From a virus, in the IMG/VR virus record IMGVR_UViG_3300037234_000386, positions 1 through 64,000 of that record: 64,000 nucleotides of DNA. One strand, given 5' to 3'. Positions 1-64,000 of this stretch are shown piece by piece. The notes below the pieces were generated by a model. It worked only from the letters and a program-made list of their open reading frames with translations. It did not search any database and was not told the origin of the DNA. The position numbers and the translations under genes were made by a program. Positions within the stretch are counted from its first letter, which is position 1; each line of letters begins with the position of its first letter.

Positions 1-146
1 CAAAAGACATTTTAAAAGAGAAGAAATTCACCGTAGAGGTAGCTTACAGCTATGGAGAAAAGATTGTAACCATCAAAACGTTGGCTAATTTAAGTGATGA
101 TTTATTTGAAGACCTTGCACCGATACTAAACAAACACCTAAAATAA
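1..146 (+). CDS. C-terminal part of an unrecognised protein (start outside window)
   Basis: An open frame enters from the left edge (first full codon at base 3) and ends with TAA at 144-146, giving a 47-residue C-terminal fragment rich in Lys, Leu and Asp. It is followed 5 bases later by the next rightward gene, so it looks like the end of the preceding gene of the same operon. No family is recognisable from this fragment. Confidence 0.6.
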   Translation, partial: KDILKEKKFTVEVAYSYGEKIVTIKTLANLSDDLFEDLAPILNKHLK

Positions 147-151
147 TTACT

Positions 152-559
152 ATGAACGCTGAAGATCAATTAGTAATACTTATTGCTATCTGTGTTATTG
201 GAATGATAGCTGTGTATATTTTTAGACAGAAACAGAGAACGAACACTATTCAACAAAAGAGCGAGAAAAGAATACCCACTTGTGTAGCAGGGGGCGAACA
301 CATGAAATACTTAGCCACCCAAACAATAACTATCAAGAAACATTATGTAATTAGATATTATACCAAAGAAGGGACGAGTGATTGTATCTTGAGATGTCCA
401 TTTTATAATGGGCGTTTTGACGAGGCTACAATAGGAAGTATTAGATGTTACATGTGCCCAGACAGAGAGCATGATGATGAATTACAGCAACAGGGATACA
501 TAGTATGCTCAAACAGTGGTTTCCGTAACTATGAAAAAGCTAGAGTACTTAAAAATTGA
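152..559 (+). CDS. Small single-pass membrane protein with Cys-rich C-terminal domain
   Basis: 135 residues. Residues about 7-24 are a hydrophobic stretch (LVILIAICVIGMIAVYIF) followed by basic residues, which suggests one membrane anchor with the rest in the cytoplasm. The remainder contains several cysteines (one early, then the pattern RCPFYNGRF and RCYMCPD) that could bind a metal. Function is not recognised. It is first in a run of small rightward genes leading to the primase-helicase, and its 3' end overlaps the preferred start of the next gene. Confidence 0.6.
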   Translation: MNAEDQLVILIAICVIGMIAVYIFRQKQRTNTIQQKSEKRIPTCVAGGEHMKYLATQTITIKKHYVIRYYTKEGTSDCILRCPFYNGRFDEATIGSIRCYMCPDREHDDELQQQGYIVCSNSGFRNYEKARVLKN

Positions 560-743
560 TGGAATGTTTACAGATATATCAAAAGAACCAAGAACTAGCA
601 AAGGATATTATATAGTATCTGGATTTGTAGGAAAAGAGAAAGTGTTGCTTATGACAGATTATTGGGATGGAAATAAATGGGATAATATTACCAGAGAGGT
701 GTGTTATATCAATATACCACCCTCCCATATAGAAAGAGACTAA
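531..743 (+). CDS. Hypothetical small phage protein
   Basis: The frame opens at 516, but ATG 531 (MKKLEYLKIDG) gives a more typical start with a 29-base overlap of the previous gene; ATG 564 would avoid overlap. The product is about 70 residues, soluble, rich in Tyr, Trp and Lys. No family recognised. Continuous same-strand packing with its neighbours supports it being real. Confidence 0.5.
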   Translation: MKKLEYLKIDGMFTDISKEPRTSKGYYIVSGFVGKEKVLLMTDYWDGNKWDNITREVCYINIPPSHIERD

Positions 744-769
744 GTAAATTATCTAATAAAAACTGAACT

Positions 770-973
770 ATGAAAACTTCAGATGTAAAATGCAATAAGA
801 CCTACATGTTAGGGGATGAGATGGTCACAGTAATCGAAAGGAAACATGGTCGATACACAAACAAACCCAATATGCAATCGGGTGAAATGTTCACAGGGAT
901 GAAAAGAGAGCAAAAGAAATTTCTGTTGAGTAATGGCGAAATTGTAAAGGCTCAAAGATTAACGGAAATATAA
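770..973 (+). CDS. Hypothetical small basic protein
   Basis: 67 residues, basic and soluble, beginning MKTSDVKCNKTYMLG. The spacing and composition resemble a small beta-rich (SH3- or PUA-like) domain, but that is only an impression and no family is recognised. It lies in the rightward early cluster, 22 bases before the ASCH-like gene. Confidence 0.5.
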   Translation: MKTSDVKCNKTYMLGDEMVTVIERKHGRYTNKPNMQSGEMFTGMKREQKKFLLSNGEIVKAQRLTEI

Positions 974-994
974 AAAACACCTAAAGCACAAGCT

Positions 995-1393
995 ATGATA
1001 CTAGGATTTTTAAAGGGCTTTAACGTCAACGGCAGACGTAAGGAAACGGATTTCGAGAATAAGATAAAGAAGGGTATAAAACTCCATACCATTCGGGTTG
1101 ATGGAAAAAACAGGTGGAGAAAGGGAATGAAGATTCATTTCGCCACAGGAAACAGAACCCCTCAGTACAATTGCTTTAAAGAGGGAGTCTGCACAGGAAC
1201 TCAAACTATTGAGATAAGGGATCATTATTCTGTGTTGATAGGAGGCAGAATGCAAACCAACGATCAAATACAAGACATTGCTATAAACGATGGTTTTGAC
1301 ACCATTGAGGACTTTTGGGCATGGTTTGACCAATACACACCATTTACAGGAAAGATTATTCACTGGACTAATATTCGTTACGATGAATTTTAA
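995..1393 (+). CDS. ASCH/PUA-like domain protein
   Basis: 132 residues. The pattern KLHTIR near residues 29-34, then W-RKGMKIHFATG, then IAINDGFDTIEDFWAWF near 89-105 and a closing GKIIHWT is the layout of small ASCH-superfamily proteins (PUA-like fold). ASCH domains are associated with RNA or modified-base binding; some are amidohydrolases. Phages often carry stand-alone versions of unknown role. The start has the AGCTATG context seen repeatedly in this window. The fold is assigned from motif spacing only. Confidence 0.6.
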   Translation: MILGFLKGFNVNGRRKETDFENKIKKGIKLHTIRVDGKNRWRKGMKIHFATGNRTPQYNCFKEGVCTGTQTIEIRDHYSVLIGGRMQTNDQIQDIAINDGFDTIEDFWAWFDQYTPFTGKIIHWTNIRYDEF

Positions 1394-1403
1394 AAGATAA
1401 GCT

Positions 1404-1616
1404 ATGCAAAAGACAGTAAATTGCAAGAATGATACCGGCAGCTATAGTTTTACGATAACGACTTATACCGAAAAAGAAGATTTTGAAAAGGCTCACAAAA
1501 AACACACTTCTTCAAAGATTGCTAAGAGTTGCTTAGGATGGGTTTTTAGAGTAACTGATGGTAAGCGTTTACTAGAACAACACCAATGGTGCTATGGACA
1601 CATAAAGAAGGGATAA
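1404..1616 (+). CDS. Hypothetical small protein
   Basis: 70 residues, basic, with alternating polar and aromatic residues suggesting a small alpha/beta domain; two cysteines are present but no clear zinc pattern. No family recognised. The start has the AGCTATG context, 10 bases after the ASCH-like gene, and the gene ends 3 bases before the next start. Confidence 0.5.
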   Translation: MQKTVNCKNDTGSYSFTITTYTEKEDFEKAHKKHTSSKIAKSCLGWVFRVTDGKRLLEQHQWCYGHIKKG

Positions 1617-1619
1617 ATA

Positions 1620-1883
1620 ATGGAATTAGAATTTACAATACAGGAACTAAAGGATGCAATAAAAGCTACTCATCTTATTAAAATGCAGAATACTATAGAC
1701 GAAGTTATCAAACGCCTTCGCTATATAGAGAAAGAGCACAAGGAGGGTAAAGCTAAGTTTAGTGGAATTGAACATTTAACACTTGTATTACAATCTGGAT
1801 ACATAACAATGAGTATGTATTTAAAGATGCGAGAGATTATAGAAAATCCAGAAACACCTTACGAAATAACAATAAAATCATGA
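1620..1883 (+). CDS. Hypothetical helical protein
   Basis: 87 residues, predicted almost wholly helical (long runs of Lys, Glu, Ile and Leu with heptad-like spacing in residues 1-50). It could be a small coiled-coil or DNA-binding accessory protein. Its stop overlaps the ATG of the next gene (ATGA), which indicates translational coupling with the HTH protein downstream. Confidence 0.5.
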   Translation: MELEFTIQELKDAIKATHLIKMQNTIDEVIKRLRYIEKEHKEGKAKFSGIEHLTLVLQSGYITMSMYLKMREIIENPETPYEITIKS

Positions 1884-2224
1884 TAGAAGAAAGAATAGGA
1901 ATGGAAAACAATGAGATTAAGCTTATCAAGAAGAATGATGAATTAGTTTCAAAGATAATGGAGCAGCGCAAGTTATCGGAAGATAAGGCTCAGTTAGTAA
2001 AGAGCATGATGCGCTATAACATGTGGACAATGAAGCAGTTTTGTGACCTTACGGGTTACAAGGAGAGCACAGTAACCAACCTCACCAGACCATCATACAA
2101 TAAAAACAATGATGTGATTACTCAATTAGACTTTTGTTATCCTCTCAGGTCGTTAGATCGCAAGGGACCAAAATTCATTGTTAGAAACGAGAAGAGTGAA
2201 CAATTCTTACCTAAAGTAGACTAA
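1880..2224 (+). CDS. Helix-turn-helix-like protein upstream of the primase-helicase
   Basis: 114 residues. Around residues 50-70 the stretch MKQFCDLTGYKESTVTNL reads as a helix-turn-helix (first helix, turn at TGY, recognition helix ESTVTNL). It could be a small DNA-binding regulator or replication initiator accessory protein. An internal ATG at 1901 is a possible alternative start. It overlaps the upstream gene by ATGA and lies 3 bases from the primase-helicase, so the three are probably translated together. Confidence 0.55.
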   Translation: MIEERIGMENNEIKLIKKNDELVSKIMEQRKLSEDKAQLVKSMMRYNMWTMKQFCDLTGYKESTVTNLTRPSYNKNNDVITQLDFCYPLRSLDRKGPKFIVRNEKSEQFLPKVD

Positions 2225-2227
2225 AAC

Positions 2228-4255
2228 ATGCCATTAGATTTTTCAGACTTAGGGATAAAGACAAAGAATGCAAAAAGATATGCTACCACGTGTCCAGAGT
2301 GCAGTCACAATAGAAAAAAGCAATCAGCACCATGCTTAACTGTTAACGATGAACCGAACAACAGATGGTATAAGTGCTGGAATTGTGGCTTTAGTGGAAA
2401 TTTAGATGTGCAGGACAAGTACGAAGCGGTCAGAGAGAAAGCCAAGATGCCCAATCTACGGAAAGCATTCACCCAAAAAGCTAAAGCATACATTAAAACT
2501 TGGGGCATTAGTGAAAAGACATTAAAGCATTTTGAAATTTACGAAGGAGTGATATTTGGTAAATTACAACTAAACTTTCCATTTTTCATGCATCATACAT
2601 TAGTAAATGTAAAACATCTAAATGCAGAATGGAAAAAAGGAGACAACTATTCCAAATGGTATCAACTATCCCTTAAAGAAGGGGAAGAGAGAAAGATACT
2701 CCCGTTTGGAATAAACAAGATAAAAACCCACGATGAAGATGGTGTTAAAATACCTAATTTAAGGCTCTTAATTACAGAAGGAGAAAAAGATTGTGTCACA
2801 TTTTTCGAGTGTGAATACGAAAATGTAATATCAGTTCCACAAGGAGCACCTTCACTTAACGCCAAAGATTTTAAGAAAGAATTTGCATGGTTAAATGATC
2901 CATATGTAAAAACTATCTTGGATGAAGTAGAATATTTCTATTTAGCCGTAGACGCAGATGAACCGGGTAAAAAGCTTTGCCATCATCTATCTGAAATACT
3001 AGGCAAAGAAAAATGTAGAATAATTCAATACCCCACAGGATACAAAGATATTAACGAAGTATTCATGGGCGATGAAAAAAAGGGACTAAAAGCATTGGGC
3101 AAAGATGGAGTTGACGAGTGTTATAAAAACATAAAATCTATTGCTATCAAGGGAATAATTAGGATTCATGAAGTTTATGACAAGATACTTGAAATAAGAA
3201 AGAATGGATTTGTTCCAGGATTTGGAGTTGGGGATAAAGATGTAGATTATCTTTTCACGATGAAGAGAAAGCTTTTGATGGTAATTACAGGCGTACCAGG
3301 GGCGGGTAAGAGCGTTTGGGCAAGGTGGTGGATTGTTAAAATGATAATTCACAATGTTGACTTGGACTTAAAATGGGCAATGTTTACACCAGAAAACAGA
3401 CCAGTAGAGAGGGAATATGCCAAAATACTAGAAGTTTTCACAGGGCAATTGCTAAAAGAGGATTCACACAATAGCATGAGTGATGATGTGCTAAGAAAAG
3501 CTTCTAGATGGATACATAAGCACATAATGATAATAGCTCCAGACAAATACAACCACGAATCTTTTGGAGGAACGGTTAATAATGATAACCACAATACTCT
3601 TGATTCTATTCATAAATACGTAATCTATTTAAAGAAGACAGAAAATATTTTTGGTTACATGATCGATGCTTGGAATAAGATAGAACACGAACAACCAAAA
3701 AATCAAACCGAAACACAATTTATAAGCAAACAGTTAGATAAGGTTCTTTCGTTTGGGGATTATTGGGATGTAGCAACTATTATAATAGCTCATCCTACAA
3801 AAATAGAGATGGTGGGAGAAAACTTTAAAATGCCTTCTCTTTATAGCATAAAGGGATCTTCAGCATGGAAAGAAAAAACAGATATTGGTGTAATCATACA
3901 TCGTTATAAGATGAAGAAGTTATCTGCAAAAGAAGCAATGGAGAAGGGTATTGACTTAGCTTCATGCGATGATGATGAAAAATGGGAAGTTATGCCAAAG
4001 GCACCTAATATTATATTTACGGAAAAAATTAAATTTGAAGAAACTGGGCATGAGAGCAGGGTAAAGATGGAGATGAGGGGATTTGGACAGTTCTTCGTAA
4101 TAAAGAATGGAGATCAAAAATCACTACCTCCACCAGAAGAGCCTAAAAAAAACACCAATAAAAGCAAGCAGCAAAAGATTGAGCACCCTGATTCTAGAAC
4201 GGAGTCTGTAGCTAAGGTATTTGACGATGATGAATGGGATGATTTGCCTTTCTAG
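2228..4255 (+). CDS. Bifunctional DNA primase-helicase (T7 gp4 type)
   Basis: 675 residues. It would make RNA primers and unwind the replication fork. A zinc-binding module has Cys22-x2-Cys25 and Cys50-x2-Cys53. A TOPRIM-like segment follows (LLITEGEKDC near 180; AVDADEPG near 240, supplying acidic metal ligands). The RecA-like helicase core carries Walker A GVPGAGKS near residues 354-361 and later motifs (MFTPENRP; IIIAHPTK). This order matches T7 gp4/Twinkle-type primase-helicases and the length is normal. The last 50 residues are Lys/Pro-rich then strongly acidic, similar to the acidic tail of gp4-like proteins that contacts other replisome parts (inference). Confidence 0.9.
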   Translation: MPLDFSDLGIKTKNAKRYATTCPECSHNRKKQSAPCLTVNDEPNNRWYKCWNCGFSGNLDVQDKYEAVREKAKMPNLRKAFTQKAKAYIKTWGISEKTLKHFEIYEGVIFGKLQLNFPFFMHHTLVNVKHLNAEWKKGDNYSKWYQLSLKEGEERKILPFGINKIKTHDEDGVKIPNLRLLITEGEKDCVTFFECEYENVISVPQGAPSLNAKDFKKEFAWLNDPYVKTILDEVEYFYLAVDADEPGKKLCHHLSEILGKEKCRIIQYPTGYKDINEVFMGDEKKGLKALGKDGVDECYKNIKSIAIKGIIRIHEVYDKILEIRKNGFVPGFGVGDKDVDYLFTMKRKLLMVITGVPGAGKSVWARWWIVKMIIHNVDLDLKWAMFTPENRPVEREYAKILEVFTGQLLKEDSHNSMSDDVLRKASRWIHKHIMIIAPDKYNHESFGGTVNNDNHNTLDSIHKYVIYLKKTENIFGYMIDAWNKIEHEQPKNQTETQFISKQLDKVLSFGDYWDVATIIIAHPTKIEMVGENFKMPSLYSIKGSSAWKEKTDIGVIIHRYKMKKLSAKEAMEKGIDLASCDDDEKWEVMPKAPNIIFTEKIKFEETGHESRVKMEMRGFGQFFVIKNGDQKSLPPPEEPKKNTNKSKQQKIEHPDSRTESVAKVFDDDEWDDLPF

Positions 4256-4448
4256 CGCAGCAATAACCGAAACTAAAGCGTTTGGCGTAGTTGAGGTAAT
4301 GGAATGTAACGTTTAGCTAAGAATTGAAGCGGCTAAACTCGCAGTATTTAACGAATAGAGACTAATTAAATTGATTAATACAAACCTAGGCATGCGACAA
4401 CCCCGCTTTTATTTTTAGCTGTTGTTATAGCCTGTATTTTAGAAGATT
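4256..4448 (+). repeat. Spacer with two inverted repeats at the left edge of the cassette-like array
   Basis: A 193-base non-coding spacer between the primase-helicase and a small gene. It contains a perfect 7-base inverted repeat GTTTAGC ... GCTAAAC directly after a TAAC. Further right is a GGC...ACAAC ... GTTGT...GCC hairpin around 4390-4432. The TAACG motif right after a gene and a GTTGTTATA motif shortly before the next start recur in other spacers of this region. Confidence 0.45.
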
Positions 4449-4733
4449 ATGAAAACGAAAAGAATTTGGAAATTTGAATTAGAGACTACCGACAGACAAA
4501 CTGTAGCAATGCCAGAAAATGCGGAAATACTAACAGTGCAGACGCAAAATGAAACACCTTGCATATGGGCTATAGTTGAGCCTGAAAACAAGAAAGTAAG
4601 GCGAGTGTTTGAAATATTTGGCACAGGAAACCAAGTAAATTGTAATGAAGATACCGAGCGAAACTATATAGGTACATACCAATTGAGACAAGGTAGCTTA
4701 GTGTTTCATTTATTTGAAGATACCGCAATATAG
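4449..4733 (+). CDS. DUF7352-like small protein
   Basis: 94 residues. The pattern IWKFELETTDRQTVAMPENA, then AEILTVQTQ, then PCIWAIVEP, then FEIFGTGNQV and a final Y-IGTYQLRQGSLVFHLFE is a widespread small phage/bacterial family that I recall as DUF7352; the number is from memory. Function is unknown and the fold is probably all-beta. Non-coding spacers with inverted repeats flank it on both sides, so it looks like the first cassette of the array. Confidence 0.6.
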   Translation: MKTKRIWKFELETTDRQTVAMPENAEILTVQTQNETPCIWAIVEPENKKVRRVFEIFGTGNQVNCNEDTERNYIGTYQLRQGSLVFHLFEDTAI

Positions 4734-4811
4734 GCTATAACGTGTGCATAAACCAAGTACGCAAGTTTAGATAGAATTATAATTGAAATACTAATTAAAA
4801 ATAAAAAAGCG

Positions 4812-5144
4812 ATGGATTTTAAAAAAGAAATTATTAAGATTATGGTAGATGCTCAAGAAAAAGTAAAGATGGGCAGCGATGGTGATTACAGCCAAGAGGT
4901 TGCAGTATTAGCCGATGATTATGATGATGTAGCGGGAAAAATATATGAAGGACTTATAAAAAAGCTACAACACCACAGAGACACTACTATTGGCTTATAT
5001 GCTACTGATAAAGAAATAGGAAAACTCCTTCATTTATTTTGGCAAAGCAGCTCAGACGCTTGCCCATTAGAATGCGGCGAGGCTGAAAAGCAAGAGATTG
5101 AATTTGAGAAATGGGTTAAGGGTATTAGTTTTAGAATTGATTAA
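4812..5144 (+). CDS. Hypothetical cassette protein
   Basis: 110 residues, acidic and largely helical, beginning MDFKKEIIKIMVDAQEKVKMG. No family recognised and no membrane segment. The start has the AAGCGATGG context shared with three other genes of this array (6278, 8293, 8779), which suggests a common translation signal. It is preceded by a 78-base spacer with a TATAACG motif just after the upstream stop. Confidence 0.5.
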   Translation: MDFKKEIIKIMVDAQEKVKMGSDGDYSQEVAVLADDYDDVAGKIYEGLIKKLQHHRDTTIGLYATDKEIGKLLHLFWQSSSDACPLECGEAEKQEIEFEKWVKGISFRID

Positions 5145-5148
5145 GCGT

Positions 5149-5172
5149 GTAGGCTTTTATTTTTAATTGCCT
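5149..5172 (+). repeat. AGGC/GCCT hairpin, first copy
   Basis: Starts 5 bases after a stop codon. The sequence runs GTAGGC, an AT-rich middle, then GCCT, so it can form a small hairpin. A nearly identical copy occurs at 9086-9110, also just after a gene end. The shared position and sequence mark them as members of the same spacer family. No T-run follows, so it is not a standard terminator. Confidence 0.5.
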
Positions 5173-5253
5173 AAATAACCTAAGAACTTAAATTGAAAAC
5201 AACCCTAAGTATTGGGTTTGATGCGTTGTTATAAACTTTTAAAAAATACCCTT

Positions 5254-5394
5254 ATGGAAACTAAATACAGAGTGAGAATATTTCAAGATAACACTTATGA
5301 AGTTATAGAAAAAGAAACAGGCGACAGTATGTTTCAAGGAACATTAGCTGATTGCGAAGCGTGGATTAGATTAGAAGTAGGCGGGTATTTTTAA
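5254..5394 (+). CDS. Very small hypothetical cassette protein
   Basis: 46 residues from ATG 5254 (METKYRVRIFQDNTYEV). Frame-open ATGs further left fall in the structured spacer, so 5254 is preferred. The product looks like a small antiparallel beta hairpin plus helix: YRVRIFQDNTYEV, then E-KETGDSMFQGT, then LADCEAWI. It recalls small phage proteins that display query-like KYRV...G.F.T..eae.WI patterns, but no function is known. Confidence 0.55.
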   Translation: METKYRVRIFQDNTYEVIEKETGDSMFQGTLADCEAWIRLEVGGYF

Positions 5395-5468
5395 TTGTTT
5401 TATAATGGCAAGTATAAGAATAGTGGCGTAATTAATAGAATAAATTTAACTTAAAAACAAATATTGAT

Positions 5469-5786
5469 ATGAAAAAAATAAACTTTAAGAACCTAAGTAT
5501 TAGACATTATTTTTATATAGTGTTAAAAGCTTTTATTCAATTTCAGATTAACAATGGAATGTTTAAGCATCAATATTGCTTCGAGCGGGGGCAATGGCTT
5601 AAATACAATTGGAAAGCTAAAATAATGATTGATACTGCAATTAAAGATAAGCTTCACCCGAGGCAATTTTATAGATACTTATATAAATATCCAGATAGGA
5701 ATGTGGAATTTGACAACGAAGATAGCTGCTCTGCATTTTGGGTGCGAGGGCTTTACTTTTGGGAAAAGAAACCTAATTGCTTTTAA
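5469..5786 (+). CDS. Hypothetical basic cassette protein
   Basis: 105 residues, strongly basic and aromatic (many Lys, Tyr, Phe and Trp), beginning MKKINFKNLSIRHYFY. No membrane segment or metal site is obvious. It might bind nucleic acid, judging only by composition. No family recognised. Its spacer on the right contains the perfect 10-base inverted repeat at 5872-5912. Confidence 0.45.
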   Translation: MKKINFKNLSIRHYFYIVLKAFIQFQINNGMFKHQYCFERGQWLKYNWKAKIMIDTAIKDKLHPRQFYRYLYKYPDRNVEFDNEDSCSAFWVRGLYFWEKKPNCF

Positions 5787-5871
5787 TGGTAAATGTATGA
5801 AACGGTGGGATTTGAAACACGAAACCGACAAATAAAATATAAATTTAAACAAAGCTAGTGGGCTAATAATT

Positions 5872-5912
5872 GCACCTTAACCCCACTGTTTTATGACATA
5901 TTGTTAAGGTGC
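5872..5912 (+). repeat. Perfect 10-base inverted repeat, attC-like
   Basis: Arms GCACCTTAAC (5872-5881) and GTTAAGGTGC (5903-5912) are perfectly complementary across a 21-base loop. The right arm starts GTTAAG, close to the integron core consensus GTTRRRY, and ends 10 bases before the next ATG. The left arm carries the complementary TTAAC. No T-run follows, so this is not a simple terminator. Confidence 0.6.
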
Positions 5913-5922
5913 GTTATTTATT

Positions 5923-6144
5923 ATGAAAAATGCAACTGCTGAAATTCATTTGAGTATGAATGTTGAATGCCCCCATTGTGAGGATGACATAAATTTACTT
6001 GAATTAACTGAACTGACGGATGACGGATGGATTTATAATAAAACAATGCCTGATGACCGAACATGGGGTTGTGAGGATTTTAGATACAAGCTACAATGTC
6101 CAAGCTGTAAAGAAAATTTTATGATTAAGGATGTAATTTATTAA
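5923..6144 (+). CDS. Zinc-ribbon-like cassette protein
   Basis: 73 residues with two CxxC pairs (CPHC near residue 16 and CPSC near 60), the classic layout of a small zinc ribbon. Such proteins can bind nucleic acid or act in protein complexes; nothing narrower can be said. It is bracketed by two strong inverted repeats (5872-5912 and 6146-6217) with cognate GTTA boxes, so it is the most cassette-like unit of the array. Confidence 0.6.
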   Translation: MKNATAEIHLSMNVECPHCEDDINLLELTELTDDGWIYNKTMPDDRTWGCEDFRYKLQCPSCKENFMIKDVIY

Positions 6145-6145
6145 T

Positions 6146-6217
6146 GCACCCTAACGATGGTTGTAAGATTTCGTTGTTTTTCACAATGAATTTTACAACG
6201 TGTTAGCTGACTGGTGC
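6146..6217 (+). repeat. Integron attC-like folded site
   Basis: Nested complementary blocks: GCACC 6146-6150 with GGTGC 6213-6217; CTAAC 6151-6155 with GTTAG 6202-6206; GTTGTAA 6160-6166 with TTACAAC 6193-6199. The CTAACG start, GTTAGC end, two paired boxes per arm, short asymmetric spacers and a variable central loop are the architecture of attC sites (R'', L'', loop, L', R'). It starts 2 bases after the stop of the preceding gene, as attC sites do in cassettes. No T-run follows. Confidence 0.6.
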
Positions 6218-6277
6218 GAATAATTTAGTACAAACTTAAATACGAAAAACAAACAAAAATATTTTAAATTTTTAGCG

Positions 6278-6862
6278 ATGGAAGAAAAAATACTGTATTG
6301 TGGGATGGCAGATGATATTCTGACACCAATGATTTTAGTCCCAAATTTTACTAATCTTTTTGTGATTGACATATTTGATATTGCTTTTGCGAAAGAAAGA
6401 ACTTGGGATGGACAGAAAAAAGATATACTACAATGTTTGAAAAATGGCAATAATGAAAAATCGCATCATAGAGAAGTTTATTTGTATTATGACAAAAGTA
6501 CACCAACATATTCAATAGATGAGAGATGCGACATAATAGAGGAAGTTGAGAATGGTAAAATTTGGAGAGTAAAATTTACATATAATGACATTGAAAGGCA
6601 GTTGATTTATTTCCATCACACAAATTTTATTGCAAATTGGGATAATGAAATTAAAGATATTTCTCATCTAATGTGTATGGGTGCAGAATTCCCAATAGAA
6701 AAAAAAGTACTCAATAAAATGATAAAGGAAAGATGCAATGAGAAATGCAAATTTTTCGACCAATTTGCAGAATTTGACAATACGATAAAGGCAAATGCAA
6801 TAGGAAGAGATATTTTTATCAATGACTTAGAAAATGTATTATGTGCGGTGGGGAAAATTTAA
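6278..6862 (+). CDS. Hypothetical protein, weak Rossmann-like N-terminus
   Basis: 194 residues, the largest product of the array. The N-terminus YCGMADDILTPMILVPNFTN, then LFVIDIFD recalls the beta-loop-alpha plus acidic second strand of class I methyltransferase-like folds, but the canonical GxGxG is absent, so this is weak. Several Cys and His follow without a clear motif. The start has the TAGCGATGG context shared with other array genes. No function assigned. Confidence 0.45.
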   Translation: MEEKILYCGMADDILTPMILVPNFTNLFVIDIFDIAFAKERTWDGQKKDILQCLKNGNNEKSHHREVYLYYDKSTPTYSIDERCDIIEEVENGKIWRVKFTYNDIERQLIYFHHTNFIANWDNEIKDISHLMCMGAEFPIEKKVLNKMIKERCNEKCKFFDQFAEFDNTIKANAIGRDIFINDLENVLCAVGKI

Positions 6863-6882
6863 AATATTTTGAACCGAAATGT

Positions 6883-6945
6883 TAATACGAAGAACGAACG
6901 TAGCACTTGCAGCTAATGGACAAGGCTAAGATTAGTTGCGTATTA
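6883..6945 (+). repeat. Inverted-repeat spacer between cassettes
   Basis: TAATACG (6883-6889) pairs perfectly with CGTATTA (6939-6945). GCAGCTAAT (6909-6917) pairs with ATTAGTTGC (6931-6939) except for one wobble. The stems are separated by a long left spacer and none on the right, an asymmetry again reminiscent of attC sites. It lies wholly between two unrelated small genes and has no T-run. Confidence 0.5.
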
Positions 6946-6971
6946 TTAAAAAACAAATAAAATAAGTACAT

Positions 6972-7262
6972 ATGAGTAATTTAACAGAAGACCAAATAAA
7001 TGCAGTAATTGATTGGATGAATAACTGGGAACAATTGAAAGATACTGTAATTCCGATACGTTTCAAAGAGGATTGGACTAAGCAATTAAATTTAGCTGAT
7101 GTTAACCACAGTATTTTTAAACCACCATTAGGATTGAAACCTAAATTTATACACGACCAACATCGACAAAGTGAAATAATGGCTGCAATAGCAAGATATT
7201 TAGATGTAGGTAAAACACCACCTAAAGAATGGGCGATTGAATTTGCCTCATATTGTGGTTAA
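6972..7262 (+). CDS. Hypothetical cassette protein
   Basis: 96 residues, helical, beginning MSNLTEDQINAVIDWMNNWEQLKD. A Trp/Pro-rich middle is followed by a helix ending in WAIEFASYCG. It resembles small phage proteins found near replication genes, but I cannot name a family. Its TAA lies inside a GGTTAA/TTAACC inverted repeat (7257-7262 and 7289-7294). Confidence 0.45.
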   Translation: MSNLTEDQINAVIDWMNNWEQLKDTVIPIRFKEDWTKQLNLADVNHSIFKPPLGLKPKFIHDQHRQSEIMAAIARYLDVGKTPPKEWAIEFASYCG

Positions 7263-7294
7263 CGTGTTGTATAAACTCAGTAACGTAATTAACC
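7257..7294 (+). repeat. Short inverted repeat overlapping a stop codon
   Basis: GGTTAA (7257-7262) and TTAACC (7289-7294) are complementary, with TAACGTGTTGTATAAAC right after the left arm. That motif resembles the GTTGTTATAAAC end of the spacer before 5254. The stem is short, so this is a weak member of the spacer family. Confidence 0.35.
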
Positions 7295-7357
7295 GCAACC
7301 GCTCAATTGAAAAACTACTGATTCCGTTTTTATTTTTTAGGGAGGGTTTTATTTTTT

Positions 7358-7407
7358 TTACCTTTATATTAGGATAATAAATATATTACCCTTATATTTG
7401 GGTATAA
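7358..7407 (+). promoter_or_regulatory. Two tandem operator-like dyads over a promoter -7 box
   Basis: Two similar dyads lie in tandem: 7358-7377 (TTACC ... GGATAA) and 7386-7407 (TTACCC ... GGGTATAA), each with an 8-9 base AT-rich centre. The second contains TATATTTG (7393-7400), matching the Bacteroidota -7 box TAnnTTTG; no good -33 TTTG is visible. They sit just upstream of a two-gene unit whose second product is HTH-like, so autoregulation is a reasonable inference. Confidence 0.5.
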
Positions 7408-7422
7408 TTAAAAAGCTAAAAA

Positions 7423-7623
7423 ATGAATTACGTAAAAACAATAAAGACAACACTTAGAAAAACTAACAACACTTCAGGGGCTATGGATGATTATTTTACC
7501 TCTAAAAAGGAATTGGATAAAATTGATTTAGCTTTTTATAAAAGTGGAAGTTTAATATTTATAGAAGATGAAAATCAAGTTTATAGAATACACCAAAAAG
7601 AAGTTTTAACGCTTAAAAAATAA
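7423..7623 (+). CDS. Small hypothetical protein, first gene of a two-gene unit
   Basis: 66 residues, beginning MNYVKTIKTTLRKTNNTSG and ending in a beta-rich stretch (SLIFIEDENQVYRIHQKEVLTL). It is encoded 3 bases before the HTH protein gene and behind operator-like dyads, so the pair could be a repressor unit or a toxin-antitoxin-like pair. The family itself is not recognised. Confidence 0.5.
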   Translation: MNYVKTIKTTLRKTNNTSGAMDDYFTSKKELDKIDLAFYKSGSLIFIEDENQVYRIHQKEVLTLKK

Positions 7624-7626
7624 ATA

Positions 7627-7815
7627 ATGCTTGAGTGGCTAATAAAAAACAAAGATTCGTTAAGTCTTAGAGGCATAGAACGACAATTAGACATGCCAGA
7701 TACTACGTTGGTAAAAGCTGTAAACGGTAGCCAAAACCTACCTAAAAAGTGGATTGAACCGCTAAATAAATTCCTAATGGTTTTGCAAAAACCAACGAGC
7801 GTTGGCAAAAAATAA
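7627..7815 (+). CDS. Small HTH DNA-binding protein
   Basis: 62 residues. Residues about 13-34 (LSLRGIERQLDMPDTTLVKAV) form a helix-turn-helix, followed by a Pro-rich link and a final helix. It is small enough to be a repressor or antitoxin-like regulator that dimerises on the two dyads upstream of its operon (inference). It directly follows the 66-residue gene with a 3-base gap. Confidence 0.6.
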   Translation: MLEWLIKNKDSLSLRGIERQLDMPDTTLVKAVNGSQNLPKKWIEPLNKFLMVLQKPTSVGKK

Positions 7816-7872
7816 AAACATTAGCTGTGAATTTCACTATGAAAAACTTAGCAGTTATTGATTTTATACGTT

Positions 7873-7918
7873 GTTGTATTGAACGACTAAAAGGAGTGGC
7901 GTTTTAATGCAATACAAC
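7873..7918 (+). repeat. Inverted repeat GTTGTATTG/CAATACAAC, attC-like
   Basis: Perfect 9-base arms at 7873-7881 and 7910-7918 with a 28-base loop that can extend by AACG/CGTT. The GTTGTA ... TACAACGT pattern is shared with the repeats at 6146-6217 and 9166-9246. The right arm overlaps an ATG at 7907, which is one reason the downstream gene is assigned a later start. Confidence 0.6.
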
Positions 7919-7969
7919 GTTGAGTATATAGCAAATTGCTTATTAATAAATAAAACAAAAACTTTGAAT

Positions 7970-8209
7970 ATGATTACAAAATATGTAAATACTTGGAGAC
8001 TTAAAAAATGGCAAAGCAATTTGCTATATACATTGTTAGGGTTAGTTTACTCTACAAAGATTGTAAAGGGTGATAAAATTAGATGTTATGGAATAGGTTA
8101 CCCTCATTGGAAAGGCGAGGAATTTGAATGTACACTAGACTTTAAGGATGGAACAATAGGTGTAAGAAATGCAGTAAGGGTAGCCGAGAAAGATTTTAGG
8201 AAACTATAA
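7970..8209 (+). CDS. Hypothetical basic cassette protein
   Basis: The frame is open from 7907, but those first codons lie in the inverted repeat, so ATG 7970 (MITKYVNTWRLKKW) after an A-rich leader is preferred, giving 79 residues. The C-terminal half (KIVKGDKIRCYGIG, then W-GEEFECTLDFKDGTIGVRN) looks like a small beta-barrel domain. No family recognised. Confidence 0.5.
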   Translation: MITKYVNTWRLKKWQSNLLYTLLGLVYSTKIVKGDKIRCYGIGYPHWKGEEFECTLDFKDGTIGVRNAVRVAEKDFRKL

Positions 8210-8223
8210 ATTAACCCTAACGT

Positions 8224-8247
8224 TTATTTAAGGGCAGTGCTAAATAA
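8224..8247 (+). repeat. Spacer hairpin TTATTTA/TAAATAA
   Basis: Arms TTATTTA (8224-8230) and TAAATAA (8241-8247) pair across a 10-base loop, with CG on both outer sides. It follows a CCCTAACG motif just after a stop codon, the same start as the attC-like site at 6146. The following bases 8243-8264 recur at 8730-8751. Confidence 0.45.
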
Positions 8248-8264
8248 CGAGAGAATTTAAAACG
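8243..8264 (+). repeat. Cassette-spacer direct repeat, copy 1
   Basis: 22 bases of the form AATAAC, two variable bases, GAGAATTTAAAACG. The same block occurs at 8730-8751 with only the two middle bases changed. Each copy follows a CTAACG motif and precedes an AAGCGATGG gene start, showing that adjacent cassettes share a common spacer. Confidence 0.6.
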
Positions 8265-8292
8265 TGAATTATAAATTAACAATTTAGAAGCG

Positions 8293-8691
8293 ATGGCAGA
8301 TAATAGAATATATGGATATTACTGGGTGAAAATAAATGAAAAGTGGGAACCCGCATTATGGAATAGTAAAAAGCAGTGGATATTGATCGGATTTGAAAAA
8401 CCTGCTTTAGTGGATGAGGTTGGTGAACTTATTATGCGTGATGGCAAAAAGCCAACAAGCGAGCCTGATACTCAGGCATTGCCTTTAAATGTTGTTAGCT
8501 TTAACGAAGCCTGTGAATGTGATAACACCGAAGTTTGCGGTATATGCTTTCGTAAAAAAGGATATGAAATAATTGATAACGAACTAAAATTCACAGGCGT
8601 AGAGGAGGTTTGCGATAAATGCGAAGAACCATTTAGCTACAAGGGAGAATATAGGAACATTTGCTTTAAATGCGAAGATGATTTTATTTAG
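8293..8691 (+). CDS. Cys-rich protein with two putative metal sites
   Basis: 132 residues. The N-terminus GYYWVKINEKWEPALWN, then W-LIGFEKP recalls small phage proteins of unknown role with a Trp-rich beta domain. Cysteine clusters follow: ACECDNTEVCGICF near residues 78-91 and EVCDKCEEPF, then NICFKCEDD near 106-130, which fit zinc knuckles. The start lies in the AAGCGATGG context. Function is unknown. Confidence 0.5.
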   Translation: MADNRIYGYYWVKINEKWEPALWNSKKQWILIGFEKPALVDEVGELIMRDGKKPTSEPDTQALPLNVVSFNEACECDNTEVCGICFRKKGYEIIDNELKFTGVEEVCDKCEEPFSYKGEYRNICFKCEDDFI

Positions 8692-8729
8692 CAAACTTAA
8701 AGCTAACGGAAATAATAAGAAGCGTACGG

Positions 8730-8751
8730 AATAACCTGAGAATTTAAAACG
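8730..8751 (+). repeat. Cassette-spacer direct repeat, copy 2
   Basis: Second copy of the 22-base block at 8243-8264, in the spacer after the Cys-rich gene. The preceding GCTAACG motif and the following A-rich stretch ending AAAGCGATGG are also shared. Confidence 0.6.
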
Positions 8752-8778
8752 AGTAATAATTTAAAATAAAAAAAAGCG

Positions 8779-9078
8779 ATGGAAAATTTTGGAAAATTTA
8801 TGACACTAGTAATGGCTATGATTATTAGCCCGATTGTAAGCGGTTTTGTAACTATGAAGTTATGGTTTTGGTTTATGGTTCCAATATTTGGAATGAACCC
8901 ACTTAGATTAGTTGAAGCGATTGGATTAATGTTTTTAATTAATTACCTGAAGTTTAGAAAAACAAAGCCTACGGATAAGGATAAGTTTTGGCTTGAATTT
9001 ACAGAAAGTATAATTACTGTGATACTTATAGCTGCTGTGGCTTTGTTTAGCGGTTGGATAGTACAGAAGTTTATGTAA
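8779..9078 (+). CDS. Small integral membrane protein
   Basis: 99 residues with three hydrophobic stretches: about 8-33 (with FWFM), 42-58, and 74-92 (SIITVILIAAVALFSGWIV). A charged loop, RKTKPTDKDK, lies between the second and third. Inner-membrane location is likely. It could affect superinfection or lysis, but nothing in the sequence decides this. Its spacer begins with the GTAGGC repeat. Confidence 0.55.
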   Translation: MENFGKFMTLVMAMIISPIVSGFVTMKLWFWFMVPIFGMNPLRLVEAIGLMFLINYLKFRKTKPTDKDKFWLEFTESIITVILIAAVALFSGWIVQKFM

Positions 9079-9085
9079 AGTGTGC

Positions 9086-9110
9086 GTAGGCTTTTTATTT
9101 TAAATTGCCT
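9086..9110 (+). repeat. AGGC/GCCT hairpin, second copy
   Basis: Near-identical to 5149-5172 and in the same position, just after a gene end. Outer GTGT/ACAC pairing may extend the stem (around 9080 and 9117). Confidence 0.5.
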
Positions 9111-9165
9111 CAGTTTACACGAATGAAGCCACGAGCTACGGCACTAAGTATGCTTTTTATTTAGT

Positions 9166-9246
9166 GTTGTACGCTGTGCTTTTTATAAGATGCTGAGAGG
9201 GTAATTATTAAGAACCAATAAAAACCTTTTTAGCATTGCGTACAAC
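9166..9246 (+). repeat. Inverted repeat GTTGTACGC/GCGTACAAC, attC-like
   Basis: Perfect 9-base arms at 9166-9174 and 9238-9246, continued inward by TGCT (9177-9180) with AGCA (9232-9235) after a 2-base internal loop; the central loop is about 50 bases. The GTTGTA ... TACAACGT form matches the repeats at 6160-6199 and 7873-7918. It occupies the middle of a 229-base spacer with no other gene. Confidence 0.6.
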
Positions 9247-9307
9247 GTGGATGGGCTATGAGTAGTATTTTTAACGAATTTGAAACACTAAACTAAAATT
9301 ATACATA

Positions 9308-9592
9308 ATGATAACAGATGCTAAGATAAAACAAGGAATGGAGAAAGCTTATAAAAAAGCAGGACATAATACCTACTTCAGCAATGGTTTTGAAGCGGGG
9401 GTAAGGTTTGCACTAGAACAAGTTAAAAATATTACTTATGAGCCTGTGTTAAGCGTTGTTGATTCAGATGCAAAAGAAGAGAAAGAAAAAATAATAACAG
9501 CAATACTTTATGAGCACATGGATCATCACAGCGGAAAAGTTTCAGAATTAGATTTTGATGCAGTTGTTGCAGACGTAATTAAACATACGTAA
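9308..9592 (+). CDS. Hypothetical helical protein, last gene of the array
   Basis: 94 residues, acidic and helical. An N-terminal segment AKIKQGMEKAYKKAGHNTYFSNGFEAGVRFALEQV resembles short helical phage proteins with an F..GF..G..fA motif. No function known. It lies between the largest attC-like repeat and the tyrosine recombinase gene, which starts 60 bases later. Confidence 0.5.
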   Translation: MITDAKIKQGMEKAYKKAGHNTYFSNGFEAGVRFALEQVKNITYEPVLSVVDSDAKEEKEKIITAILYEHMDHHSGKVSELDFDAVVADVIKHT

Positions 9593-9652
9593 TAACGCTT
9601 AACATATATTATCCTTAATGTAGTTAATCAATTGACACAAAAATACTTAAAA

Positions 9653-10465
9653 ATGGAATTGACAGAGTTATTAAAAAAATATGACAACAACTTAAACCTT
9701 AAATATGATTCTAAAAATACTAAAGATGGTTATAGGAATGCGATCAATAGATATATAAAGGACAATGATAGGGTTTACAGAATGTCTACCGACAATATAA
9801 AGCAATATATGTCTAATTTTAGAAAAATATACTCTAACTCTTATTTTAATATTATGGGATCATCATTAATTTTACTTTACCGAGATGTGTTAAATCAACC
9901 ATTAAAAATGAAGTGGTTTAAGTCTATAAAAACAGAACGAAAGTTTCATCGGATAATAACTAATGATGAATTTATTCAGATGATGAAAAATGCTAAAAAT
10001 TTAAAACATAAGGTGATTTTAATAATACTTTATTCGACAGGAATAAGAGAAACTGAGTTAATAAACATTAAACTCTCAGATATTGATTTTAACTCTAAGA
10101 GAATTTTTATCAAATCGTTAAAGAATGGTAAAAACAGATATTCTCCACTAAAAGAATTAACTGAGCGTTACATTAAAGCATATATCAGAGGATGGAGCCC
10201 TAAAGAGTATCTTTTGAATGGTCAAAATACATTAAAATACTCCACAAGCAGTGTATTTCAAATGATAAAAAAGGTTTCTGAAGGTAAAGTTAATCCTCAC
10301 TTATTTCGTCATACTTTCGCCACACTTATGATTGAACATGAAGATGTGTTTTACACACAAGAATTATTAGGGCAAAGAAATCTTAATAGTACATTACATT
10401 ACAATCACATTTCTCAAGAAAGATTAATTAAATCATTTAATCCACTAGACAAAATAGCAAGTTAA
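9653..10465 (+). CDS. Tyrosine recombinase (XerC/D-like integrase)
   Basis: 270 residues from ATG 9653; a TTG at 9632 is less likely. It cuts and rejoins DNA through a 3'-phosphotyrosine. An N-terminal SAM-like core-binding domain spans about 1-95. The catalytic residues are Arg132 (TGIRETEL), Lys157 or Lys160, His216-x2-Arg219 (HLFRHTFATL) and Tyr250. Gln241 replaces the usual His of the LGH motif. The length is close to XerC/D, and there is no obvious extra IntI-type insertion before HxxR. It could integrate the phage or act on the spacer sites of the adjacent array; the sequence does not decide. Confidence 0.85.
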   Translation: MELTELLKKYDNNLNLKYDSKNTKDGYRNAINRYIKDNDRVYRMSTDNIKQYMSNFRKIYSNSYFNIMGSSLILLYRDVLNQPLKMKWFKSIKTERKFHRIITNDEFIQMMKNAKNLKHKVILIILYSTGIRETELINIKLSDIDFNSKRIFIKSLKNGKNRYSPLKELTERYIKAYIRGWSPKEYLLNGQNTLKYSTSSVFQMIKKVSEGKVNPHLFRHTFATLMIEHEDVFYTQELLGQRNLNSTLHYNHISQERLIKSFNPLDKIAS

Positions 10466-10467
10466 TT

Positions 10468-10737
10468 ATGAAAACACAGGGAAACGAAATTTTAATATTA
10501 CCGGATGAAAATCCAGCAGAAACGAAAACAGGTATCATCATACCTAAAACAGCTAGTAAATTAAAGCCATCTGGAATAGTTATTGGCTGTGGAGATGGTT
10601 GCAAAACGGCTTACAAGGGAGCTAGAGTACTTTATAGTCCTAAAAATGGAAGTATAATGGATATTGAAGGTAAAGAACACCATGTCATTAGAGAAGAGCA
10701 ATTATACTATGTTTATGGGAAAGAAACAGATAGTTAA
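10468..10737 (+). CDS. GroES-like co-chaperonin
   Basis: 89 residues, near the usual Cpn10 length of about 97. The N-terminal strand (NEILILPDENPAETKTGIIIPKTA) matches the Cpn10 pattern with a short mobile-loop-like TKTGIIIP. GIVIGCGDG fits the conserved barrel segment, and ARVLYSPKNGS, then IREEQLYYVY the C-terminal strands. It would cap host GroEL and perhaps suit it to capsid folding, as T4 gp31 does (analogy). It starts 3 bases after the recombinase gene. Confidence 0.75.
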   Translation: MKTQGNEILILPDENPAETKTGIIIPKTASKLKPSGIVIGCGDGCKTAYKGARVLYSPKNGSIMDIEGKEHHVIREEQLYYVYGKETDS

Positions 10738-11149
10738 TAACTACAGGTGTACGAAAGTTGCTCGTAAATTCATGTATCGTTACTTAATGCCTTTAAACAA
10801 AAGGGTTGAAGAGGCAAGGGTTATTATGTCTGATGAGAATAGAACTTGGGAGCATGGGCAAAAAGAGAGATCTCAGAATAAATTTATCCTGATGGATACT
10901 GAGAACATTGATATGCATTCTTTTTATCATGAAACCATGAAATTAGCAGAACAGCATGAGAATATAGTGACTGAACTGACGGAAATATACTCAAAATGGT
11001 ACAATAAAATATCTTCAAAAGGCAAGCAGCCAAAAGAGATGATGAGTATGCAAGCAGCAGAGTTACAATCTATTTTTACAAAAATATATGAAGCCATTGA
11101 ACCATTAAAACTTGAACTTAAACCACCCGAAGGGTATAAAACAAAATAG
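10709..11149 (+). CDS. Hypothetical helical protein before the YqaJ nuclease
   Basis: The frame is open from 10664, inside the GroES-like gene, but ATG 10709 (or 10715) fits better, giving about 146 residues. It is mainly helical, with a Lys-rich N-terminus and a coiled-coil-like central region (HETMKLAEQHENIVTELTEI). The stop is 3 bases from the YqaJ gene start, so it may be a partner of the recombination nuclease. No family recognised. Confidence 0.5.
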   Translation: MFMGKKQIVNNYRCTKVARKFMYRYLMPLNKRVEEARVIMSDENRTWEHGQKERSQNKFILMDTENIDMHSFYHETMKLAEQHENIVTELTEIYSKWYNKISSKGKQPKEMMSMQAAELQSIFTKIYEAIEPLKLELKPPEGYKTK

Positions 11150-11151
11150 CT

Positions 11152-12261
11152 ATGAAAAAACATTTAAAAGTTTATCACATGAAAGAACATTCTCCAGAGT
11201 GGTATGCTTTTAGAGAGAATGGAATCGGAGGTTCGGAGTGTGCTAATGCAATAGGAATGGGGCATCCTAAATATAGTTGTCCAGCAGTATTATATCATGA
11301 AAAAGTAGGAACACATCCTCCTATTCAAAAAGACAATGAGAGAATGTTTTGGGGACGAAAGAACGAGGATAATATTGCTGAGGTATGGAAATACTACGAC
11401 AATACTACTGATGGATATATTGAAAATTACAAAAACAAAACTATTGTTCGCAATTGTCGCAACGTAAATGGATATGTTGTTAATCCTAATTATCCTTGGT
11501 TATTTGCCTCATTAGATCGAGTGATGAACAAAGAAGGCGGCATTAATTTCATTACAGCAGAGCCATTGGAACAAGAAGCTATTTTGGAATGTAAAAATGT
11601 AGGTCAATATGCTGCAAACACTTGGGAAGATGGCATACCAATGTATTTCCTTATTCAAGTACACGAATACATGATAGTATTAGAAACTGATTATGCAGAA
11701 GTAGCAATGCTTGTTGATGGTGGAAGACTTGAAGTCGTTAAGCTAAATCGAGACGATAAGCTTTGTGAACAGATTATACGAATGACAAAATCATTTTGGT
11801 ACGATAGGGTTGTTCCTGCAAAAGAAGCCTTTGCAAAACAACAAGAAGCTGACAAGGCAGGGAACATGAATGAGTCTGAAAAACATGAAGCTATTATACA
11901 GCATTTGGAGCCAGAACCAAATGATTCCGAAGCTTACAACGCCTTTATGAATGAAAAGTTTGTTAAGGAAAGAGAATCGGTTCAAGGCAACATGGATCTA
12001 CTCAAGTTGGGAAGAAAATACCACTTGTTAAATAAGATCATTAAAAAGCTGGATGCCGAAAAACAACTTATAAAGAATGTTTTTGCTAAATTTTTAACAG
12101 TTAATGGCTCTGAATCAGTAGATTTTGGTAGTAGTGGTCGGATTAATTGGTCCTCAAGAAAAGGATCTAGCAGCAGAACATTTGGTAATAAACTTAAAGA
12201 AAAACCTTCTGACGATATTGTAGAAGATGAAGTGAGTAAACTAGATCTGGATTGTTTTTAA
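11152..12261 (+). CDS. YqaJ-type recombination exonuclease
   Basis: 369 residues. YqaJ/lambda-exonuclease family proteins degrade 5' strands of duplex ends to leave 3' tails for an annealing partner. The N-terminus HSPEWYAFRENGIGGSE is the family's opening motif. PD-(D/E)xK residues are visible: Asp122 in SLDR, and Glu146-x-Lys148 in ILECKN, followed by a helical IQVHEYMIV. The C-terminal 130 residues are helical and end in a Ser-rich tail. It likely works with the RecT-like protein at 15104. The start has AGCTATG context. Confidence 0.85.
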   Translation: MKKHLKVYHMKEHSPEWYAFRENGIGGSECANAIGMGHPKYSCPAVLYHEKVGTHPPIQKDNERMFWGRKNEDNIAEVWKYYDNTTDGYIENYKNKTIVRNCRNVNGYVVNPNYPWLFASLDRVMNKEGGINFITAEPLEQEAILECKNVGQYAANTWEDGIPMYFLIQVHEYMIVLETDYAEVAMLVDGGRLEVVKLNRDDKLCEQIIRMTKSFWYDRVVPAKEAFAKQQEADKAGNMNESEKHEAIIQHLEPEPNDSEAYNAFMNEKFVKERESVQGNMDLLKLGRKYHLLNKIIKKLDAEKQLIKNVFAKFLTVNGSESVDFGSSGRINWSSRKGSSSRTFGNKLKEKPSDDIVEDEVSKLDLDCF

Positions 12262-12274
12262 ACTAACAAGAGCT

Positions 12275-12583
12275 ATGGACCAATCAGAAGCCGTTAAGAA
12301 AATATTGAGCGAGATGAAGGCAAATGGGATTGTATCTCCCGCCTTCACTCACAAAGCCACTATATTTTTATCAATGCTTTATGGTATTGGATATGACAAG
12401 GGAATAGCTCATAAATCTCATTCAAAGAGGGTTGGAAGATATGACAAATATGGTAATTGCACAGCAACTTATGATAGTGCTGAACAGGCTGGCAGAAAGA
12501 ATGATTGTGATGCAAGCACGATTGCTAAGGCAGCAAGAGGAGTAATTACGAGCGCAAAGGGAAATTTTTACAAATACATATAA
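12275..12583 (+). CDS. Stand-alone NUMOD1/IENR1-type DNA-binding protein
   Basis: 102 residues. Residues about 50-101 (VGRYDKYGNC, then YDSAEQAGRKND, then ASTIAKAARG) match the NUMOD1/IENR1 DNA-binding repeat usually found at the C-terminus of homing endonucleases. No nuclease domain is present. It could be a remnant of an endonuclease or a regulator. The AGCTATG start context and tight packing suggest it is expressed. Confidence 0.6.
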   Translation: MDQSEAVKKILSEMKANGIVSPAFTHKATIFLSMLYGIGYDKGIAHKSHSKRVGRYDKYGNCTATYDSAEQAGRKNDCDASTIAKAARGVITSAKGNFYKYI

Positions 12584-12586
12584 GCT

Positions 12587-12895
12587 ATGGCAATAAAGAC
12601 AGTAGTAGAGGTTATGAAGCCTGTTTATAACGAAAAGGAACAGCAATTGGATGTTGATGGTGAGGTTTGGGACGAAAGTTCGGAAAAGGAGCCTCAAATG
12701 GAGCCACAAACATTTTATCTTCTCCATTTCGGATTGCAACCTAACTTCGTTTACGATAAAGACGGAAAAGTTATCCCATATTCGGAAACAATGGGAATTT
12801 GTCAACACATGGAATCAGGGCATATACAATTAATACACCCTACACAGCTAAGGGTGCTGGGAGTTGCTGAAATACAAAAGAGAGGACTTGTTTAA
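12587..12895 (+). CDS. Hypothetical protein
   Basis: 102 residues with an acidic N-terminal third (DVDGEVWDESSEKEPQM) and a beta-rich rest (TFYLLHFG, then FVYDKDGKVIPYSET, then IQLIHPTQLRVLG). It resembles small phage proteins that precede RusA resolvases in Bacteroidota phages, but I cannot name a family. The stop TAA overlaps the start ATG of the RusA gene. Confidence 0.5.
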   Translation: MAIKTVVEVMKPVYNEKEQQLDVDGEVWDESSEKEPQMEPQTFYLLHFGLQPNFVYDKDGKVIPYSETMGICQHMESGHIQLIHPTQLRVLGVAEIQKRGLV

Positions 12896-13335
12896 TGTGT
12901 GAAAATAAAAAAATAGTACTAACTGTTTATGGTGTTCCTCAGGCTTTAAAAAGGCATAGACACAAAGCAATAGGTAAATTTGTCCAAACCTACGATCCTT
13001 CATGTGAGGATAAGGAAAATTTTCTTTGGAAGGCTATCTCTGAGAATAAACCAGATGCACCAATGATAGGAGCAATTGAACTAAATATAATATTCTACAT
13101 GCCCAGACCAAAAAGTCACTATGGAAGTGGTAAGAATGAAACTGTTTTGAAAAAGAGTGCACCTAAATATCATACAAAAAAGCCGGATCTTGATAACATG
13201 ATTAAATTCGTCAAGGATGCTTTGAATGGCGTTTATTGGAAAGATGATTGTCAGATTTATAAGCTAGACGATACACAGAAAGTCTATACATTAATGACTC
13301 CGCGAATAGAAATTGTGATAGAAGAAATAAATTAA
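12895..13335 (+). CDS. rusA: RusA-type Holliday junction resolvase
   Basis: 146 residues. RusA proteins cut four-way junctions symmetrically as Mg-dependent dimers. The N-terminal strand VLTVYGVPQALKRHRH and the acidic motif KPDLDNMIKFVKDAL (Asp98, Asp100, Asp108) followed by WKDDCQI (Asp117, Asp118) match the family's catalytic region. The length is as usual. It overlaps the upstream gene by 1-4 bases and would resolve recombination intermediates made by YqaJ and RecT before packaging. Confidence 0.85.
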   Translation: MCENKKIVLTVYGVPQALKRHRHKAIGKFVQTYDPSCEDKENFLWKAISENKPDAPMIGAIELNIIFYMPRPKSHYGSGKNETVLKKSAPKYHTKKPDLDNMIKFVKDALNGVYWKDDCQIYKLDDTQKVYTLMTPRIEIVIEEIN

Positions 13336-13356
13336 TTTACAAAAACCAATAAAATT

Positions 13357-13659
13357 ATGTCAAAAAAACAGAACAACATGTTCTTCATATCTGGAAGAGT
13401 GATTGAAGTGATTATGCCCACGCGTTATTCAGAGAAGTTCAGCAAATCAGGAATAGTACTTGAGGTATTTGCCAACGGGCGCAGAAACGAAGTATTGATT
13501 GATTTCATAAATTCAAATATGGGAATCACTCTAGGAATAAATGCTGGGATGTGGGTTAATATTGATTTTATGATAGGTGGAAAAAAACACGTTAACGACA
13601 GTGGTATTGCAAAATTTTATCCATCTCTAGAAGGAATCAGCTGCACCAAGGAGGATTAA
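13357..13659 (+). CDS. OB-fold-like protein (DUF3127/SSB-like)
   Basis: 100 residues. The pattern FFISGRVIEVIMP, then KSGIVLEVF, then NEVLIDFINSN, then GMWVNIDFMIGGKK, then FYPSLEGISC follows the five-strand layout of small OB-fold proteins I recall as DUF3127, thought to bind single-stranded DNA. The match is by strand pattern only. The position inside the recombination cluster supports the role. Confidence 0.55.
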   Translation: MSKKQNNMFFISGRVIEVIMPTRYSEKFSKSGIVLEVFANGRRNEVLIDFINSNMGITLGINAGMWVNIDFMIGGKKHVNDSGIAKFYPSLEGISCTKED

Positions 13660-13661
13660 CC

Positions 13662-14243
13662 ATGAAAAATGCTAAAGTAAAAATATCGTTTCAAAAGGCT
13701 ATAGGTGTGGCTAGGAGATTTTTAGCATTGATTGAACCTTGTATTGAGAAAGCTGAAATTGCCGGATCCTTGCGCAGGCAGTGCAAACACGTATCTGAAA
13801 TAGTGATAGTATGCGTAGAAAACAGGGAAAATGAGTTAAGTAATCTATTTCACAAGGATTACCCGGGAATGATCGTTAATGGAAAAAAGCTCAAGCGTTT
13901 TGAGTATCCAAAAGACAGCATCCAGATTGAATTACATATAGTGGCCGCCTCTGATTACGGGAGAATGTTGGCGATACGTACAGGCAGTTCCGCTTTTATG
14001 CATATAAAACTGAGCATCACATGGAATCGTTTAGGCTTTTGTAGCACTGAGCATGGACTACGCAGAAAAAAAGAATGTGAAAAGAAAGGGAAAAAATGGG
14101 TAGTCAAGGCAGAATATATTGGCAAGGAGACGAAACCGGTAGCATTCAAAACCGAATACGACTTCTTTAATTTCCTTGGCATTGAATACACGCTCCCAAA
14201 CGAAAGAAATTGGACTAGCGTGAGAGGAGAATTGAACTATTAA
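13662..14243 (+). CDS. DNA polymerase X (Pol beta)-like nucleotidyltransferase with altered active site
   Basis: 193 residues, single palm-type domain. AGSLRR at residues 34-39 matches the GS-RR nucleotide-binding motif of PolX enzymes, and TGS at 107-109 the later one. Where PolX has GDxD, this protein has Ser45-Glu46-Ile47-Val48. The third catalytic Asp is Glu90, correctly spaced 17 residues before TGS. It could be inactive and structural, or use an unusual metal site. No fingers or thumb additions are evident. It lies 2 bases after the OB-like gene. Confidence 0.65.
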   Translation: MKNAKVKISFQKAIGVARRFLALIEPCIEKAEIAGSLRRQCKHVSEIVIVCVENRENELSNLFHKDYPGMIVNGKKLKRFEYPKDSIQIELHIVAASDYGRMLAIRTGSSAFMHIKLSITWNRLGFCSTEHGLRRKKECEKKGKKWVVKAEYIGKETKPVAFKTEYDFFNFLGIEYTLPNERNWTSVRGELNY

Positions 14244-14260
14244 ATTTTTTTCGTATATTG
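14232..14260 (+). promoter_or_regulatory. Promoter-like element upstream of the HNH leader
   Basis: TTG (14232-14234), 19 bases, then TATATTG (14254-14260) resembles the Bacteroidota vegetative promoter. The -33 part overlaps the end of the PolX-like gene. Transcription would begin about where the first arm of the leader structure starts. Confidence 0.4.
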
Positions 14261-14264
14261 CAGA

Positions 14265-14380
14265 TGCTTAATTAATCTATCTAAAATGAAACACCATCGT
14301 AAAATATAAATCAGTCCCCACGCAAAGGTAATTCCCTTCTCTTTAGAATAGAATTAATTAAGCAACCTTTGTGTCGGGGA
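14265..14380 (+). promoter_or_regulatory. Interleaved inverted-repeat leader (A-B-A'-B') before the HNH gene
   Basis: Arm A (14265-14276) is a perfect 12-base complement of A' (14353-14364). Arm B (14315-14329) pairs with B' (14365-14380) through 5 plus 7 base pairs around a small internal loop. The order A-B-A'-B' means the two stems cannot nest: they form a pseudoknot or are mutually exclusive. A T-rich tract follows B', so B/B' could terminate transcription and A/A' prevent it. The HNH gene starts 17 bases after B'. Confidence 0.6.
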
Positions 14381-14396
14381 TTTTATTTTTATTATT

Positions 14397-15083
14397 ATGT
14401 GCAGGAGGATCGAATATTTATCAGGAAAAATTATTGGAGAAAATAACATTGTCTACATAAAACCAGCTCCATATTATTTTTTTAAAGGAGGCAAAATGAG
14501 ACAGGATGAGTTCCTTTGTTTTTGTGGAAATAAATTTATTTCATCGCCATCAAAAGTTAAAAGTGGACATACTAGTTGTTGTGGATGCTTGGGAAAAGAA
14601 CGTTTTAAAAATAGGTTTTTAAAACACGGACTATCAGGAAGCCGACTTTACAAAAGATGGATAGATATAAAAAAGAGAACCAATAACCCAAATCACAAAC
14701 ACTACGGACATTATGGAGGACGGGGTATCAAGATGTGTGATGAGTGGATTAATGATCCCAAGGCATTTATTGACTACTGCAAAACCTTGGAGGGATGTAA
14801 TGATAAAACATTAAGTTTAGATAGGAAAGTTAATGATGGAAACTATGAACCTGGTAATATTAGGTTTACGAGTGCAAAGATACAAGCATTAAATAGGCGA
14901 GTGGCGAAAAACAACACAGCAAAAAAATCAGGAGTTCATTATAATAAAAACAGTAAAAAATGGAATGCCTGTATATATGTTGACGGAAAATGCAAGAATC
15001 TTTATTACGGTGATTCCAAAGAAGAAGCAATTGCAGCAAGAGTAGAATTTGAAAAAGTATATTTTAAAGAACTAGGAGTATAA
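14397..15083 (+). CDS. HNH homing endonuclease with AP2-like DNA-binding domain
   Basis: 228 residues. A Cys motif near residues 42-64 (FCFCG, then SCCGC) suggests an N-terminal zinc ribbon. HGLSGSRLYKRWIDIKKRT near 80-98, then YGGRGIKMCDEW and LSLDRKVNDGNYEPGNIRF (Asp142) follow the layout of phage AP2/HNH endonucleases. The C-terminal GVHYNKNSKKWNACIYVDGK, then YYGDSKEEAIAARVE is an AP2-type DNA-binding domain. It is probably mobile, inserted between the PolX-like and RecT-like genes. Confidence 0.75.
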   Translation: MCRRIEYLSGKIIGENNIVYIKPAPYYFFKGGKMRQDEFLCFCGNKFISSPSKVKSGHTSCCGCLGKERFKNRFLKHGLSGSRLYKRWIDIKKRTNNPNHKHYGHYGGRGIKMCDEWINDPKAFIDYCKTLEGCNDKTLSLDRKVNDGNYEPGNIRFTSAKIQALNRRVAKNNTAKKSGVHYNKNSKKWNACIYVDGKCKNLYYGDSKEEAIAARVEFEKVYFKELGV

Positions 15084-15103
15084 ATTTAAAACAAGTAAAT
15101 ATT

Positions 15104-16621
15104 ATGGAAACAGGATTAGTAAAATCATCATTTAACCTTCCTAAATTTGTGGAAGACGCGTATTCAACTATCGAAAAAATGAATCAATTTGCTGATATAT
15201 TATTAGAGAGTAAATTAGTTCCTGATCATTTTTTTGAAAAGGGATCTGATAGAAAACCTGATTATAACAAAGGAAAAAGAGCCTCTGTTGTAATTGTTTT
15301 ATTACAATCTCAACAATTAGGGATTCCTCCATTGACGGGACTTCAGCAAATAATACCAGTTAATGGATTATTGTCTCTAAAAGGTGATCTATGTAAAACT
15401 ATGATATTCTCCTCTGGAAAGTTAAAACAAGATTCTTGGATAGAATCTGAATCTGGAGACATTGAATCAGGCACTTTAAAAATGACTATCACAGCGGCAA
15501 GGTCTGATAATGGTATGGCTTTAACTAGATCGTTTTCTATTGATGATGCAAAAAGAGCCGGTTTATGGGTTACTGATGATGATCTTAAAGGAAATGATGG
15601 TTGGAAGAAAAAGAAGTCGGCTTGGTATCGTCACCCTAAGCGTATGCTATTATACAGATGTCTAGGTTTTATATCTCGTGATTTATTTACAGATATTATT
15701 TTTAATATGTACACCACCGAAGAGGCAATGGACATTCCACAGGATGAAACTTTAATCATAGAGAACTCCAATGGAACACAAGTGACAATTCCTGATAAAG
15801 AGTTTAGCCAAGAACGCAGCCAACAATTGACAGGCAAGGCAGCGGACAAGATTGCAAAGGAAGAAGCTAAAATAGTCCCTCCGGAAGAAGCCGTGGTGGT
15901 AACAGAGGAAGCCCCAATTAATCAGTCTGAGATGGACTTTGAAAATCAGGTTGGTACTGGTACTGGCAAAATAGAAGAATCTAAGACGGTTGAGAATACA
16001 ACAGGACCTCAGCCTCATAAGTACACCGAAGATGTATTAATGGCGATGGATATTGGTGATGTAAGAAAGATCATAAGTTCGGATGTTGCCATGTTTGAAG
16101 CACAAGATAAACTACCTGGTACTAACACGAATAAGAAACTTCGATTAATCATTCTTAACAACCAGAAAGGCGAATTGAATGCTTATTGCAAGGCTAACGG
16201 TGTTGAATTGGAAGCTTTTGCTACAGAAGTTGAAGAACCTCAAAAGGATGTTCCTGAAGAAAAAGTACCTGAGCAAAGAGTATCTGACAAATTACCACAA
16301 CCTACACCAACACCAGAAAAGAAAGAGGTAGCTCCAGAAGACCACAAGATACCAGAGAAACCTACACAGGACTTTCCTTTAGGAGAAAATAAGTTTGGGA
16401 TAACAGTAGTGGAAATTCCAGAAGGAGATGAAGCGCGTTCTTTTGATGATGGAAAAACCCTATATGAAGAATTGGAGTCTATTGCGGGATTGGATAACAA
16501 AAGGTATGCTCATCTTATTGGGACTACTTTTACGTTTTTAGCAAAATATACTGATAGGGAGCAGTTGTGCTTTAAAGCCAGCAAGGCACAAATAAATAGT
16601 TTGCTAAATAGCATGAAATAG
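15104..16621 (+). CDS. RecT-like single-strand annealing protein with long tail
   Basis: 505 residues. Residues about 1-215 match RecT-family proteins: FADILLESKLVP, then QQLGIPPLTGLQQIIPVNG, then SFSIDDAKRAGLW and HPKRMLLYRCLGFISRDLF. These proteins coat ssDNA and anneal complementary strands, with YqaJ as the usual nuclease partner. Residues about 225-440 are a Pro/Glu/Lys-rich low-complexity linker, and the C-terminal 60 residues form a small helical domain. Such a long tail is unusual and may bind other replisome proteins (inference). Confidence 0.75.
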   Translation: METGLVKSSFNLPKFVEDAYSTIEKMNQFADILLESKLVPDHFFEKGSDRKPDYNKGKRASVVIVLLQSQQLGIPPLTGLQQIIPVNGLLSLKGDLCKTMIFSSGKLKQDSWIESESGDIESGTLKMTITAARSDNGMALTRSFSIDDAKRAGLWVTDDDLKGNDGWKKKKSAWYRHPKRMLLYRCLGFISRDLFTDIIFNMYTTEEAMDIPQDETLIIENSNGTQVTIPDKEFSQERSQQLTGKAADKIAKEEAKIVPPEEAVVVTEEAPINQSEMDFENQVGTGTGKIEESKTVENTTGPQPHKYTEDVLMAMDIGDVRKIISSDVAMFEAQDKLPGTNTNKKLRLIILNNQKGELNAYCKANGVELEAFATEVEEPQKDVPEEKVPEQRVSDKLPQPTPTPEKKEVAPEDHKIPEKPTQDFPLGENKFGITVVEIPEGDEARSFDDGKTLYEELESIAGLDNKRYAHLIGTTFTFLAKYTDREQLCFKASKAQINSLLNSMK

Positions 16622-16630
16622 TTATCTTTG
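16600..16630 (+). promoter_or_regulatory. Bacteroidota-type promoter
   Basis: TTTG (16600-16603), 19 bases, TATCTTTG (16623-16630): an exact match to TTTG-N19-TAnnTTTG. It overlaps the end of the RecT-like gene and points right, toward the hairpin leader at 16634-16699. Confidence 0.6.
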
Positions 16631-16633
16631 TTT

Positions 16634-16699
16634 AAGTAAAACTCTTACTTACTCTAAACGAGGGTAGCTTTTCCGAGATGGATTGGCTACCCTTTTTTT
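16634..16699 (+). terminator. Short leader RNA ending in an intrinsic terminator (attenuator-like)
   Basis: Directly downstream of the promoter, a first hairpin pairs AAGTAA with TTACTT (about 16634-16650). A second, AGGGTAGC (16661-16668) with GCTACCCT (16686-16693), is followed by seven Ts. The layout gives a roughly 60-base transcript that stops before the next gene unless read through, typical of an attenuator or a small RNA. Confidence 0.6.
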
Positions 16700-16719
16700 A
16701 TTCACTTAACACAAGTATT

Positions 16720-17190
16720 ATGGAAGAAACAGGTTATCATTGTTGGGTAAAACTATATGAAGATTGGGTTATTGCCCAATACATAGGAGGTGGAAAATGG
16801 TTAATATTAGCCAGAGAGAATTTAATAGATGAAAAAGACCTTACCATAGGTGATCTCATATTAGGACAAGGAGAACGTTCAGAAGCTTTCCTAATGGTTA
16901 TGAAAGAGCGTAAGAGGCAAATACAAGTAGAAGGACATACTCTTGAGCATGATGATGAATGGGTTGATGGAGAGCTGTCGGAAGCGGGGGCTTGTTATGC
17001 AGGGTTTGAGAAGAAGATCCGCACCATTGATGGAGGTAAAGGAAATATTTCTATAGATAGAACTTGGAGGTGGCCATGGAATATGAAATGGTGGAAGCCT
17101 TCACCAGAAGACAGAGTAAAAGAACTCACTAAGGCTGCGGCTTTGATTATTGCTGATATTGAAAGAATTTTACGAATAAAGAAAGGGTAG
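16720..17190 (+). CDS. Conserved phage protein (ERxRQI/EHDD family)
   Basis: The frame is open from 16678, but that codon lies in the terminator hairpin; ATG 16720 is used, giving 156 residues. VMKERKRQIQVEGHTLEHDDEW, then GELSEAGACYA, then WPWNMKWWKPSPEDRVKELTKAAALIIADIERI matches a widespread hypothetical family in temperate phages. Its function is not known. The N-terminal 55 residues (WVKLYEDWVIAQYI, then GKWLIL) look like a separate small domain. It is controlled by the promoter and attenuator just upstream. Confidence 0.65.
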   Translation: MEETGYHCWVKLYEDWVIAQYIGGGKWLILARENLIDEKDLTIGDLILGQGERSEAFLMVMKERKRQIQVEGHTLEHDDEWVDGELSEAGACYAGFEKKIRTIDGGKGNISIDRTWRWPWNMKWWKPSPEDRVKELTKAAALIIADIERILRIKKG

Positions 17191-17195
17191 TAACG

Positions 17196-17516
17196 ATGGG
17201 AAGTATAAAGTTAGAAGATGTCGCAAAAGAGAAGGCAAAGCTATATTTCAAAGACAATGCGCAGGGTGGTACAGTAGATACAATGGCATCTGCCATGATT
17301 GATTTTTTGAGAACAGTTTTGAAACCTTCGAAATTAGCTGAATTAGAGGAAGTTGCACCTCCTGCAAAACAATACCAATTATGTCCAAAGTGTATTGGGC
17401 AAGGAATAGTAAGTAAACCTCCTTATGTTGCAGGTGATGTAAACGAGTGGCTAAGTTCAGAATCATTATATACGTGTAACGTTTGCAATGGAGATAAAAT
17501 AATACCAACGCCATGA
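17196..17516 (+). CDS. Zinc-finger protein with CxxCxGxG-like motif
   Basis: 106 residues. An N-terminal helical region (about 1-45) is followed by CPKCIGQGIV near 66-75 and CNVCNGDKII near 95-104, a DnaJ-type cysteine-rich pair likely to bind zinc. Such proteins are common in phages without a defined role. Its stop overlaps the next start (ATGA), indicating coupling. Confidence 0.6.
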   Translation: MGSIKLEDVAKEKAKLYFKDNAQGGTVDTMASAMIDFLRTVLKPSKLAELEEVAPPAKQYQLCPKCIGQGIVSKPPYVAGDVNEWLSSESLYTCNVCNGDKIIPTP

Positions 17517-17989
17517 GTAAAATCATCCACAGGGGATCAGGAGCGGCTTTAACCGAAATGGCTATATTTAAGCAGGTTTGGATGAGAAGCAACAAGAGAT
17601 CGTTTATAAGCGGTCTGCATTTACGAGGATTAGAAGGAACAGAGCTATTTATAAGCTGTTTTGCGCATGTTCTTGCCAAGGGACTGAATAAGTATCCGTT
17701 TTTTCGCTTTTATGCTAAAAACCTAGCTCTATTGGAGCCAAAAGAACATCATTTGTTCGATAATGGTACTGAAGAAATGAGAATCCATTACGCATTGGAT
17801 ATAGAAGAGAAGGGTGGCACCTGCGATTGGAAAAAGCTTTATGACTTGCGCGATGAGCTTGAAAAGGAGTATAAGAAACACTTTCCTTCAACATTCATGG
17901 GCATCCTCAACTATAAATATGATCCTGAGGAGGTATTTAAGAAGGTAGGCAAGCTTAACCAGGAGTATTTTAAATCGTTGGAGGGTTAG
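17513..17989 (+). CDS. Hypothetical protein
   Basis: 158 residues with a basic N-terminal half (MWMRSNKRSFISGL-like) and an acidic helical C-terminus (KKLYDLRDELEKEYKKHF). No motif is recognised. It overlaps the zinc-finger gene by 4 bases and is followed 3 bases later by a tiny zinc-ribbon gene, so the three form one unit. Confidence 0.5.
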   Translation: MSKIIHRGSGAALTEMAIFKQVWMRSNKRSFISGLHLRGLEGTELFISCFAHVLAKGLNKYPFFRFYAKNLALLEPKEHHLFDNGTEEMRIHYALDIEEKGGTCDWKKLYDLRDELEKEYKKHFPSTFMGILNYKYDPEEVFKKVGKLNQEYFKSLEG

Positions 17990-17992
17990 GTT

Positions 17993-18118
17993 ATGGCAGG
18001 AAAGAAAAAGAAGAAGATTGAGAATCCTGAGCCTGTGTATATCGTATGTACAGGGTGCAGTGATTACTTTATAAACTACAAGGGATCCGATGGGTTTTGT
18101 AGGAAGTGTAAAAAATAG
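17993..18118 (+). CDS. Tiny zinc-ribbon protein
   Basis: 41 residues. A lysine-rich N-terminus (AGKKKKKIENPEP) is followed by VCTGCSDYF and FCRKCKK, two CxxC pairs as in a minimal zinc ribbon; the basic start suits nucleic-acid binding. It closes the rightward block and is followed 10 bases later by a bidirectional terminator. Confidence 0.6.
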   Translation: MAGKKKKKIENPEPVYIVCTGCSDYFINYKGSDGFCRKCKK

Positions 18119-18127
18119 CTTAAAAGG

Positions 18128-18153
18128 AAAGGGGACCAGTAATGATCCCCTTT
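18128..18153. terminator. Bidirectional terminator between convergent genes
   Basis: AAAGGGGA (18128-18135) pairs with TCCCCTTT (18146-18153) around a 10-base loop. A-rich and T-rich flanks on both sides let it stop the rightward unit ending at 18118 and the leftward unit ending at 18155. Confidence 0.8.
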
Positions 18154-18154
18154 T

Positions 18155-18550
18155 TTATGTTGTAGAGTAATTGATTTTAAACGTAGAGTTGTGTTTTTCT
18201 AAAAGCATCAATATTGCCTTAACATGATCTTGGTGCTCTTCTGTGGTTACTACGGTAAGAAGCTTTTCGAAATGTTTTATTAGAAAAGGTATTGATGGTG
18301 CAATTAATAAAGCATGATTATCATCCTTATGAGCTTTCCAAAAAGCATCTGGTTTATACATAAAAATAATAGTAGCCAGACCGTTTTTGCCAATAAGATA
18401 CTTTGGTTTGTCTTGCTTATACACCTTTGTCAAACATTTATTTAGCTTCACTTCACCCATGTCGAACAATACATTCATAGCATCTTCGTATGATCCCCTG
18501 TGAACAATCACCTCTCTTATTGGTAATGGATATTTCCCTAGTGTTTTCAT
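18155..18550 (-). CDS. Hypothetical protein
   Basis: 131 residues, basic N-terminus, mixed alpha/beta. A hydrophobic helix-like stretch (ALLIAPSIPFLIKHF) is too short and polar for a confident membrane segment. It is the last gene of a four-gene leftward unit driven by the divergent promoter at 19159-19190. No family recognised. Confidence 0.5.
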   Translation of the reverse strand: MKTLGKYPLPIREVIVHRGSYEDAMNVLFDMGEVKLNKCLTKVYKQDKPKYLIGKNGLATIIFMYKPDAFWKAHKDDNHALLIAPSIPFLIKHFEKLLTVVTTEEHQDHVKAILMLLEKHNSTFKINYSTT

Positions 18551-18553
18551 GAT

Positions 18554-18748
18554 TTACAAGTTAGATATTAAATAAAAAAGGGCTTCTACTGGCAAAGTAT
18601 GAGTACTCTTGCCGTTCTCGATGGTAAATAAGGCGATGTGTTGAGAATCGTCAATAACAATTCTCTTATCATCAATAACAATATCAGTCCAATCAGTCTC
18701 CTTGCTGACCGTCACTCTTTTCTTGCTCGTCTGTCTGCGTACCCTCAT
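18554..18748 (-). CDS. Small hypothetical protein
   Basis: 64 residues: a basic N-terminus (MRVRRQTSKKRVTVSKE) then a beta-rich body (DIVIDDKRIVIDD, then HIALFTIEN). Its first 56 bases overlap the C-terminal Glu/Gln-rich tail of the upstream gene in another frame. The 3-base gap to the next gene supports a real operon member. Confidence 0.45.
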   Translation of the reverse strand: MRVRRQTSKKRVTVSKETDWTDIVIDDKRIVIDDSQHIALFTIENGKSTHTLPVEALFYLISNL

Positions 18749-18947
18749 CTGATTCCGTTTTAAGTTTTCTAAAGATAGTTACAACTGCATAAATATCTTC
18801 AGCAATTCTTATTGTTCCTCTAGAAGTGCTGATTAATTCAGTCTTACCAGTTGTAGATGGTCCAATCGTTCTCGTTAAATTAGCTCTAAAAAGAACCATC
18901 TTGCCCTGTATTTTAAATTTTAGATTCTTAGCGTCAAATCGTGCCAT
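18693..18947 (-). CDS. Small hypothetical protein with charged tail
   Basis: 84 residues. The first 60 are beta-rich and basic (MARFDAKNLKFKIQGKMVLFRANLTR); the rest is a Glu/Gln/Asp-rich disordered tail. It overlaps the next leftward gene by about 56 bases. It starts 4 bases after the preceding gene's stop. No family recognised. Confidence 0.5.
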   Translation of the reverse strand: MARFDAKNLKFKIQGKMVLFRANLTRTIGPSTTGKTELISTSRGTIRIAEDIYAVVTIFRKLKTESDEGTQTDEQEKSDGQQGD

Positions 18948-18951
18948 TGTA

Positions 18952-19131
18952 CTAAGAGTTTGTTAATTGGTTCTTAAAAGCAATAGCTTCTTTGCTCTCA
19001 ATATGGAATACAACCTTGTTTTCGGGCAAATAGAGACATGCATCGCCTCTCTTTATGGTTTTACCCGTTTCAGCACAAGTGCTTTCGAATTTAGACTTCG
19101 TGAGTCTTCCTGATCTAGTTGCTCGTGTCAT
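18952..19131 (-). CDS. Small basic protein, first gene of the leftward unit
   Basis: The frame is open to 19200, but ATG 19131 (MTRATRSGRLTKSKFEST) lies right after the promoter leader and is preferred; 59 residues. CAETGKTIKRGDACLYLPENKVVFHI resembles short phage proteins built on a C..tg..I..Gd...y pattern, probably a small beta domain. Function is unknown. Confidence 0.55.
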   Translation of the reverse strand: MTRATRSGRLTKSKFESTCAETGKTIKRGDACLYLPENKVVFHIESKEAIAFKNQLTNS

Positions 19132-19158
19132 AATCTTATATGTATTGGTTTGTGTGTG

Positions 19159-19252
19159 CAATATTACAACGAATAAACGAATAAAACAAATACATATCAC
19201 AAAAAATAATCACAAAAAGATTTGTTTATATGGAATAGATGTCGTAATATTG
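19159..19252. promoter_or_regulatory. Twin divergent promoters
   Basis: On each strand TTTG is followed by exactly 20 bases and TAATATTG. Rightward: TTTG 19221-19224 and TAATATTG 19245-19252. Leftward: the complement of CAAA 19187-19190 and of CAATATTA 19159-19166. The two -7 boxes therefore form an inverted repeat. They drive the rightward gene at 19279 and the leftward unit from 19131. The same element occurs at 25889-25920. Confidence 0.7.
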
Positions 19253-19278
19253 TGGTGTATTAACTAAACTATAAAACA

Positions 19279-19689
19279 ATGATAAGTCAGATTTACCGAG
19301 TGCACTACATGAAAGACAGGTTTTCTTATGTAGGATTACTTAGAAACGAAAAGAAGTTTAGCATTAACGACAAGGTGTTTTTCTCTATTAACAACCACGA
19401 TATAGCTTTTGGGCGTATTGTAGGTGTAGAATTACCACCAGCAGAAAATCCAGAATATAGATATAAGATTGAGTTACCTGAAAAACTTATACTCCAAAGA
19501 ATGGAGCATAAGGATTTTTACGCAGGTAAAGATATTGACAAGGTAGATCTTAATTGTGATAAGATTTTTAGCACAATTGAAGAGGCTAAAGAATCTGCAA
19601 TAAAAAATCTTGAGCGCATGGCTGAATTACAACGAGTAGAGATTGATAGATATTTTTACGCACTACAATCAAGCAGTTCTAAAGGTTAG
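19279..19689 (+). CDS. Hypothetical protein
   Basis: 136 residues. The N-terminal two thirds are beta-rich (FSYVGLLRNEKKFSINDKVFFSINNHDIAFGRIVGVEL) and recall small SH3/PUA-like barrels; the last 40 residues are helical. It is the first gene of a rightward block driven by the twin promoter. The role is not recognised. Confidence 0.5.
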   Translation: MISQIYRVHYMKDRFSYVGLLRNEKKFSINDKVFFSINNHDIAFGRIVGVELPPAENPEYRYKIELPEKLILQRMEHKDFYAGKDIDKVDLNCDKIFSTIEEAKESAIKNLERMAELQRVEIDRYFYALQSSSSKG

Positions 19690-19756
19690 TTAGTATTGGA
19701 TAATTATGGTTTATAGCTCGGTTTATGCTTGTCCGGGCTTTTTACACCTTCTAAAA

Positions 19757-20146
19757 ATGAATTATATGGGACATACAAAAAGGAATTGCGACTATTGCGA
19801 AAAAGAGTATATGGCAGACAACCGAAATTTAAAGCGAGGTTGGGGGTTATGTTGTTCTAAGAGGTGTGCAGCAAATAAACGAGAAAAGAGTAGACCTAAC
19901 TATGATCCAAAGCGAGTTGCTGCTAATAATATTAAAAGAGTTAGTTTTCAAGAACAGGCTTACGAGCGTGGATCAAATGCATTTGCAAGACGTAGAGGCT
20001 ACCCAACATATGCAGAAATGCAAGACAGTCAAGCTATGGAAGATGGCAGTTGGGATGCTCATGGAGGTGTTGAATTGTCGATATGTAATATCTGTAATTT
20101 AAGAGCTAACTATTGCAGATGCGGTGAAGGATGTGATGATTATTAA
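19757..20146 (+). CDS. Zinc-finger protein (CxxC, HNH-like knuckle)
   Basis: ATG 19757 is preferred over the upstream 19706, giving about 129 residues. CDYCEKEYMADNRNLKRGW, then LCCSKRCAANKRE is the short zinc knuckle common in phage proteins and in HNH nuclease N-termini. A second Cys cluster, CNICNLRANYCRCGEGC, lies at the C-terminus. No nuclease motif follows, so only metal and probably nucleic-acid binding can be proposed. Confidence 0.55.
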   Translation: MNYMGHTKRNCDYCEKEYMADNRNLKRGWGLCCSKRCAANKREKSRPNYDPKRVAANNIKRVSFQEQAYERGSNAFARRRGYPTYAEMQDSQAMEDGSWDAHGGVELSICNICNLRANYCRCGEGCDDY

Positions 20147-20157
20147 AATTTTGAAAT

Positions 20158-20643
20158 ATGGAATTTACTTTTAAAAATAAGACTTACGAACTCGTAAAAG
20201 GGAATGGCTGGAATTGTGTTGAATGCGACCTGCATGACATGCAAGGGTGTGCTATTTCAATAGCCAACGCTCCTTTTGAGATAGCTAAAAACACTCATGA
20301 ATGCGAAGATGGTGGTTATGTGTGGAAAGAGAATAGGAATAAAAGTATTGATAGGCTACATGAAGATGCGACACGTGCTGCAAGTGGTGTGATCGAGCGC
20401 ATTAATGATGCCCGTATTGCATCAGCAGCCACCCGCATAGGAGAATTCGATAACCTTCACATAACAGCACACATGGATATTGACAGAACAGTAGAGTCTT
20501 TAAGACCTATCCTAGCGTACAAAAAGAAAGCAGCTACGGAAATACTTAGGTTTGGTGATGTGGATGAGGAGCAGGTTGTAGTATTGAACGCCATACTTAA
20601 ACATGCAGATAATATGATAAATCAGGTACTTAGAATATCATGA
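20158..20643 (+). CDS. Hypothetical protein with Cys motif and helical tail
   Basis: 161 residues. The N-terminal 40 residues include WNCVECDLHDMQGC, a possible metal site. The rest is helical (RLHEDATRAASGVIERINDARIASAATRIGEF). No family recognised. Its stop overlaps the next start (ATGA). Confidence 0.5.
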   Translation: MEFTFKNKTYELVKGNGWNCVECDLHDMQGCAISIANAPFEIAKNTHECEDGGYVWKENRNKSIDRLHEDATRAASGVIERINDARIASAATRIGEFDNLHITAHMDIDRTVESLRPILAYKKKAATEILRFGDVDEEQVVVLNAILKHADNMINQVLRIS

Positions 20644-20927
20644 GTAAAGGATGCAGACATATAAAAATAGGAGATGCCACAGCTATATTGTGTGGAGGCG
20701 AGCCAACAGATCATGAGTGCAATGATAAAGGCCCCGTAATGTACACGTTCTCGGATGGAGATTCTTGTAGCTTATTTGACAAGGCTAGGAAAGAGCGCAT
20801 GAATCTTAACATGTGCGATGCAGACAAGCTTCACTTCATCCGTGAGAAAGGAATCGATATAAGGGGAGGTAGTGTGTCCTGCTCCATATGTAAGAGGCTG
20901 GCATCAGCAGACATGTACTATTTATAA
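20640..20927 (+). CDS. Cys-rich hypothetical protein
   Basis: 95 residues with scattered cysteines (GCRHIKIGDATAILCGG near the start, a middle C-SLFD and CSICKRLASADMYYL at the end). The final CSICKRL suggests a zinc knuckle. Coupled by ATGA overlap to the preceding gene. Function unknown. Confidence 0.5.
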   Translation: MSKGCRHIKIGDATAILCGGEPTDHECNDKGPVMYTFSDGDSCSLFDKARKERMNLNMCDADKLHFIREKGIDIRGGSVSCSICKRLASADMYYL

Positions 20928-20952
20928 TTTATAAACCAAAAACAGAGTAAAT

Positions 20953-21171
20953 ATGAAAATTAAAGAAATTGTTTCTCAGTCTCGAAGAGATTTTTGGGCA
21001 GACATGGAGTGTGAACATTGTGGTCATATAGAGAAAAAAGTATCTGGTTATGATGATACTAATTATCACAATAACGTAATACCAGACATGAAGTGTAAGG
21101 AATGCGGAAAGAAGGGTAGCGAAGAGCATCGCCCACTAGCTCCTAAATATCCTGAAGGAATGCAATTGTAG
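20953..21171 (+). CDS. Zinc-ribbon protein
   Basis: 72 residues with CEHCGHIEKKV near residues 20-30 and MKCKECGKKG near 50-59: two CxxC pairs fitting a zinc ribbon. It ends the rightward block and is followed 15 bases later by a perfect bidirectional terminator. Role unknown. Confidence 0.6.
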   Translation: MKIKEIVSQSRRDFWADMECEHCGHIEKKVSGYDDTNYHNNVIPDMKCKECGKKGSEEHRPLAPKYPEGMQL

Positions 21172-21185
21172 AAATAACAAGGCAC

Positions 21186-21225
21186 AAAAAAACCCTAGCA
21201 CAAACGAATGTACTAGGGTTTTTTT
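21186..21225. terminator. Strong bidirectional terminator
   Basis: Arms 21186-21198 (AAAAAAACCCTAG) and 21213-21225 (CTAGGGTTTTTTT) are perfectly complementary with a 14-base loop. It separates the rightward gene ending at 21171 from the leftward gene ending at 21224 and has the A- and T-tracts needed in both directions. Confidence 0.9.
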
Positions 21226-21763
21226 ATTCTTCATCTAAGAACCAATCAAAACCTTTTTCTTCTTTATAAACAGCATTCATGTTGTCTTCAAGAGCAGCCT
21301 TATTCACTTTTCTCAACACTCTTTTAAAAAAAGCAATTCCTGCTGGTGTAAACAATATAAATGTTTTTTGCATACAGTTTCTATGAGGATACACAGCATC
21401 GAAAGTTTGGCGAGAAAAAAAACCTAAGTCTTTTAGCGTATGTATTCTAATCCTCTCCTGGTGGCAAATATTATGGTTCCTGCTATCAATAGTTACCGTT
21501 CCTCCTTTGGTTAGAAACCACAGCTTGCACATAATGAACCAATGATAAAGACCTACTTTAGGCTCAGTCTCTTCCAAAACTTTTATTATTGGATATATGA
21601 GTGCTATCCCATCAAGCATAGAGAATGGAAATAGATAATTCCATATTGCTTTGTATAGGATTTTGAATAGGTTGATTTTTTTACCCTCTAATTTTATGTA
21701 GATGTTTTTTATCGAGGGATCAAGCTCGTATAGTTCGGGTGGTGCTGGCGTGTTATTTTGCAT
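21224..21763 (-). CDS. Hypothetical protein, possible winged-helix
   Basis: 179 residues. Residues 35-75 have a hydrophobic patch (ILYKAIWNYLFPF) but not a clear membrane helix. The stretch RIRIHTLKDLGFFSRQTFDAVYPHRN could be a winged-helix wing and recognition helix; this is weak. The TTTTT of the terminator overlaps its end. It overlaps the next upstream leftward gene by 11 bases. Confidence 0.5.
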   Translation of the reverse strand: MQNNTPAPPELYELDPSIKNIYIKLEGKKINLFKILYKAIWNYLFPFSMLDGIALIYPIIKVLEETEPKVGLYHWFIMCKLWFLTKGGTVTIDSRNHNICHQERIRIHTLKDLGFFSRQTFDAVYPHRNCMQKTFILFTPAGIAFFKRVLRKVNKAALEDNMNAVYKEEKGFDWFLDEE

Positions 21764-21962
21764 GGCCTTCTGTATTAAATCCGTACTTTTCCATTACTGG
21801 AAGGATCTTTGCCCTGTGAACTGGCTCTATTGTATCGCTCTTCGTCTTGTAGTTGAGATAATTGCGGCCAAGTGTGCACTCCTTTAGAAATATCGCAACC
21901 TTAATGGCTTGATGCCCTTTTAGAAAGGCTTTTAAGTCCTTTTTTGTTAGTTTTTGCTTCAT
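21753..21962 (-). CDS. Small hypothetical protein
   Basis: 69 residues, basic N-terminus (MKQKLTKKDLKAFLKGHQAIKVA), probably helical. Its start overlaps the stop of the upstream leftward gene (TAATG), and its end overlaps the next start, so the three are translationally coupled. No family recognised. Confidence 0.5.
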   Translation of the reverse strand: MKQKLTKKDLKAFLKGHQAIKVAIFLKECTLGRNYLNYKTKSDTIEPVHRAKILPVMEKYGFNTEGHAK

Positions 21963-22165
21963 TATGCTAGTGTTAGTTTAATAAATACGTTTTGATACCT
22001 TAGACATCGCCTCAAATCATCACTGTTTAAAATAGGATGCTTTGAATAAGTTTCGCCTTCCTTGTTAAGCTCAAAAATTTCTACTGTATCGCTTAAAAAC
22101 AAGTTGCTTGCAATTTCAAAAACATTGACATAAACAATATTTTTGACAAATATATATTTTTCCAT
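21962..22165 (-). CDS. Small hypothetical protein behind a two-hairpin leader
   Basis: 67 residues, beginning MEKYIFVKNIVYVNVFEIASNLFLSDTVE. Its start is 26 bases downstream (leftward) of the tandem-hairpin leader at 22192-22238. It ends in the TAATG overlap with the next gene. The family is not recognised. Confidence 0.5.
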   Translation of the reverse strand: MEKYIFVKNIVYVNVFEIASNLFLSDTVEIFELNKEGETYSKHPILNSDDLRRCLRYQNVFIKLTLA

Positions 22166-22191
22166 AATAAAAAATATTAGTTAATAAAAAT

Positions 22192-22238
22192 GTCTTTACG
22201 ACTTGGAACCCCAAACCAGAACAATCTGGTGAGGGGTT
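22192..22238 (-). promoter_or_regulatory. Two-hairpin leader element, copy A
   Basis: Reading on the minus strand: a bipartite hairpin with outer stem AACCCC/GGGGTT and inner stem ACCAGA/TCTGGT (loop TTGT), then 4 bases, then a small hairpin GTC-GTAAA-GAC, then about 26 bases to the start codon. It has the same plan as copies at 23226, 23748 and 24359, with compensatory base changes in the stems. Confidence 0.65.
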
Positions 22239-22245
22239 TAATAAA

Positions 22246-22428
22246 TTAATTAATCACTACTAAATTAGAAAGAAAACCTATTACATAATGATTTGAGTTA
22301 AAAAAATCCAGATAAACCAAATCATATTTTTTATTTACATTACTTTTTCTAATTTCTGAAATTGTACCAATATAAGAACAGTGTTCTTTTTGTGGCAATC
22401 CTCCTATTTTACCTATTAATTCATTCAT
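22246..22428 (-). CDS. Small hypothetical protein
   Basis: 60 residues. MNELIGKIGGLPQKEHCSYIGTISEIRKSNVNKKYDLVYLDFFN looks like a small beta-barrel (OB- or SH3-like). It lies between two other leftward genes but lacks the hairpin leader. No family recognised. Confidence 0.5.
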   Translation of the reverse strand: MNELIGKIGGLPQKEHCSYIGTISEIRKSNVNKKYDLVYLDFFNSNHYVIGFLSNLVVIN

Positions 22429-22486
22429 GATTTTAATTGTTTAGTTACAAAATATATATTCATTCCTAGATTTTCAAAAAATACCA

Positions 22487-23194
22487 TTATCTTAAAATAT
22501 CAAATGAAATATAATATTTATTACCTGTTTGACGTAAACAATAATAAACGGTTTCGCCTGCGTCTGTGTGTGTGTAAGCTTCGGAACAATAAAAACAACC
22601 TTTACCATAAATAGGAGGTAAGCATTCTAAAAAATGCCAGTAAATGGGCTTTAAAACTTCAAACTCTTGCCCTAGTCTTTTACTAGACATTTTCTTTTTA
22701 ACCTCTTCAAAGTGTTTCCATGCAACGCGCTCTAAATCATTGCGCTCTACTTGTTCTGCTAGTCGTTTGGCGTACTCTTCAAAATAATATATTATAAGAT
22801 TTAATTTATCATCAAAAAAAGTATTTTCTTCTTGGCTTACTGCGTTGTTTCTGTTTCCATTGTAACCAACGACACCACCACAAAAAGAGAAATCAAAATA
22901 TTTACCTATTTGTACTAAATCAATAACTAAGACACGTATTTTGTTATATTCTCTAATTTGCGGAGTATATCCATCTATAGAAGCTGCGTTTTTTGCAGAT
23001 TCAAAGCTGTGCATGTTTAATTTATTTTTATCAAACCATGTGCTTAATGGGTGCACATCACAAGCAAAAACATATTTACAATTAAACATTATTTTTAAAT
23101 ATTCACTAACCTTGTTAAATCGTTCAATTGCCTGATTTTGGTTAGATATATTTACAAAATCGTTTCCTGGTAATTTATTGAAGTTTGGTATCAT
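22487..23194 (-). CDS. Hypothetical protein with C-terminal Cys motif
   Basis: 235 residues. The C-terminal stretch LPPIYGKGCFYCSEAYTHTDAGETVYYCLRQTG recalls a small domain in phage proteins of the DUF1419 type (recalled, unverified) with possible metal-binding cysteines. The N-terminal region is mixed alpha/beta. Preceded by leader copy B. Function unknown. Confidence 0.5.
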   Translation of the reverse strand: MIPNFNKLPGNDFVNISNQNQAIERFNKVSEYLKIMFNCKYVFACDVHPLSTWFDKNKLNMHSFESAKNAASIDGYTPQIREYNKIRVLVIDLVQIGKYFDFSFCGGVVGYNGNRNNAVSQEENTFFDDKLNLIIYYFEEYAKRLAEQVERNDLERVAWKHFEEVKKKMSSKRLGQEFEVLKPIYWHFLECLPPIYGKGCFYCSEAYTHTDAGETVYYCLRQTGNKYYISFDILR

Positions 23195-23225
23195 AATATA
23201 AAGTTTAGATTAATACTATTACTGT

Positions 23226-23273
23226 CTCCTTTGCGGAGTAGAACCGAAAGCAGGTGCGAACCTGCAAACGGTT
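23226..23273 (-). promoter_or_regulatory. Two-hairpin leader element, copy B
   Basis: On the minus strand: outer stem AACCG/CGGTT, inner stem GCAGGT/ACCTGC (loop TCGC), 3 bases, then a small hairpin CTCC-GCAAA-GGAG, then about 31 bases to the start at 23194. The outer and inner stems differ from copy A at almost every position yet keep pairing. The outer stem abuts the stop of the upstream gene. Confidence 0.7.
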
Positions 23274-23497
23274 TATTTTTCATGTCTTTCTATACAATAG
23301 TTAGTTAACCATGCAGAATACAAGTTGTACTGCTTTTCGCTTATCCTTTCCTGTAGACGTTCCCTGTCTAGGCTTCTAAGCTCATTATCTAAGGTATCGT
23401 TCAAATATTGTCTTCTATAGGGTTTATCTGTCCCCTTTTCGCTGTCTGCATGTGCTTTCAAGCGTTCTTTGTATGCTTTGTAAATTGAATTATCCAT
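23273..23497 (-). CDS. Small helical protein
   Basis: 74 residues, highly charged and helical (MDNSIYKAYKERLKAHADSEKG, then RQYLNDTLDNELRSLDRERLQERISEKQYNL). It could be a small regulator or coiled-coil protein. It starts 2 bases after the upstream stop (operon) and ends at leader copy B. No family recognised. Confidence 0.5.
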   Translation of the reverse strand: MDNSIYKAYKERLKAHADSEKGTDKPYRRQYLNDTLDNELRSLDRERLQERISEKQYNLYSAWLTNYCIERHEK

Positions 23498-23499
23498 TT

Positions 23500-23715
23500 T
23501 TAAGCCTCCACTGCTTCAATTAATTCTTCTAAACTGTTTATTGGTTCACTCCATGTAAAAACATCATAATCTGCAACAATCTCAACATTTACACCATCCT
23601 GTAAAATGTCCTGTGTTCTATTCACATTTACACTACCTTCAACACAATACCAACCATTATGAGCAAATACTGTACAAGGTGTATTTTCACTTCCGTAAAA
23701 TCCTGTTAAAATCAT
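23500..23715 (-). CDS. Small acidic protein behind leader copy C
   Basis: 71 residues, beginning MILTGFYGSENTPCTVFAHNGWYCVEGS and ending SEPINSLEELIEAVEA. The N-terminal half is beta-rich and the end helical. It recalls anti-restriction or nuclease-inhibitor-like small acidic proteins only by composition. Leader copy C lies about 32 bases upstream. Confidence 0.5.
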   Translation of the reverse strand: MILTGFYGSENTPCTVFAHNGWYCVEGSVNVNRTQDILQDGVNVEIVADYDVFTWSEPINSLEELIEAVEA

Positions 23716-23747
23716 ATTGTAAAATTTAAGTTAAATTAATAAATAGT

Positions 23748-23787
23748 TGCCTTTGCGGCATGGGTGGGCAGTGCAGGAGCAACCCAC
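23748..23787 (-). promoter_or_regulatory. Two-hairpin leader element, copy C
   Basis: On the minus strand: outer stem GTGGG/CCCAC, inner stem TGC/GCA (loop TCCT), 3 bases, small hairpin TGCC-GCAAA-GGCA, then about 32 bases to the ATG at 23715. The small hairpin's loop GCAAA is identical to copies B and D while its stem differs with compensation. Confidence 0.6.
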
Positions 23788-23799
23788 ACAGCCCAAAAA

Positions 23800-23895
23800 T
23801 TAGTTAATACTTGCATTTAGTAGCATAAAAAAGACCCAAGCCAAGAACACCACTAAAAACACTATAAAATTCACATCTTTGCGTTTAATAGACAT
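23800..23895 (-). CDS. Tiny single-pass membrane protein
   Basis: 31 residues read on the minus strand: a basic start (MSIKRKDVN) followed by FIVFLVVFLAWVFFMLL and a short polar end. One membrane helix is clear. Such tiny proteins in phage operons often modulate the host envelope, but there is no direct indication here. Confidence 0.5.
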   Translation of the reverse strand: MSIKRKDVNFIVFLVVFLAWVFFMLLNASIN

Positions 23896-23905
23896 AATAT
23901 AAAAT

Positions 23906-24031
23906 TTAGTCTTCATTTATAATTTCGTTAATGCTTCTATTGTCGTGAGGTAAAACTTCATTGATGTAAAATATTTCAATCTCGTCTTGTGTTGGCTCGG
24001 TTGCTAAAAAAGCTTCAATTGTTTGTTTCAT
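23906..24031 (-). CDS. Tiny acidic protein
   Basis: 41 residues on the minus strand (MKQTIEAFLATEPTQDEIEIF ... NEIINED), strongly acidic at both ends. It lies between two other small leftward genes, with an AT-rich leader of the local type. Function unknown. Confidence 0.45.
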   Translation of the reverse strand: MKQTIEAFLATEPTQDEIEIFYINEVLPHDNRSINEIINED

Positions 24032-24057
24032 AATACAATACTTAGTTAATAGTTAAT

Positions 24058-24336
24058 TTACTTCCCTAATGTTTGTTTTACTATGTTTTTATAGTCGTAT
24101 TTTGGAACATTAGCATAAAATAGTTTGTCAAAAAATGAAAAGGTGTAAGCTCGTTCAAACGTTTTTTCTCTCTGTTTCTCAGCTTCTTTTTTGTCTGTAA
24201 ACAAAACCCCAATGCCTTTAATCCACAGATCACCATCAATATAACTATGTTGAACACTAGGAGCATTCGTAAACTGTTTTTCAATTCCTATTATTCTGCC
24301 TTTAGTTGTTTTTTCATAACCTACTATAGTTTTCAT
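24058..24336 (-). CDS. Hypothetical protein behind leader copy D
   Basis: 92 residues, beginning MKTIVGYEKTTKGRIIGIEKQF and continuing with SYIDGDLWIKGIGVLFTDKKEAEKQREK. The first half is beta-rich, the second helical and basic. It may be a small RNA- or DNA-associated protein, by composition only. Leader copy D is 22 bases upstream. Confidence 0.5.
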   Translation of the reverse strand: MKTIVGYEKTTKGRIIGIEKQFTNAPSVQHSYIDGDLWIKGIGVLFTDKKEAEKQREKTFERAYTFSFFDKLFYANVPKYDYKNIVKQTLGK

Positions 24337-24358
24337 AATTTAAGATTTAGTTAATGAT

Positions 24359-24401
24359 TGTCTTTGCGACATTGCACCACACCACCCAACCAAGGGAAGT
24401 G
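24359..24401 (-). promoter_or_regulatory. Two-hairpin leader element, copy D
   Basis: On the minus strand: outer stem CAC/GTG, inner stem CCC/GGG (6-base loop), about 8 bases, then small hairpin TGTC-GCAAA-GACA, then 22 bases to the ATG. The large hairpin is shorter than in copies A and B, but the small one is perfect and shares the GCAAA loop. Confidence 0.55.
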
Positions 24402-24419
24402 AGGAGAGAGAGAAGAGAA

Positions 24420-24599
24420 CTAAACAGAGTAGCCAAGAAACAATTGTAAAGTATGGACCTTGCAGTCTGTTAAGTTGGTGCGCTCAATAGATTGAGTCTT
24501 TGTATTGTCGTTGTAAACGGTTTCAAAGGCGATTAATTTACCGTTAATAATTTCGTGCTCTACATCGTGAGCATCTAATATTTTAGTTATCCAGCACAT
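24420..24599 (-). CDS. Small hypothetical protein
   Basis: 59 residues on the minus strand, starting MCWITKILDAHDVEHEIINGKL. N-terminal mixed, ending TDCKVHTLQLFLGYSV. It lies 3 bases downstream of the 49-residue gene and above leader copy D. No family recognised. Confidence 0.45.
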   Translation of the reverse strand: MCWITKILDAHDVEHEIINGKLIAFETVYNDNTKTQSIERTNLTDCKVHTLQLFLGYSV

Positions 24600-24602
24600 A
24601 AG

Positions 24603-24752
24603 CTATCTTTTATAAATTATAAATAAACCTATTGTAAACATGCAAGCCAGAGAGATAAAACAACATATACTCTGCATTTCCTCACACTCACAACCAAAAT
24701 AAAAGCTTGCAACCATAACAAGCAATAAGAACAATATTTTAACAATTTTCAT
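24603..24752 (-). CDS. Tiny two-pass membrane protein
   Basis: 49 residues: ILFLLLVMVASFYFG, a short Cys-containing turn, then ICCFISLACMFTIGLFIIY and a basic end. Two membrane helices in a hairpin are likely. The start has the CAGCTATG context. It overlaps the end of a possible upstream gene by ATGA. Confidence 0.5.
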   Translation of the reverse strand: MKIVKILFLLLVMVASFYFGCECEEMQSICCFISLACMFTIGLFIIYKR

Positions 24753-24874
24753 AGCTGTAATTTATTGGTTAGTCCCTTACATGTTATCAAAAACACACAA
24801 TCTACTGTTGTAGTAAGGGTTTGTAGCTTTCTAGCGTTCAAATTGTCACTGGTTATAACCCATTTTACTTGCAT
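24749..24874 (-). CDS. Possible tiny protein, first of the leftward unit
   Basis: 41 residues from ATG 24874 (MQVKWVITSDNLNARKLQTLTT ... CKGLTNKLQL). The frame is open further right, but that extension is Cys/Phe-rich and lies in composition-skewed DNA, so it is not accepted. A short ATGA overlap with the 49-residue gene favours coding. Low certainty. Confidence 0.35.
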   Translation of the reverse strand: MQVKWVITSDNLNARKLQTLTTTVDCVFLITCKGLTNKLQL

Positions 24875-25360
24875 TCTCGAAAACTCAGGAAATAAAGAAC
24901 TTGTTTGTGATTTGATGAAACAAAGTAAAGCAATAAAGTAACACCGTGCACTATCGCATTGCATGTTATAGAACACAAACGCACGGCATAACCTCACAAC
25001 ACCAGTAAACACACTGCACAACACCACTAAATAAAAAACAAACAATTATAATAACTATACAGAGAACAAGAGAGAGGAGCCAGAGAGAGGAGAACAACAC
25101 CACAGTAAAAACTCATATAAGCTCATTTAAGCACATTACAGTACATCAGTGCACCACAACACCACAATTACAGACATAACACCACCACACACAAGAGAAT
25201 ACCGAACACACCAGACACAACACCATAACAAAGAAAAGAAAGAGAGAGTACAGAGAGGAGAGAGAGTAAAAGAATAATAGCAGGGTGTTTGTTCGTTTGT
25301 TATGTCTTAATTACCTAATTTATTGCTTTTGTGTAGATTTAACGAGTGATTACTGTGTTT

Positions 25361-25404
25361 AACCCATTGTCAAAGACATGGAAAGGCAGCATTAACAATG
25401 GGTT
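25361..25404. repeat. Perfect 10-base inverted repeat in the origin-like region
   Basis: AACCCATTGT (25361-25370) and ACAATGGGTT (25395-25404) are perfectly complementary across a 24-base spacer. There is no T-run, and it lies just right of the composition flip. An initiator-binding or hairpin element is possible. Confidence 0.6.
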
Positions 25405-25888
25405 CAGCGTGTTTTATTACTCTCTGTGTGTGTATTATTTTGGACTGCTCAAAGTGACTGATAATTATAATTGTGTTAAATAGGCCATATTGACATATGA
25501 ATTAGTAAGCCTCTCCCCTACCCTATCAATAGGACATTAGAACGCTTTATTGCAGCCTAGAATGAACCGCTTTTAAGTGTTGGTATGCTGTGAGCCAGTG
25601 AGAACACAAAAGAGGGGGTACGGTTCGGAAAAATCGTTTGGGGATCCAGATCGGAGACCGGTTTTACATACATAGACCCCCGTGACAGATACACTCAGGA
25701 TATTTTTTTTGGGGCAGTGGTAGTGGGGTTTATAGGGGAAGCTTGTTCTGTGTGGAGAGTGGGGTTCTCTGTGTGTGCAGAGATGGGTATTGGGTTACAC
25801 AGAGAGAATAATGGACAATACGCACGTGTAGGACTAGTGGTACAATGTAATATTATACAAAAAAAATTTCGAGATATTAGGGTTTTTG

Positions 25889-25920
25889 TTTGGTTGTTAG
25901 GAATAAAGGTAGTAATATTG
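25889..25920 (+). promoter_or_regulatory. Bacteroidota-type promoter
   Basis: TTTG (25889-25892), 20 bases, TAATATTG (25913-25920): identical boxes and spacing to the divergent promoters at 19159-19252. It would drive the rightward accessory unit beginning at 26015. Confidence 0.65.
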
Positions 25921-26014
25921 CTAAAGTAATTTTACGGAATTTACATTATAGCGTTGATGGTATGACCGCTGAGAAAACCATTGGGGCATTAAAAAGGGTT
26001 AAAATAGAGGTATT

Positions 26015-26320
26015 ATGGAAGTATTTAGGGAAATATTGGAAAATGTACATGGATTAATAGAAAATGGTAATGGAGCTACGGAATCGGATTTGAGGGGACT
26101 GTGGAATGATTTGTCAAATGCTATTAGTGACCACGAAAAAAAATCCGAGAGAGTGGGGCTGAATTTTTGGACTTGTAAGAGGTGTGGTTGTATTACCATT
26201 ATTCCTGGCATTGTCTGTATAAATAAATATACAGCTGGAGGGGGTAATCTCTGTGGTGGAAGCTTTAGGAAATCTACAGATGAAGAATTAACTAATAACC
26301 CTAATTGGGAAAATAAATAA
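26015..26320 (+). CDS. Hypothetical protein with zinc motif
   Basis: 101 residues. The N-terminal 45 residues are helical. FWTCKRCGCITIIPGIVC, then NLCGGSF near 51-84 supplies several cysteines, consistent with a zinc-bound fold. First gene after the TTTG-N20-TAATATTG promoter. Function unknown. Confidence 0.5.
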   Translation: MEVFREILENVHGLIENGNGATESDLRGLWNDLSNAISDHEKKSERVGLNFWTCKRCGCITIIPGIVCINKYTAGGGNLCGGSFRKSTDEELTNNPNWENK

Positions 26321-26324
26321 GGAC

Positions 26325-26603
26325 ATGAAATATTATTACACATTACATTACAAGGAGTTTGGAGGAAAGGGAACTGCTGTAATATTCACGAATCTATCAG
26401 GCTTGGCAAAATTTGTTTGTGGCAAAGATAGTCATGAGAAGTTTTACAACGAGGTGCTGAATCATTTTAGCAGGAAGAAGCTGCAGTGGTATGAGGATCC
26501 TTATATTGGGGTAAGTATTATAAAGAGCTTGCAGTTAGTAAAGGGCAACCAGCGAGTTGTAAGTAAGGCAGGTAGTCATAGTAGGAATTTTAAGAGCAAG
26601 TAG
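26325..26603 (+). CDS. Hypothetical basic protein
   Basis: 92 residues, basic and aromatic (MKYYYTLHYKEFGGKGTAVIFTN), with a Lys/Arg/Ser-rich end. It looks like a small alpha/beta domain. It starts 4 bases after the previous stop and ends 2 bases before the next. No family recognised. Confidence 0.5.
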   Translation: MKYYYTLHYKEFGGKGTAVIFTNLSGLAKFVCGKDSHEKFYNEVLNHFSRKKLQWYEDPYIGVSIIKSLQLVKGNQRVVSKAGSHSRNFKSK

Positions 26604-26605
26604 GT

Positions 26606-26806
26606 ATGGAAGGAAAATGTAGTAAGGCGTGTTGCTGTTGCAATTGTAATAGCCAAATGGAGTTAACAGAACCTCCTAAAAAGAATGTTGTGAGTAAGCA
26701 CTTGGGATATGTTTGCACAGTATGTTTAGAATTAACTAGCTGCAGACAGGCTTATTTTTTTGAGGGAAAGCATGGTTTGTGTGAGCTGTGGAATAAAAGA
26801 AAGTAA
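26606..26806 (+). CDS. Cys-rich small protein
   Basis: 66 residues with a dense cysteine cluster CSKACCCCNCNSQM near residues 4-17, then YVCTVCLELTSC near 38-49. At least one zinc or other metal site is very likely. It could be a metal-storage or nucleic-acid-binding peptide; nothing decides. Confidence 0.5.
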   Translation: MEGKCSKACCCCNCNSQMELTEPPKKNVVSKHLGYVCTVCLELTSCRQAYFFEGKHGLCELWNKRK

Positions 26807-26828
26807 TTAATATTAAAACCTGAACAGG

Positions 26829-27083
26829 ATGAGATTTTCATTGAGAAACCAAAAAAAGATATCAGGAAAGCTGGGACAAAAGTATTTGGATATATTACTA
26901 ACCTCGTTGGTAATGCATTTTACCAGCACAAATGAGATTGAGGAGCACACTTATGAAGGTGAGGATTTTAAGGTAATCCATGTTCCCAATGCACAACCAA
27001 AGACCGATAGTGTTTTTGAATTTTATGTAATAAGTAAAACCTTTGATGTATATAACCTTGCTTACAAGAGCACAATTGGATAG
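26829..27083 (+). CDS. Hypothetical protein
   Basis: 84 residues: basic N-terminus (MRFSLRNQKKISGKLGQK), a helical stretch LDILLTSLVMHFT, then an acidic beta-rich half. No motif recognised. It is packed 3 bases before the next gene. Confidence 0.45.
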   Translation: MRFSLRNQKKISGKLGQKYLDILLTSLVMHFTSTNEIEEHTYEGEDFKVIHVPNAQPKTDSVFEFYVISKTFDVYNLAYKSTIG

Positions 27084-27086
27084 ATT

Positions 27087-27467
27087 ATGGAAGCAACAGA
27101 ATTAAGAATAGGAAATCTAATAATAGATAAAGAATTTCCTTCATTAACATCTACAATTGAAGAAATAGGATTTAATTGGATAACCGCAAGTTATGACGAC
27201 GGTCAGGATGTTAGTTGTTTTGAACCAATACCACTAACCGAAAATTGGCTGACTAAATTTGGGTTTAATTCTAAATATAAATCAGTGCACACTCATTGGA
27301 ACATAAAATGGTTTGGATTAGACCAAAAAGCGGATGAGGATGATGAGGGAAACAGGGTAGAGTTGGAAGAGGTCTTTTATTACGATTACAGATTAGAAGT
27401 AAAATATGTCCACCAATTACAAAACCTATATTTTGCATTAACAGGAGAGGAGTTGAAATATGAATAA
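27087..27467 (+). CDS. Conserved Bacteroidota phage protein (LRIGNL family)
   Basis: 126 residues. LRIGNLIIDKEF, then PIPLTENWLTKFGF, then YRLEVKYVHQLQNLYFALTGEEL is a small family often seen in Bacteroidota phages, prophages and integrative elements, with an invariant VHQLQNLYFALTG end. Its function is unknown. The ORF is complete and normal in length for the family. Confidence 0.75.
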   Translation: MEATELRIGNLIIDKEFPSLTSTIEEIGFNWITASYDDGQDVSCFEPIPLTENWLTKFGFNSKYKSVHTHWNIKWFGLDQKADEDDEGNRVELEEVFYYDYRLEVKYVHQLQNLYFALTGEELKYE

Positions 27468-27522
27468 CTACATTGAGATATTGGATGAAGAGGAGATGCT
27501 TCACATTGAAGAATACGAATAA
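27460..27522 (+). CDS. Possible tiny acidic peptide
   Basis: 20 residues (MNNYIEILDEEEMLHIEEYE) overlapping the previous gene's end by 8 bases. It is highly acidic and could be a real phage micro-protein, but the shortness makes this uncertain. Confidence 0.3.
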   Translation: MNNYIEILDEEEMLHIEEYE

Positions 27523-27616
27523 AGCATTCCGGGATGGATTTAATATAGGGAGGTTGCCGCCAGCTTTTAATGAACGAAAAATTAACCTCTCTTTTCACAA
27601 ATAAAAGACTTGAACT

Positions 27617-28417
27617 ATGAGTAAAATAGAATGGACTGACGAAACGTGGAATCCGATAATAGGATGTTCAAAGATAAGCGAAGGTTGCAAAGAGTGTTAT
27701 GCTGAAAAGATGGCTAATAGATTGGCTTCAATGTCAAGTACGGACTATTATCAATCAGTTACTTTAAAACATGCACATGCATTACCTTCTGGATGGAATG
27801 GTAGGACATCATTTATAGAGCACCAATTAGAAAAACCTTTTAAGTGGAAAAAACCACGAATGATATTTGTTTGTTCAATGGGTGATTTGTTTCATGAATC
27901 GGTGCCTTTTGAATGGATTGATAAAATTATTGATGTTATTCGATGGAATAAGCAACATACATTCCAGATACTTACAAAAAGACCTGAGAGAATGAAGGGA
28001 TATTTCACAGAGCACGTTCCAGATAAATACTACATGGAAAATGGCAATTACCTTGATAATTTATGGCTCGGAGTAACATCCGAAAATCAGGAGCAAGCCA
28101 ATAAACGCATTCCTATCTTGTTGTTAATTCCTGCGGTAAAGAGATTTGTAAGCTGTGAACCATTGCTTTCTGAAATTGATTTTCACCAGAAGCATAACAA
28201 TTATTTTCAAGGAGTTGTGACAGAAAATAATGGAGAGATAGAATTTTATGGAGCTGCTATTCATTGGGTTATTGCTGGTCCCGAAACAGGACATAATGCT
28301 AGGCCAATGCAAAAGGAATGGATAAAAGGATTACAAGAGCAATGTAAGAGTGCTAAGGTCCCTTTCTTCGACAAGAAAAATACATTAGGATTAAATTTAA
28401 CTCAAATACCTGAATAG
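27617..28417 (+). CDS. Phage Gp37/Gp68 family protein (radical-SAM-like, DUF5131)
   Basis: 266 residues. IEWTDETWNPIIGCSKISEGC, then CYAEKMANRL places cysteines at 17, 24 and 27, an arrangement suggesting a [4Fe-4S] cluster. RMIFVCSMGDLFHE, then FQILTKRPERM, then LWLGVTSENQEQANKRIP, then CEPLL and VIAGPETGHNARPM match the Gp37/Gp68 (DUF5131) family common in phages. It is radical-SAM-like with unknown substrate, perhaps a nucleic-acid or tRNA modification. The length is as usual. Confidence 0.8.
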   Translation: MSKIEWTDETWNPIIGCSKISEGCKECYAEKMANRLASMSSTDYYQSVTLKHAHALPSGWNGRTSFIEHQLEKPFKWKKPRMIFVCSMGDLFHESVPFEWIDKIIDVIRWNKQHTFQILTKRPERMKGYFTEHVPDKYYMENGNYLDNLWLGVTSENQEQANKRIPILLLIPAVKRFVSCEPLLSEIDFHQKHNNYFQGVVTENNGEIEFYGAAIHWVIAGPETGHNARPMQKEWIKGLQEQCKSAKVPFFDKKNTLGLNLTQIPE

Positions 28418-28419
28418 CT

Positions 28420-29019
28420 ATGAAAGAATTATTCACAAGCATAAAAATTTGGGCAAAAGATTTTTTTAAAACAGAAGATCCTATTTCGGAATCTTTGGCC
28501 ATCATAAAAGAGGAGTTGGACAAAATAGAAACTATTGAAAGAAATTTCAAAGATGTTCCTGGTTCAAAACTTTCTCTTAGAAAACTTCATGCAGCAAAAT
28601 TGCAGATAATGCTGTTTGCATATTACAATGCCGCGGGTATTACGTTTGATTCGTTAATCGATAATATGGAGGAAGAGCAGTCCAGAAACATTACTTTAGC
28701 ATGGATATATAAAAAGGGTGTTGGAGCAGAAGAAGAAGAAACGTATCGATTCACGTGTAACAGAGATCGCTCTTCTAAAAACCCAAAATTCTTTTTTATG
28801 ATTTCATCTGAAGGCATGAATTGCTCTATTGAAGAGTTTAAAGAGTTTTTGGAATTACAAACAGTAACGGATTGGCATTTTAAAGTACATTGCTCATCAA
28901 ATCATTATATTTTTTGGACATTCGATGTTACCGATGCAGATAGAATAAATTTTGATTTAAAATTAAAGTTTATTCCCCATCCAAATAGATTTATAACCAA
29001 AACAATTCAGGAGGACTAA
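28420..29019 (+). CDS. Hypothetical protein
   Basis: 199 residues with a helical N-terminal half (residues 15-75) and a beta-rich C-terminal half (EETYRFTCNRDRS, then FKVHCSSNHYIFWTFDV). Two or three cysteines lie in the beta part. No motif recognised. Starts 2 bases after the Gp37/Gp68 gene, in the TAGCTATG context. Confidence 0.5.
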   Translation: MKELFTSIKIWAKDFFKTEDPISESLAIIKEELDKIETIERNFKDVPGSKLSLRKLHAAKLQIMLFAYYNAAGITFDSLIDNMEEEQSRNITLAWIYKKGVGAEEEETYRFTCNRDRSSKNPKFFFMISSEGMNCSIEEFKEFLELQTVTDWHFKVHCSSNHYIFWTFDVTDADRINFDLKLKFIPHPNRFITKTIQED

Positions 29020-29021
29020 TT

Positions 29022-29468
29022 ATGACTAAGAACGAAATTATTAATAAGATATGTGAGAAGCATTATCCTCAACCAGAAAGAGGTTCTGAGTCTATTAAAA
29101 CGACCAATGCTAGGTGTGGGTTAAAGCTGTTGTTAGAGCAAAAGTGGGTAGTGTTCCCTTTGTGTTTAGAGGACATTACTAAGATAATTAAAGCACACTA
29201 TCCTAATAAAGTAACAACTTCACATACCGAAGTTGTTGCACTAGGTAAAAATATTATGAAACTTATTGGGGATATAAAAGAAGTTAACGAAGAGATTAAG
29301 GCACATAATGCTACAAGCGGAGACTTACCGCTACACGAGTCTCATATGTGCTATAAAGATGGCCACGCTATGTTACCGGTATATTCTTTTCAGCACGAAA
29401 AGCTTGCTCATGGACTAAATAAGTGTTACAGGTGTGGATGGGAAGAGGAGTGGCAGTATGACTTCTAA
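29022..29468 (+). CDS. Hypothetical protein with C-terminal Cys pair
   Basis: 148 residues; helical middle, and near the end KCYRCGWEEEWQY gives a single CxxC with an earlier Cys-His (LHESHMCYKDGHAML), a possible zinc site. Function unknown. Overlaps the next gene's start. Confidence 0.5.
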   Translation: MTKNEIINKICEKHYPQPERGSESIKTTNARCGLKLLLEQKWVVFPLCLEDITKIIKAHYPNKVTTSHTEVVALGKNIMKLIGDIKEVNEEIKAHNATSGDLPLHESHMCYKDGHAMLPVYSFQHEKLAHGLNKCYRCGWEEEWQYDF

Positions 29469-29673
29469 AAGGTGCAAAAAGGTTGAGTATGATTCATTGA
29501 ATTTGGCTAAACGTAAGGTGCAAAGCATTAATACTTACAACAAGTCTCACAATATTGAGGAAAGGTTTTATGCATACAAATGTCCTCATTGCAAATCATG
29601 CCACATCACCCACATGAAGAAGTCGGAATACAAAACAAAGAAGAAAAATAAATTTGCCAATAAAAATAAATAG
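29458..29673 (+). CDS. Small basic zinc-knuckle protein
   Basis: 71 residues from ATG 29458 (MTSKRCKKVEYDS); an upstream in-frame ATG lies within the previous gene. CPHCKSCHITH near residues 50-60 fits a zinc knuckle, and the C-terminus is Lys-rich (KKSEYKTKKKNKFANKNK). Probably nucleic-acid binding. Overlaps the previous gene by 11 bases. Confidence 0.5.
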   Translation: MTSKRCKKVEYDSLNLAKRKVQSINTYNKSHNIEERFYAYKCPHCKSCHITHMKKSEYKTKKKNKFANKNK

Positions 29674-29726
29674 CAATAAATTAGTAATCAATTAATATTA
29701 GTATAAATCTAAAAACAAAAAAGCGT

Positions 29727-30308
29727 ATGAAAAGGGTAATTTTATCTTTAAGCTTTGTGTTGCTAATGATTACGGCATTGTCCGTAATGGATGTTGGACC
29801 GCCAATTATCCACAATGCAGCACAGCAAGAAATGGTGATGGATTGTCAACTGGATGTTGATATGAATATTATCACACAAATCGAAGCACAGCCGGTATTC
29901 CTTATTAATGAAGCGGAGGTTGAGATATCCTTCGGTGATTTATATGGCTTGACTCTAATTGATAATGAAGCCAATAAATGCAATAGTGCAATGTTCACCA
30001 ATACAACTTACGATAGTTCTGGTGGTGCTAACATGATTAAAGGAATTAACACAGATTATCTAAAGAAAGCAGGGATCGAAGTCACCCATAGCTATAATAA
30101 TGGAGACTCGCAGTCTAGCTTATATGAGGATAACGGATGCTTACAGCACTTGAAGAAAGGCGGGTCGGTAATCTACTCAGTTTCTACAAGCGATATATAT
30201 AATACTGCTAACCTAATGGGACTTTTTCCGATACTTTCATATAAGTATAAGGATAACAATTTTAAATGCGATTTCGACTTCAGCATGAATAAACTATTAG
30301 TCATGTAG
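29727..30308 (+). CDS. Exported hypothetical protein
   Basis: 193 residues with an N-terminal signal peptide (MKRVILSLSFVLLMITALSVM then a polar region), so it should act in the envelope or be secreted. The middle contains CNSAMFTNTTYDSSGG and a C near residue 130 (DNGCLQHL), which could form a disulphide. No hydrolase motif is clear. It sits last in the accessory block, followed by a terminator at 30376-30412, so it may be a moron-type gene expressed on its own. Function unknown. Confidence 0.55.
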   Translation: MKRVILSLSFVLLMITALSVMDVGPPIIHNAAQQEMVMDCQLDVDMNIITQIEAQPVFLINEAEVEISFGDLYGLTLIDNEANKCNSAMFTNTTYDSSGGANMIKGINTDYLKKAGIEVTHSYNNGDSQSSLYEDNGCLQHLKKGGSVIYSVSTSDIYNTANLMGLFPILSYKYKDNNFKCDFDFSMNKLLVM

Positions 30309-30375
30309 TTGACTCGCTAGAATAGAACCAAAAGTAATAATACAAAATAATTATACTTTTATTTGAATTTTTCAG

Positions 30376-30412
30376 AAAAGCTCCTTTGTGATATCCAGAG
30401 GAGCTTTTTTTT
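30376..30412 (+). terminator. Strong intrinsic terminator
   Basis: AAAAGCTCCT (30376-30385) pairs with AGGAGCTTTT (30399-30408), followed by an unbroken T-run. It ends the accessory transcript after the exported protein gene. Confidence 0.85.
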
Positions 30413-30695
30413 GTTACAATAACACAAAAAATAGAGTACTACTTCAAAAGTGTGCCTTGTGACAAGCGGAATTAAGCACATTTCAAGCCACTCGCACGAA
30501 CACCACCTCAACACTACAGTATTGTAACATGCTGATTAATAAAACCATCCATCGAATATACCAAGGCAACCAAACCTGTTAATAACTTCCAAAAACGACC
30601 GTTCTATTTATACAGAATCAATATTACTCTTTATTTTAGATAAGATATTTTGTACCTTGCATTGATTTAACGTTAAAACATTTAAAAGAATTATC
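30413..30695 (+). promoter_or_regulatory. Non-coding upstream region of the 30696 gene
   Basis: 283 bases with no convincing coding frame, AC-rich then AT-rich. TATTTTG at 30646-30652 looks like a -7 box for the gene at 30696, but no good -33 TTTG is found 19-21 bases upstream. Nothing else is recognised. Confidence 0.35.
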
Positions 30696-31376
30696 ATGGG
30701 AAAAACAACCGAAGTAAGAGCCAAGGCTGAACTAAAAGTATCATTCTCTCACGTGATACCAGCAAAGAAGAAGGGTGAGAAAACAAGAGGTTCTGGAGTA
30801 AAGGGATCTGGTAAGGTGATAAGGTATATTCAGATTGAACCTCTGGAGAGTGAAGTTTTGAAGGAGCGCATCAAGGCTGCTGAATCTATTTTAAAAAATG
30901 GAGCAGGAAAAGGGCTGTCTAAAAGCGAGAAAGCTAAAATCGTTAAGAAGATAACTGTTGATTTAAAAGCTGAACTTGATGATGCACACAAGGATGCTAT
31001 TGATGTGCTAACGCAGAATCACGAGGAGGAGATTGTTAAGCTTAAAGATGAAATCACTCGATTAACGACACCGCCAGAAGGTGGGCCAACAGAAATTATA
31101 GAAGAAGAGGTTGTAGAGGAAGAAATTATTTCCACCCCTTCTGTAATAGCAAAGTTCGAATGTACTTATAATGAACAGCTAGAAAGTGATGAAGAGCACA
31201 ACGAAGTAAACTTAACCGCTGTAATTGAAGGAAGCGAAGAAAACAAGTCTTTCTCAAAATTCACACCAGCTGCAAATGTTTACATGGTTATTTCGAAAGA
31301 AACTCCTGCTCATGAATTTTTCGAAAAAGGAGTGGAATATTTTGCAAGCTTCACGAAGGCAGAAAAGAAAAAATAA
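30696..31376 (+). CDS. Hypothetical coiled-coil protein, possibly virion-associated
   Basis: 226 residues. A basic N-terminus (MGKTTEVRAKAELKV, then PAKKKGEKTRGSG) is followed by a helical coiled-coil (about 55-125, ending EEEIVKLKDEITRL), a Glu-rich linker (TEIIEEEVVEEEII) and a C-terminal beta-rich domain. The linker-plus-coiled-coil plan is seen in phage decoration and scaffold proteins, but no family is assigned. Isolated by terminators on both sides, so probably expressed alone. Confidence 0.5.
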   Translation: MGKTTEVRAKAELKVSFSHVIPAKKKGEKTRGSGVKGSGKVIRYIQIEPLESEVLKERIKAAESILKNGAGKGLSKSEKAKIVKKITVDLKAELDDAHKDAIDVLTQNHEEEIVKLKDEITRLTTPPEGGPTEIIEEEVVEEEIISTPSVIAKFECTYNEQLESDEEHNEVNLTAVIEGSEENKSFSKFTPAANVYMVISKETPAHEFFEKGVEYFASFTKAEKKK

Positions 31377-31424
31377 CTATATTTACACCATCACTGATCC
31401 CTAACAGTGGTATGTTCAGGTCAG

Positions 31425-31457
31425 AAACCAGTCTTTTCTCAAGAGGCTGGTTTTTTT
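31425..31457 (+). terminator. Intrinsic terminator after the coiled-coil gene
   Basis: AAACCAG (31425-31431) pairs with CTGGTTT (31447-31453), with further pairing inside, followed by a T-run to 31457. Confidence 0.8.
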
Positions 31458-31569
31458 ATTCCAAAAACTTGTGCTAATTTTATCCCAATAATTTTTCACA
31501 GCTGATTGGTACCAGCTTAATAGTAAGACAACAATGAACAAGATATTTAAAGACATACCTTTATACCTG

Positions 31570-31616
31570 AAAACCGCCTGCGCCCCCGTTGTCTGGGAGT
31601 ACCAACAGGTGGTTTT
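31570..31616 (+). terminator. Hairpin with T-run (second terminator or RNA end)
   Basis: AAAACC-CCTG (31570-31580) pairs with CAGG-GGTTTT (31606-31616) including one G-T pair, with a 25-base loop that can form a further small stem (CCC/GGG). The right arm ends in Ts. No gene ends just upstream, so it may close a short RNA. Confidence 0.55.
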
Positions 31617-32073
31617 TGCATTTAGCTCAAATTATAGCCAGTATCAGAATCTCATTCCTAATGACTGGAATGGTAAAACGTGCAGCCCACCATAGCAGCC
31701 TTACGGCAAGTCAAGAGTGCTACGTAATACAATCACTTTAAACTTACTAGAAGCCGAACAAAGGTGTAATTTAAGCTTGTTTAATTCTAACGAAGTTTTC
31801 TGGTTACTTGTGTTACTGGTTAGAGCCTCACTTAATTCCTCGATTGTTTATACTGATGAATGTGGTACGCATGTAACTCTTTATCTGGGGGTAGGGGGTT
31901 ACTTGTTTTTGTACCTACTTTTCAAACCTCTTCATGTTTACCTGATAAATAAAAAGCTAGTTAACTATTCCTCTTCACAGAGAAGGAAAAGAAAAACTCT
32001 TAATTTTTTTATACCTTTGAAACAATTAGCCGATGCCGAACGGTTGATATGCTTTCTTGTTTCATAGCAAGTG

Positions 32074-32104
32074 CACTCCTTTGTTTTTACATTGGAGTGT
32101 TTTT
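32074..32104 (+). terminator. Intrinsic terminator before the structural operon
   Basis: CACTCC (32074-32079) pairs with GGAGTG (32094-32099), followed by TTTTT. It shields the structural genes from upstream readthrough. Confidence 0.75.
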
Positions 32105-32131
32105 GGTTTATGGATATATTTCTTAATTTTG
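32102..32131 (+). promoter_or_regulatory. Promoter of the structural gene block
   Basis: TTTG (32102-32105), 18 bases, TAATTTTG (32124-32131), close to TTTG-N19-TAnnTTTG. It lies 55 bases before the first virion-type gene and overlaps the terminator's T-run. Confidence 0.45.
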
Positions 32132-32186
32132 TTGTATATTTACGTAGAAATGATATAAGAGTCTTTTAAAACCTAAAATATTTATC

Positions 32187-32510
32187 ATGAGAAACTTTGG
32201 ACAAATGTTATTAGATGCGCTTGGAAACGCAATACCAGCATTAGGATTAGATACTGCCCTAACAACAGGATCACAAACATTAGATGGCAGTGCGGCAAGT
32301 GCATCCTCAACAGTGTTCGACTCCAAACATCATAGAGTAATAAGAGTTGCCTGTGTAGATGATACGTGGTTAAAAGTAGGCACAGCCCCAACAGCTGTAT
32401 TAGAAGAAGGAGCATTCTTTCCAGGAGGATCGGTGGAGTATGTAAATGTTCACAAGAATGAAAAGATAGCCGTTATCGGAGGAATAGTTAGTGTAACTAA
32501 AACGAAATAG
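32187..32510 (+). CDS. Small virion protein candidate
   Basis: 107 residues. LDTALTTGSQTLDGSAASASSTVFDSKHHRVIRVACVDDTWLKVG, then GSVEYVNVHKNEKIAVIGGIVSV is a beta-sandwich-like composition, typical of small head-decoration or tail-tip proteins. It starts the structural block and is followed 2 bases later by the fibre-like gene. Confidence 0.55.
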   Translation: MRNFGQMLLDALGNAIPALGLDTALTTGSQTLDGSAASASSTVFDSKHHRVIRVACVDDTWLKVGTAPTAVLEEGAFFPGGSVEYVNVHKNEKIAVIGGIVSVTKTK

Positions 32511-32512
32511 TC

Positions 32513-33946
32513 ATGTTGTTAAGCGTTGGACTAAAGAGATTAATGGGATCTGGTGGTGGTTTATTTTATAAGCTAAAGAAGTACTATCAGTATGTAATAA
32601 CAGGCAAAGCCAACGAAATTTATGAGCGTGATGGTAAGTGGTGGTATCCTAATTTCGGTACAGGTTTAGTTCCTGTAGACCTACAGATTACAGATACTCA
32701 GATAGCTACATTTGATGGAGATTCTTATTTACAGGCAGAGATTGGATCATTAGCTGGATTATCAATAGTTGATTATATTGGAAGTTGTATTATTTCGTTA
32801 GATTTAGTTAACGATAGAATATTGTTCACCAAAGGGAATGCTATTTATTTAAGACTTTCAAATGGGCTAGAAATTTGGTTTAAAGAATCTAATGGAGAGT
32901 TTATATACACAACGAATGGAGCAAACCCAAGTTTAATTATTATTCAAAATGTGCTTAATTCAATACCTGTAAAAATAGACGATGATTATGTATTTACAGA
33001 TAAAAGTAATAATAATAATAAAGTTAAAATAACAAATACTGGATGTATAAAGTTTGATGGGACTCCAAAAAAGATAATTTGTGATTACTTAACAGGTGGC
33101 GATAGTTATTATATTAAATCAATTAACTACGGGTTTGATACTGTTAATGATAACAGGATACTTATACATAGTTCTGGGGGAAGCTCAGATTCTGCTAAAG
33201 GTATATTAATAATGATATTAAGAATTTCAGGAACTACATATTTAAGAGTATGGTTTTCGAATGGAACAACACGAGCATTAAACACAATTGTACTAACTAC
33301 AGAAATACAAGAGGATAACGAAGTTGAGTTTATTTGGGATGGTATCACTGGCAACGCAGCAACCGTATTGTTAAATGGAAACACGATAAATATTCCCAAT
33401 ACACTTTCGTGGGTTGGCAATTCAGATACTAAATCTTACATAGGCGGTAGTGTTGATTTTACAAATCTTCTTTATTATAAATTAGTATCTGAATCATATA
33501 CAACTGAGCAGGTATTTCAAGAAACAAATGAAACTATATGTTATGATATAAGCGGAAATGATAATAATGTTTCTTTAGATGATATAATTCTAAGGAGTAC
33601 TACTGATTACATCCCTTATGCATTAGCTTTAGGTTGTACTATTTATCAGAGACAATCAAATGATAAGTATATAGTGATATGTTATAATAAAACTGAATCT
33701 ATTGTTGATTTTGATAGGATTGGATATTTTCCACCTGGTAGTGGGGTTTTGATAGCATTAGGCTATTTATATACGTGGCCTGATAATGAACAATTAAAAG
33801 AAATACTAACAATCGAGGGTTTATATGATATGAATGGTGAAGCAATACCAGTACCTTTTGAAACAATAAAAGCAATAACACCAAGTCAAAGTATTATTAA
33901 GCAAGAAACAGTAAACACAGTAAATTTAATGGAGGTAAAATTATGA
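32513..33946 (+). CDS. Receptor-binding / tail fibre-like protein with LamG-like domain
   Basis: 477 residues, rich in Asn, Ile, Tyr and Thr with little helix. The middle part (residues about 195-330, SYYIKSINYGFDTVNDNR, then IWDGITGNAATVLLNGNTINIP, then KSYIGGSVDFTNLLYYKLVSESYTTEQV) follows the concanavalin/LamG-like sandwich used to bind sugars. Overlaps the SGNH gene by 4 bases. It is likely a fibre or fibre-chaperone partner for host-surface binding. Confidence 0.6.
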   Translation: MLLSVGLKRLMGSGGGLFYKLKKYYQYVITGKANEIYERDGKWWYPNFGTGLVPVDLQITDTQIATFDGDSYLQAEIGSLAGLSIVDYIGSCIISLDLVNDRILFTKGNAIYLRLSNGLEIWFKESNGEFIYTTNGANPSLIIIQNVLNSIPVKIDDDYVFTDKSNNNNKVKITNTGCIKFDGTPKKIICDYLTGGDSYYIKSINYGFDTVNDNRILIHSSGGSSDSAKGILIMILRISGTTYLRVWFSNGTTRALNTIVLTTEIQEDNEVEFIWDGITGNAATVLLNGNTINIPNTLSWVGNSDTKSYIGGSVDFTNLLYYKLVSESYTTEQVFQETNETICYDISGNDNNVSLDDIILRSTTDYIPYALALGCTIYQRQSNDKYIVICYNKTESIVDFDRIGYFPPGSGVLIALGYLYTWPDNEQLKEILTIEGLYDMNGEAIPVPFETIKAITPSQSIIKQETVNTVNLMEVKL

Positions 33947-34980
33947 TAAACCCAACTAAAATAAAAATAATAAGTCCTGAAACTATACATGCCGTAAATG
34001 GGTTTGAACTAAATGTGTATAAAAATAATTTTATTAGGTCTTTAGCTGAGTTATATAATGATAATATAGAGTTGTTTTCTACTGGTTTGGAATCTGAAAT
34101 GAAATCAAGACGAGAATCGGCAAAAATAAATTCAACGAGTGCAAGAAACGAGATAATAACAGCTAAATTATTTAATAATTACGGCTTAGAAATACAATCA
34201 AAAGATATTACGCTTGAAATATTAGCAGCTACGGGGTTGGGAGTAACTAAAAATATATTAATGGTTGGAGATTCAATTACTGCAAACAGTCAAATAACAA
34301 CAGCAGTAAGAAATAATTTTGTAACGCTTGGAGGAACTACCCCTACATTTGTAGGAACAGAAGGGATTGCACCAAACAACCATGAAGGTATAAGTGGCTA
34401 TTCGTGGACTTCTTTTAATTCAAGTTCTTCACCTTTTTGGTCAGGTAGTGCAATAGATTTTGATTGGTACGCAACAAATCAACTAGGAGGTATAACGATA
34501 GACTGCATTTCATTTCAATTGGGTGTTAATGATTCATTTGTAGTATTAAAAACTGATGCAGAAATAGAGGCAGTTGTGCAAAATGCAAAGGATTTAATTA
34601 ATGCCTTTATAAGTTATAATGCAAGCGGTAAAATAGTAGTTATATTACCTTCGTGCGCAGTAAATAGTGCTGATGGATGGGCGGATTCTTATGGCTCAAA
34701 TTATAGAAGAAATGACTATGTAAGTAATATCTATAATTTACAAGCAAAATTAATTGAAACATTTGACGAAGGAGTGTATAATTCTAATGTATTTGTAAAC
34801 GTAGGGGGTTTTTGTCTTGATAGAACGGACGGCATAGCAAAAGACCCCGCAGAAAATAAAAATAGCAGAATACCTGTTCAATATGAGTTTTATAACCAAG
34901 CATTACACCCATATGCAACAGGGGGGCATCAAACTATAGCTGACGGTATTTTTCCAACATTTTTAAAAGTACTAACATGA
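33943..34980 (+). CDS. SGNH/GDSL esterase-type tail protein
   Basis: 345 residues. The GDSIT motif carries Ser111, and QLGVND carries Asn196. The end ALHPYATGGHQ supplies His322 or His329, giving the SGNH Ser-Asp-His layout; the catalytic Asp is not separately identified. SGNH enzymes deacylate sugars or lipids, and in phages they strip acetyl groups from capsular polysaccharide. The N-terminal about 100 residues would be the virion-attachment part. Sits between two fibre-type genes. Confidence 0.75.
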   Translation: MINPTKIKIISPETIHAVNGFELNVYKNNFIRSLAELYNDNIELFSTGLESEMKSRRESAKINSTSARNEIITAKLFNNYGLEIQSKDITLEILAATGLGVTKNILMVGDSITANSQITTAVRNNFVTLGGTTPTFVGTEGIAPNNHEGISGYSWTSFNSSSSPFWSGSAIDFDWYATNQLGGITIDCISFQLGVNDSFVVLKTDAEIEAVVQNAKDLINAFISYNASGKIVVILPSCAVNSADGWADSYGSNYRRNDYVSNIYNLQAKLIETFDEGVYNSNVFVNVGGFCLDRTDGIAKDPAENKNSRIPVQYEFYNQALHPYATGGHQTIADGIFPTFLKVLT

Positions 34981-35465
34981 AACTAACGATAATAAATCAA
35001 AACACAGATTTTTGGGATGCTGTATCAGATACAGCGGAACCTGTATTATTGAATAGATTTGGGTATACTCTATTTCAACAGATAGCAGATCCTACAGAAT
35101 TTATAAGGGTAGTTCACGCAAATGGATTACCTCAGAAAACTACTATATCTGGGTATACTAACGAAGGAGAAAGATATGCTAATAAAGGATTTAGTAATAG
35201 TGGTAATGAACTATTGAATGAAGATGATGAGGTGTTGAATGATTTATTTGCCGAATATGCAGCATTAAATGGGTTGGCTTATCCAAATAGGATAACACAT
35301 GATTTTCTAAAAGGAATCGACACAGCAGGAATACCAGAAGAATATTTTAGAATAGAAAACGATACAGATTATATTAAAAATATGGCTAGTAATTCGTTAC
35401 CAATAGTTGTATTGCATTTAGGTATAGTGGTAACCCATTTAGGAGAAATTGTAACACATATATAA
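34977..35465 (+). CDS. Hypothetical structural protein
   Basis: 162 residues, mixed alpha/beta and acidic (TIINQNTDFWDAVSDTAEPVLLNRFGYTLFQQ). Overlaps the SGNH gene by 4 bases. It may be a tail assembly or linker protein, from position only. Confidence 0.5.
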   Translation: MKLTIINQNTDFWDAVSDTAEPVLLNRFGYTLFQQIADPTEFIRVVHANGLPQKTTISGYTNEGERYANKGFSNSGNELLNEDDEVLNDLFAEYAALNGLAYPNRITHDFLKGIDTAGIPEEYFRIENDTDYIKNMASNSLPIVVLHLGIVVTHLGEIVTHI

Positions 35466-35483
35466 CCTTTAAACCACAAAATC

Positions 35484-37184
35484 ATGTCAGAATTAAAAGA
35501 TATATTACTTAGCGGAGATATAGAAAGCATATTGCTTAAACTTAGCGATGCACAGCTTTATGGTGTGAATACTTTAGGAGTCAATGTATTTAATATTTAC
35601 TCGGAGGCTGATTTTCCAACACCCGTTGGTGGAGTTAGCACATTAGTAAGTGGTAAATATATTATTAAAAAACCAATTACAATATCTACTATTAACGAAT
35701 TTAAATGTGCTGTAAATTCTATTATAGAATGGACTAGCGAAGACAAAGAAAACCACATTCTTACAAGTAGCCATAGCGACAAAACTCTTTTCAATCTAAT
35801 ATTAGGAAAAAGATTCAAGTGCACACATGCATCTTTCTTGTTAAATGGAGATAATGCTAAATTTATAAATATAACTGGTGCTGGATTTAATTCTAAATTC
35901 AATGATTTTAGAGTTACCTTTACTGGAACAGGAACTACTATTGGTGGAACAACAAATACCTTTGATGGAACAAATGAGTTTCTTGATGGAACAATTGCTG
36001 GATTTAAAGATGGATTAACCATTAATAATACTGGTGGAACTCAGGTTATAGGTGTATTATTTATTTCAGACTTTACCGGTACAGATGCAATATTAAAAGC
36101 AATTAATGTTCCTGCACTAGCCGTAAACTTTAATACAAATGTATTTATTGGAGGAGCATCACAATCGAACTATTACATTGATCCAACGATTACGGTTCCC
36201 ATGCAAGTTCAGGGCAACATCACAGGAGGACCAACATCATTCTTTAAATCGGGAAGCACTGGAATATTTACAGCAGTTGCGGATGCCTCTATAGGAGCTA
36301 CTGCCATAACAAGTGTAACAGATTCGAGTGGGGTAGCTAGATTTCATTTTACAGGACCAACAGTTTATGAAAATCAAGAAGTAGTTGTTTCTGGATTTAT
36401 TACAAACACTGATTACAATGGGGCTTGTATTGTAACAGCTACAGATGGAACAAGTTATTTTGAAATAGCCTGTGCTCCATTTGGAAGTAATGAAACGGGA
36501 AGCTTTTTAAGTAACTCAGTTACATTAACAGAGGTAGGAACGGCATTAACAGAAGGTGAGACTGTTTTATTGGATACTACACTAAGCACAATGTATGACG
36601 GAGGAACTTATGTTTATAACAAACAAACTAATAGCGTTCAGGTAAATAAAACATGGGATTCTACTATTACTGGCACATGGGATTCTGGCTCGTTAACTGA
36701 AGATAGTAAATATGTAAATTCAGTTGGAAACGGAGCTCAGCCAGATAGCTCTAGTAATGCAAGTGTATTTGTTTCAGGTAATGCTGTTACATTTGACACT
36801 ACAGGTTCGGGCACATGGGATCCAATGGATTTAGGCACAGCATTAGAAGGTCAGTCAAATAGTAGATTCAAATTAATTGATCCAGCAACAGGAGAAATGG
36901 AATACACTGGACTAACTCCAATTAATGTAGGATTAGCGGGTTCAATATCTGCGTTAAAGGCGGCTGCTTCTGTTGTGAACCATAAATTTAGAGTAAATAA
37001 AACACAAGGTAGTGAGCCTTTCGATGCTATTGAACCAGAAAGAGGACTGAGTACTGCAGCTGCATCAATTGCATTAGTATCTTCAATACACCTTAATCCT
37101 GGAGATAGGTTTAGACCTGAAATAGCATCTCAAACGTCAGCTACAACTGTAACTATAACAGATTTATCAATAACAACAGGATAA
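35484..37184 (+). CDS. Tail spike/fibre-like beta-rich protein
   Basis: 566 residues, very rich in Thr, Ser, Gly, Asn and Ile with repeated short beta segments (GTGTTIGGTTNTFDGTNEF, then TITGTWDSGSLTED). This fits a parallel beta-helix or trimeric spike and suits depolymerase or receptor binding, though no catalytic motif is seen. The N-terminus MSELKDILLSGDIESIL could attach to the virion. Confidence 0.6.
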   Translation: MSELKDILLSGDIESILLKLSDAQLYGVNTLGVNVFNIYSEADFPTPVGGVSTLVSGKYIIKKPITISTINEFKCAVNSIIEWTSEDKENHILTSSHSDKTLFNLILGKRFKCTHASFLLNGDNAKFINITGAGFNSKFNDFRVTFTGTGTTIGGTTNTFDGTNEFLDGTIAGFKDGLTINNTGGTQVIGVLFISDFTGTDAILKAINVPALAVNFNTNVFIGGASQSNYYIDPTITVPMQVQGNITGGPTSFFKSGSTGIFTAVADASIGATAITSVTDSSGVARFHFTGPTVYENQEVVVSGFITNTDYNGACIVTATDGTSYFEIACAPFGSNETGSFLSNSVTLTEVGTALTEGETVLLDTTLSTMYDGGTYVYNKQTNSVQVNKTWDSTITGTWDSGSLTEDSKYVNSVGNGAQPDSSSNASVFVSGNAVTFDTTGSGTWDPMDLGTALEGQSNSRFKLIDPATGEMEYTGLTPINVGLAGSISALKAAASVVNHKFRVNKTQGSEPFDAIEPERGLSTAAASIALVSSIHLNPGDRFRPEIASQTSATTVTITDLSITTG

Positions 37185-37244
37185 TACAAAAGTTTAGTAC
37201 CTTTAGAAAATAATTAAATTTTATATAAACAAATACATTTTATC

Positions 37245-37757
37245 ATGGAAGATTTTAAATTCATAACCGAAGTGAAGGTTACTGTAATACCAGTAACGCC
37301 CAAGACAGGGATAGAGCAAAGAGGGCCTTATGAAAGAAACAAATCCATTGTTGTAGAAAAAGGTGTTTCTACCTATTACGGAGACAAGGGAGATGTGGCT
37401 ACATTGGCTGCTAACGCTTTAAAAACGATAACAAGACAGTGGGGACTTTTAGCCTCAGAACCAGCAACAGGTTACGTAACGGCAGCAACTCCAGTAGCTG
37501 ATGTCACCGCAACACTAAATGGTAAGGCTCACGATCATGGAACAAGTACAGTTGTTACATTTGAATATGGAACCACTATGGCACTTGGAACAAGTACAGC
37601 AGCAGCAGAAAGTCCATTGACAGGAGATGCATTACAAGCGGTTTCTCTTGACATATCTAGCTTAACGGCAGAAACTCAGTATTATTTTAGATTAAAAATG
37701 GTTTCTGGTGGTATAACTGTTTATACTACAGTAGGAACATTCGTAACAAGCGCATAA
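37245..37757 (+). CDS. Structural protein with fibronectin-type III-like domain
   Basis: 170 residues. Residues about 80-169 (VADVTATLNGKAHDHGTSTVVTFEYG, then ALQAVSLDISSLTAETQYYFRLKMVSG, then YTTVGTFVT) match the Fn3 layout with LSSLTAETQYYFRL. Fn3-like modules decorate many phage virions and can bind carbohydrate. Preceded by a 60-base gap and followed 4 bases later by the next gene. Confidence 0.6.
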   Translation: MEDFKFITEVKVTVIPVTPKTGIEQRGPYERNKSIVVEKGVSTYYGDKGDVATLAANALKTITRQWGLLASEPATGYVTAATPVADVTATLNGKAHDHGTSTVVTFEYGTTMALGTSTAAAESPLTGDALQAVSLDISSLTAETQYYFRLKMVSGGITVYTTVGTFVTSA

Positions 37758-37761
37758 TATT

Positions 37762-38076
37762 ATGATTAGAAAAGCAATCAATTTAGTTCGGCAACTATTG
37801 GCTTTCCTCAAAAAATGGCTTTATCCTAAAAAAGAACTTCTAAAAGCCACGGATGTACTTGACCAATTTTCATGCTTCAAATATAATGGACAGTGGATAA
37901 ACATGCACGCCTCAGAATTGCCTGAGTGGAAAGCTTCCGATAGAAAAAAACGCAGAAAGACAGCAATGCGATTTAAGCAGATGCAAAAAAAAGGAAAAAT
38001 AAGATTTGAAAAAATTAACGGCAAAATGAGCTGTATAAAAAATAAAGACTATGGGAATACCGAGAGTAGGGAATAA
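37762..38076 (+). CDS. Small basic protein
   Basis: 104 residues, strongly basic throughout (MIRKAINLVRQLLAFLKKWLYPKKELLK, then SDRKKRRKTAMRFKQMQKKGKIRFEKI). The N-terminal helix is amphipathic and could bind membrane or nucleic acid. Its end overlaps the next start by 26 bases. Confidence 0.5.
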   Translation: MIRKAINLVRQLLAFLKKWLYPKKELLKATDVLDQFSCFKYNGQWINMHASELPEWKASDRKKRRKTAMRFKQMQKKGKIRFEKINGKMSCIKNKDYGNTESRE

Positions 38077-38749
38077 AGTAATAGTAGAACTTGATCCAGA
38101 AAATTCGCTTATCGAAACTAAGTCTGGATTTAAACTTCAAATAGACACCTCATACGAACCCGAAAAACATGTTGTAAGAATGGGAACGGTAAAAGAGGTT
38201 CCAGAAAAAATTCTGTTTTCCAAAAGCGATAGGAATATAATGCCATGGGACACCGACATGGAGCTTAAAGTGGGTGACAGGGTGATAATGTACTATTTAG
38301 CAGTGATAAACTGCATATCGCCAGAAAAACGCTGGTTTTACGTAGAAAATGGAAAGATAATAATCTTCATTACATACAACAACATATATGCAGCAATCAG
38401 GGATGGTGAAATTATTCCTATAAATGGATATGTCCTTGTAGAACCAATGGAAGATCCTGAGTGGGTTAGTATGCAAGAAAGAATAAAGCAGGGTGGATTA
38501 CTTGTTCCTGACATGCGAAAGCTTAGTAATAAAAACGTAGTTTACGGAAAGATAGCTTATTTAGCATCTCCAATAAGGACTTATTATGACGAACACAAAT
38601 CCGATGAAAATATTAATGTAAAAGTTGGAGATGAAATCGTCATGAAAAAAGTGAGAGATATTCCAATGGAGTATGAGTACCACACAAAGGTAGATGGAGG
38701 AAGAAAACTTTACCGCTGCCAGAGGCATGACATTATTGGAACCCTTTGA
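38051..38749 (+). CDS. Tandem GroES-like protein
   Basis: 232 residues with two Cpn10-like barrels. In the first, RVGNKVIVELDPENSLIETKSGFKLQID (about residues 5-32) and VGDRVIMYYLAVI match the Cpn10 strand plan. In the second, NGYVLVEPMEDPEWVSMQERIKQGGLLVPD (about 123-152), YGKIAYLASPI and VGDEIVMKKV repeat it. Two barrels in one chain are about twice the usual co-chaperonin length. It may dock on host GroEL to fold capsid protein, or be a virion part. The starts of the overlapping genes are 26 bases apart. Confidence 0.6.
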   Translation: MGIPRVGNKVIVELDPENSLIETKSGFKLQIDTSYEPEKHVVRMGTVKEVPEKILFSKSDRNIMPWDTDMELKVGDRVIMYYLAVINCISPEKRWFYVENGKIIIFITYNNIYAAIRDGEIIPINGYVLVEPMEDPEWVSMQERIKQGGLLVPDMRKLSNKNVVYGKIAYLASPIRTYYDEHKSDENINVKVGDEIVMKKVRDIPMEYEYHTKVDGGRKLYRCQRHDIIGTL

Positions 38750-38777
38750 TATATTTAAAGTTAATTTTGTACATTTG
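38745..38777 (+). promoter_or_regulatory. Promoter for the second HNH leader
   Basis: TTTG (38745-38748), 21 bases, TACATTTG (38770-38777): a full match to the Bacteroidota promoter plan. The -33 box overlaps the end of the tandem GroES-like gene, and arm A of the leader begins at the next base. Confidence 0.55.
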
Positions 38778-38850
38778 TAATGTAGTCAAGACTTAGCGGT
38801 TTTGTTCAATGAGGTTCACGTTCCTACTACATTATTTATAACAACGTGAA
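38778..38850 (+). promoter_or_regulatory. Interleaved inverted-repeat leader (A-B-A'-B') before the second HNH gene
   Basis: A, TAATGTAGT (38778-38786), is perfectly complementary to A', ACTACATTA (38826-38834). B, TTCACGTT (38815-38822), is perfectly complementary to B', AACGTGAA (38843-38850). The order A-B-A'-B' repeats that of the leader at 14265-14380 although the sequences differ. The HNH gene starts 19 bases after B' (17 in the other case). Confidence 0.65.
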
Positions 38851-38868
38851 TAAAAAAAACGTAAAATC

Positions 38869-39603
38869 ATGCAAGCAGAAGAAATTTGGAAAGACATACC
38901 TGAATACGAGGGATTATATCAGGTTAGTAACTTGGGTAGAGTAAAGAGCTTAGAAAGAACTGTAATAAAGTTTGGAAAAACAAAGCAGATTATTAAAGAC
39001 CGCATTTTAAAAGAAGGCTACAATCCCAAAAGATATTACAATGTAACCCTTTGTAAAAAAGGGACAAAGAAATCGTTCCTTATACACCTATTAGTAGCTA
39101 GAACCTTTAAAAATCACATACCAAACGGTTATAAATTAGTTGTAGACCATAAGGATTTTGACAAGCTTAATAATAGAGAAGATAATCTTAGGATTATAAC
39201 ACAAAGAGAAAATGCTAATCGAAAACATCTAAAAAGCAGTTCGAAATATACGGGAGTAGGGTGGAATAAAAAAATGAAGAAGTGGATGGCTAGAATAGCC
39301 TTAGATGGCAAAGATATATATTTAGGATCTTTTATTGATGAACACAAGGCTCACTTGGCTTACGAAGAAGCTCTATTATTGATAAATCAAAATAAAAGTA
39401 TTCAGCCAGTGATTAATAAATATAAACATAAGTTTATTTCAGAATACAAAGGAGTAACGTGGCTTAAATTAAAACAAAGATGGATATCTCGAATATATAT
39501 AAATAATAAAGTAAAGCATTTGGGAAGCTTTAAAAATGAAATAGATGCCCATTTAGCATATCAAACAGCACTTAAACAAAAAGAATATGAACTGGCAATT
39601 TAG
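38869..39603 (+). CDS. HNH homing endonuclease (NUMOD4 + HNH + two AP2-like repeats)
   Basis: 244 residues. The N-terminus EIWKDIPEYEGLYQVSNLGRVKSLER is the NUMOD4 domain of HNH homing enzymes. LVVDHKDFDKLNNREDNLRIIT (Asp93-His94) is the HNH core. Two AP2-type DNA-binding repeats follow: YTGVGWNKKMKKWMARI and YKGVTWLKLKQRWISRI, each ending in LGSF. It is probably mobile and inserted just before the terminase genes. The start is behind the interleaved leader. Confidence 0.8.
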   Translation: MQAEEIWKDIPEYEGLYQVSNLGRVKSLERTVIKFGKTKQIIKDRILKEGYNPKRYYNVTLCKKGTKKSFLIHLLVARTFKNHIPNGYKLVVDHKDFDKLNNREDNLRIITQRENANRKHLKSSSKYTGVGWNKKMKKWMARIALDGKDIYLGSFIDEHKAHLAYEEALLLINQNKSIQPVINKYKHKFISEYKGVTWLKLKQRWISRIYINNKVKHLGSFKNEIDAHLAYQTALKQKEYELAI

Positions 39604-39607
39604 CAAC

Positions 39608-40225
39608 ATGGAGTTCCGAAAAATGTTATTTAATCCTACAAAAGTTGTAGAAGGGAAATCTGTATTAAAAATATTTCCTGAACTTTCTAAGCATAAAATA
39701 TTCAGAACATCGCCCGGTCCAGAAATAGATAATAATTTAGTTTTATTATTTATAATGTGCATATATGACAAGGGCACTCCATATCGAGGAAAGTATTCAG
39801 ACGTTTTAAAAAGAAAGGCTGAAGTAGCTAATGATGTAGGATTTAAGCATGATGAAGAAGGTAATTTTGAAACACCAATAGAAGACATGCTTAAAGGCAA
39901 TAATGAAGTTGTGAACAGAAAGATTGTTGAATATGTAAGAATACATCGAAACATCAAGTACACATATTTTGTAGCAATGGAACAAGCTTATTATGATTTA
40001 ATGCTTGAAAGCTTATCTGATCCAAAGGCAAAAAGCATGGAGAAGTTTAAAGAAATGCAGATAGAGTTGGAGGATACCATGAGTGATCTTCTTAATGATG
40101 ATGAAAATCCATATTTAAAAGATAGAGTGCTTCGTTACATTGCAGAAGTTAGACTAGGACTTCGCCCTGAAGATATTGCTAAAAAAATTAAAAATGGTGA
40201 AACGCCTGTGAAACTAATAAAATAA
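39608..40225 (+). CDS. Putative terminase-associated protein (small-terminase position)
   Basis: ATG 39608 (MEFRKMLFNPTKV), after the HNH stop, is preferred over 39587, giving about 205 residues. It is mainly helical and acidic in the last third (MSDLLNDDENPYLKDRVLRYIAEVRLGLRPEDIAKKIKNG). Its position directly before TerL suggests a packaging role such as the small terminase subunit, but no conserved motif confirms this. Confidence 0.45.
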   Translation: MEFRKMLFNPTKVVEGKSVLKIFPELSKHKIFRTSPGPEIDNNLVLLFIMCIYDKGTPYRGKYSDVLKRKAEVANDVGFKHDEEGNFETPIEDMLKGNNEVVNRKIVEYVRIHRNIKYTYFVAMEQAYYDLMLESLSDPKAKSMEKFKEMQIELEDTMSDLLNDDENPYLKDRVLRYIAEVRLGLRPEDIAKKIKNGETPVKLIK

Positions 40226-40230
40226 AATCC

Positions 40231-42483
40231 GTGAGCAGCCTATCCTTAATAAAAAACTATAGTGATACTGTAGATCCAAGAATACTGATGCAGTACAAAA
40301 GTGCGGATAGATTTCTATTTGTAAATACTGACGATAAAGATCTTGAGCCAATAAGGATAGACTTACCAAGTCCTCCGGAATACCATGAAATAGATGGATT
40401 TGGATTACCTGCAAAAGATCAAATATTCACCCCTCCCAAAGTACCAAGAAGATTAAAGGAGCTCCAAAAAAAGCTTAATACAATTGATGAAATTTGGGAA
40501 GTATTAGAAAACAACCAAGATATTTATGAAGACGAAATTAAATTCATAAACGATGCATGGTTCCATCGATTATATGGATATTGGTTTTTCAACAACGGAA
40601 AGCCAACATATATTGATGGATGGCATTATTTCTTTTGTTCGTGGTGGTCTATTGACGTAGGGCTTCCAGAATACAGATCTAGAGATAGAAAGTTTTTCTT
40701 GTTCGCAAGAATGACCTATAACGAAACCCATACATTTAAAGATATAGATAAAAAAGGGAATGCTATTATTTCAGAAGAAACAGGTTATTATGATTTCCTA
40801 GATACTGGAAGCAGAGTGCTATATGGATTTAACTACCCTAAGCACAGGCGCGAAGGAGCCACGTATAAAGCACAATGTATTGGTTATGAAATTCTTAGCA
40901 GAACAGAAAATGCTAGTGGTGGTATTCAAAGCCAGAATGATAATCAAGCTAAGGATTGTTTTCTAAAACACCTTATAGCACCATGGAAGAAACTACCATT
41001 TTTCTTCAAACCAACTTACGAAGGCTCTACATCTCCAAAAACAGAATTATCATTTTCACCACCAGCAAAAAGACTTTCTTCAAAAGGATCACTAGCTAAA
41101 TCAGAAGAAGGTTTAGGATCAAAAATAGATTTTACAAATGCAGAAGCAGGAGCTTATGATGGTTGGAAAATGTACTACCATCATGATGATGAAGTAGGAA
41201 AATTAAAAGGAGGAATATCGTGTTGGGCAAGACATTTAGTTGTAAAAGAATGTCTACAACAAGGTGCAGGTAAAAACATAATCGGATTCACCATAAAAAC
41301 ATCTACAGTAGGAGAGATGGAAAGAGGAGGTGGTAAGGCTTTTCAAACTCAATGTGAATTAAGTGATTATTTTATAAGAACACCCAATGGTCAAACGGTA
41401 TCAGGATTAGCTACACTGTTCATTCCTGCATATGATGGACTAGAGGGATTTATAGATAGATATGGCAATTCTGTAATCGACACACCGACAAAAGAACAAT
41501 CGGCATACATAAACTCAAAGATTGGAGCAAAAGAACACCTATTAAACAACAGAAAAGGATTTATTGACTCTGCAAACTACGAGGGACTATCTGAAGAAAC
41601 GAGAAAATATCCAATGAGCTTTACCGAGTGTTTTAGAACATCGGCAAAAGACTCTGGATTTAACATGCAAAAATTAGAAACATATATTGACGAGCTTAGG
41701 TTTAATCGAAGTTCAGCACCAGTTGAAGGTGATTTTAGATGGATAAATAACGCAAAAGACACGAAGGTTGAGTTTATTGCACGAAAGGGAGGTAAATTCA
41801 AAGTATCACACCAACTAAACGAAGGTGAAAGTAACAGAAAGTTTTGGGATGAAGAAACTTTCTCTTGGAAACCGGGAAACACCAGTTGGGGAGTAGCAGG
41901 AGCAGACCCGTTCAAGTTTAACAAAACCGCAGGAAACAGGAAGTCAAAAGGAGGTGGATCTGTTGTTAGGAAAGGTAAGATGAAGGATGGTGATTTTTCT
42001 ATGAAAAGAAAATTTGTTTGCACCTATTCTCATAGAACATACGACAAAGCTTTATATGCTGAGGATATGTTAATGATGAGTGTTTATTATGGAGTACAAA
42101 TGTTTCCTGAAATAAACGTTGATTTAATATGGGATTATTTTGAGCAAAGAGGATATTCAGCATTTTTACTTTACAGAGTAGACCCGAAAACTTTTCAACA
42201 AAACAAAACTCCAGGTGCAAACACCAACGAAAAACTTAAACAAGACATATTTACAGAGTTCATGGGATTCATAGAATCAGAAGCCGATGAAGAGAATCAT
42301 ATTGAGCTATTAGAGGAATGCAGGGATATTGCAGGGATTGAAGAAATGACAAATTACGACCTTTTTACAGCAGCAGGATATGCTTTATTAGGTACAGCGG
42401 GAATATACAATGAGATAGAAGAATTGGACAAACAGGAGATTGATTTGGGAGCTTTCTACAAAAAAAGAACTTATAAAAGATAA
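40231..42483 (+). CDS. terL: Terminase large subunit
   Basis: 750 residues from GTG 40231 (ATG 40288 is an alternative). It pumps and cuts DNA at the capsid portal. PKHRREGATYKA near residues 200-212 is the terminase-style Walker A. HHDDEVG with Asp319, Asp320 and Glu321 is Walker B plus catalytic Glu. The C-terminal nuclease begins near WGVAGADPFKFN (Asp559), with later acidic residues. The motif order and length fit large phage terminases of podovirus type. Starts 5 bases after the small-terminase candidate. Confidence 0.9.
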   Translation: MSSLSLIKNYSDTVDPRILMQYKSADRFLFVNTDDKDLEPIRIDLPSPPEYHEIDGFGLPAKDQIFTPPKVPRRLKELQKKLNTIDEIWEVLENNQDIYEDEIKFINDAWFHRLYGYWFFNNGKPTYIDGWHYFFCSWWSIDVGLPEYRSRDRKFFLFARMTYNETHTFKDIDKKGNAIISEETGYYDFLDTGSRVLYGFNYPKHRREGATYKAQCIGYEILSRTENASGGIQSQNDNQAKDCFLKHLIAPWKKLPFFFKPTYEGSTSPKTELSFSPPAKRLSSKGSLAKSEEGLGSKIDFTNAEAGAYDGWKMYYHHDDEVGKLKGGISCWARHLVVKECLQQGAGKNIIGFTIKTSTVGEMERGGGKAFQTQCELSDYFIRTPNGQTVSGLATLFIPAYDGLEGFIDRYGNSVIDTPTKEQSAYINSKIGAKEHLLNNRKGFIDSANYEGLSEETRKYPMSFTECFRTSAKDSGFNMQKLETYIDELRFNRSSAPVEGDFRWINNAKDTKVEFIARKGGKFKVSHQLNEGESNRKFWDEETFSWKPGNTSWGVAGADPFKFNKTAGNRKSKGGGSVVRKGKMKDGDFSMKRKFVCTYSHRTYDKALYAEDMLMMSVYYGVQMFPEINVDLIWDYFEQRGYSAFLLYRVDPKTFQQNKTPGANTNEKLKQDIFTEFMGFIESEADEENHIELLEECRDIAGIEEMTNYDLFTAAGYALLGTAGIYNEIEELDKQEIDLGAFYKKRTYKR

Positions 42484-42514
42484 TTTTTATTTAACTTAGT
42501 AAAAAAAATAGGAA

Positions 42515-44845
42515 ATGAGTTTGTCGTTAATTACAACAGGGGGTTATCAGAAAGGAGCATATGCATTTCCGGAAAATGAGATTCCTACAAACGAAAAGAA
42601 TGGAGAATGGTGCCGACAATGGTGTGAAGCTATTTATGCCACATGGGTTTCTGATCGTGCGGGACTACTTTATTCTACAAACGAACAATTTCAAGAACTA
42701 AGAAGATATGGTGCGGGAAAACAGAGCATCCATAAATATCAAGACATACTACTTGATGAATCCGAAGAAAATGATGGAGAGATAAAAGGTTATTTAAACA
42801 TTAACTGGGAAATATTCTCTATAATGCCAAAATTCAAACACGTTATCCGTGGAATATTTGAAGACCAAGACCACTCCATAATCGCAACAGCCGTTGATCC
42901 ATCAAGCATAGAAGATAAAGAAACCGCAAAACTAAAAAAATGGTTTAATGCAAAATACAAACCCGTTTTAGATCAGGTTAGATCAATGACAGGAGAGCGA
43001 CCACAACCAGAATGGTTGCCAGAAACAGCCGACGAATTAGAATACTACCAATCAATAGGTGGATTCAAAATGGCTAAGGAAACGGAGATTGAAGAAGCAT
43101 TGCAATATACTTTCTATCTAAGCGATTGGAAAGAAACAAAAAGAAAAATAATTGATGATTTCGCAGATATAAATTGTGCTGCAGTAAAAGATTTTACCGA
43201 CACTTATACAAAAAAAGCAAAAATAAGATATGTTGATCCTGCCAGATTTATAATTCAATATTCTAAACATTGGGATCATAGAAACTCAGAATACGCAGGA
43301 GAACTTATTCAAGAATCGATTTCCAACATACGTAAAAACACTGATTTATCAGAAGATCAATTACGTGATTTAGCCCATTTATACAACGGTAGATATGCAA
43401 ATGGAACATTAGATTCTTGGTCAGGAGATGATTTAGGAAACCTCGATGGTAATGGATGGCGTTATGATGATTTTATGATTGACGTAATGGATGCAGAATG
43501 GTTCACCATCAATCAAAAGAATTTTACCACAAGGATAAACGAACGAGGAGAGACACGTAGGTATGAAGAGGAGTCTGGTAAAATTCACAATAGCAAAAAG
43601 AAAAAAACAGAAACCACTAAATACAAGACAGTATATAGGGGTAAATGGATTATAGGTACTGAATATATTTATGATTATGGGTTACAGTATGATATTCCTC
43701 GCCCAGGAAAAAAAGAAGTAGAATTGTCATATAAATTTTACAAATTACCAGGCAGATCATTAGTAGACTTATGTGTTCCTAATTTAGATGCAATGCAATT
43801 AACATGGTTAAAACTTCAAAATGCGATTGCAATGTCCTCAAACTCTGGTATAGCGGTAGAATTTACATCTCTTTCAAATATGTCTCTTGCTGGTAAAAAA
43901 TTAGATCCAATGGAGATTCTTTCTATAAGAAGAGATACTGGTGATTTAATTTATAAGACCACTACTCATAAGGGAGTTCCGAACGTTCCGGGAGGACGTA
44001 ATCCAATACAACAACTAGTTGGAGGTATTGGACCGCAGTTAGGAGAATTTGTAACATTATTTGAATTAAACCTTAATTTTATAAGAGAATTTACAGGGAT
44101 AAACGAAATAGTTAGTGCAAGCAACCCTAATCCAGAACAAAGCGTGGGAGGATCCGAAATAGCAGTGGCAGCATCTAACAATGCGTTAAAGCCTCTTTAT
44201 TCAGGATACCTTAGATTAAAAGAATTATCGGCAAGAAGCGCAGCTCTTAGAATACAATTATTACTTCGTCACGATAAGGAAGCGTACAATGGATATATTC
44301 CTGTAGTTGGTGGAGTTGGTGTAAAAGTGCTTGCAACAAGTACCGATGTTCTTGATGTAGATTATAGCATAATGATTCAAGCCAGACCTACTAAACAAAG
44401 AGTACAGGCTATAATGCAAGCCGCTACAATTGCCATGCAGCCAGATAAAGATGGTAATAGTGGTATTGAATTAAAAGACTTCTTGAAGATTGAACAAATG
44501 TTAGAGAATGGTAATGAGAAAATGGCTGAGACTTATCTTAACCATGAATCTAAGAAAAACAAGAAACGCCAGCTACAGGTTCAGCAAGAAAACATGCAAT
44601 TAAACAGTAAAAACGAGCAACAAACCGCAGCTGTTAAAGCCAAGTTAGAACAAGAGGGAAAAACTTTTGTATCGAAACTTAAAATACAAGAAGAAACGGC
44701 AAAAGCAGATTTAGAAGATCGCAATGCAGCCAGAGAGTTTGAAAGGGAAAAAGAACTTGAAGGAATGAGACTCGTTTATGAAAAACAACAGTCATTGAGA
44801 CAAGAAAATAATTCACAAGAAAAGCAAACTTTAAAAACGGCATAA
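42515..44845 (+). CDS. Portal protein
   Basis: 776 residues, immediately after TerL, of the length and helix/beta mix expected for a dodecameric portal. The region ESIGNIRK-like to LRDLAHLYNGRY, then KRVQAIMQAATIAMQPDKDG, and a long C-terminal coiled coil (QQENMQLNSKNEQQTAAVKAKLEQEGK, then EREKELEGMRLVYEKQQSLR) fit. Position and size are the main evidence. The coiled-coil tail may form the portal barrel entering the head. Confidence 0.8.
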   Translation: MSLSLITTGGYQKGAYAFPENEIPTNEKNGEWCRQWCEAIYATWVSDRAGLLYSTNEQFQELRRYGAGKQSIHKYQDILLDESEENDGEIKGYLNINWEIFSIMPKFKHVIRGIFEDQDHSIIATAVDPSSIEDKETAKLKKWFNAKYKPVLDQVRSMTGERPQPEWLPETADELEYYQSIGGFKMAKETEIEEALQYTFYLSDWKETKRKIIDDFADINCAAVKDFTDTYTKKAKIRYVDPARFIIQYSKHWDHRNSEYAGELIQESISNIRKNTDLSEDQLRDLAHLYNGRYANGTLDSWSGDDLGNLDGNGWRYDDFMIDVMDAEWFTINQKNFTTRINERGETRRYEEESGKIHNSKKKKTETTKYKTVYRGKWIIGTEYIYDYGLQYDIPRPGKKEVELSYKFYKLPGRSLVDLCVPNLDAMQLTWLKLQNAIAMSSNSGIAVEFTSLSNMSLAGKKLDPMEILSIRRDTGDLIYKTTTHKGVPNVPGGRNPIQQLVGGIGPQLGEFVTLFELNLNFIREFTGINEIVSASNPNPEQSVGGSEIAVAASNNALKPLYSGYLRLKELSARSAALRIQLLLRHDKEAYNGYIPVVGGVGVKVLATSTDVLDVDYSIMIQARPTKQRVQAIMQAATIAMQPDKDGNSGIELKDFLKIEQMLENGNEKMAETYLNHESKKNKKRQLQVQQENMQLNSKNEQQTAAVKAKLEQEGKTFVSKLKIQEETAKADLEDRNAAREFEREKELEGMRLVYEKQQSLRQENNSQEKQTLKTA

Positions 44846-44847
44846 TC

Positions 44848-46071
44848 ATGGCACTAAAAACAAAAGAATTTGAAAAAGACCCTGCTTTCCAAGCTTTATT
44901 GGAAATAGAAGGAGCTGATGTTGACGGTTTAAAAAAACAAGCTGGAATGGAAGTAGACACTCCTCCATCAGCAGATACAATTCCACCGGTGGAAAATACC
45001 GTTCCACCAGTAGACACTCCTCCACCAGCAGATACAATTCCACCAGCTGAGAGTCCTACAGATACGGTTCCACCAGTGGAAAAACCCAAGAATGACCAAC
45101 AGCCTCCAAATCAGGATGGCGCATTTCTGAAAGAGATTTTTGGAGATCGTTACAAAACGATAGAAGAGGCTAAGGATGCAAATATATCCGGTATTTTCGA
45201 TGAAGCTGAAACTTTGCGCAAAGACAATGCTGAATTGAAAACGAAACTTGAAGCGAAGCCCAAAACAAATTTCGCAAATGACGAAATGGCTTTATATAAC
45301 GAGTTTGTGAAAGAAACTGGACAGTCAAATTATGGTTTGTTTGAAAAGATTAACAGTACTGAACTTGCGACCATGGATCCTATGGAAGCTCTTGTGGCGA
45401 AGTACATTCTTGATAATCCAAACCAAGCAGGACAGGAAGATATGGTAAGAAAGTTTTTCGTAAAGAAATACGACATGGATCCTGACCATGATGAGGAAAC
45501 TTTAAGCCTCAACAAATTTAGCATGGAGGCAGATGGAGCCACCGCAAAGAAAAGCTTACAAGAGATTAAGGAAAAGTTAAAAATTCCTGAACCATCCAAA
45601 GAACCAGCTCAACCAAAGGTTAAAACACCCGAGGAAATAGCTACATTGGAAAAAGGATGGAATGATTTTGGAACTAAAGCTGCTACTCATTTATCAAAGC
45701 TTCAAATCCCAATTAAAGATGGCAAGGAGTCTCTTTTGGACTATGAAATTTCAGAATCCGAAAAGAAAGAGGTTGCTGATTATATTACCAATTTCGCAGC
45801 TAAGAACCAAATGGAACTTACAAAAGAAAATGCTGATATTTTAGGCAAAGATGCTTATCAGAAATTGATGATTAGAAAGCTACCAGAAATCGTGCATTCC
45901 GTTTTTGAGAAAGCACGAGAAATGACAGAAGCAGAAGTCCATAACTTGTATTCTAATCCATCACCATTAAACAACAAAGACACTCCTCCACCAACATCTG
46001 ACACAACACAGTCGGATTATGAGAAGAGGATAGCCGAAGCCGCAGAAAAAACAAAGGCGAAGCTAGGTTAA
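44848..46071 (+). CDS. Scaffold-like protein with Pro-rich repeats
   Basis: 407 residues between portal and capsid genes. Residues about 30-85 are a proline-rich repeat (units like TPPPADTIPPVE repeated several times), followed by a helical, acidic region (FLKEIFGDRYKTIEEAKDAN, then coiled-coil) and a charged C-terminal helix (SDYEKRIAEAAEKTKAKLG). Position and the acidic helical composition fit a capsid scaffold protein, removed before DNA entry. Starts 2 bases after the portal gene. Confidence 0.65.
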   Translation: MALKTKEFEKDPAFQALLEIEGADVDGLKKQAGMEVDTPPSADTIPPVENTVPPVDTPPPADTIPPAESPTDTVPPVEKPKNDQQPPNQDGAFLKEIFGDRYKTIEEAKDANISGIFDEAETLRKDNAELKTKLEAKPKTNFANDEMALYNEFVKETGQSNYGLFEKINSTELATMDPMEALVAKYILDNPNQAGQEDMVRKFFVKKYDMDPDHDEETLSLNKFSMEADGATAKKSLQEIKEKLKIPEPSKEPAQPKVKTPEEIATLEKGWNDFGTKAATHLSKLQIPIKDGKESLLDYEISESEKKEVADYITNFAAKNQMELTKENADILGKDAYQKLMIRKLPEIVHSVFEKAREMTEAEVHNLYSNPSPLNNKDTPPPTSDTTQSDYEKRIAEAAEKTKAKLG

Positions 46072-46122
46072 AAAACGAGTAAGAAAGAGGTGAATATATT
46101 GTTAAACTTAAAAAATTGAATT

Positions 46123-47499
46123 ATGAATCCAGATGCAGTCGCGCAGATATATGCCTCAGATATTGTTTCAGGCTTTGATATTTACAAGCCGCAAGTAATG
46201 AATGAACTTTTCTCCAGATATAACGATCAGGGTGCTAGTTATTTTCAGTTATTGAGATCACTAGGTTTTGAGTCGGAAGTCGCAGGAGATACCTATAAGC
46301 ACTATGAAGAAAATCGTATTCACGAAGTAATCATAGTAGATGCTATCGTTGCACAACCAGCTATTGGAGCTGATATTGTGTTTGTTATTGATGCAGATTC
46401 ACTAGATGCCAGTAATAACTTCTATTTAAGAGTATGGGATCAAATCCTGTTTAAAAATGAAGTTCCGGGATCAGTGATGGCTATTGACGTATCAACGCCA
46501 ACAGCACCGTCAGTTACGGTGCGATTAAATGACAGTACCGACCAATTTCCAGCATTAACAGAAGGAGAAGAGTTGGTTATCTTTTCTGGTGCCCATTCAG
46601 AAGGTTCAGATCAGCCTGATTCTGCTATTCGCGGAACATGGGAGTATGAGAATGATGCTCAAATAATCAAGGAATCAATTGGCTATACTGGTTCTGAAAT
46701 GGTTAATCAAGATTGGTTTGATGTTACCACATTGGGAACTAAAATCAAAGCTTACTATAATTTAGGACAGCAAGTAGATATTGATTATCGCACTTCTCTA
46801 AAAATAGACGGAGCGTTACTTTGGGGAAAGAGAACGGCAAATTCAGCCCTTATTGATCCAGTAACAGGAAGACCTATTAAAACTACAGAAGGTATTTTTC
46901 CTTACACAAGACGAGTTGGAAATGAACAAACATATGTTCCTGGTGCTTTTACTGTAAGTGAATTTGACGAAATGGACTTAACCTTAGACCGAGAGGGAGC
47001 AGGTAAATACATTTGTGGTTTATTGGGTATTAAATTACACCAAGACATTGAAAACACGCTTAAAACTTACTTTACAGATACAAATATTCAATTTGCTGCG
47101 AAAGCAACTAATGATGCTTTGTTCCATAAAGATGAGTCTTTAGCTGCCTCAGTAAACTTTAAGTATCTTACTAAAAGTGAACGTACTTTCTTATTTAAGC
47201 GCATGAATAACTTGAACAACCCTAAAACATATGGAGCGACAGGTTATACAGCAAATCAACTTGGTCTTTTTATGCCAATTAATAAGAAGAAAGATCCAGT
47301 AAGCGGAAACATGGTTCCATCTATCGGTACTCGTTACCGTGGATTAGGTGACTATAAGAGAAGAATGGAAGTTTGGGAAGTTGGTGGAGCTGGTACTGGT
47401 TTGAAAGTGAACGGCATTGATAAAAGAAACACTTATCAGCGTTGTCATGTAGGAGCTCATTTCAGAGGAGGAAACCAATTTGTTTTAATGGAGCCTTAG
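46123..47499 (+). CDS. Major capsid protein candidate (HK97-fold expected)
   Basis: 458 residues following the scaffold-like gene, of the size found for crAss-like capsid proteins. Mixed alpha/beta, with QIYASDIVSGFDIYKPQVMNELFSRYNDQGASYFQLLRSLG at the start (N-arm) and RYRGLGDYKRRMEVWEVGGAGTG near the end. It has its own leader and is followed by a strong terminator, as befits a highly expressed gene. The fold is inferred from position and length. Confidence 0.75.
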   Translation: MNPDAVAQIYASDIVSGFDIYKPQVMNELFSRYNDQGASYFQLLRSLGFESEVAGDTYKHYEENRIHEVIIVDAIVAQPAIGADIVFVIDADSLDASNNFYLRVWDQILFKNEVPGSVMAIDVSTPTAPSVTVRLNDSTDQFPALTEGEELVIFSGAHSEGSDQPDSAIRGTWEYENDAQIIKESIGYTGSEMVNQDWFDVTTLGTKIKAYYNLGQQVDIDYRTSLKIDGALLWGKRTANSALIDPVTGRPIKTTEGIFPYTRRVGNEQTYVPGAFTVSEFDEMDLTLDREGAGKYICGLLGIKLHQDIENTLKTYFTDTNIQFAAKATNDALFHKDESLAASVNFKYLTKSERTFLFKRMNNLNNPKTYGATGYTANQLGLFMPINKKKDPVSGNMVPSIGTRYRGLGDYKRRMEVWEVGGAGTGLKVNGIDKRNTYQRCHVGAHFRGGNQFVLMEP

Positions 47500-47509
47500 A
47501 GATATATTA

Positions 47510-47546
47510 AATAGAAGGGGTGAAAAAGTCCCTTCTATTATTTTTT
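47510..47546 (+). terminator. Intrinsic terminator after the capsid gene
   Basis: AATAGAAGGG (47510-47519) pairs perfectly with CCCTTCTATT (47530-47539), loop of 10, followed by a T-rich run. It would limit readthrough and keep capsid protein in excess over later genes. Confidence 0.85.
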
Positions 47547-47566
47547 TAATAATTAAATTTACAGCT

Positions 47567-48496
47567 ATGTTATACAAGAACGATGAACCTTACAAATTAT
47601 CAGCGGCAGAACATGGGAAACTTGCAAGAATGTTTCCAAAATTAAAAGGAACAGCTAGTAAAGCAGGAATGCCTCTTAAATTAGTTTATCCTAAAAGCAG
47701 GATAAAAGCGAGTAGGAGTGCGCACAACCTCAAACCAGACAAACCAGCTTCAATAGCATTTCCATTGGTAGCAACAAGAAGAACCGATACGGGAACAGAG
47801 CAGTGGAGATATGCTGATAACAGAGTACATGGTACGAATGGTTCGTTTGTATATTCGCCTGTGATGTTAACTTTTACGGGTAACAAAGTACTTGAACAAT
47901 CAGACATTGAATTAATTTACTGGTTAACCGAAATATGCCCATGGTTAGAGGGTGGTACGAATTGGAATGGAAGAACACCTAAATGCGTTATTGAAAATCT
48001 TATTGCTGAAGCAGATGTTAAAGCTGAAAAACAAAGAGTTTTAGCTGATTTAAAAGCATTGATTTATTCAGACGTAGTGGGATTGAAAGAAGATAAGTTA
48101 AGACTTGTATCTAAAGCTTATTTTATTCGCAACGTAGATGATATGTCATTAGCGCAAGTTCAATTATCATTAGAATTTGAGGTAATGAGAGACAAAACAA
48201 AAGGAATTGCAAATTTCCTTGAACTAGTTGATGCCGAACAGGTATTGATAGTAAAATCAAACATCCAAGTGGCTATTGACAATAGGATTATTTCTTTTGT
48301 TAAAAATCAGAATACATGGTCATGGGTTACTGAGCAGGGGAAGAAAAATGAAGAAATTGTAAAAACGATACCAACGGCAGAACCAAACGAAGCTTTATTT
48401 GATTACTATAATGGGAATCAGGCTTTTGCAGAGCAATTAACAGCAGCATTAAAGGCGGCTAAATTATATACTGGAAAAGACGAGAACGAAGAATAA
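47567..48496 (+). CDS. Structural protein downstream of the capsid
   Basis: 309 residues. A basic N-terminal region (KLARMFPKLKGTASKAGMPLKLVYPKSRIKASR) is followed by a mixed body and an acidic helical end. Its place between capsid and fibre genes suggests a head vertex, head-to-tail joining or internal protein. No motif recognised. The start has CAGCTATG context, and a 12-base perfect hairpin follows. Confidence 0.55.
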   Translation: MLYKNDEPYKLSAAEHGKLARMFPKLKGTASKAGMPLKLVYPKSRIKASRSAHNLKPDKPASIAFPLVATRRTDTGTEQWRYADNRVHGTNGSFVYSPVMLTFTGNKVLEQSDIELIYWLTEICPWLEGGTNWNGRTPKCVIENLIAEADVKAEKQRVLADLKALIYSDVVGLKEDKLRLVSKAYFIRNVDDMSLAQVQLSLEFEVMRDKTKGIANFLELVDAEQVLIVKSNIQVAIDNRIISFVKNQNTWSWVTEQGKKNEEIVKTIPTAEPNEALFDYYNGNQAFAEQLTAALKAAKLYTGKDENEE

Positions 48497-48520
48497 AAAA
48501 GGCTTTGTGAAAATATATTT

Positions 48521-48554
48521 AACGTGCCGTATTTCTAGTAGGATACGGCACGTT
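48521..48554 (+). terminator. Long hairpin between the 309-residue and giant fibre genes
   Basis: AACGTGCCGTAT (48521-48532) is perfectly complementary to ATACGGCACGTT (48543-48554), loop of 10. The T-run is short (TTTG), so termination may be weak or the hairpin may protect the RNA end. It lies 24 bases after the upstream stop. Confidence 0.7.
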
Positions 48555-48573
48555 TGCTTAAAAAACTAAAGTT

Positions 48574-51500
48574 ATGGCAGATGCTATTTTAACATTTGAT
48601 TTAAACCAACAACCAAAGCGCATTATAGTTGAGGACAACCTTGATTATGGAGCACAGGGTTGGGATATTAATGATGTAGTTGCCGTAATTACATTTACAG
48701 GAACAGAAGGGGTAATTTATGAAAACACAGATTTCAACAGTCCAGATATAGTTCCTGCTACTAGTTTATTAATGACTACAGTAGTACCATTGCCATTAGA
48801 CCCATTAACCGATTATACAGAAGTATTAAAAGGAAATTATACGCTAAAAGTTACGTGGTACAATAGCGTACTGGATGAAGAATATGAGTTTTTAGACACC
48901 TATCAATATGATTTTGAATTACCTGTTATTGCAAACGTAGCAGTATCGGGGCCATATTCAGGAACACTTACCTCAACAGATACGACTGTTTATGGCAGCA
49001 ATGTATATCAGCTTACACGCGAACATAGAATAAAATACCCAACACAACTACCAGGACCACCAGCAGATATTGTTAGCTCAAATGCCGAAATAGTTGTCAC
49101 ACCAATATATACCAATAAGTGGACTATTGAAATAACCTCATCTGTAGAATATAGTAATCCAGATGAATTAAGGATTTTATGGGATGGTTATGGTGAGTTT
49201 TTCGAATGTGTATATGGTAGTTGTATTTCGGCAATGTACGATGCAATCAACACCATGCTAATAGGATATTACGAAGATTTAGCATGTCAATCATACAACC
49301 AAGAAGCTTATCAAAAAAGGCTTGTAATAGTCAACACAGCATGGCATTTATTAAATATAGCCTATATCGCAGGAGATGTTGATGAAGCCGATGCACAAAG
49401 CTATGTTATCCAAGAACAAGTAGAATGGACAGGTTCAGGAACATGTGATGGAACGACTTCTATATTGGTAATTCCATGTCCTCCTTATAGTGGTGGTGGT
49501 GGAAGTGGTGATTATGTCTTTGAAAATGGATTGACACAATCAGGATCACCAATTCCATTAGTTCATCTTGGAGGAACATTAATAGAAGCTACCACGATAG
49601 GAGTAGGTGCCTTTGATTTAATCGTTGCTGGAACAGGTGGTGGTAATGTAGTTTCAAATAGAGTTAGTGCAGCTACGGGTGTTACAAGCACTCATTCTGA
49701 CGGAACAAATGAAGGAAGAGTTTATGTTGCAGCAGATAAAGTTACCTTAGAACGTGCTGATTTAGGAACACCAGCAAATACAAGAGGATATGAAATAGTA
49801 GCTGCGGGTATTGTTGAAAAAGCGGATTATACAGCAGGATATGGAGCAAGAAATCTTGTTGCAAAAAGCTATGTAGATGATACATTTCTTTTAAAAGCAG
49901 CAGGTTCATTTCATGCTTATCCAGCAAAGGGGACTCCAATAGGAGCTGATATTGTGCTTATCGAGGATAGTGCAGATGGATATGCTAAAAAAGAAGTTTT
50001 ATTATCAAATTTAATAAGCGCATCAACATTTATATCATTAACAGATACTATTGACAATTATACAAATCAAGCAAACTTTGCATTAGTTGTAAACGCAACA
50101 GCAGATGCCGTTGCTTCATACGATTTAACACAAACATACATCCACACTACAACAGCAGGACAAATAAATGGATTAACAGGAAAAGCAACTCCCGTAGGTG
50201 CAGACGTTATATTGATTGAGGATAGTGAGGACTCTTTTAATAAAAAACAAATACCATTAAGTGCCATTCCAAGTGCTTCTCAAACTTATTTAGATTTAAC
50301 TGACACAGACAATGATTATACTGGTTTTGGTGGTTATTTATTGCAAGTAAAAGGAACAGAAGACGGAATCGAATTTGCAACTTCTTCAGGATGGGTTCCG
50401 GTAACGGGAGGTTCGTTTACGGGTGTTGTTTCTTTTGTAACATCAAACGACAGACCTATAATTTTAAAACAAACAGGAACGGGTGGAACACCGGGAATAC
50501 CGCAAGGAGGAAATAACTATATCTCTTTCCAAGATGGAGATGGTGATGAGCAGGGGTTCATGGGAATCGATAGTTCTGGAAATATTTATTTAAAAACATC
50601 AGTAACGGGTCAGAAGGTTTATGTAGACAATTCCTTATTTGTAAATGGAGATGGTGCTGTTACTGGTAGTTTAGCTGTTGGTAAAAGTACAGCAACCTCT
50701 GTATTAGATGTAGAAGGAGATGTGAAAATAATATATTCAGGAGCCAATCCCAGTTTATCTATAACTAACGATAGCGCAAGCGACACTCTATATTTGATAA
50801 AAACAACATCTCAAGGCACAGACAGATTTAACATTACTTCAAGTGGAATAGGGTTTTTAGAGAAACAATTAGGAATAGGTATAGAAACCTCTATAAGTAA
50901 ATTACACGTTTACCAAAATGACACTACAACAGATGCTACCACAGGAATAACAATAGAACAAGATGGCACAGGAGATGCTGCTCTACAATACTTATTAACA
51001 GGAGGACAAAGATGGGTTGTTGGGATTGATAATTCCGATGGAGATAAATACAAAATAGCTTCAAGCGCAGACTTGAATACTGATGCGAGAATAACAATTG
51101 ATCCTAGCAGTGGATATTTCGGTATTGGGAAAGACCCATCATCACAATTAGATGTCAATGGAGATGTTTCTATAAAAGGGAAAGGAATGTTAAAAACAGG
51201 AACTAGATCTGGAGATGTACATGTTTTTATTGGAGATTACGATGGATATGCATTTGATTCAATTGGTTTGTATGTAGATAATGAAGAGGCATTAACTTTA
51301 TACGGTGGACATAGAGCTGGATTTGGAATCATTGATCCTAATTACAACATACATGCTTATCAAGATACCAATGGGAGTGTATATGTAGCCGCTGAAAACA
51401 TAAGCACAGGAGGTTCTGCTTTGGCTGGAACAATATACAAGAACGCCACAAGCGAATTTAAATCATATATCGCAGGAGTAAACTACTCCATAGAATCTAG

Positions 51501-53145
51501 TTATGCCGACACCGTTGTAATAAGCACAGATGCTACAGGAGGAATAGTATTACAAGGCGATGAAATTAAAATGGAGAATACGGCTGGTGATATTGTTTTT
51601 AGAATGAAAGATGATAGTCTTGTTGTAGGTAGCGATTGGGCTAATTTAGGATATGACCTTGGTGTGGTAAAAAATTCTGGTACAGGAGCTACGTGGGCAG
51701 GTGTTCAAAACTTAGCAGGTAATGGCACAGCAAGACTAGAGGCTTCTGTCCAAGGAGCCGGTTATACTTGGTTAGAACACTATGGGTATGTTGGGGGTGA
51801 ACAACCATTTACGCTATTGTTTGGTTCTCATGATGTTCGCATATTTACCCAATCAAAAATCATGTTAGAAAACACTTTTAATAATCCTATAATAACCATA
51901 GAAAACGATTTATTAAAATTACAAGGAATACCAGAAGATGCGTTTACATTACCTGCATTAGTATGGGATTCGTCAACAGGGCAAGTAAGATGGAGAAATG
52001 TGGCAGCAGGAAGCGCAGGAGAGGCTAATACGGCATCAAACGTAGGTTCTGGAGCAGGATTAATTTACAAACAAAAAGTAGGAGTTAATTTAGAACTGAA
52101 AACATTATTAGCAGGAGCAGGAGTAACTATTACTAATAACACAAGCGATATTACAATAACAGCTGTTTCTAGTGCAGTAACGTGGGGGGACATTACAGGG
52201 AAACCCACAACAATAGCTGGATATGCGATAACCAATGCTTACACGAAGACAGAAACAGATGGTAGATATGTAAGAAAAGATGTTTATACTGAGGATAATT
52301 CCTTTTCAGGAGACTATTTGGTATGGAACTACAGTGGTTCTTCAAATGTTGATTATATAGCATACAACGATACATCAAACACTTTCTTTTTTAGTGCAGA
52401 TGCTTCTATCGGGAACACAATTGCAAACGCAAACGTACAGGCATCAAGTTTTGTAAAACAAGGAGGAACATCTTCACAGTTCTTAAAAGCAAATGGAACC
52501 GTTGATTCAAACACTTATCTGACTTCATATAGTGAGACTGACACATTATCAAGCGTGGTTGCTAGAGGAAATTCAACATCTTCAAGCATTTCAGTAGGAG
52601 CTATAACGGGAACTTCTTTTTTGAATTTAACTAGCAATGGTTCTTATGTTAATATGAGAAGTAGTGCTGGGGATATTAGATCGTTATTCATAGAAAATGG
52701 CGGAAGGCTTTTGTATAGCGGTGTGGTGGTTGCAATGTTTCCATCAACAATATCTGGAGGAAGTCCAAATTCTTCTGGTTCTACAACCCATACTCACGCT
52801 ATAAGTTTAACCCCTAATTATGTAATATTCCCATTTGATCTTGAAGCAATTTCAGGAACATACAATTGGGATGTTTTAGCGAAGCCAAATATTAGAGATG
52901 CGACAATTGGATCGGGTACTGTAACTATAAATGTGACAAGTACTGGAACTAGTGGAATGAGTGGAATGTGTCGATTTACAAGTGGTGCATCTGCAACAAC
53001 ATTAGTGTTAAAATACAACGGATTTACTACAGGAGTGTGGGTTGATGTGGGAGCTAAGTTAACTTTAGATCCGTCAACTAAATATTTTTTAACATTTGTA
53101 AATTCAGATGGAACTTATATTTTTAATTTAGCTAAATACGTATAA
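48574..53145 (+). CDS. Giant tail fibre / adhesin-like protein with internal repeats
   Basis: 1523 residues. Residues about 1-300 form a base domain (including ECVYGSCISAMYDAINTMLIGYYEDLACQSYNQEAYQ), then a Gly-Ser linker SGGGGSGD near 306-313. Two copies of an about 87-residue module follow (GADIVLIEDSADGYAKKE near 450; GADVILIEDSEDSFNKKQ near 537). A long Thr/Ser/Gly-rich stem contains trimeric-fibre-like units (GIGKDPSSQLDVNGDVSIKG). The C-terminal domain is beta-rich. It is likely the main receptor-binding fibre. The stem resembles other phage fibres that trimerise. Confidence 0.7.
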   Translation: MADAILTFDLNQQPKRIIVEDNLDYGAQGWDINDVVAVITFTGTEGVIYENTDFNSPDIVPATSLLMTTVVPLPLDPLTDYTEVLKGNYTLKVTWYNSVLDEEYEFLDTYQYDFELPVIANVAVSGPYSGTLTSTDTTVYGSNVYQLTREHRIKYPTQLPGPPADIVSSNAEIVVTPIYTNKWTIEITSSVEYSNPDELRILWDGYGEFFECVYGSCISAMYDAINTMLIGYYEDLACQSYNQEAYQKRLVIVNTAWHLLNIAYIAGDVDEADAQSYVIQEQVEWTGSGTCDGTTSILVIPCPPYSGGGGSGDYVFENGLTQSGSPIPLVHLGGTLIEATTIGVGAFDLIVAGTGGGNVVSNRVSAATGVTSTHSDGTNEGRVYVAADKVTLERADLGTPANTRGYEIVAAGIVEKADYTAGYGARNLVAKSYVDDTFLLKAAGSFHAYPAKGTPIGADIVLIEDSADGYAKKEVLLSNLISASTFISLTDTIDNYTNQANFALVVNATADAVASYDLTQTYIHTTTAGQINGLTGKATPVGADVILIEDSEDSFNKKQIPLSAIPSASQTYLDLTDTDNDYTGFGGYLLQVKGTEDGIEFATSSGWVPVTGGSFTGVVSFVTSNDRPIILKQTGTGGTPGIPQGGNNYISFQDGDGDEQGFMGIDSSGNIYLKTSVTGQKVYVDNSLFVNGDGAVTGSLAVGKSTATSVLDVEGDVKIIYSGANPSLSITNDSASDTLYLIKTTSQGTDRFNITSSGIGFLEKQLGIGIETSISKLHVYQNDTTTDATTGITIEQDGTGDAALQYLLTGGQRWVVGIDNSDGDKYKIASSADLNTDARITIDPSSGYFGIGKDPSSQLDVNGDVSIKGKGMLKTGTRSGDVHVFIGDYDGYAFDSIGLYVDNEEALTLYGGHRAGFGIIDPNYNIHAYQDTNGSVYVAAENISTGGSALAGTIYKNATSEFKSYIAGVNYSIESSYADTVVISTDATGGIVLQGDEIKMENTAGDIVFRMKDDSLVVGSDWANLGYDLGVVKNSGTGATWAGVQNLAGNGTARLEASVQGAGYTWLEHYGYVGGEQPFTLLFGSHDVRIFTQSKIMLENTFNNPIITIENDLLKLQGIPEDAFTLPALVWDSSTGQVRWRNVAAGSAGEANTASNVGSGAGLIYKQKVGVNLELKTLLAGAGVTITNNTSDITITAVSSAVTWGDITGKPTTIAGYAITNAYTKTETDGRYVRKDVYTEDNSFSGDYLVWNYSGSSNVDYIAYNDTSNTFFFSADASIGNTIANANVQASSFVKQGGTSSQFLKANGTVDSNTYLTSYSETDTLSSVVARGNSTSSSISVGAITGTSFLNLTSNGSYVNMRSSAGDIRSLFIENGGRLLYSGVVVAMFPSTISGGSPNSSGSTTHTHAISLTPNYVIFPFDLEAISGTYNWDVLAKPNIRDATIGSGTVTINVTSTGTSGMSGMCRFTSGASATTLVLKYNGFTTGVWVDVGAKLTLDPSTKYFLTFVNSDGTYIFNLAKYV

Positions 53146-53150
53146 CAATT

Positions 53151-53825
53151 ATGTTTATACCACTAGTACACGGACAGAATAGAAATGGTGCAAAAAAAGA
53201 GTATGGCTCTTTATATAATTGGTTTGTGGTAGAAAATGATTCATTAAATTTAATTACAGGATTGCACGTTCCAGATATTGACGAAACACATACTTTAGCA
53301 TCTTATTTAGGAGGAATTTCAATTGCTGGTGGTAAATTGAAAGAAATAGGATTTTATAATTGGCTAAGTCCAAATACAGGAGCAACTAATGAAGTTAACT
53401 TTACTGCGCTACCTGGAGGATTCAGATCTAAACATGGAACGTTTGAGGGGGTAGGAGAGGTTTTTAACTTTTGGACTACTACTAGAGAGCCGCTAATAGA
53501 ACTTGCTGATAATCGAAGAATTTACGATAATTCTGCTGAATTAGATTGGTGGGGTGATGAATTTGAGTTAGGATATAATATTAGATGTATGAGAGAATTA
53601 ACAGCAGGAGAGCAATCGTCATATTCAGATGGAGATATTGTAGAATATAAATTAGATTATGACGATAACTTTTACGCCATTATTAAAATAGGAACACAAG
53701 GATGGATTCATATGAATTTAAAAACAACCCATTATTTAAATGGTATTGCAATTCCAAATATAACAAATGATACGATATGGCAAAACATACGAGCACCAGC
53801 CAGATGCACATATAACAATGAGTAA
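53151..53825 (+). CDS. FISUMP (C-type-lectin-like) tail protein, permuted layout
   Basis: 224 residues. YGSLYNWFVVENDSLNL near 18-34, then LGGISIAGGKLKEIGFYNWLSPNTGATNEVNFTALPGGFRSK, then GYNIRCMRE near 143 is the later part of the Fibrobacter-type major paralogous (FISUMP) domain. The C-terminal YAIIKIGTQGWIHMNLKTTHYLNGIAIPNI, then CTYNNE is the part that normally comes first. The domain thus appears permuted, an order I recall from some Bacteroidota phage tails. A surface-binding role at the fibre tip is likely. Confidence 0.65.
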   Translation: MFIPLVHGQNRNGAKKEYGSLYNWFVVENDSLNLITGLHVPDIDETHTLASYLGGISIAGGKLKEIGFYNWLSPNTGATNEVNFTALPGGFRSKHGTFEGVGEVFNFWTTTREPLIELADNRRIYDNSAELDWWGDEFELGYNIRCMRELTAGEQSSYSDGDIVEYKLDYDDNFYAIIKIGTQGWIHMNLKTTHYLNGIAIPNITNDTIWQNIRAPARCTYNNE

Positions 53826-53832
53826 GAAAACA

Positions 53833-53943
53833 ATGTTTAACTTAACACATACAATAATGAATAAATCACAGCCGATTAAACCGACAACACCAAAAACGAA
53901 GAAGACAACAACTAGTACTAAGCCAAAAACAAAAAAGAAGTAA
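53833..53943 (+). CDS. Tiny Lys/Thr-rich basic protein
   Basis: 36 residues from ATG 53833 (or 28 from ATG 53857), made almost wholly of Lys, Thr, Pro and Ser after the first residues (KPTTPKTKKTTTSTKPKTKKK). Its TAA overlaps the next ATG (TAATG). A similar tiny protein is encoded at 56001-56108, and both are probably DNA-condensing or virion-internal peptides (inference). Confidence 0.55.
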   Translation: MFNLTHTIMNKSQPIKPTTPKTKKTTTSTKPKTKKK

Positions 53944-54392
53944 TGGATAGGTTTAGTAAAATACTAAGGGTAATGCCTGTCGTTCTATTTATTATAGGGC
54001 GATGGGTATTTGATGCTTTTTCTCCTAGCATTAGTGATTTTGCTGAAATAACATTAATCAACAATTCTCCAATGATAACTAGCTGGCAAGTGTTTTATTA
54101 CATAACGCTAGATCTATCATGGTTACTTCACTTATTGAATTTGAGATTAAAAGAAAATGTGGATAACTACAAATCTTTTTACAGCATATTAGGATTGTCT
54201 TTTTTAATAGACATTTATTTTAATATTTCCAAAATAGGGATGGATTTTGATGAATATGTAGTCTCGATAACGAATTACGAACAAAATATTTTGACAGCAG
54301 GATTAATATGTGCTTTACTGTTAATTTTGCTAGTAAAAATATTAAGTCAATTAAAATCATTAACTTGGTTAAAAATAAAAAACCATGCCTAA
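53943..54392 (+). CDS. Multi-pass membrane protein, holin candidate
   Basis: 149 residues with three to four hydrophobic segments (about 9-27; 46-67; 80-98; 117-137) and basic ends. Its place beside a one-pass coiled-coil protein fits a holin plus partner, but no peptidoglycan hydrolase is visible nearby. Overlaps the tiny basic gene (TAATG) and the next gene by 8 bases. Confidence 0.5.
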   Translation: MDRFSKILRVMPVVLFIIGRWVFDAFSPSISDFAEITLINNSPMITSWQVFYYITLDLSWLLHLLNLRLKENVDNYKSFYSILGLSFLIDIYFNISKIGMDFDEYVVSITNYEQNILTAGLICALLLILLVKILSQLKSLTWLKIKNHA

Positions 54393-54714
54393 AACAGTCA
54401 TTGAAAAAATAATAATAGCAGTAGTCTCGCTGCTTATAGGCGCAGGATGCCTTTCTTTAGCGACAAACGCTATTAATGCAGCTTCAACAGATGATCTTAA
54501 AGATGCTGTCGTTAGTATGGAGGATTACACCAATACTGCCATGAAAAATCATGAAGAAAAAGAGTCTGTTAAATATGATAATATGGTAGAAAAACTTAAT
54601 ACTGTATATAACAGGCAAGAATGGATGTTTTTGAGAGAACTAAAAAAAGCCGACAAGGCTGCTTATATAAAGGAACTAGAGGAAATTGAACAGCGTAAAA
54701 TAAAGCGTAATTGA
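54385..54714 (+). CDS. One-pass membrane protein with coiled coil, possible lysis accessory
   Basis: 109 residues: a membrane helix near 7-28 (IEKIIIAVVSLLIGAGCLSLA) followed by a long helical region (residues 35-109, coiled-coil-like, Lys/Glu-rich). The layout resembles phage spanin-like or holin-accessory proteins, with a Cys near the helix end (GAGC) that could be a lipobox, though weak. Confidence 0.45.
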   Translation: MPKTVIEKIIIAVVSLLIGAGCLSLATNAINAASTDDLKDAVVSMEDYTNTAMKNHEEKESVKYDNMVEKLNTVYNRQEWMFLRELKKADKAAYIKELEEIEQRKIKRN

Positions 54715-54765
54715 TTAATAGCTAATAATTTCATAACTTTATAAAAAATTAAATCACACAATACT

Positions 54766-55263
54766 ATGAAAAAGAAAGAGATATATGACTTTAGTAAAGG
54801 GCTAGACGAATCGGCATTTGAACACCCTAGTATTACTTACATAGTGAATGTAAACAAGCGTGAGGTAAAGGAGCGCATAGAAGACATGGAGAAGTGTGTT
54901 GAACCGGATGAGGAAATGAAAAAATTCACTGAGGAGAGAAGGGTTTTGGCTGAGAAACACGCTAAGAAAAATGAAGACGGTAGTTCTAAAACGATTAATA
55001 TAGAAGGACAACTTCCATATTACGACATAGAAGGGCAATTTGACACCAATAGCTCATATAGCAAAGAGTTTGTTAAATTGCAGAAGAAATACAAGGCTAC
55101 TACCGACAAACACGATGCTAAGGTAAAAGCTTTCAACGAGGTACTAATGGAAGAGGAATCTGATTTTAAACCAAAAATGTTATTGCTCAGTGTTTTGGTG
55201 AAACACGAAAAATGTCCTCAATCGGTAATGGATAAAATATTTTATATGATCGATCCATCTTAA
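54766..55263 (+). CDS. Hypothetical structural protein
   Basis: 165 residues, highly charged (MKKKEIYDFSKGLDESAFEHPS, then NKREVKERIEDMEKCVEPDEEMKKFTEERR). It appears as a helical rod followed by a small beta part. It is followed 11 bases later by the first connector-type gene. It could be a virion assembly protein; no family recognised. Confidence 0.5.
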   Translation: MKKKEIYDFSKGLDESAFEHPSITYIVNVNKREVKERIEDMEKCVEPDEEMKKFTEERRVLAEKHAKKNEDGSSKTINIEGQLPYYDIEGQFDTNSSYSKEFVKLQKKYKATTDKHDAKVKAFNEVLMEEESDFKPKMLLLSVLVKHEKCPQSVMDKIFYMIDPS

Positions 55264-55274
55264 AAATTATAATA

Positions 55275-55985
55275 ATGGCATACTTAACGCTTTTTAAACA
55301 ATGGGAACTGGTAGAATACATCGCCAACAAAGATTATCAGGGTAATGTAATTGAACCGGATAGATTTGCTCAGTTGGTAAAAGTTGTTAATATGGACTTG
55401 TTTAAAGTAAAAATGGGTCTTCCAGAAGATTTTAAGATAGGAATGCCATTATCAAGACAATATTTGGATGCCAATCAGACTTTTACAGACGAAACAAAAT
55501 TCCTTAAAGAAAGAGTTCCTGCACAAGTTGTTACCACGGGAGTAATTGCGTATCCTTCCGATTATTTTAGGTTTGATGCAATGACATACGGTTATCAAAG
55601 AAATATTGACGGAACTCCAACAGTTATTCCAAAGATAGTAAACATGCTAACCGTAGCAGATTACTCGGATAGGGCAGGTAATTACACAAAACAACCAACA
55701 ATAAAGAATCCAGTATGTGTTACTAGAAACGATGGTATCTATGTTTATCCAATAACAATAGTAGCCGTAGATTTTAATTACATAAAATATCCAGTAGAAC
55801 CTGTTTTCGCATACAATCAAGAAGCGGGATACATAACAGAAGATGCTGGGGGTTCAACTCAATATGAATGGCCCGAAATATTACTGATGGATTTGACACG
55901 AAGAATACTGTCATACATAGGTATTAACCTGAGAGAGAAGGAGCTACAGCAATATGCAGAAGTTCATAAAGCAATGGGAGACTAA
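55275..55985 (+). CDS. Head-tail connector / ring protein candidate
   Basis: 236 residues. FKQWELVEYIANKDYQGNVIEPDRFAQLVKVVNMDLFKVKMG, then QYLDANQTFTDETKFLKERVPAQVVTTGVIAYPSDYFRFDAM matches small connector proteins that follow capsid genes in crAss-like phages: helix then beta-barrel, with YPSDYFRFDAM typical. Located two genes before the 252-residue ring candidate. Confidence 0.55.
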   Translation: MAYLTLFKQWELVEYIANKDYQGNVIEPDRFAQLVKVVNMDLFKVKMGLPEDFKIGMPLSRQYLDANQTFTDETKFLKERVPAQVVTTGVIAYPSDYFRFDAMTYGYQRNIDGTPTVIPKIVNMLTVADYSDRAGNYTKQPTIKNPVCVTRNDGIYVYPITIVAVDFNYIKYPVEPVFAYNQEAGYITEDAGGSTQYEWPEILLMDLTRRILSYIGINLREKELQQYAEVHKAMGD

Positions 55986-56000
55986 TTAATATACATTATC

Positions 56001-56108
56001 ATGAAAAAAGGTGGAGCAAAAAAGACGGTTAAAAAGACCACAAGTAGCAATGGTAAGAAGACAGTAACGAAAACGACTTCTAGAGCGAAGCCAATACGTA
56101 GGTACTAA
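56001..56108 (+). CDS. Tiny Lys/Thr-rich basic protein, second copy
   Basis: 35 residues (MKKGGAKKTVKKTTSSNGKK, then TVTKTTSRAKPIRRY), very basic. Its TAA overlaps the next ATG (TAATG), exactly like the one at 53833-53943. It may be an internal virion peptide or DNA-binding helper. Confidence 0.55.
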   Translation: MKKGGAKKTVKKTTSSNGKKTVTKTTSRAKPIRRY

Positions 56109-56749
56109 TGAGGAAAATTGAGCTACAGGAACTTGTATTAGATTATTTATCGGGAGGTGATGCGCCTTCCGATGTAAGAGGTAAATATCACTCTGAGATT
56201 ATTAACAATCATGTTAATTTAGCTTACAACGGTGTTGTTTTCAAGATATACATGGAGGGCAAATCTTATAGTGACTATAGTATGCTCGATGCATGGGCTA
56301 GAAACTACACGATCACTATTACAGATATAGATGAACCCAAAGGAAACGTATTATTACCCTATCCACCAGTACAATTGCCTAATAACATGGGAATATTACA
56401 ATTAACTCCTTCAGATGATTTAGTGAATGCTTTTGCTTATAGAGAAACGAATGCCAACGCTGTGTTTGCAGCATTAGAAGTCGCTGCAGTAAGCACAAGG
56501 CCTACGTTTTACATGGAGCAGAACACAGGATCGGGAGTAAACACCCATGTATTAAAGTTAGACAAGATACCAAGTGGATGCACAGAAGTCTTTTTAAAAC
56601 TAATTGTCCCATTGGAACAGGTTGATGATTATGACACCATTGCAATACCAGCAGGGAATGAAGAAAAAATAATAGGGTTTGTAATAGACCTATTAAGAGG
56701 CAAGCGAGATCAAGACACTGTTAACGATGGAATAGCTAATCAGAAATAA
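56108..56749 (+). CDS. Connector/tail-assembly candidate
   Basis: 213 residues. IELQELVLDYLSGGDAPSDVRGKYHSEIINNHVNLAYNGVVFKIYMEGKSY is a helical N-terminus followed by a beta-rich body (NVLLPYPPVQLPNNMGILQLTP, then KLIVPLEQVDDYDTIAIPAGNEEKIIGFVI). The pattern fits the small helical-plus-barrel ring proteins that dock on the portal. Overlaps the tiny basic gene by 3 bases. Confidence 0.5.
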   Translation: MRKIELQELVLDYLSGGDAPSDVRGKYHSEIINNHVNLAYNGVVFKIYMEGKSYSDYSMLDAWARNYTITITDIDEPKGNVLLPYPPVQLPNNMGILQLTPSDDLVNAFAYRETNANAVFAALEVAAVSTRPTFYMEQNTGSGVNTHVLKLDKIPSGCTEVFLKLIVPLEQVDDYDTIAIPAGNEEKIIGFVIDLLRGKRDQDTVNDGIANQK

Positions 56750-56759
56750 AAATTGAATT

Positions 56760-57518
56760 ATGTCTTTGACGAATCCGAAATCAGCAGGAACTACTACAAT
56801 AAATTATGTTGTAATGAGTATTTTAAACAGGCTCAAACAGTATTCTATGCGTAATTATTCTTACTTAGAGCAGATTCTAATTGAAGGTTACACAGATTTG
56901 AACATGTGGCATTTGAATAATATTGAGGTTGTTTATTTACGAATGTCAGAAGCTAAGACGGTGACGTTGCCATGCGATTTTATTGACTACTGCAAGATTG
57001 GAATCCCAATAAACGGTAAGATCAGAGTACTTACTAATGATGAAAATATATTATTTCCAAGAAAATTTGCCGATGGAGAAGATGTTGGAAACGTAGGGGA
57101 TAATGTGAATTCAAATTTATATTTCACTAATCATTATTGTGGCAGCAACTATGTAAATAGTCTATATGGTCTATCAGGAGGTGTTGATGGTGCCAAATAT
57201 AGGGTTGATAAAGAAAAAAGGACAATAATATTTTCTGGTTCCGTTCCAAGAGCAGAAATTGTTTTAGAATACATTTCATCTGGAGTAAGTTTACAGGGAA
57301 CAACAGTTATTCCAAGAGAAGCGGTTTCCACACTAAGAGCTTATTTATTGTGGCAAATCATTGAGAACGATAGGAAGGTATCCATGAATGAAAAGGAGCG
57401 AAAAAAAGCACAATACGAAGAAGAGGTTGCTGCAATGAGGTTCTTCCAACTTGCACCAACAGCAGACGAATACAGACGAAATCTTTATAAGAGTATTAAA
57501 CAGTCTATTAAAAGATAA
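56760..57518 (+). CDS. Ring / tail tube candidate
   Basis: 252 residues. NYVVMSILNRLKQYSMRNYSYLEQILIEGYTDLNMWHLNNIEVVYLRM, then TVTLPCDFIDYCKIGIPINGKIRVLTND, then AEIVLEYISSGVSLQGTTVIPREAVSTLRAYLLWQIIEND is the layout seen in small tail-tube/ring proteins of crAss-like phages. It ends at the start of the 1250-residue gene (base 57518), which supports a shared translation unit. Confidence 0.5.
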   Translation: MSLTNPKSAGTTTINYVVMSILNRLKQYSMRNYSYLEQILIEGYTDLNMWHLNNIEVVYLRMSEAKTVTLPCDFIDYCKIGIPINGKIRVLTNDENILFPRKFADGEDVGNVGDNVNSNLYFTNHYCGSNYVNSLYGLSGGVDGAKYRVDKEKRTIIFSGSVPRAEIVLEYISSGVSLQGTTVIPREAVSTLRAYLLWQIIENDRKVSMNEKERKKAQYEEEVAAMRFFQLAPTADEYRRNLYKSIKQSIKR

Positions 57519-60500
57519 TGCAGAATAAAGACAACATATTGCCAGTAGGAGGGATGAATGCAGATGATGATCCTAGATTCTTTGAGAAAGGGGATTATCT
57601 TGAAGCTGGAAATATTCAGATTGGTTCAAATCAAGACCAGGGGGACTTTGGATTGGTTCAAACACTAAGATCAACCAAGGATACTTCATTTCCTAGTCTT
57701 TCTACAGAAAATTGGACTTATGCTGTAGAAGAATTAGGTAAGGCTGTAGATAAAAAAAATAATAAGGTATATGTGTTATCCTACATAAAAGATATTTATA
57801 ATTTTGACGAACAAGGAGTTGAGCCTGATTTATTTGTTATATACAAACACGATTTAGTAACAGGTGTAATCAGCGTAATATTCCAACAACGAGCTAGCGC
57901 GTGGAATCTTAGTAAATGGGATTCATCTATGACTAAATTTTACAATCCGGTTATCGTCGATAATAATTTGATTTGGACTGATAATGTCAATGACATTAGA
58001 ATGATAGATGTTAATAGGATGGAAGTTAGCTACGGTACAGGTATAACTACAGCTGTATTTTGGGATGGTAACGTTGCTTATATCAATGGCTATAATCAAG
58101 GAGACTATATATATTATCAAGAAAAAGTTTATCTTGTATTACAAAATACATCGGGAGTAGATATTGTTCCAATAGAAGATCCTGCTTATTATGAATATAA
58201 GTGTTTAATTTTAGACTGTTATTTAGACGTAAGCGATCCAAATAATTTTGTATTAGCAGCACTTCCTCCATTAATAGCAGCAACGCCTATTTATGGAACA
58301 GATCCTTTTAGGGCAATTAATCAACTTAGAGGTAGAGTTTTCCAGTTTTCCTACAGATACATTTATATTGATTGGAGGAAAAGCACATTTGCACCTCCTA
58401 GTATAATTGCGCCACCTAATAACGAAGAAAACACATCTGGAGTACCAGATCCTAACACTGCTTTAAACAACCTCATAAACATAACAATTAACACAGGTAA
58501 CGAAGAGGTAAGGGCTATTGAAATAATAGTTAGAGATTCTGATGATATATCCGTGTGGTATCAGATAAATAAAATAAATTTATTTAATGAAAATGGGTGG
58601 AGATTATATTCTGCTCATAATAATATTACGTTTCCTTTTTATAATGATTTTTCTAAAATAGCAATTGACAGAACACTTGTCTACACTTTATTTTCATATG
58701 TGCCAATAAAAGCAAAGCACATGGAACTAATAGAGGGAAATAGGCTTGTTTTTGGCAATATTACAGAGGGTTATGGTAATATTTATAACAACGTAACATT
58801 AAGCTTATCTTGGGTTGATTTGGGATTTATTGGTGTTTCTAAAACAAATTTCCTTTTTGAATTTGAAAGAGAACCAAGCCAAACAATGCCGGCAGGATGG
58901 GAAGATTGGCAAATAAGAATAACAATACCTACATTCACGCCACAAACGAACGGGTCTTTTGTTTTAAGATTTAAGCTATCAACAGATAACGATTGGAGGC
59001 AGATTTCGCACGACTACATTGTAGGAGATGCCTATCCGTCTTCTGTAAAGTCAGCTTTAGTTACTTTATTTATTGCAGAATGGGGTGTTGATAATACAGA
59101 CGTTTGTTACCGACCAACAGATTATTCATCATGTGTATTCCCCAGAACAAGATATCGACTTAACGCATATAGTGTTTATGCAGATATGGAGTGGGATGGC
59201 TATTTCATTACAAGTGGAGCTGATACTGTTGAAAAATATCCAGTGCTTAAAGTAGGGTCAAACCATAGTTGGGGCATCGTATATCGGGATAAGGTTGGAA
59301 GAATATCACCAATTGTCGGCGGTGGTGAAATTGTAAAATACATTCCTTTTTATACGGAAGATAATGCTATTGAATCAAGCTTCCTGCCAGTAATAGATAT
59401 CAATATAAACCACACTCCTCCATCATGGTCAGAGAGTTATGAAATAGTTTATGCTGGAAACAAATCAATTTCATGGTTCTTATCATTATTTGGTTATGAA
59501 ATGACATATGGAAAAATAGACCATGACGATCCAGATGATGAAGGTAGCGAAGGATCTCAGTCTTATCGAATAAAAATAGCAGAGTCACAGCAAAATGCTC
59601 GTAATTTTTGGGACAATTGGTCTGTAGAGGAATACGTTTGGGAAAAAGGAGATCGTATTAGAATCATAGGAAGATACTCTTCCAATAATTTAATAGAATT
59701 AGAAGGTGGAATTTGGGACACCGAAATAGCTGGTGTTTACACTGATACTGATTGGGAAAATTGGGATAGTGAAACCGAAGAAATTCTTCAAACATGGGTA
59801 TATTTTAAAACATCTTCAGCTATTGATTTATCTTCATATATTTCGGCAAAAGAAAGTATATATTTTGAAATTTATAGGCCAGCAAAAGAACTATCTACCG
59901 AATTATTTTTTACAACAGGAATGACTTTTGAGATAGAAACAGATCTGTATGGGAATAAGTATCATAAGGGAAACACTAATCAAGTGTTAAATACATCGGG
60001 GAGTTCAATTTCTCCAGCTATAGTTAGAAACACAGCACATGATGCGTGGAAATACATAAGAAATTTTAGGAATGATGAAGGTGCTGAGTCTGTTGCTTTT
60101 TGGGCAGAAAGCCAATATGCAAGCGACTGGTATATAACACAGAAATTAACTTCATCAGGAACCCCTATTCCAGATTTAGACAGCTTACAGCAAAATATAT
60201 TGACTAAAAGATACAGGCATGGAGGACAAGTAAGTATTGGCTCTCAAACAAATAACATTGCTAAGTTTGACTTTGATGATTTTGATGATCTAAAAGATGA
60301 ACATGGAGATATTGAAGGATTAAGGATGATTGGATTTGTTTTAAAAACAATACAGCAATCAAAAGTTTCCAGTGTATTTATAAATAGACAAGAATCATAT
60401 AATGCAGCGGGGGATTCAGACTATCAACTTATAAACAAAGTATTCGGTAGTGTTCGTCCAAGTTTAGAAAATTGGGGAACAGATCATCCAGACAGTGTTG

Positions 60501-61270
60501 AGGTCAACGATAGACATTTATATTTTTGGGATCAATCAGAAGGTATTGTAGTAAGAGATGCACCGAATGGAGCTATTGCCATTAGCAATAAGAAAATGAA
60601 GCGTTATTTCACAGATTTAGCGAAAACGTTAGATTCAGAAGATACCGAAAACCAAAGAGTTGTTTTTTCGTATTCAAAAGAAACGGATGAGTTGTTTTGT
60701 TTGTTTGGAAACAGCGATGCTTCAAAACAAATAATAACATTTTCGGAAAAGAACACCAGATGGAGAAGAACAATAGACTTAGCCTTTCAGCTTGGAGTAT
60801 TTTATTGGATAGGGAAGCGTTTATTTCATGCGAACAACAATAAATTATCTGAATGGTGGAGAGGCACTGATTATCAAAAAATAGGTGGAACAGAGAGAGA
60901 GGGAGTCTTAACTCTTTATAGCAACACTGATCCAGCAAAAGTAAAAACATTTGATTCAATAATTGTTTATCAAACAGGAGCAAGACCAAAATTTACATCT
61001 ATTGAAATACCAGAAAAGGCATCGGCAGTATCTTCATTAATGAAAACGTATATTTACGATGTTAATATTAAAGAAAAAGAAGGTGTGTTTTATTGTCAAA
61101 TTCTTAGAGATATAAATGATCCTAGACCATTGACTGATAACCAGAAACTAATGAACGGTAGAAGGTTAAGAGGTTTATATGCAAAAGTATCATTAAAATT
61201 CACAGGAACGGATAAAATCACCTTATCAAATATAATAGTGTTATCAACACCTAGCGAAAGAAGTCAATAA
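57518..61270 (+). CDS. Large tail-stabilisation / muzzle-type protein (crAss-like)
   Basis: 1250 residues. The N-terminus contains GMNADDDPRFFEKGDYLEAGNIQIGS (about 13-38), which matches the recurrent crAss-like pattern in which a large beta-rich protein starts with D-D-P-R, then GdY-dA-N-riG. The body is beta-rich with many Trp-Asp and Asn-Gly turns. In Crassvirales a protein of this kind forms the tail nozzle or muzzle. The stop codon of the previous gene overlaps its ATG. The assignment depends on N-terminal pattern and position. Confidence 0.6.
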   Translation: MQNKDNILPVGGMNADDDPRFFEKGDYLEAGNIQIGSNQDQGDFGLVQTLRSTKDTSFPSLSTENWTYAVEELGKAVDKKNNKVYVLSYIKDIYNFDEQGVEPDLFVIYKHDLVTGVISVIFQQRASAWNLSKWDSSMTKFYNPVIVDNNLIWTDNVNDIRMIDVNRMEVSYGTGITTAVFWDGNVAYINGYNQGDYIYYQEKVYLVLQNTSGVDIVPIEDPAYYEYKCLILDCYLDVSDPNNFVLAALPPLIAATPIYGTDPFRAINQLRGRVFQFSYRYIYIDWRKSTFAPPSIIAPPNNEENTSGVPDPNTALNNLINITINTGNEEVRAIEIIVRDSDDISVWYQINKINLFNENGWRLYSAHNNITFPFYNDFSKIAIDRTLVYTLFSYVPIKAKHMELIEGNRLVFGNITEGYGNIYNNVTLSLSWVDLGFIGVSKTNFLFEFEREPSQTMPAGWEDWQIRITIPTFTPQTNGSFVLRFKLSTDNDWRQISHDYIVGDAYPSSVKSALVTLFIAEWGVDNTDVCYRPTDYSSCVFPRTRYRLNAYSVYADMEWDGYFITSGADTVEKYPVLKVGSNHSWGIVYRDKVGRISPIVGGGEIVKYIPFYTEDNAIESSFLPVIDININHTPPSWSESYEIVYAGNKSISWFLSLFGYEMTYGKIDHDDPDDEGSEGSQSYRIKIAESQQNARNFWDNWSVEEYVWEKGDRIRIIGRYSSNNLIELEGGIWDTEIAGVYTDTDWENWDSETEEILQTWVYFKTSSAIDLSSYISAKESIYFEIYRPAKELSTELFFTTGMTFEIETDLYGNKYHKGNTNQVLNTSGSSISPAIVRNTAHDAWKYIRNFRNDEGAESVAFWAESQYASDWYITQKLTSSGTPIPDLDSLQQNILTKRYRHGGQVSIGSQTNNIAKFDFDDFDDLKDEHGDIEGLRMIGFVLKTIQQSKVSSVFINRQESYNAAGDSDYQLINKVFGSVRPSLENWGTDHPDSVEVNDRHLYFWDQSEGIVVRDAPNGAIAISNKKMKRYFTDLAKTLDSEDTENQRVVFSYSKETDELFCLFGNSDASKQIITFSEKNTRWRRTIDLAFQLGVFYWIGKRLFHANNNKLSEWWRGTDYQKIGGTEREGVLTLYSNTDPAKVKTFDSIIVYQTGARPKFTSIEIPEKASAVSSLMKTYIYDVNIKEKEGVFYCQILRDINDPRPLTDNQKLMNGRRLRGLYAKVSLKFTGTDKITLSNIIVLSTPSERSQ

Positions 61271-61285
61271 TTTAAAATATATATT

Positions 61286-61984
61286 ATGAGTTTTTGGGCA
61301 AGTTTATTATCTTCTGATGAAGAAGAGGGCAGCAGTAAAAGTGGAGATAGTGGAGATAGTGGTAGCTGGTGGAGTAGTAGCGACACTTCTGACAGCGGTT
61401 CTATTGGTAGTGCTTTAGAAGCAGCAGACCTTGCTGGAAACTTAATTGGTGGAATTCAAGGAGCCAAAATGGGTAGAGAACAGGAGCAAAGGGGAAAGGA
61501 TTTGAGAGCAGAAGCAGCTGCATTATCAGCACAATACGAAAGACCTGAATTCAATACTCCAGAAGCTATTAACCTTATGATGCAAGGTATTCAAGGTAGA
61601 CAATACCAAAACATGCCTGGATATAACATTGCACAAGGTCAATTAGGACAATCGACAGCACAAGGAGCAACTGCTATTGGTGAAATGGGAGCTGGTGCTG
61701 AGAGTATTGGAGCAATGGCTAATCTATATTCTAATCAAATGGGAGCGCAGAGTAATTTAGCAATGCAAAACGCTCAATATAGAGATAAGGGGCAAATGGA
61801 ATATTTGGGTGCTTTAGAAGGACAGGCAGAATGGCAACAAAAAGAGTGGGAATGGAACGAAGCAGATCCTTATATTCAAGCACAACAAAAAGCAGCCCAA
61901 TTAGATATGATGGGAAGACAGATGGAATGGGGAGGTGTTGATACGAGAATGGGATCTTGGCAAGAGGCTTTGAGTGGAGTATAG
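61286..61984 (+). CDS. Internal virion / ejection protein candidate
   Basis: 232 residues. A Ser/Gly/Asp-rich linker near 10-35 is followed by a long helical Gln/Ala/Gly/Met-rich region (QGQLGQSTAQGATAIGEMGAGAESIGAM) and a Trp-rich end (QAEWQQKEWEWNEADPYIQAQQ). It resembles T7 gp14-like or crAss-type internal proteins by low-complexity helical composition. Role in DNA ejection is an inference. Confidence 0.5.
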   Translation: MSFWASLLSSDEEEGSSKSGDSGDSGSWWSSSDTSDSGSIGSALEAADLAGNLIGGIQGAKMGREQEQRGKDLRAEAAALSAQYERPEFNTPEAINLMMQGIQGRQYQNMPGYNIAQGQLGQSTAQGATAIGEMGAGAESIGAMANLYSNQMGAQSNLAMQNAQYRDKGQMEYLGALEGQAEWQQKEWEWNEADPYIQAQQKAAQLDMMGRQMEWGGVDTRMGSWQEALSGV

Positions 61985-62016
61985 TAAAATTTTAAATAAG
62001 AATAATACAGACAACC

Positions 62017-63576
62017 ATGGCAACAAAAGGAACAGATCCGATGGGTATAGGTGTACCGACTAGTTATACACCTGTTCATAATCCTATGGAAACAATTAGG
62101 AGATCATGGGAAACGACTAGGCAAAATAGGTTAATTAAGCAAGAGAATAAGCGACAGGACTATAAGGAAAAGCGAGAGGCGTTGCCTACTTTTGAAGCTG
62201 TCAACCAGAAGGTTGGTGGTGTTTTAAATGAAATGACCGAAGATTTAAGAAATTATTATCTAGAAGAATCTAAGAAAGGTGATTTTGAAGCATTTACTGA
62301 TAATCTAACGAAAAAAGGCAGAGCTGTCCAAGCTAGGATGAATGAGAAAGAAAGACAAATAATTGAGCATGGAAAAGCTTATAGTGCTATGGTTCCGAAA
62401 TACAAAGCAGCTTATGACTTCACAACCAATCCTAAGAATTACGAAAACATAGATTGGGAAACTACTCAAGAAAGAATGAACTCGTTTGAAACGGGGGATT
62501 TACAAAGCATGACAAATGCTGTTTCTGAAGGATTAGTGGAAATGAAAGCTACTCCTGTAGATATTCAAAAATGGAAGAGAGACAATATTGAAATGTATAT
62601 TCCGGAAGAGACTGTTGAAATTTCTAGCGAAAAAATAGATGAGACAACAGGTAAAATTAGAATTGAAGATATTAAATATAAAGATCCGAAAGAAGCTGCT
62701 AGACAGATGAGATTAATGTATAATGATGCTCCTGAAAAGATTCAAAAGTATCTTCAAAAAGAATATGAAGCTGCACCAGAGGCAGAAAAAACAACTAAAG
62801 ATGGTCTTGTAATAGGTGTTGATGATTGGTTCGTATCAAAACACATGCCTTCATATGGAAAACAGATTGGAGTAAAATATTACGCAGGAAAACCAACAGG
62901 AAGAGGAGGATTCTCTTTGAACTTTCCGGGAAGAAACGACAAAGGAGTTTATGATTTTAAGGAGTCTGCTCAAACAAAAGTATTAGGAACACCGGCTTAT
63001 ACGTCAGATGGAGAAACGCCAACAGCAAATTATACATCGGCAGCAACTATTAATTTACAAGGAGCATATAAAAAACCTATTATAATGGGTGATTCACCAG
63101 GTAACGTAGATACTCAAACAGGTGAAAGAGCTAAGGCAGGAGCAGCAGCATCGAATGTTCCAGTAGATGTTTCGTTCCATCCTGTAGCAACATCCGAAAT
63201 AACGGTGTCAATGCCAAATGGAAAAGAAGCTACCTTTGCTGCAGGAGAACGCATACCAGATGATGCTATTGCTAAAATGACACCAGAAGACAGGGCAAAA
63301 ACCCAATACGGTGCATTCTTAACATCACTCACAGGATATAAAAAAGCAACGGAATCTTGGGAAAAGGGAGTAGCAGGGATAGATTATGATCCTGCATCGT
63401 ATAGCCAAACAACAATAAGACCATGGAATGAGTCTAAAGGAGCTTTAAAATCGGTATCTGATTCAGATGGCAATTTCAAGTTTGATGAATTGAATACTAA
63501 TGTTAACGAAATGCTAAAACAGCTTAATGCTAACACGGCAGACGATACAGATGAGTTATTTGAAGATCTTTTTTAA
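62017..63576 (+). CDS. Virion-associated (cargo) protein candidate
   Basis: 519 residues. A helical basic N-terminal half (ETTRQNRLIKQENKRQDYKEKREALPTFEAVNQKVGG) is followed by a Gly-rich, beta-rich C-terminal part (VKYYAGKPTGRGGFSLNFPG, then ITVSMPNGKEATFAAGERIPDDAI). It lies in the position of crAss-like cargo or ejection proteins. No catalytic motif seen. Its stop is 13 bases before the next gene. Confidence 0.5.
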   Translation: MATKGTDPMGIGVPTSYTPVHNPMETIRRSWETTRQNRLIKQENKRQDYKEKREALPTFEAVNQKVGGVLNEMTEDLRNYYLEESKKGDFEAFTDNLTKKGRAVQARMNEKERQIIEHGKAYSAMVPKYKAAYDFTTNPKNYENIDWETTQERMNSFETGDLQSMTNAVSEGLVEMKATPVDIQKWKRDNIEMYIPEETVEISSEKIDETTGKIRIEDIKYKDPKEAARQMRLMYNDAPEKIQKYLQKEYEAAPEAEKTTKDGLVIGVDDWFVSKHMPSYGKQIGVKYYAGKPTGRGGFSLNFPGRNDKGVYDFKESAQTKVLGTPAYTSDGETPTANYTSAATINLQGAYKKPIIMGDSPGNVDTQTGERAKAGAAASNVPVDVSFHPVATSEITVSMPNGKEATFAAGERIPDDAIAKMTPEDRAKTQYGAFLTSLTGYKKATESWEKGVAGIDYDPASYSQTTIRPWNESKGALKSVSDSDGNFKFDELNTNVNEMLKQLNANTADDTDELFEDLF

Positions 63577-63589
63577 AAAAAGCAATCGC

Positions 63590-64000
63590 ATGAGTACAGG
63601 AAAAGAAAATAACAGTAAGAAAATCGCAGATGTATCTACAAAAGAGGCATTTAAAAACCTTAGCGACAAATTTATTAGTAGTCCTCGTTTTCAGGAACTA
63701 GATGAAAAAAAGAAAGTAGAATCTTTAAATAAATTTTACGATAAGTTTGGTGACGATTATGTAACCCAACAGGGAGTAAAAGATCCTATCAAAAAGCAGA
63801 ACCTAAGAGACAAGTGGATAACAACCAATACTCCTGCACCTTCAAAAAAAAAAGATTTGGCTATGCCAGATTTTGGAAAAGCTTTTTTACAAGAACCTGT
63901 CCACACTGCGGATGCGACACGCGTAGCACCAACAAAAGACATTGATATTGAAAGAAAGTTAACGAGCACCTTTACAAATCCAACAAAAGATCCTAAAATA
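63590..64000 (+). CDS. Start of a further virion protein (runs past window end)
   Basis: At least 137 residues, truncated by the window edge, beginning MSTGKENNSKKIADVSTKEAFKNLSDKF. Basic and helical first half, then a Pro/Lys-rich linker (TTNTPAPSKKKDLAMPDF). In crAss-like layouts the next gene would be a long internal or enzymatic virion protein, but this portion alone cannot identify it. Confidence 0.5.
   Translation, partial: MSTGKENNSKKIADVSTKEAFKNLSDKFISSPRFQELDEKKKVESLNKFYDKFGDDYVTQQGVKDPIKKQNLRDKWITTNTPAPSKKKDLAMPDFGKAFLQEPVHTADATRVAPTKDIDIERKLTSTFTNPTKDPKI

What the first reader, a model, noticed from the sequence alone, without database searches (positions are those of the whole stretch)
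4256..9652. Integron-like cassette array inside a phage, beside a tyrosine recombinase
Thirteen short, mostly unrelated, same-strand genes are separated by non-coding spacers, several of which contain inverted repeats with GTTA/TAAC-type boxes. A tyrosine recombinase gene starts 60 bases after the last unit. Integron cassette arrays have exactly this look: one ORF plus an attC-like site per unit, in one orientation. Differences from classical integrons: the recombinase is on the same strand, downstream, lacks an obvious IntI insertion and has Gln in place of the LGH His. So it may be a related or independent cassette system, or a phage integrase that happens to lie next to a hypervariable region.
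Basis: partly seen in the sequence, partly recalled or inferred. Interest (0 to 1): 0.8.

Follow-up and report, generated by a model that had tools for sequence, protein, structure and literature searches.

The report
Integron-like gene cassettes in a phage
A bacterial virus carries a row of swappable small genes and the enzyme that probably swaps them, and the same machinery, so far overlooked in the papers I could search, is common in the bacterial phylum Bacteroidota.

Summary
The 4256-9652 array contains hairpin sites built like integron attC sites (AAC / GTT boxes around an 18-22 bp stem). Four clear sites lie there, all on the + strand; shuffled sequence predicts about 0.05. The array and recombinase fill an interval that is 0.1-2.2 kb in five related phages; one of these holds a different array there. 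A covariance model of the sites finds matches in 83 of 148 genomes of the Bacteroidota phylum, against 0/100 and 1/99 in two control phyla. In 84 bacterial units the two ends of each unit are complementary, as in integron cassettes. Whole units are shared between genomes with ends at the box. Most arrays adjoin a tyrosine recombinase that lacks the IntI-specific insert. The window's enzyme (9653-10465) belongs to that assemblage, outside the IntI and Xer clades. In phages the cassettes are turned round: 20 of 32 sites hold the start codon of the next gene, which reads on through the site (0/32 in reverse). It works like an integron but fails strict membership. I found no description of it. The window's copy may be partly decayed (LGQ enzyme, few intact sites).

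The parts
2228..4255 (+). DNA primase/helicase, left flank of the variable interval (conserved in kin phages)
   Evidence: PHROG 239 1e-46; 43-59% identical orthologues in six kin contigs
4308..4426 (+). attC-like site 1: R'' ...TGTAAC(G), L'' AGCTAAGAATTGAAGCGG, L' CCGCTTTTATTTTTAGCT, R' GTTATAGCC; long loop
   Evidence: stem score 14.2; covariance model training member
4424..4741 (+). cassette body 1 (R' GTTATAGCCTGTAT ... R'' ATATAGGCTATAAC, 13/14 complementary) with gene 4449-4733 (DUF7352)
   Evidence: Pfam PF24043 1e-27
4812..5144 (+). array gene, unknown
   Evidence: no family
5254..5394 (+). array gene, unknown (46 aa)
5469..5786 (+). array gene, unknown
   Evidence: no family
5771..5919 (+). 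attC-like site found by the covariance model; includes inner palindrome GCACCTTAAC..GTTAAGGTGC
   Evidence: E 1.6e-7, not a training member
5923..6144 (+). array gene, zinc-ribbon-like
   Evidence: weak zinc-ribbon matches
6153..6204 (+). attC-like site, short-loop form: CCCTAACgatg[GTTGTAAGATTTCGTTGT]..[ACAATGAATTTTACAAC]gtGTTAGC
   Evidence: score 13.8; no R'' partner found for its R'
6278..6862 (+). array gene; 54% identical protein in a 462-kb phage, where no spacer homology is seen
6901..7117 (+). weak attC-like match
   Evidence: E 0.009
6972..7262 (+). array gene, unknown
7423..7623 (+). array gene, unknown
7627..7815 (+). array gene, 3 nt after the previous one
7916..8037 (+). attC-like site with perfect 18-bp stem (7924-7941 / 8014-8031); ATG 7970 of the next gene lies in its loop
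7916..8221 (+). intact unit: site + gene 7970-8209 + R'' TTAACCCTAAC (13/14 complementary to R' GTTAGGGTTAG at 8035); 87% DNA identity to Cellulophaga phage phi18:1 from 7951 to exactly 8221
8293..8691 (+). array gene, unknown
   Evidence: no family
8779..9078 (+). array gene, membrane protein (PHROG 2169, moron category)
   Evidence: 3.6e-13
9244..9450 (+). attC-like site (22-bp imperfect stem) with ATG 9308 in its loop
   Evidence: score 18.8; R1 E 0.004
9244..9603 (+). intact last unit: site + gene 9308-9592 + R'' TAATAACGCTTAAC (12/14 complementary to R' at 9448)
9604..9652 (+). attI-like interval between last R'' and recombinase start (46-53 nt in three phages)
   Evidence: motif match in the window is weak
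9653..10465 (+). tyrosine recombinase, 270 aa, IntI-related but without the IntI insert; LGQ for LGH, catalytic R, K, HxxR and Y present
10468..10737 (+). Cpn10-like protein, right flank of the variable interval
   Evidence: PF00166 2e-10; conserved in kin

Best explanation
This is a phage-borne member of an integron-like system of Bacteroidota. Each unit is a cassette: a hairpin recombination site followed by one small gene and a closing box. A tyrosine recombinase encoded at the array end probably recognises the folded single-stranded site rather than its sequence, cuts at the AAC/GTT box (C|GTT on one strand) and inserts, removes or reorders whole units. Shown: the site architecture, the unit-end complementarity, unit sharing with box-end breakpoints, the family relation of the recombinase and its location at array ends. 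In phages (shown by ORF statistics) the cassette gene is turned relative to the site, so that the site precedes the gene and often supplies its start codon and first 15-25 codons, fused in frame across the box. Inferred: single-strand substrate, cut position, a promoter in the loop, activity in trans by host recombinases, and the benefit, which is likely a changing set of host-takeover and anti-restriction genes. The window's own array looks old: few sites are intact and its recombinase has LGQ, so present activity is uncertain.
For: Sites beyond chance and only in the array. Covariation: 14 of 16 RNAalifold pairs with double changes; 80% of cells paired against 40-56% in slid controls. Site length is 119-125 nt in most sites, with a conserved GYATT..AACG...GTTR..AGTRC frame. 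R1 hits 83/148 genomes in the Bacteroidota phylum, 0/100 and 1/99 in control phyla. 84 bacterial units: R'/R'' end complementarity 5.43/8 versus 2.57 when re-paired (maximum of 2000 shuffles 3.10) and 2.74 across the same site. Breakpoints at the box: L111/L086 one whole 805-bp unit in two genomes, L110/L077, L107/L108, window/phi18:1. Recombinases lacking the IntI insert in 16 of 20 R1-positive and 1 of 14 R1-negative genomes (my count), often at the array end, while true IntI is 5/20 and 5/14. Window enzyme grouped with them (80/72), IntI and Xer separate at 100/100; again outside IntI and Xer in a larger set. Same array-then-recombinase geometry in phages L150, L194/L198, L179. Leaders: 20/32 phage sites versus 0/32 reverse, 7/96 versus 5/96 in bacteria; one leader TEQPFCQTRV joined to different gene bodies in L150. 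Gene on the site strand 21/21 in phages versus 3/65 in bacteria.
Against: No recombination assay. Only 4-6 of 13 window spacers keep a site, and the R' at 6202 has no partner. The window recombinase is a long branch (32-33% identity) with LGQ. Phages G004 and G019 have arrays but no recombinase on the recovered contigs. Box-end breakpoints rest on four to five independent cases, and other shared stretches end elsewhere. The R1 training sites were chosen by their stems. Genomes in the phylum sample are unnamed; named support is two plasmids.
Confidence: 0.85

Rival explanations
1. A stranded relic: the phage captured a cassette array (CALIN-like) and a recombinase from a host; neither is active in this phage now, and the interval changes by ordinary phage mosaicism.
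For: Most spacers lack a clear site; LGQ in the enzyme; arrays without recombinase in other phages. The phi18:1 copy keeps L' but not L''.
Against: The two last clear units before the recombinase are intact; the array-plus-recombinase pair recurs in three other phage lineages, which argues for selection rather than chance capture.
Confidence: 0.35
2. A lysogeny integrase that happens to lie beside a hypervariable region of small genes; the hairpins are terminators.
For: Integrases and small-gene hot spots are common in phages; some hairpins in phi18:1 look terminator-like.
Against: The enzyme lacks an arm-binding domain and groups with array-end recombinases; unit ends are complementary per unit; hairpins enclose start codons; phylum-specific distribution.
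Confidence: 0.07
3. Invertible start/promoter switches (phase variation): the inverted L repeats flank a promoter-like loop and the start codon, and a tyrosine recombinase flips the loop.
For: In phages the L arms flank the ATG and an A/T-rich segment; Bacteroidota use tyrosine-recombinase invertons (own knowledge).
Against: Arm sequences differ at every site, whereas invertons of one enzyme share theirs; the conserved parts are the outer boxes; boxes pair between the two ends of a unit, not across the site; bacterial sites do not hold start codons more than chance.
Confidence: 0.04

Closest known systems
Integrons (IntI with attI, and cassettes with attC)
   Same: Units of one gene plus a hairpin site, AAC/GTT boxes, unit ends complementary, breakpoint at the box, tyrosine recombinase at the array end, classical gene direction in bacterial arrays
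   Different: The recombinase lacks the IntI insert and falls outside the IntI clade; R boxes do not fit RYYYAAC beyond AAC; long conserved loop; in phages the genes are reversed relative to the site
attC clusters (CALINs) in phages, including Polaribacter phage P12002L (Qi et al. 2023, PMC9892861)
   Same: P12002L carries many sites of this architecture on its gene strand; one of its predicted sites was recombined by IntI1 in that paper
   Different: The passages I read do not describe the Bacteroidota site family, the insert-less recombinase, or start codons inside the sites; whether its assayed site is one of those I list could not be checked, as its sequence is in a supplement
XerA / XerC-D chromosome dimer resolvases
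   Same: Fold and closest solved structures (5hxy, 4a8e); no IntI insert
   Different: Xer is a separate clade (100/100); EYLFEGQ motif and SPLD tail not shared; Xer acts on double-stranded dif (own knowledge)
Smyshlyaev et al. 2021 'integron-like' simple tyrosine recombinase subgroup (PMC8138268)
   Different: No arrays or sites were linked to insert-less members in the passages I read

Membership tests
Integron | Integrase with the IntI-specific additional domain | tested here: not met
   35-40 residues missing; TIGR02249 match split at about 180/240
Integron | Integrase within the IntI clade | tested here: not met
   IntI is a separate 100/100 clade; window lies with insert-less enzymes
Integron | attC-like hairpins with paired R''/R' and L''/L' arms and an asymmetry between the arms | tested here: met
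   (G opposite T at one column in 11 of 14 sites); in the window for 4-6 spacers only
Integron | R boxes RYYYAAC / GTTRRRY | tested here: not met
   AAC and GTT are constant, the other positions do not follow the consensus in most sites
Integron | Cassette units with complementary ends and breakpoints at the G/TT box | tested here: met
   84 units; phage units, three in the window; breakpoints
Integron | Gene followed by its attC, pointing away from the integrase | tested here: not met
   met in bacteria (62/65), reversed in phages (21/21), the window included
Integron | attI site beside the integrase | tested here: inconclusive
   interval of about 50 nt and a TAACTACWATATAAC-like motif in several phages; weak in the window
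Integron | Structure-dependent recombination of single-stranded attC | not testable with these tools
   needs an assay; precedent for one P12002L site with IntI1 (PMC9892861)
CALIN | At least two attC sites found by the standard attC model and no IntI nearby | not tested
   IntegronFinder/HattCI models not available here
Temperate-phage integrase | N-terminal arm-binding domain and attP | tested here: not met
   only Phage_int_SAM_4 plus catalytic domain in 270 aa; attP not sought
XerC/XerD | Membership of the Xer clade | tested here: not met

The most novel reading that the evidence does not exclude
Bacteroidota carry a second lineage of integrons, in about half of the genomes sampled, driven by integrases without the IntI domain. 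Phages use a turned-round form in which the recombination site itself supplies the start codon and first codons, so that inserting a cassette makes a new in-frame fusion gene.
Probability: 0.55. Interest if true: 0.92.

Novelty: new variant of a known kind. Interest (0 to 1): 0.82.

Why it matters
Surveys with standard tools report integrons as nearly absent from Bacteroidetes (PMC9024848: earlier only In0, then one complete integron in Salinibacter). If these arrays recombine, a major gene-capture system of Bacteroidota and of their phages has been missed because its integrase lacks the marker domain. It would show that the IntI domain is not essential for integron-type recombination, give an in-frame fusion route to new phage genes, and help explain how DNA methylases and other counter-defence genes circulate among phages. 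One isolated phage (P12002L) and cultured hosts make it testable.

Tried and rejected
Single-protein scan of viral contigs with the window recombinase: nothing; the alignment query worked. Pattern search with a guessed loop motif: nothing. A conserved 20-mer after the gene stop led to the key phage L055. I first took the 7951-8221 match to phi18:1 as a plain terminator boundary; it is the unit end. I first thought bacterial genes also start inside the sites; the count showed they do not and that they point the other way. The homologue of gene 6278 in a 462-kb phage has no spacer homology and says nothing on cassettes. Rfam holds no family for the sites. Most long near-identical stretches in the array comparison lie far from any box (about 1.2 kb, repeated; probably insertion sequences) and were not counted as cassettes. 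Plasmid search with one such stretch to name a host: no match.
Full report
Setting. The window is part of a 72,323-base IMG/VR virus record. Between a primase/helicase (2228-4255) and a Cpn10-like gene (10468) lie thirteen small + strand genes and a tyrosine recombinase. Six kin contigs found through the primase and terminase show that this interval is a variable slot: primase to cpn10 is about 480, 240, 1080 and 125 nt in L002, L003, L051 and L052; L053 has no cpn10 match; L050 (contig G004) has 2.2 kb; the window 6.2 kb. None of 18 kin contigs encodes the recombinase. In L050 the slot holds a different array with spacers of the same style.

Sites. A 20-mer shared by the window and L050 led to another phage, L055/G019, whose array is textbook: its long-loop sites read GYATTnnnnnnAACG, 4-6 nt, an 18-20 nt arm, a loop, the complementary arm, 1-3 nt, GTTRnnnnnAGTRC, and the span AAC-GTT is 119-125 nt in most sites. 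The upstream arm carries G opposite T at constant places (one column in 11 of 14 sites). Scans against dinucleotide shuffles show the excess in G019, G004 (where a second array lies at 34-36.4 kb) and the window. RNAalifold recovers the stem without being told; pair counts beat both controls, with the caveat that sites had been picked by their stems. A covariance model R1 from 14 sites finds further sites that were not in the training set, including window 5771-5919, and nothing in the window outside the array or in L002, L003 and L051-L053. Rfam has no such family.

Distribution. A Kapabacteria genome (G020) has a match of 4.8e-10. Controls: 0 of 100 in the phylum of a Bacilli genome and 1 of 99 in that of a Deltaproteobacterium. 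Named Bacteroidota plasmids of Persicobacter and Flagellimonas carry both sites and the recombinase.

Units are cassettes. In 15 bacterial stretches R1 marks 110 sites, nearly all in one orientation per array. For 84 units, the eight bases beyond GTTA at the start and before TAAC at the end match as reverse complements at 5.43 of 8 positions; re-paired at random 2.57 (highest of 2000 shuffles 3.10); across one and the same site only 2.74. Boxes therefore belong to units, not to sites, as in integron cassettes. Units are shared: one 805-bp unit in two genomes with both ends at the box (L111/L086), a 99.8% stretch ending 2 nt from a box (L110/L077), a 2.4-kb stretch in two arrays of one genome (L107/L108), and the window unit 7916-8221, 87% identical to Cellulophaga phage phi18:1 from 7951 up to exactly the C of its closing TAAC. 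Three window units keep both ends (4424-4741, 8035-8221, 9448-9603).

Recombinase. PDB and NCBIfam place the window protein between Xer and IntI. A profile search for integron integrases in 34 genomes shows two kinds of match: full-length IntI, present in 5 of 20 R1-positive and 5 of 14 R1-negative genomes, and split matches lacking the IntI insert, present in 16 of 20 and 1 of 14 (my count). The split kind often lies at one end of the array (for example about 60 nt from the last box in G079 and about 10 nt in G058). The window enzyme groups with these; IntI and Xer are separate clades at 100/100, the join itself has 80/72 and the window a long branch. With 25 more sequences from viral contigs the window still lies outside both, with phage L153 (95/94). 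Shared marks are NLKHK, EYL(F/L)xGQ and a C-terminal PLD; among the array enzymes aligned only the window's has LGQ. A 12-sequence AlphaFold model is of moderate quality (pLDDT 81) and matches XerA and IntI4.

Phage form. A scan with the recombinase family found L150 (a 169-kb contig): ten sites, then the recombinase on the same strand, exactly as in the window; L194/L198 and L179 are alike. Gene direction separates the two worlds: relative to the site, genes run one way in phages (21/21) and the other in bacteria (62/65). In bacteria the order read from the recombinase is that of a classical integron. In phages the site precedes its gene: 20 of 32 long-loop phage sites hold an ATG whose frame (50 codons or more) runs on past the box, 0 of 32 in reverse; bacteria show 7 and 5 of 96. 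In L150 the same leader (TEQPFCQTRV) precedes different methylase bodies, and leaders ending LNIPVV or LNIPAV precede unrelated bodies in L150 and G019. The bodies include N6/N4 and Dam methylases. Polaribacter phage P12002L, an isolate, carries many such sites on its gene strand.

Known work. Qi et al. 2023 (PMC9892861) found attC clusters in phages, P12002L among them, and showed IntI1 acting on one of its sites. IntegronFinder 2.0 (PMC9024848) reports complete integrons in Bacteroidetes as almost absent. Searches of the open library gave no account of the system described here; preprints and subscription journals were out of reach.

What is shown and what is inferred. Shown by sequence: sites, units, sharing, distribution, enzyme family, polarity, leaders. 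Inferred: that the recombinase acts on these sites, on folded single strands, with the cut at C|GTT; that the loop holds a promoter; and that the window's copy is still active, which I would put at about 0.4.

Noticed in passing
L232 (Flagellimonas marinaquae plasmid NZ_CP092416) 9881-11986: erm(F) lies in the recombinase-proximal unit of such an array (R' at 10727, R'' ending 11896) and a dihydrofolate-reductase-family gene in the next unit (R' 10016, R'' ending 10606), beside the recombinase (xerA). The family may therefore carry resistance genes.
   Followed up: partly
window 9082-9103, L050 6875-6895, L055 5468-5488: A near-identical stretch GTGCGTAGGCTTTTWATTTT follows gene stop codons in different phages; function unknown.
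   Followed up: partly
L050 3117-3981: The primase gene of kin phage G004 is split by an insertion of about 0.9 kb, perhaps an intron or homing element.
   Followed up: no
L163, L166, L174: IMG/VR viral contigs that encode enzymes inside the true IntI clade, possible phage-borne classical integrons.
   Followed up: no
L060 12658-12927: A tRNA and a permuted-tmRNA-like match side by side in kin phage G004.
   Followed up: no
L110 18730-18850: A nearly empty unit (GTTGAAGAAG...CTTCTTCAAC, about 36 bp) between the last site and the recombinase of G058.
   Followed up: no
window 4812, 6278, 8293, 8779: Four array genes share the start context AGCGATGG; a similar context recurs in L050 and L055.
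   Followed up: no
window 18155-23194: A region with ORFs on the opposite strand and a change in GC skew, not studied.
   Followed up: no
L119 (G286:C16:7470-7620): The only R1 match in 99 genomes of a control phylum (E 2.8e-7), perhaps a transferred array.
   Followed up: no
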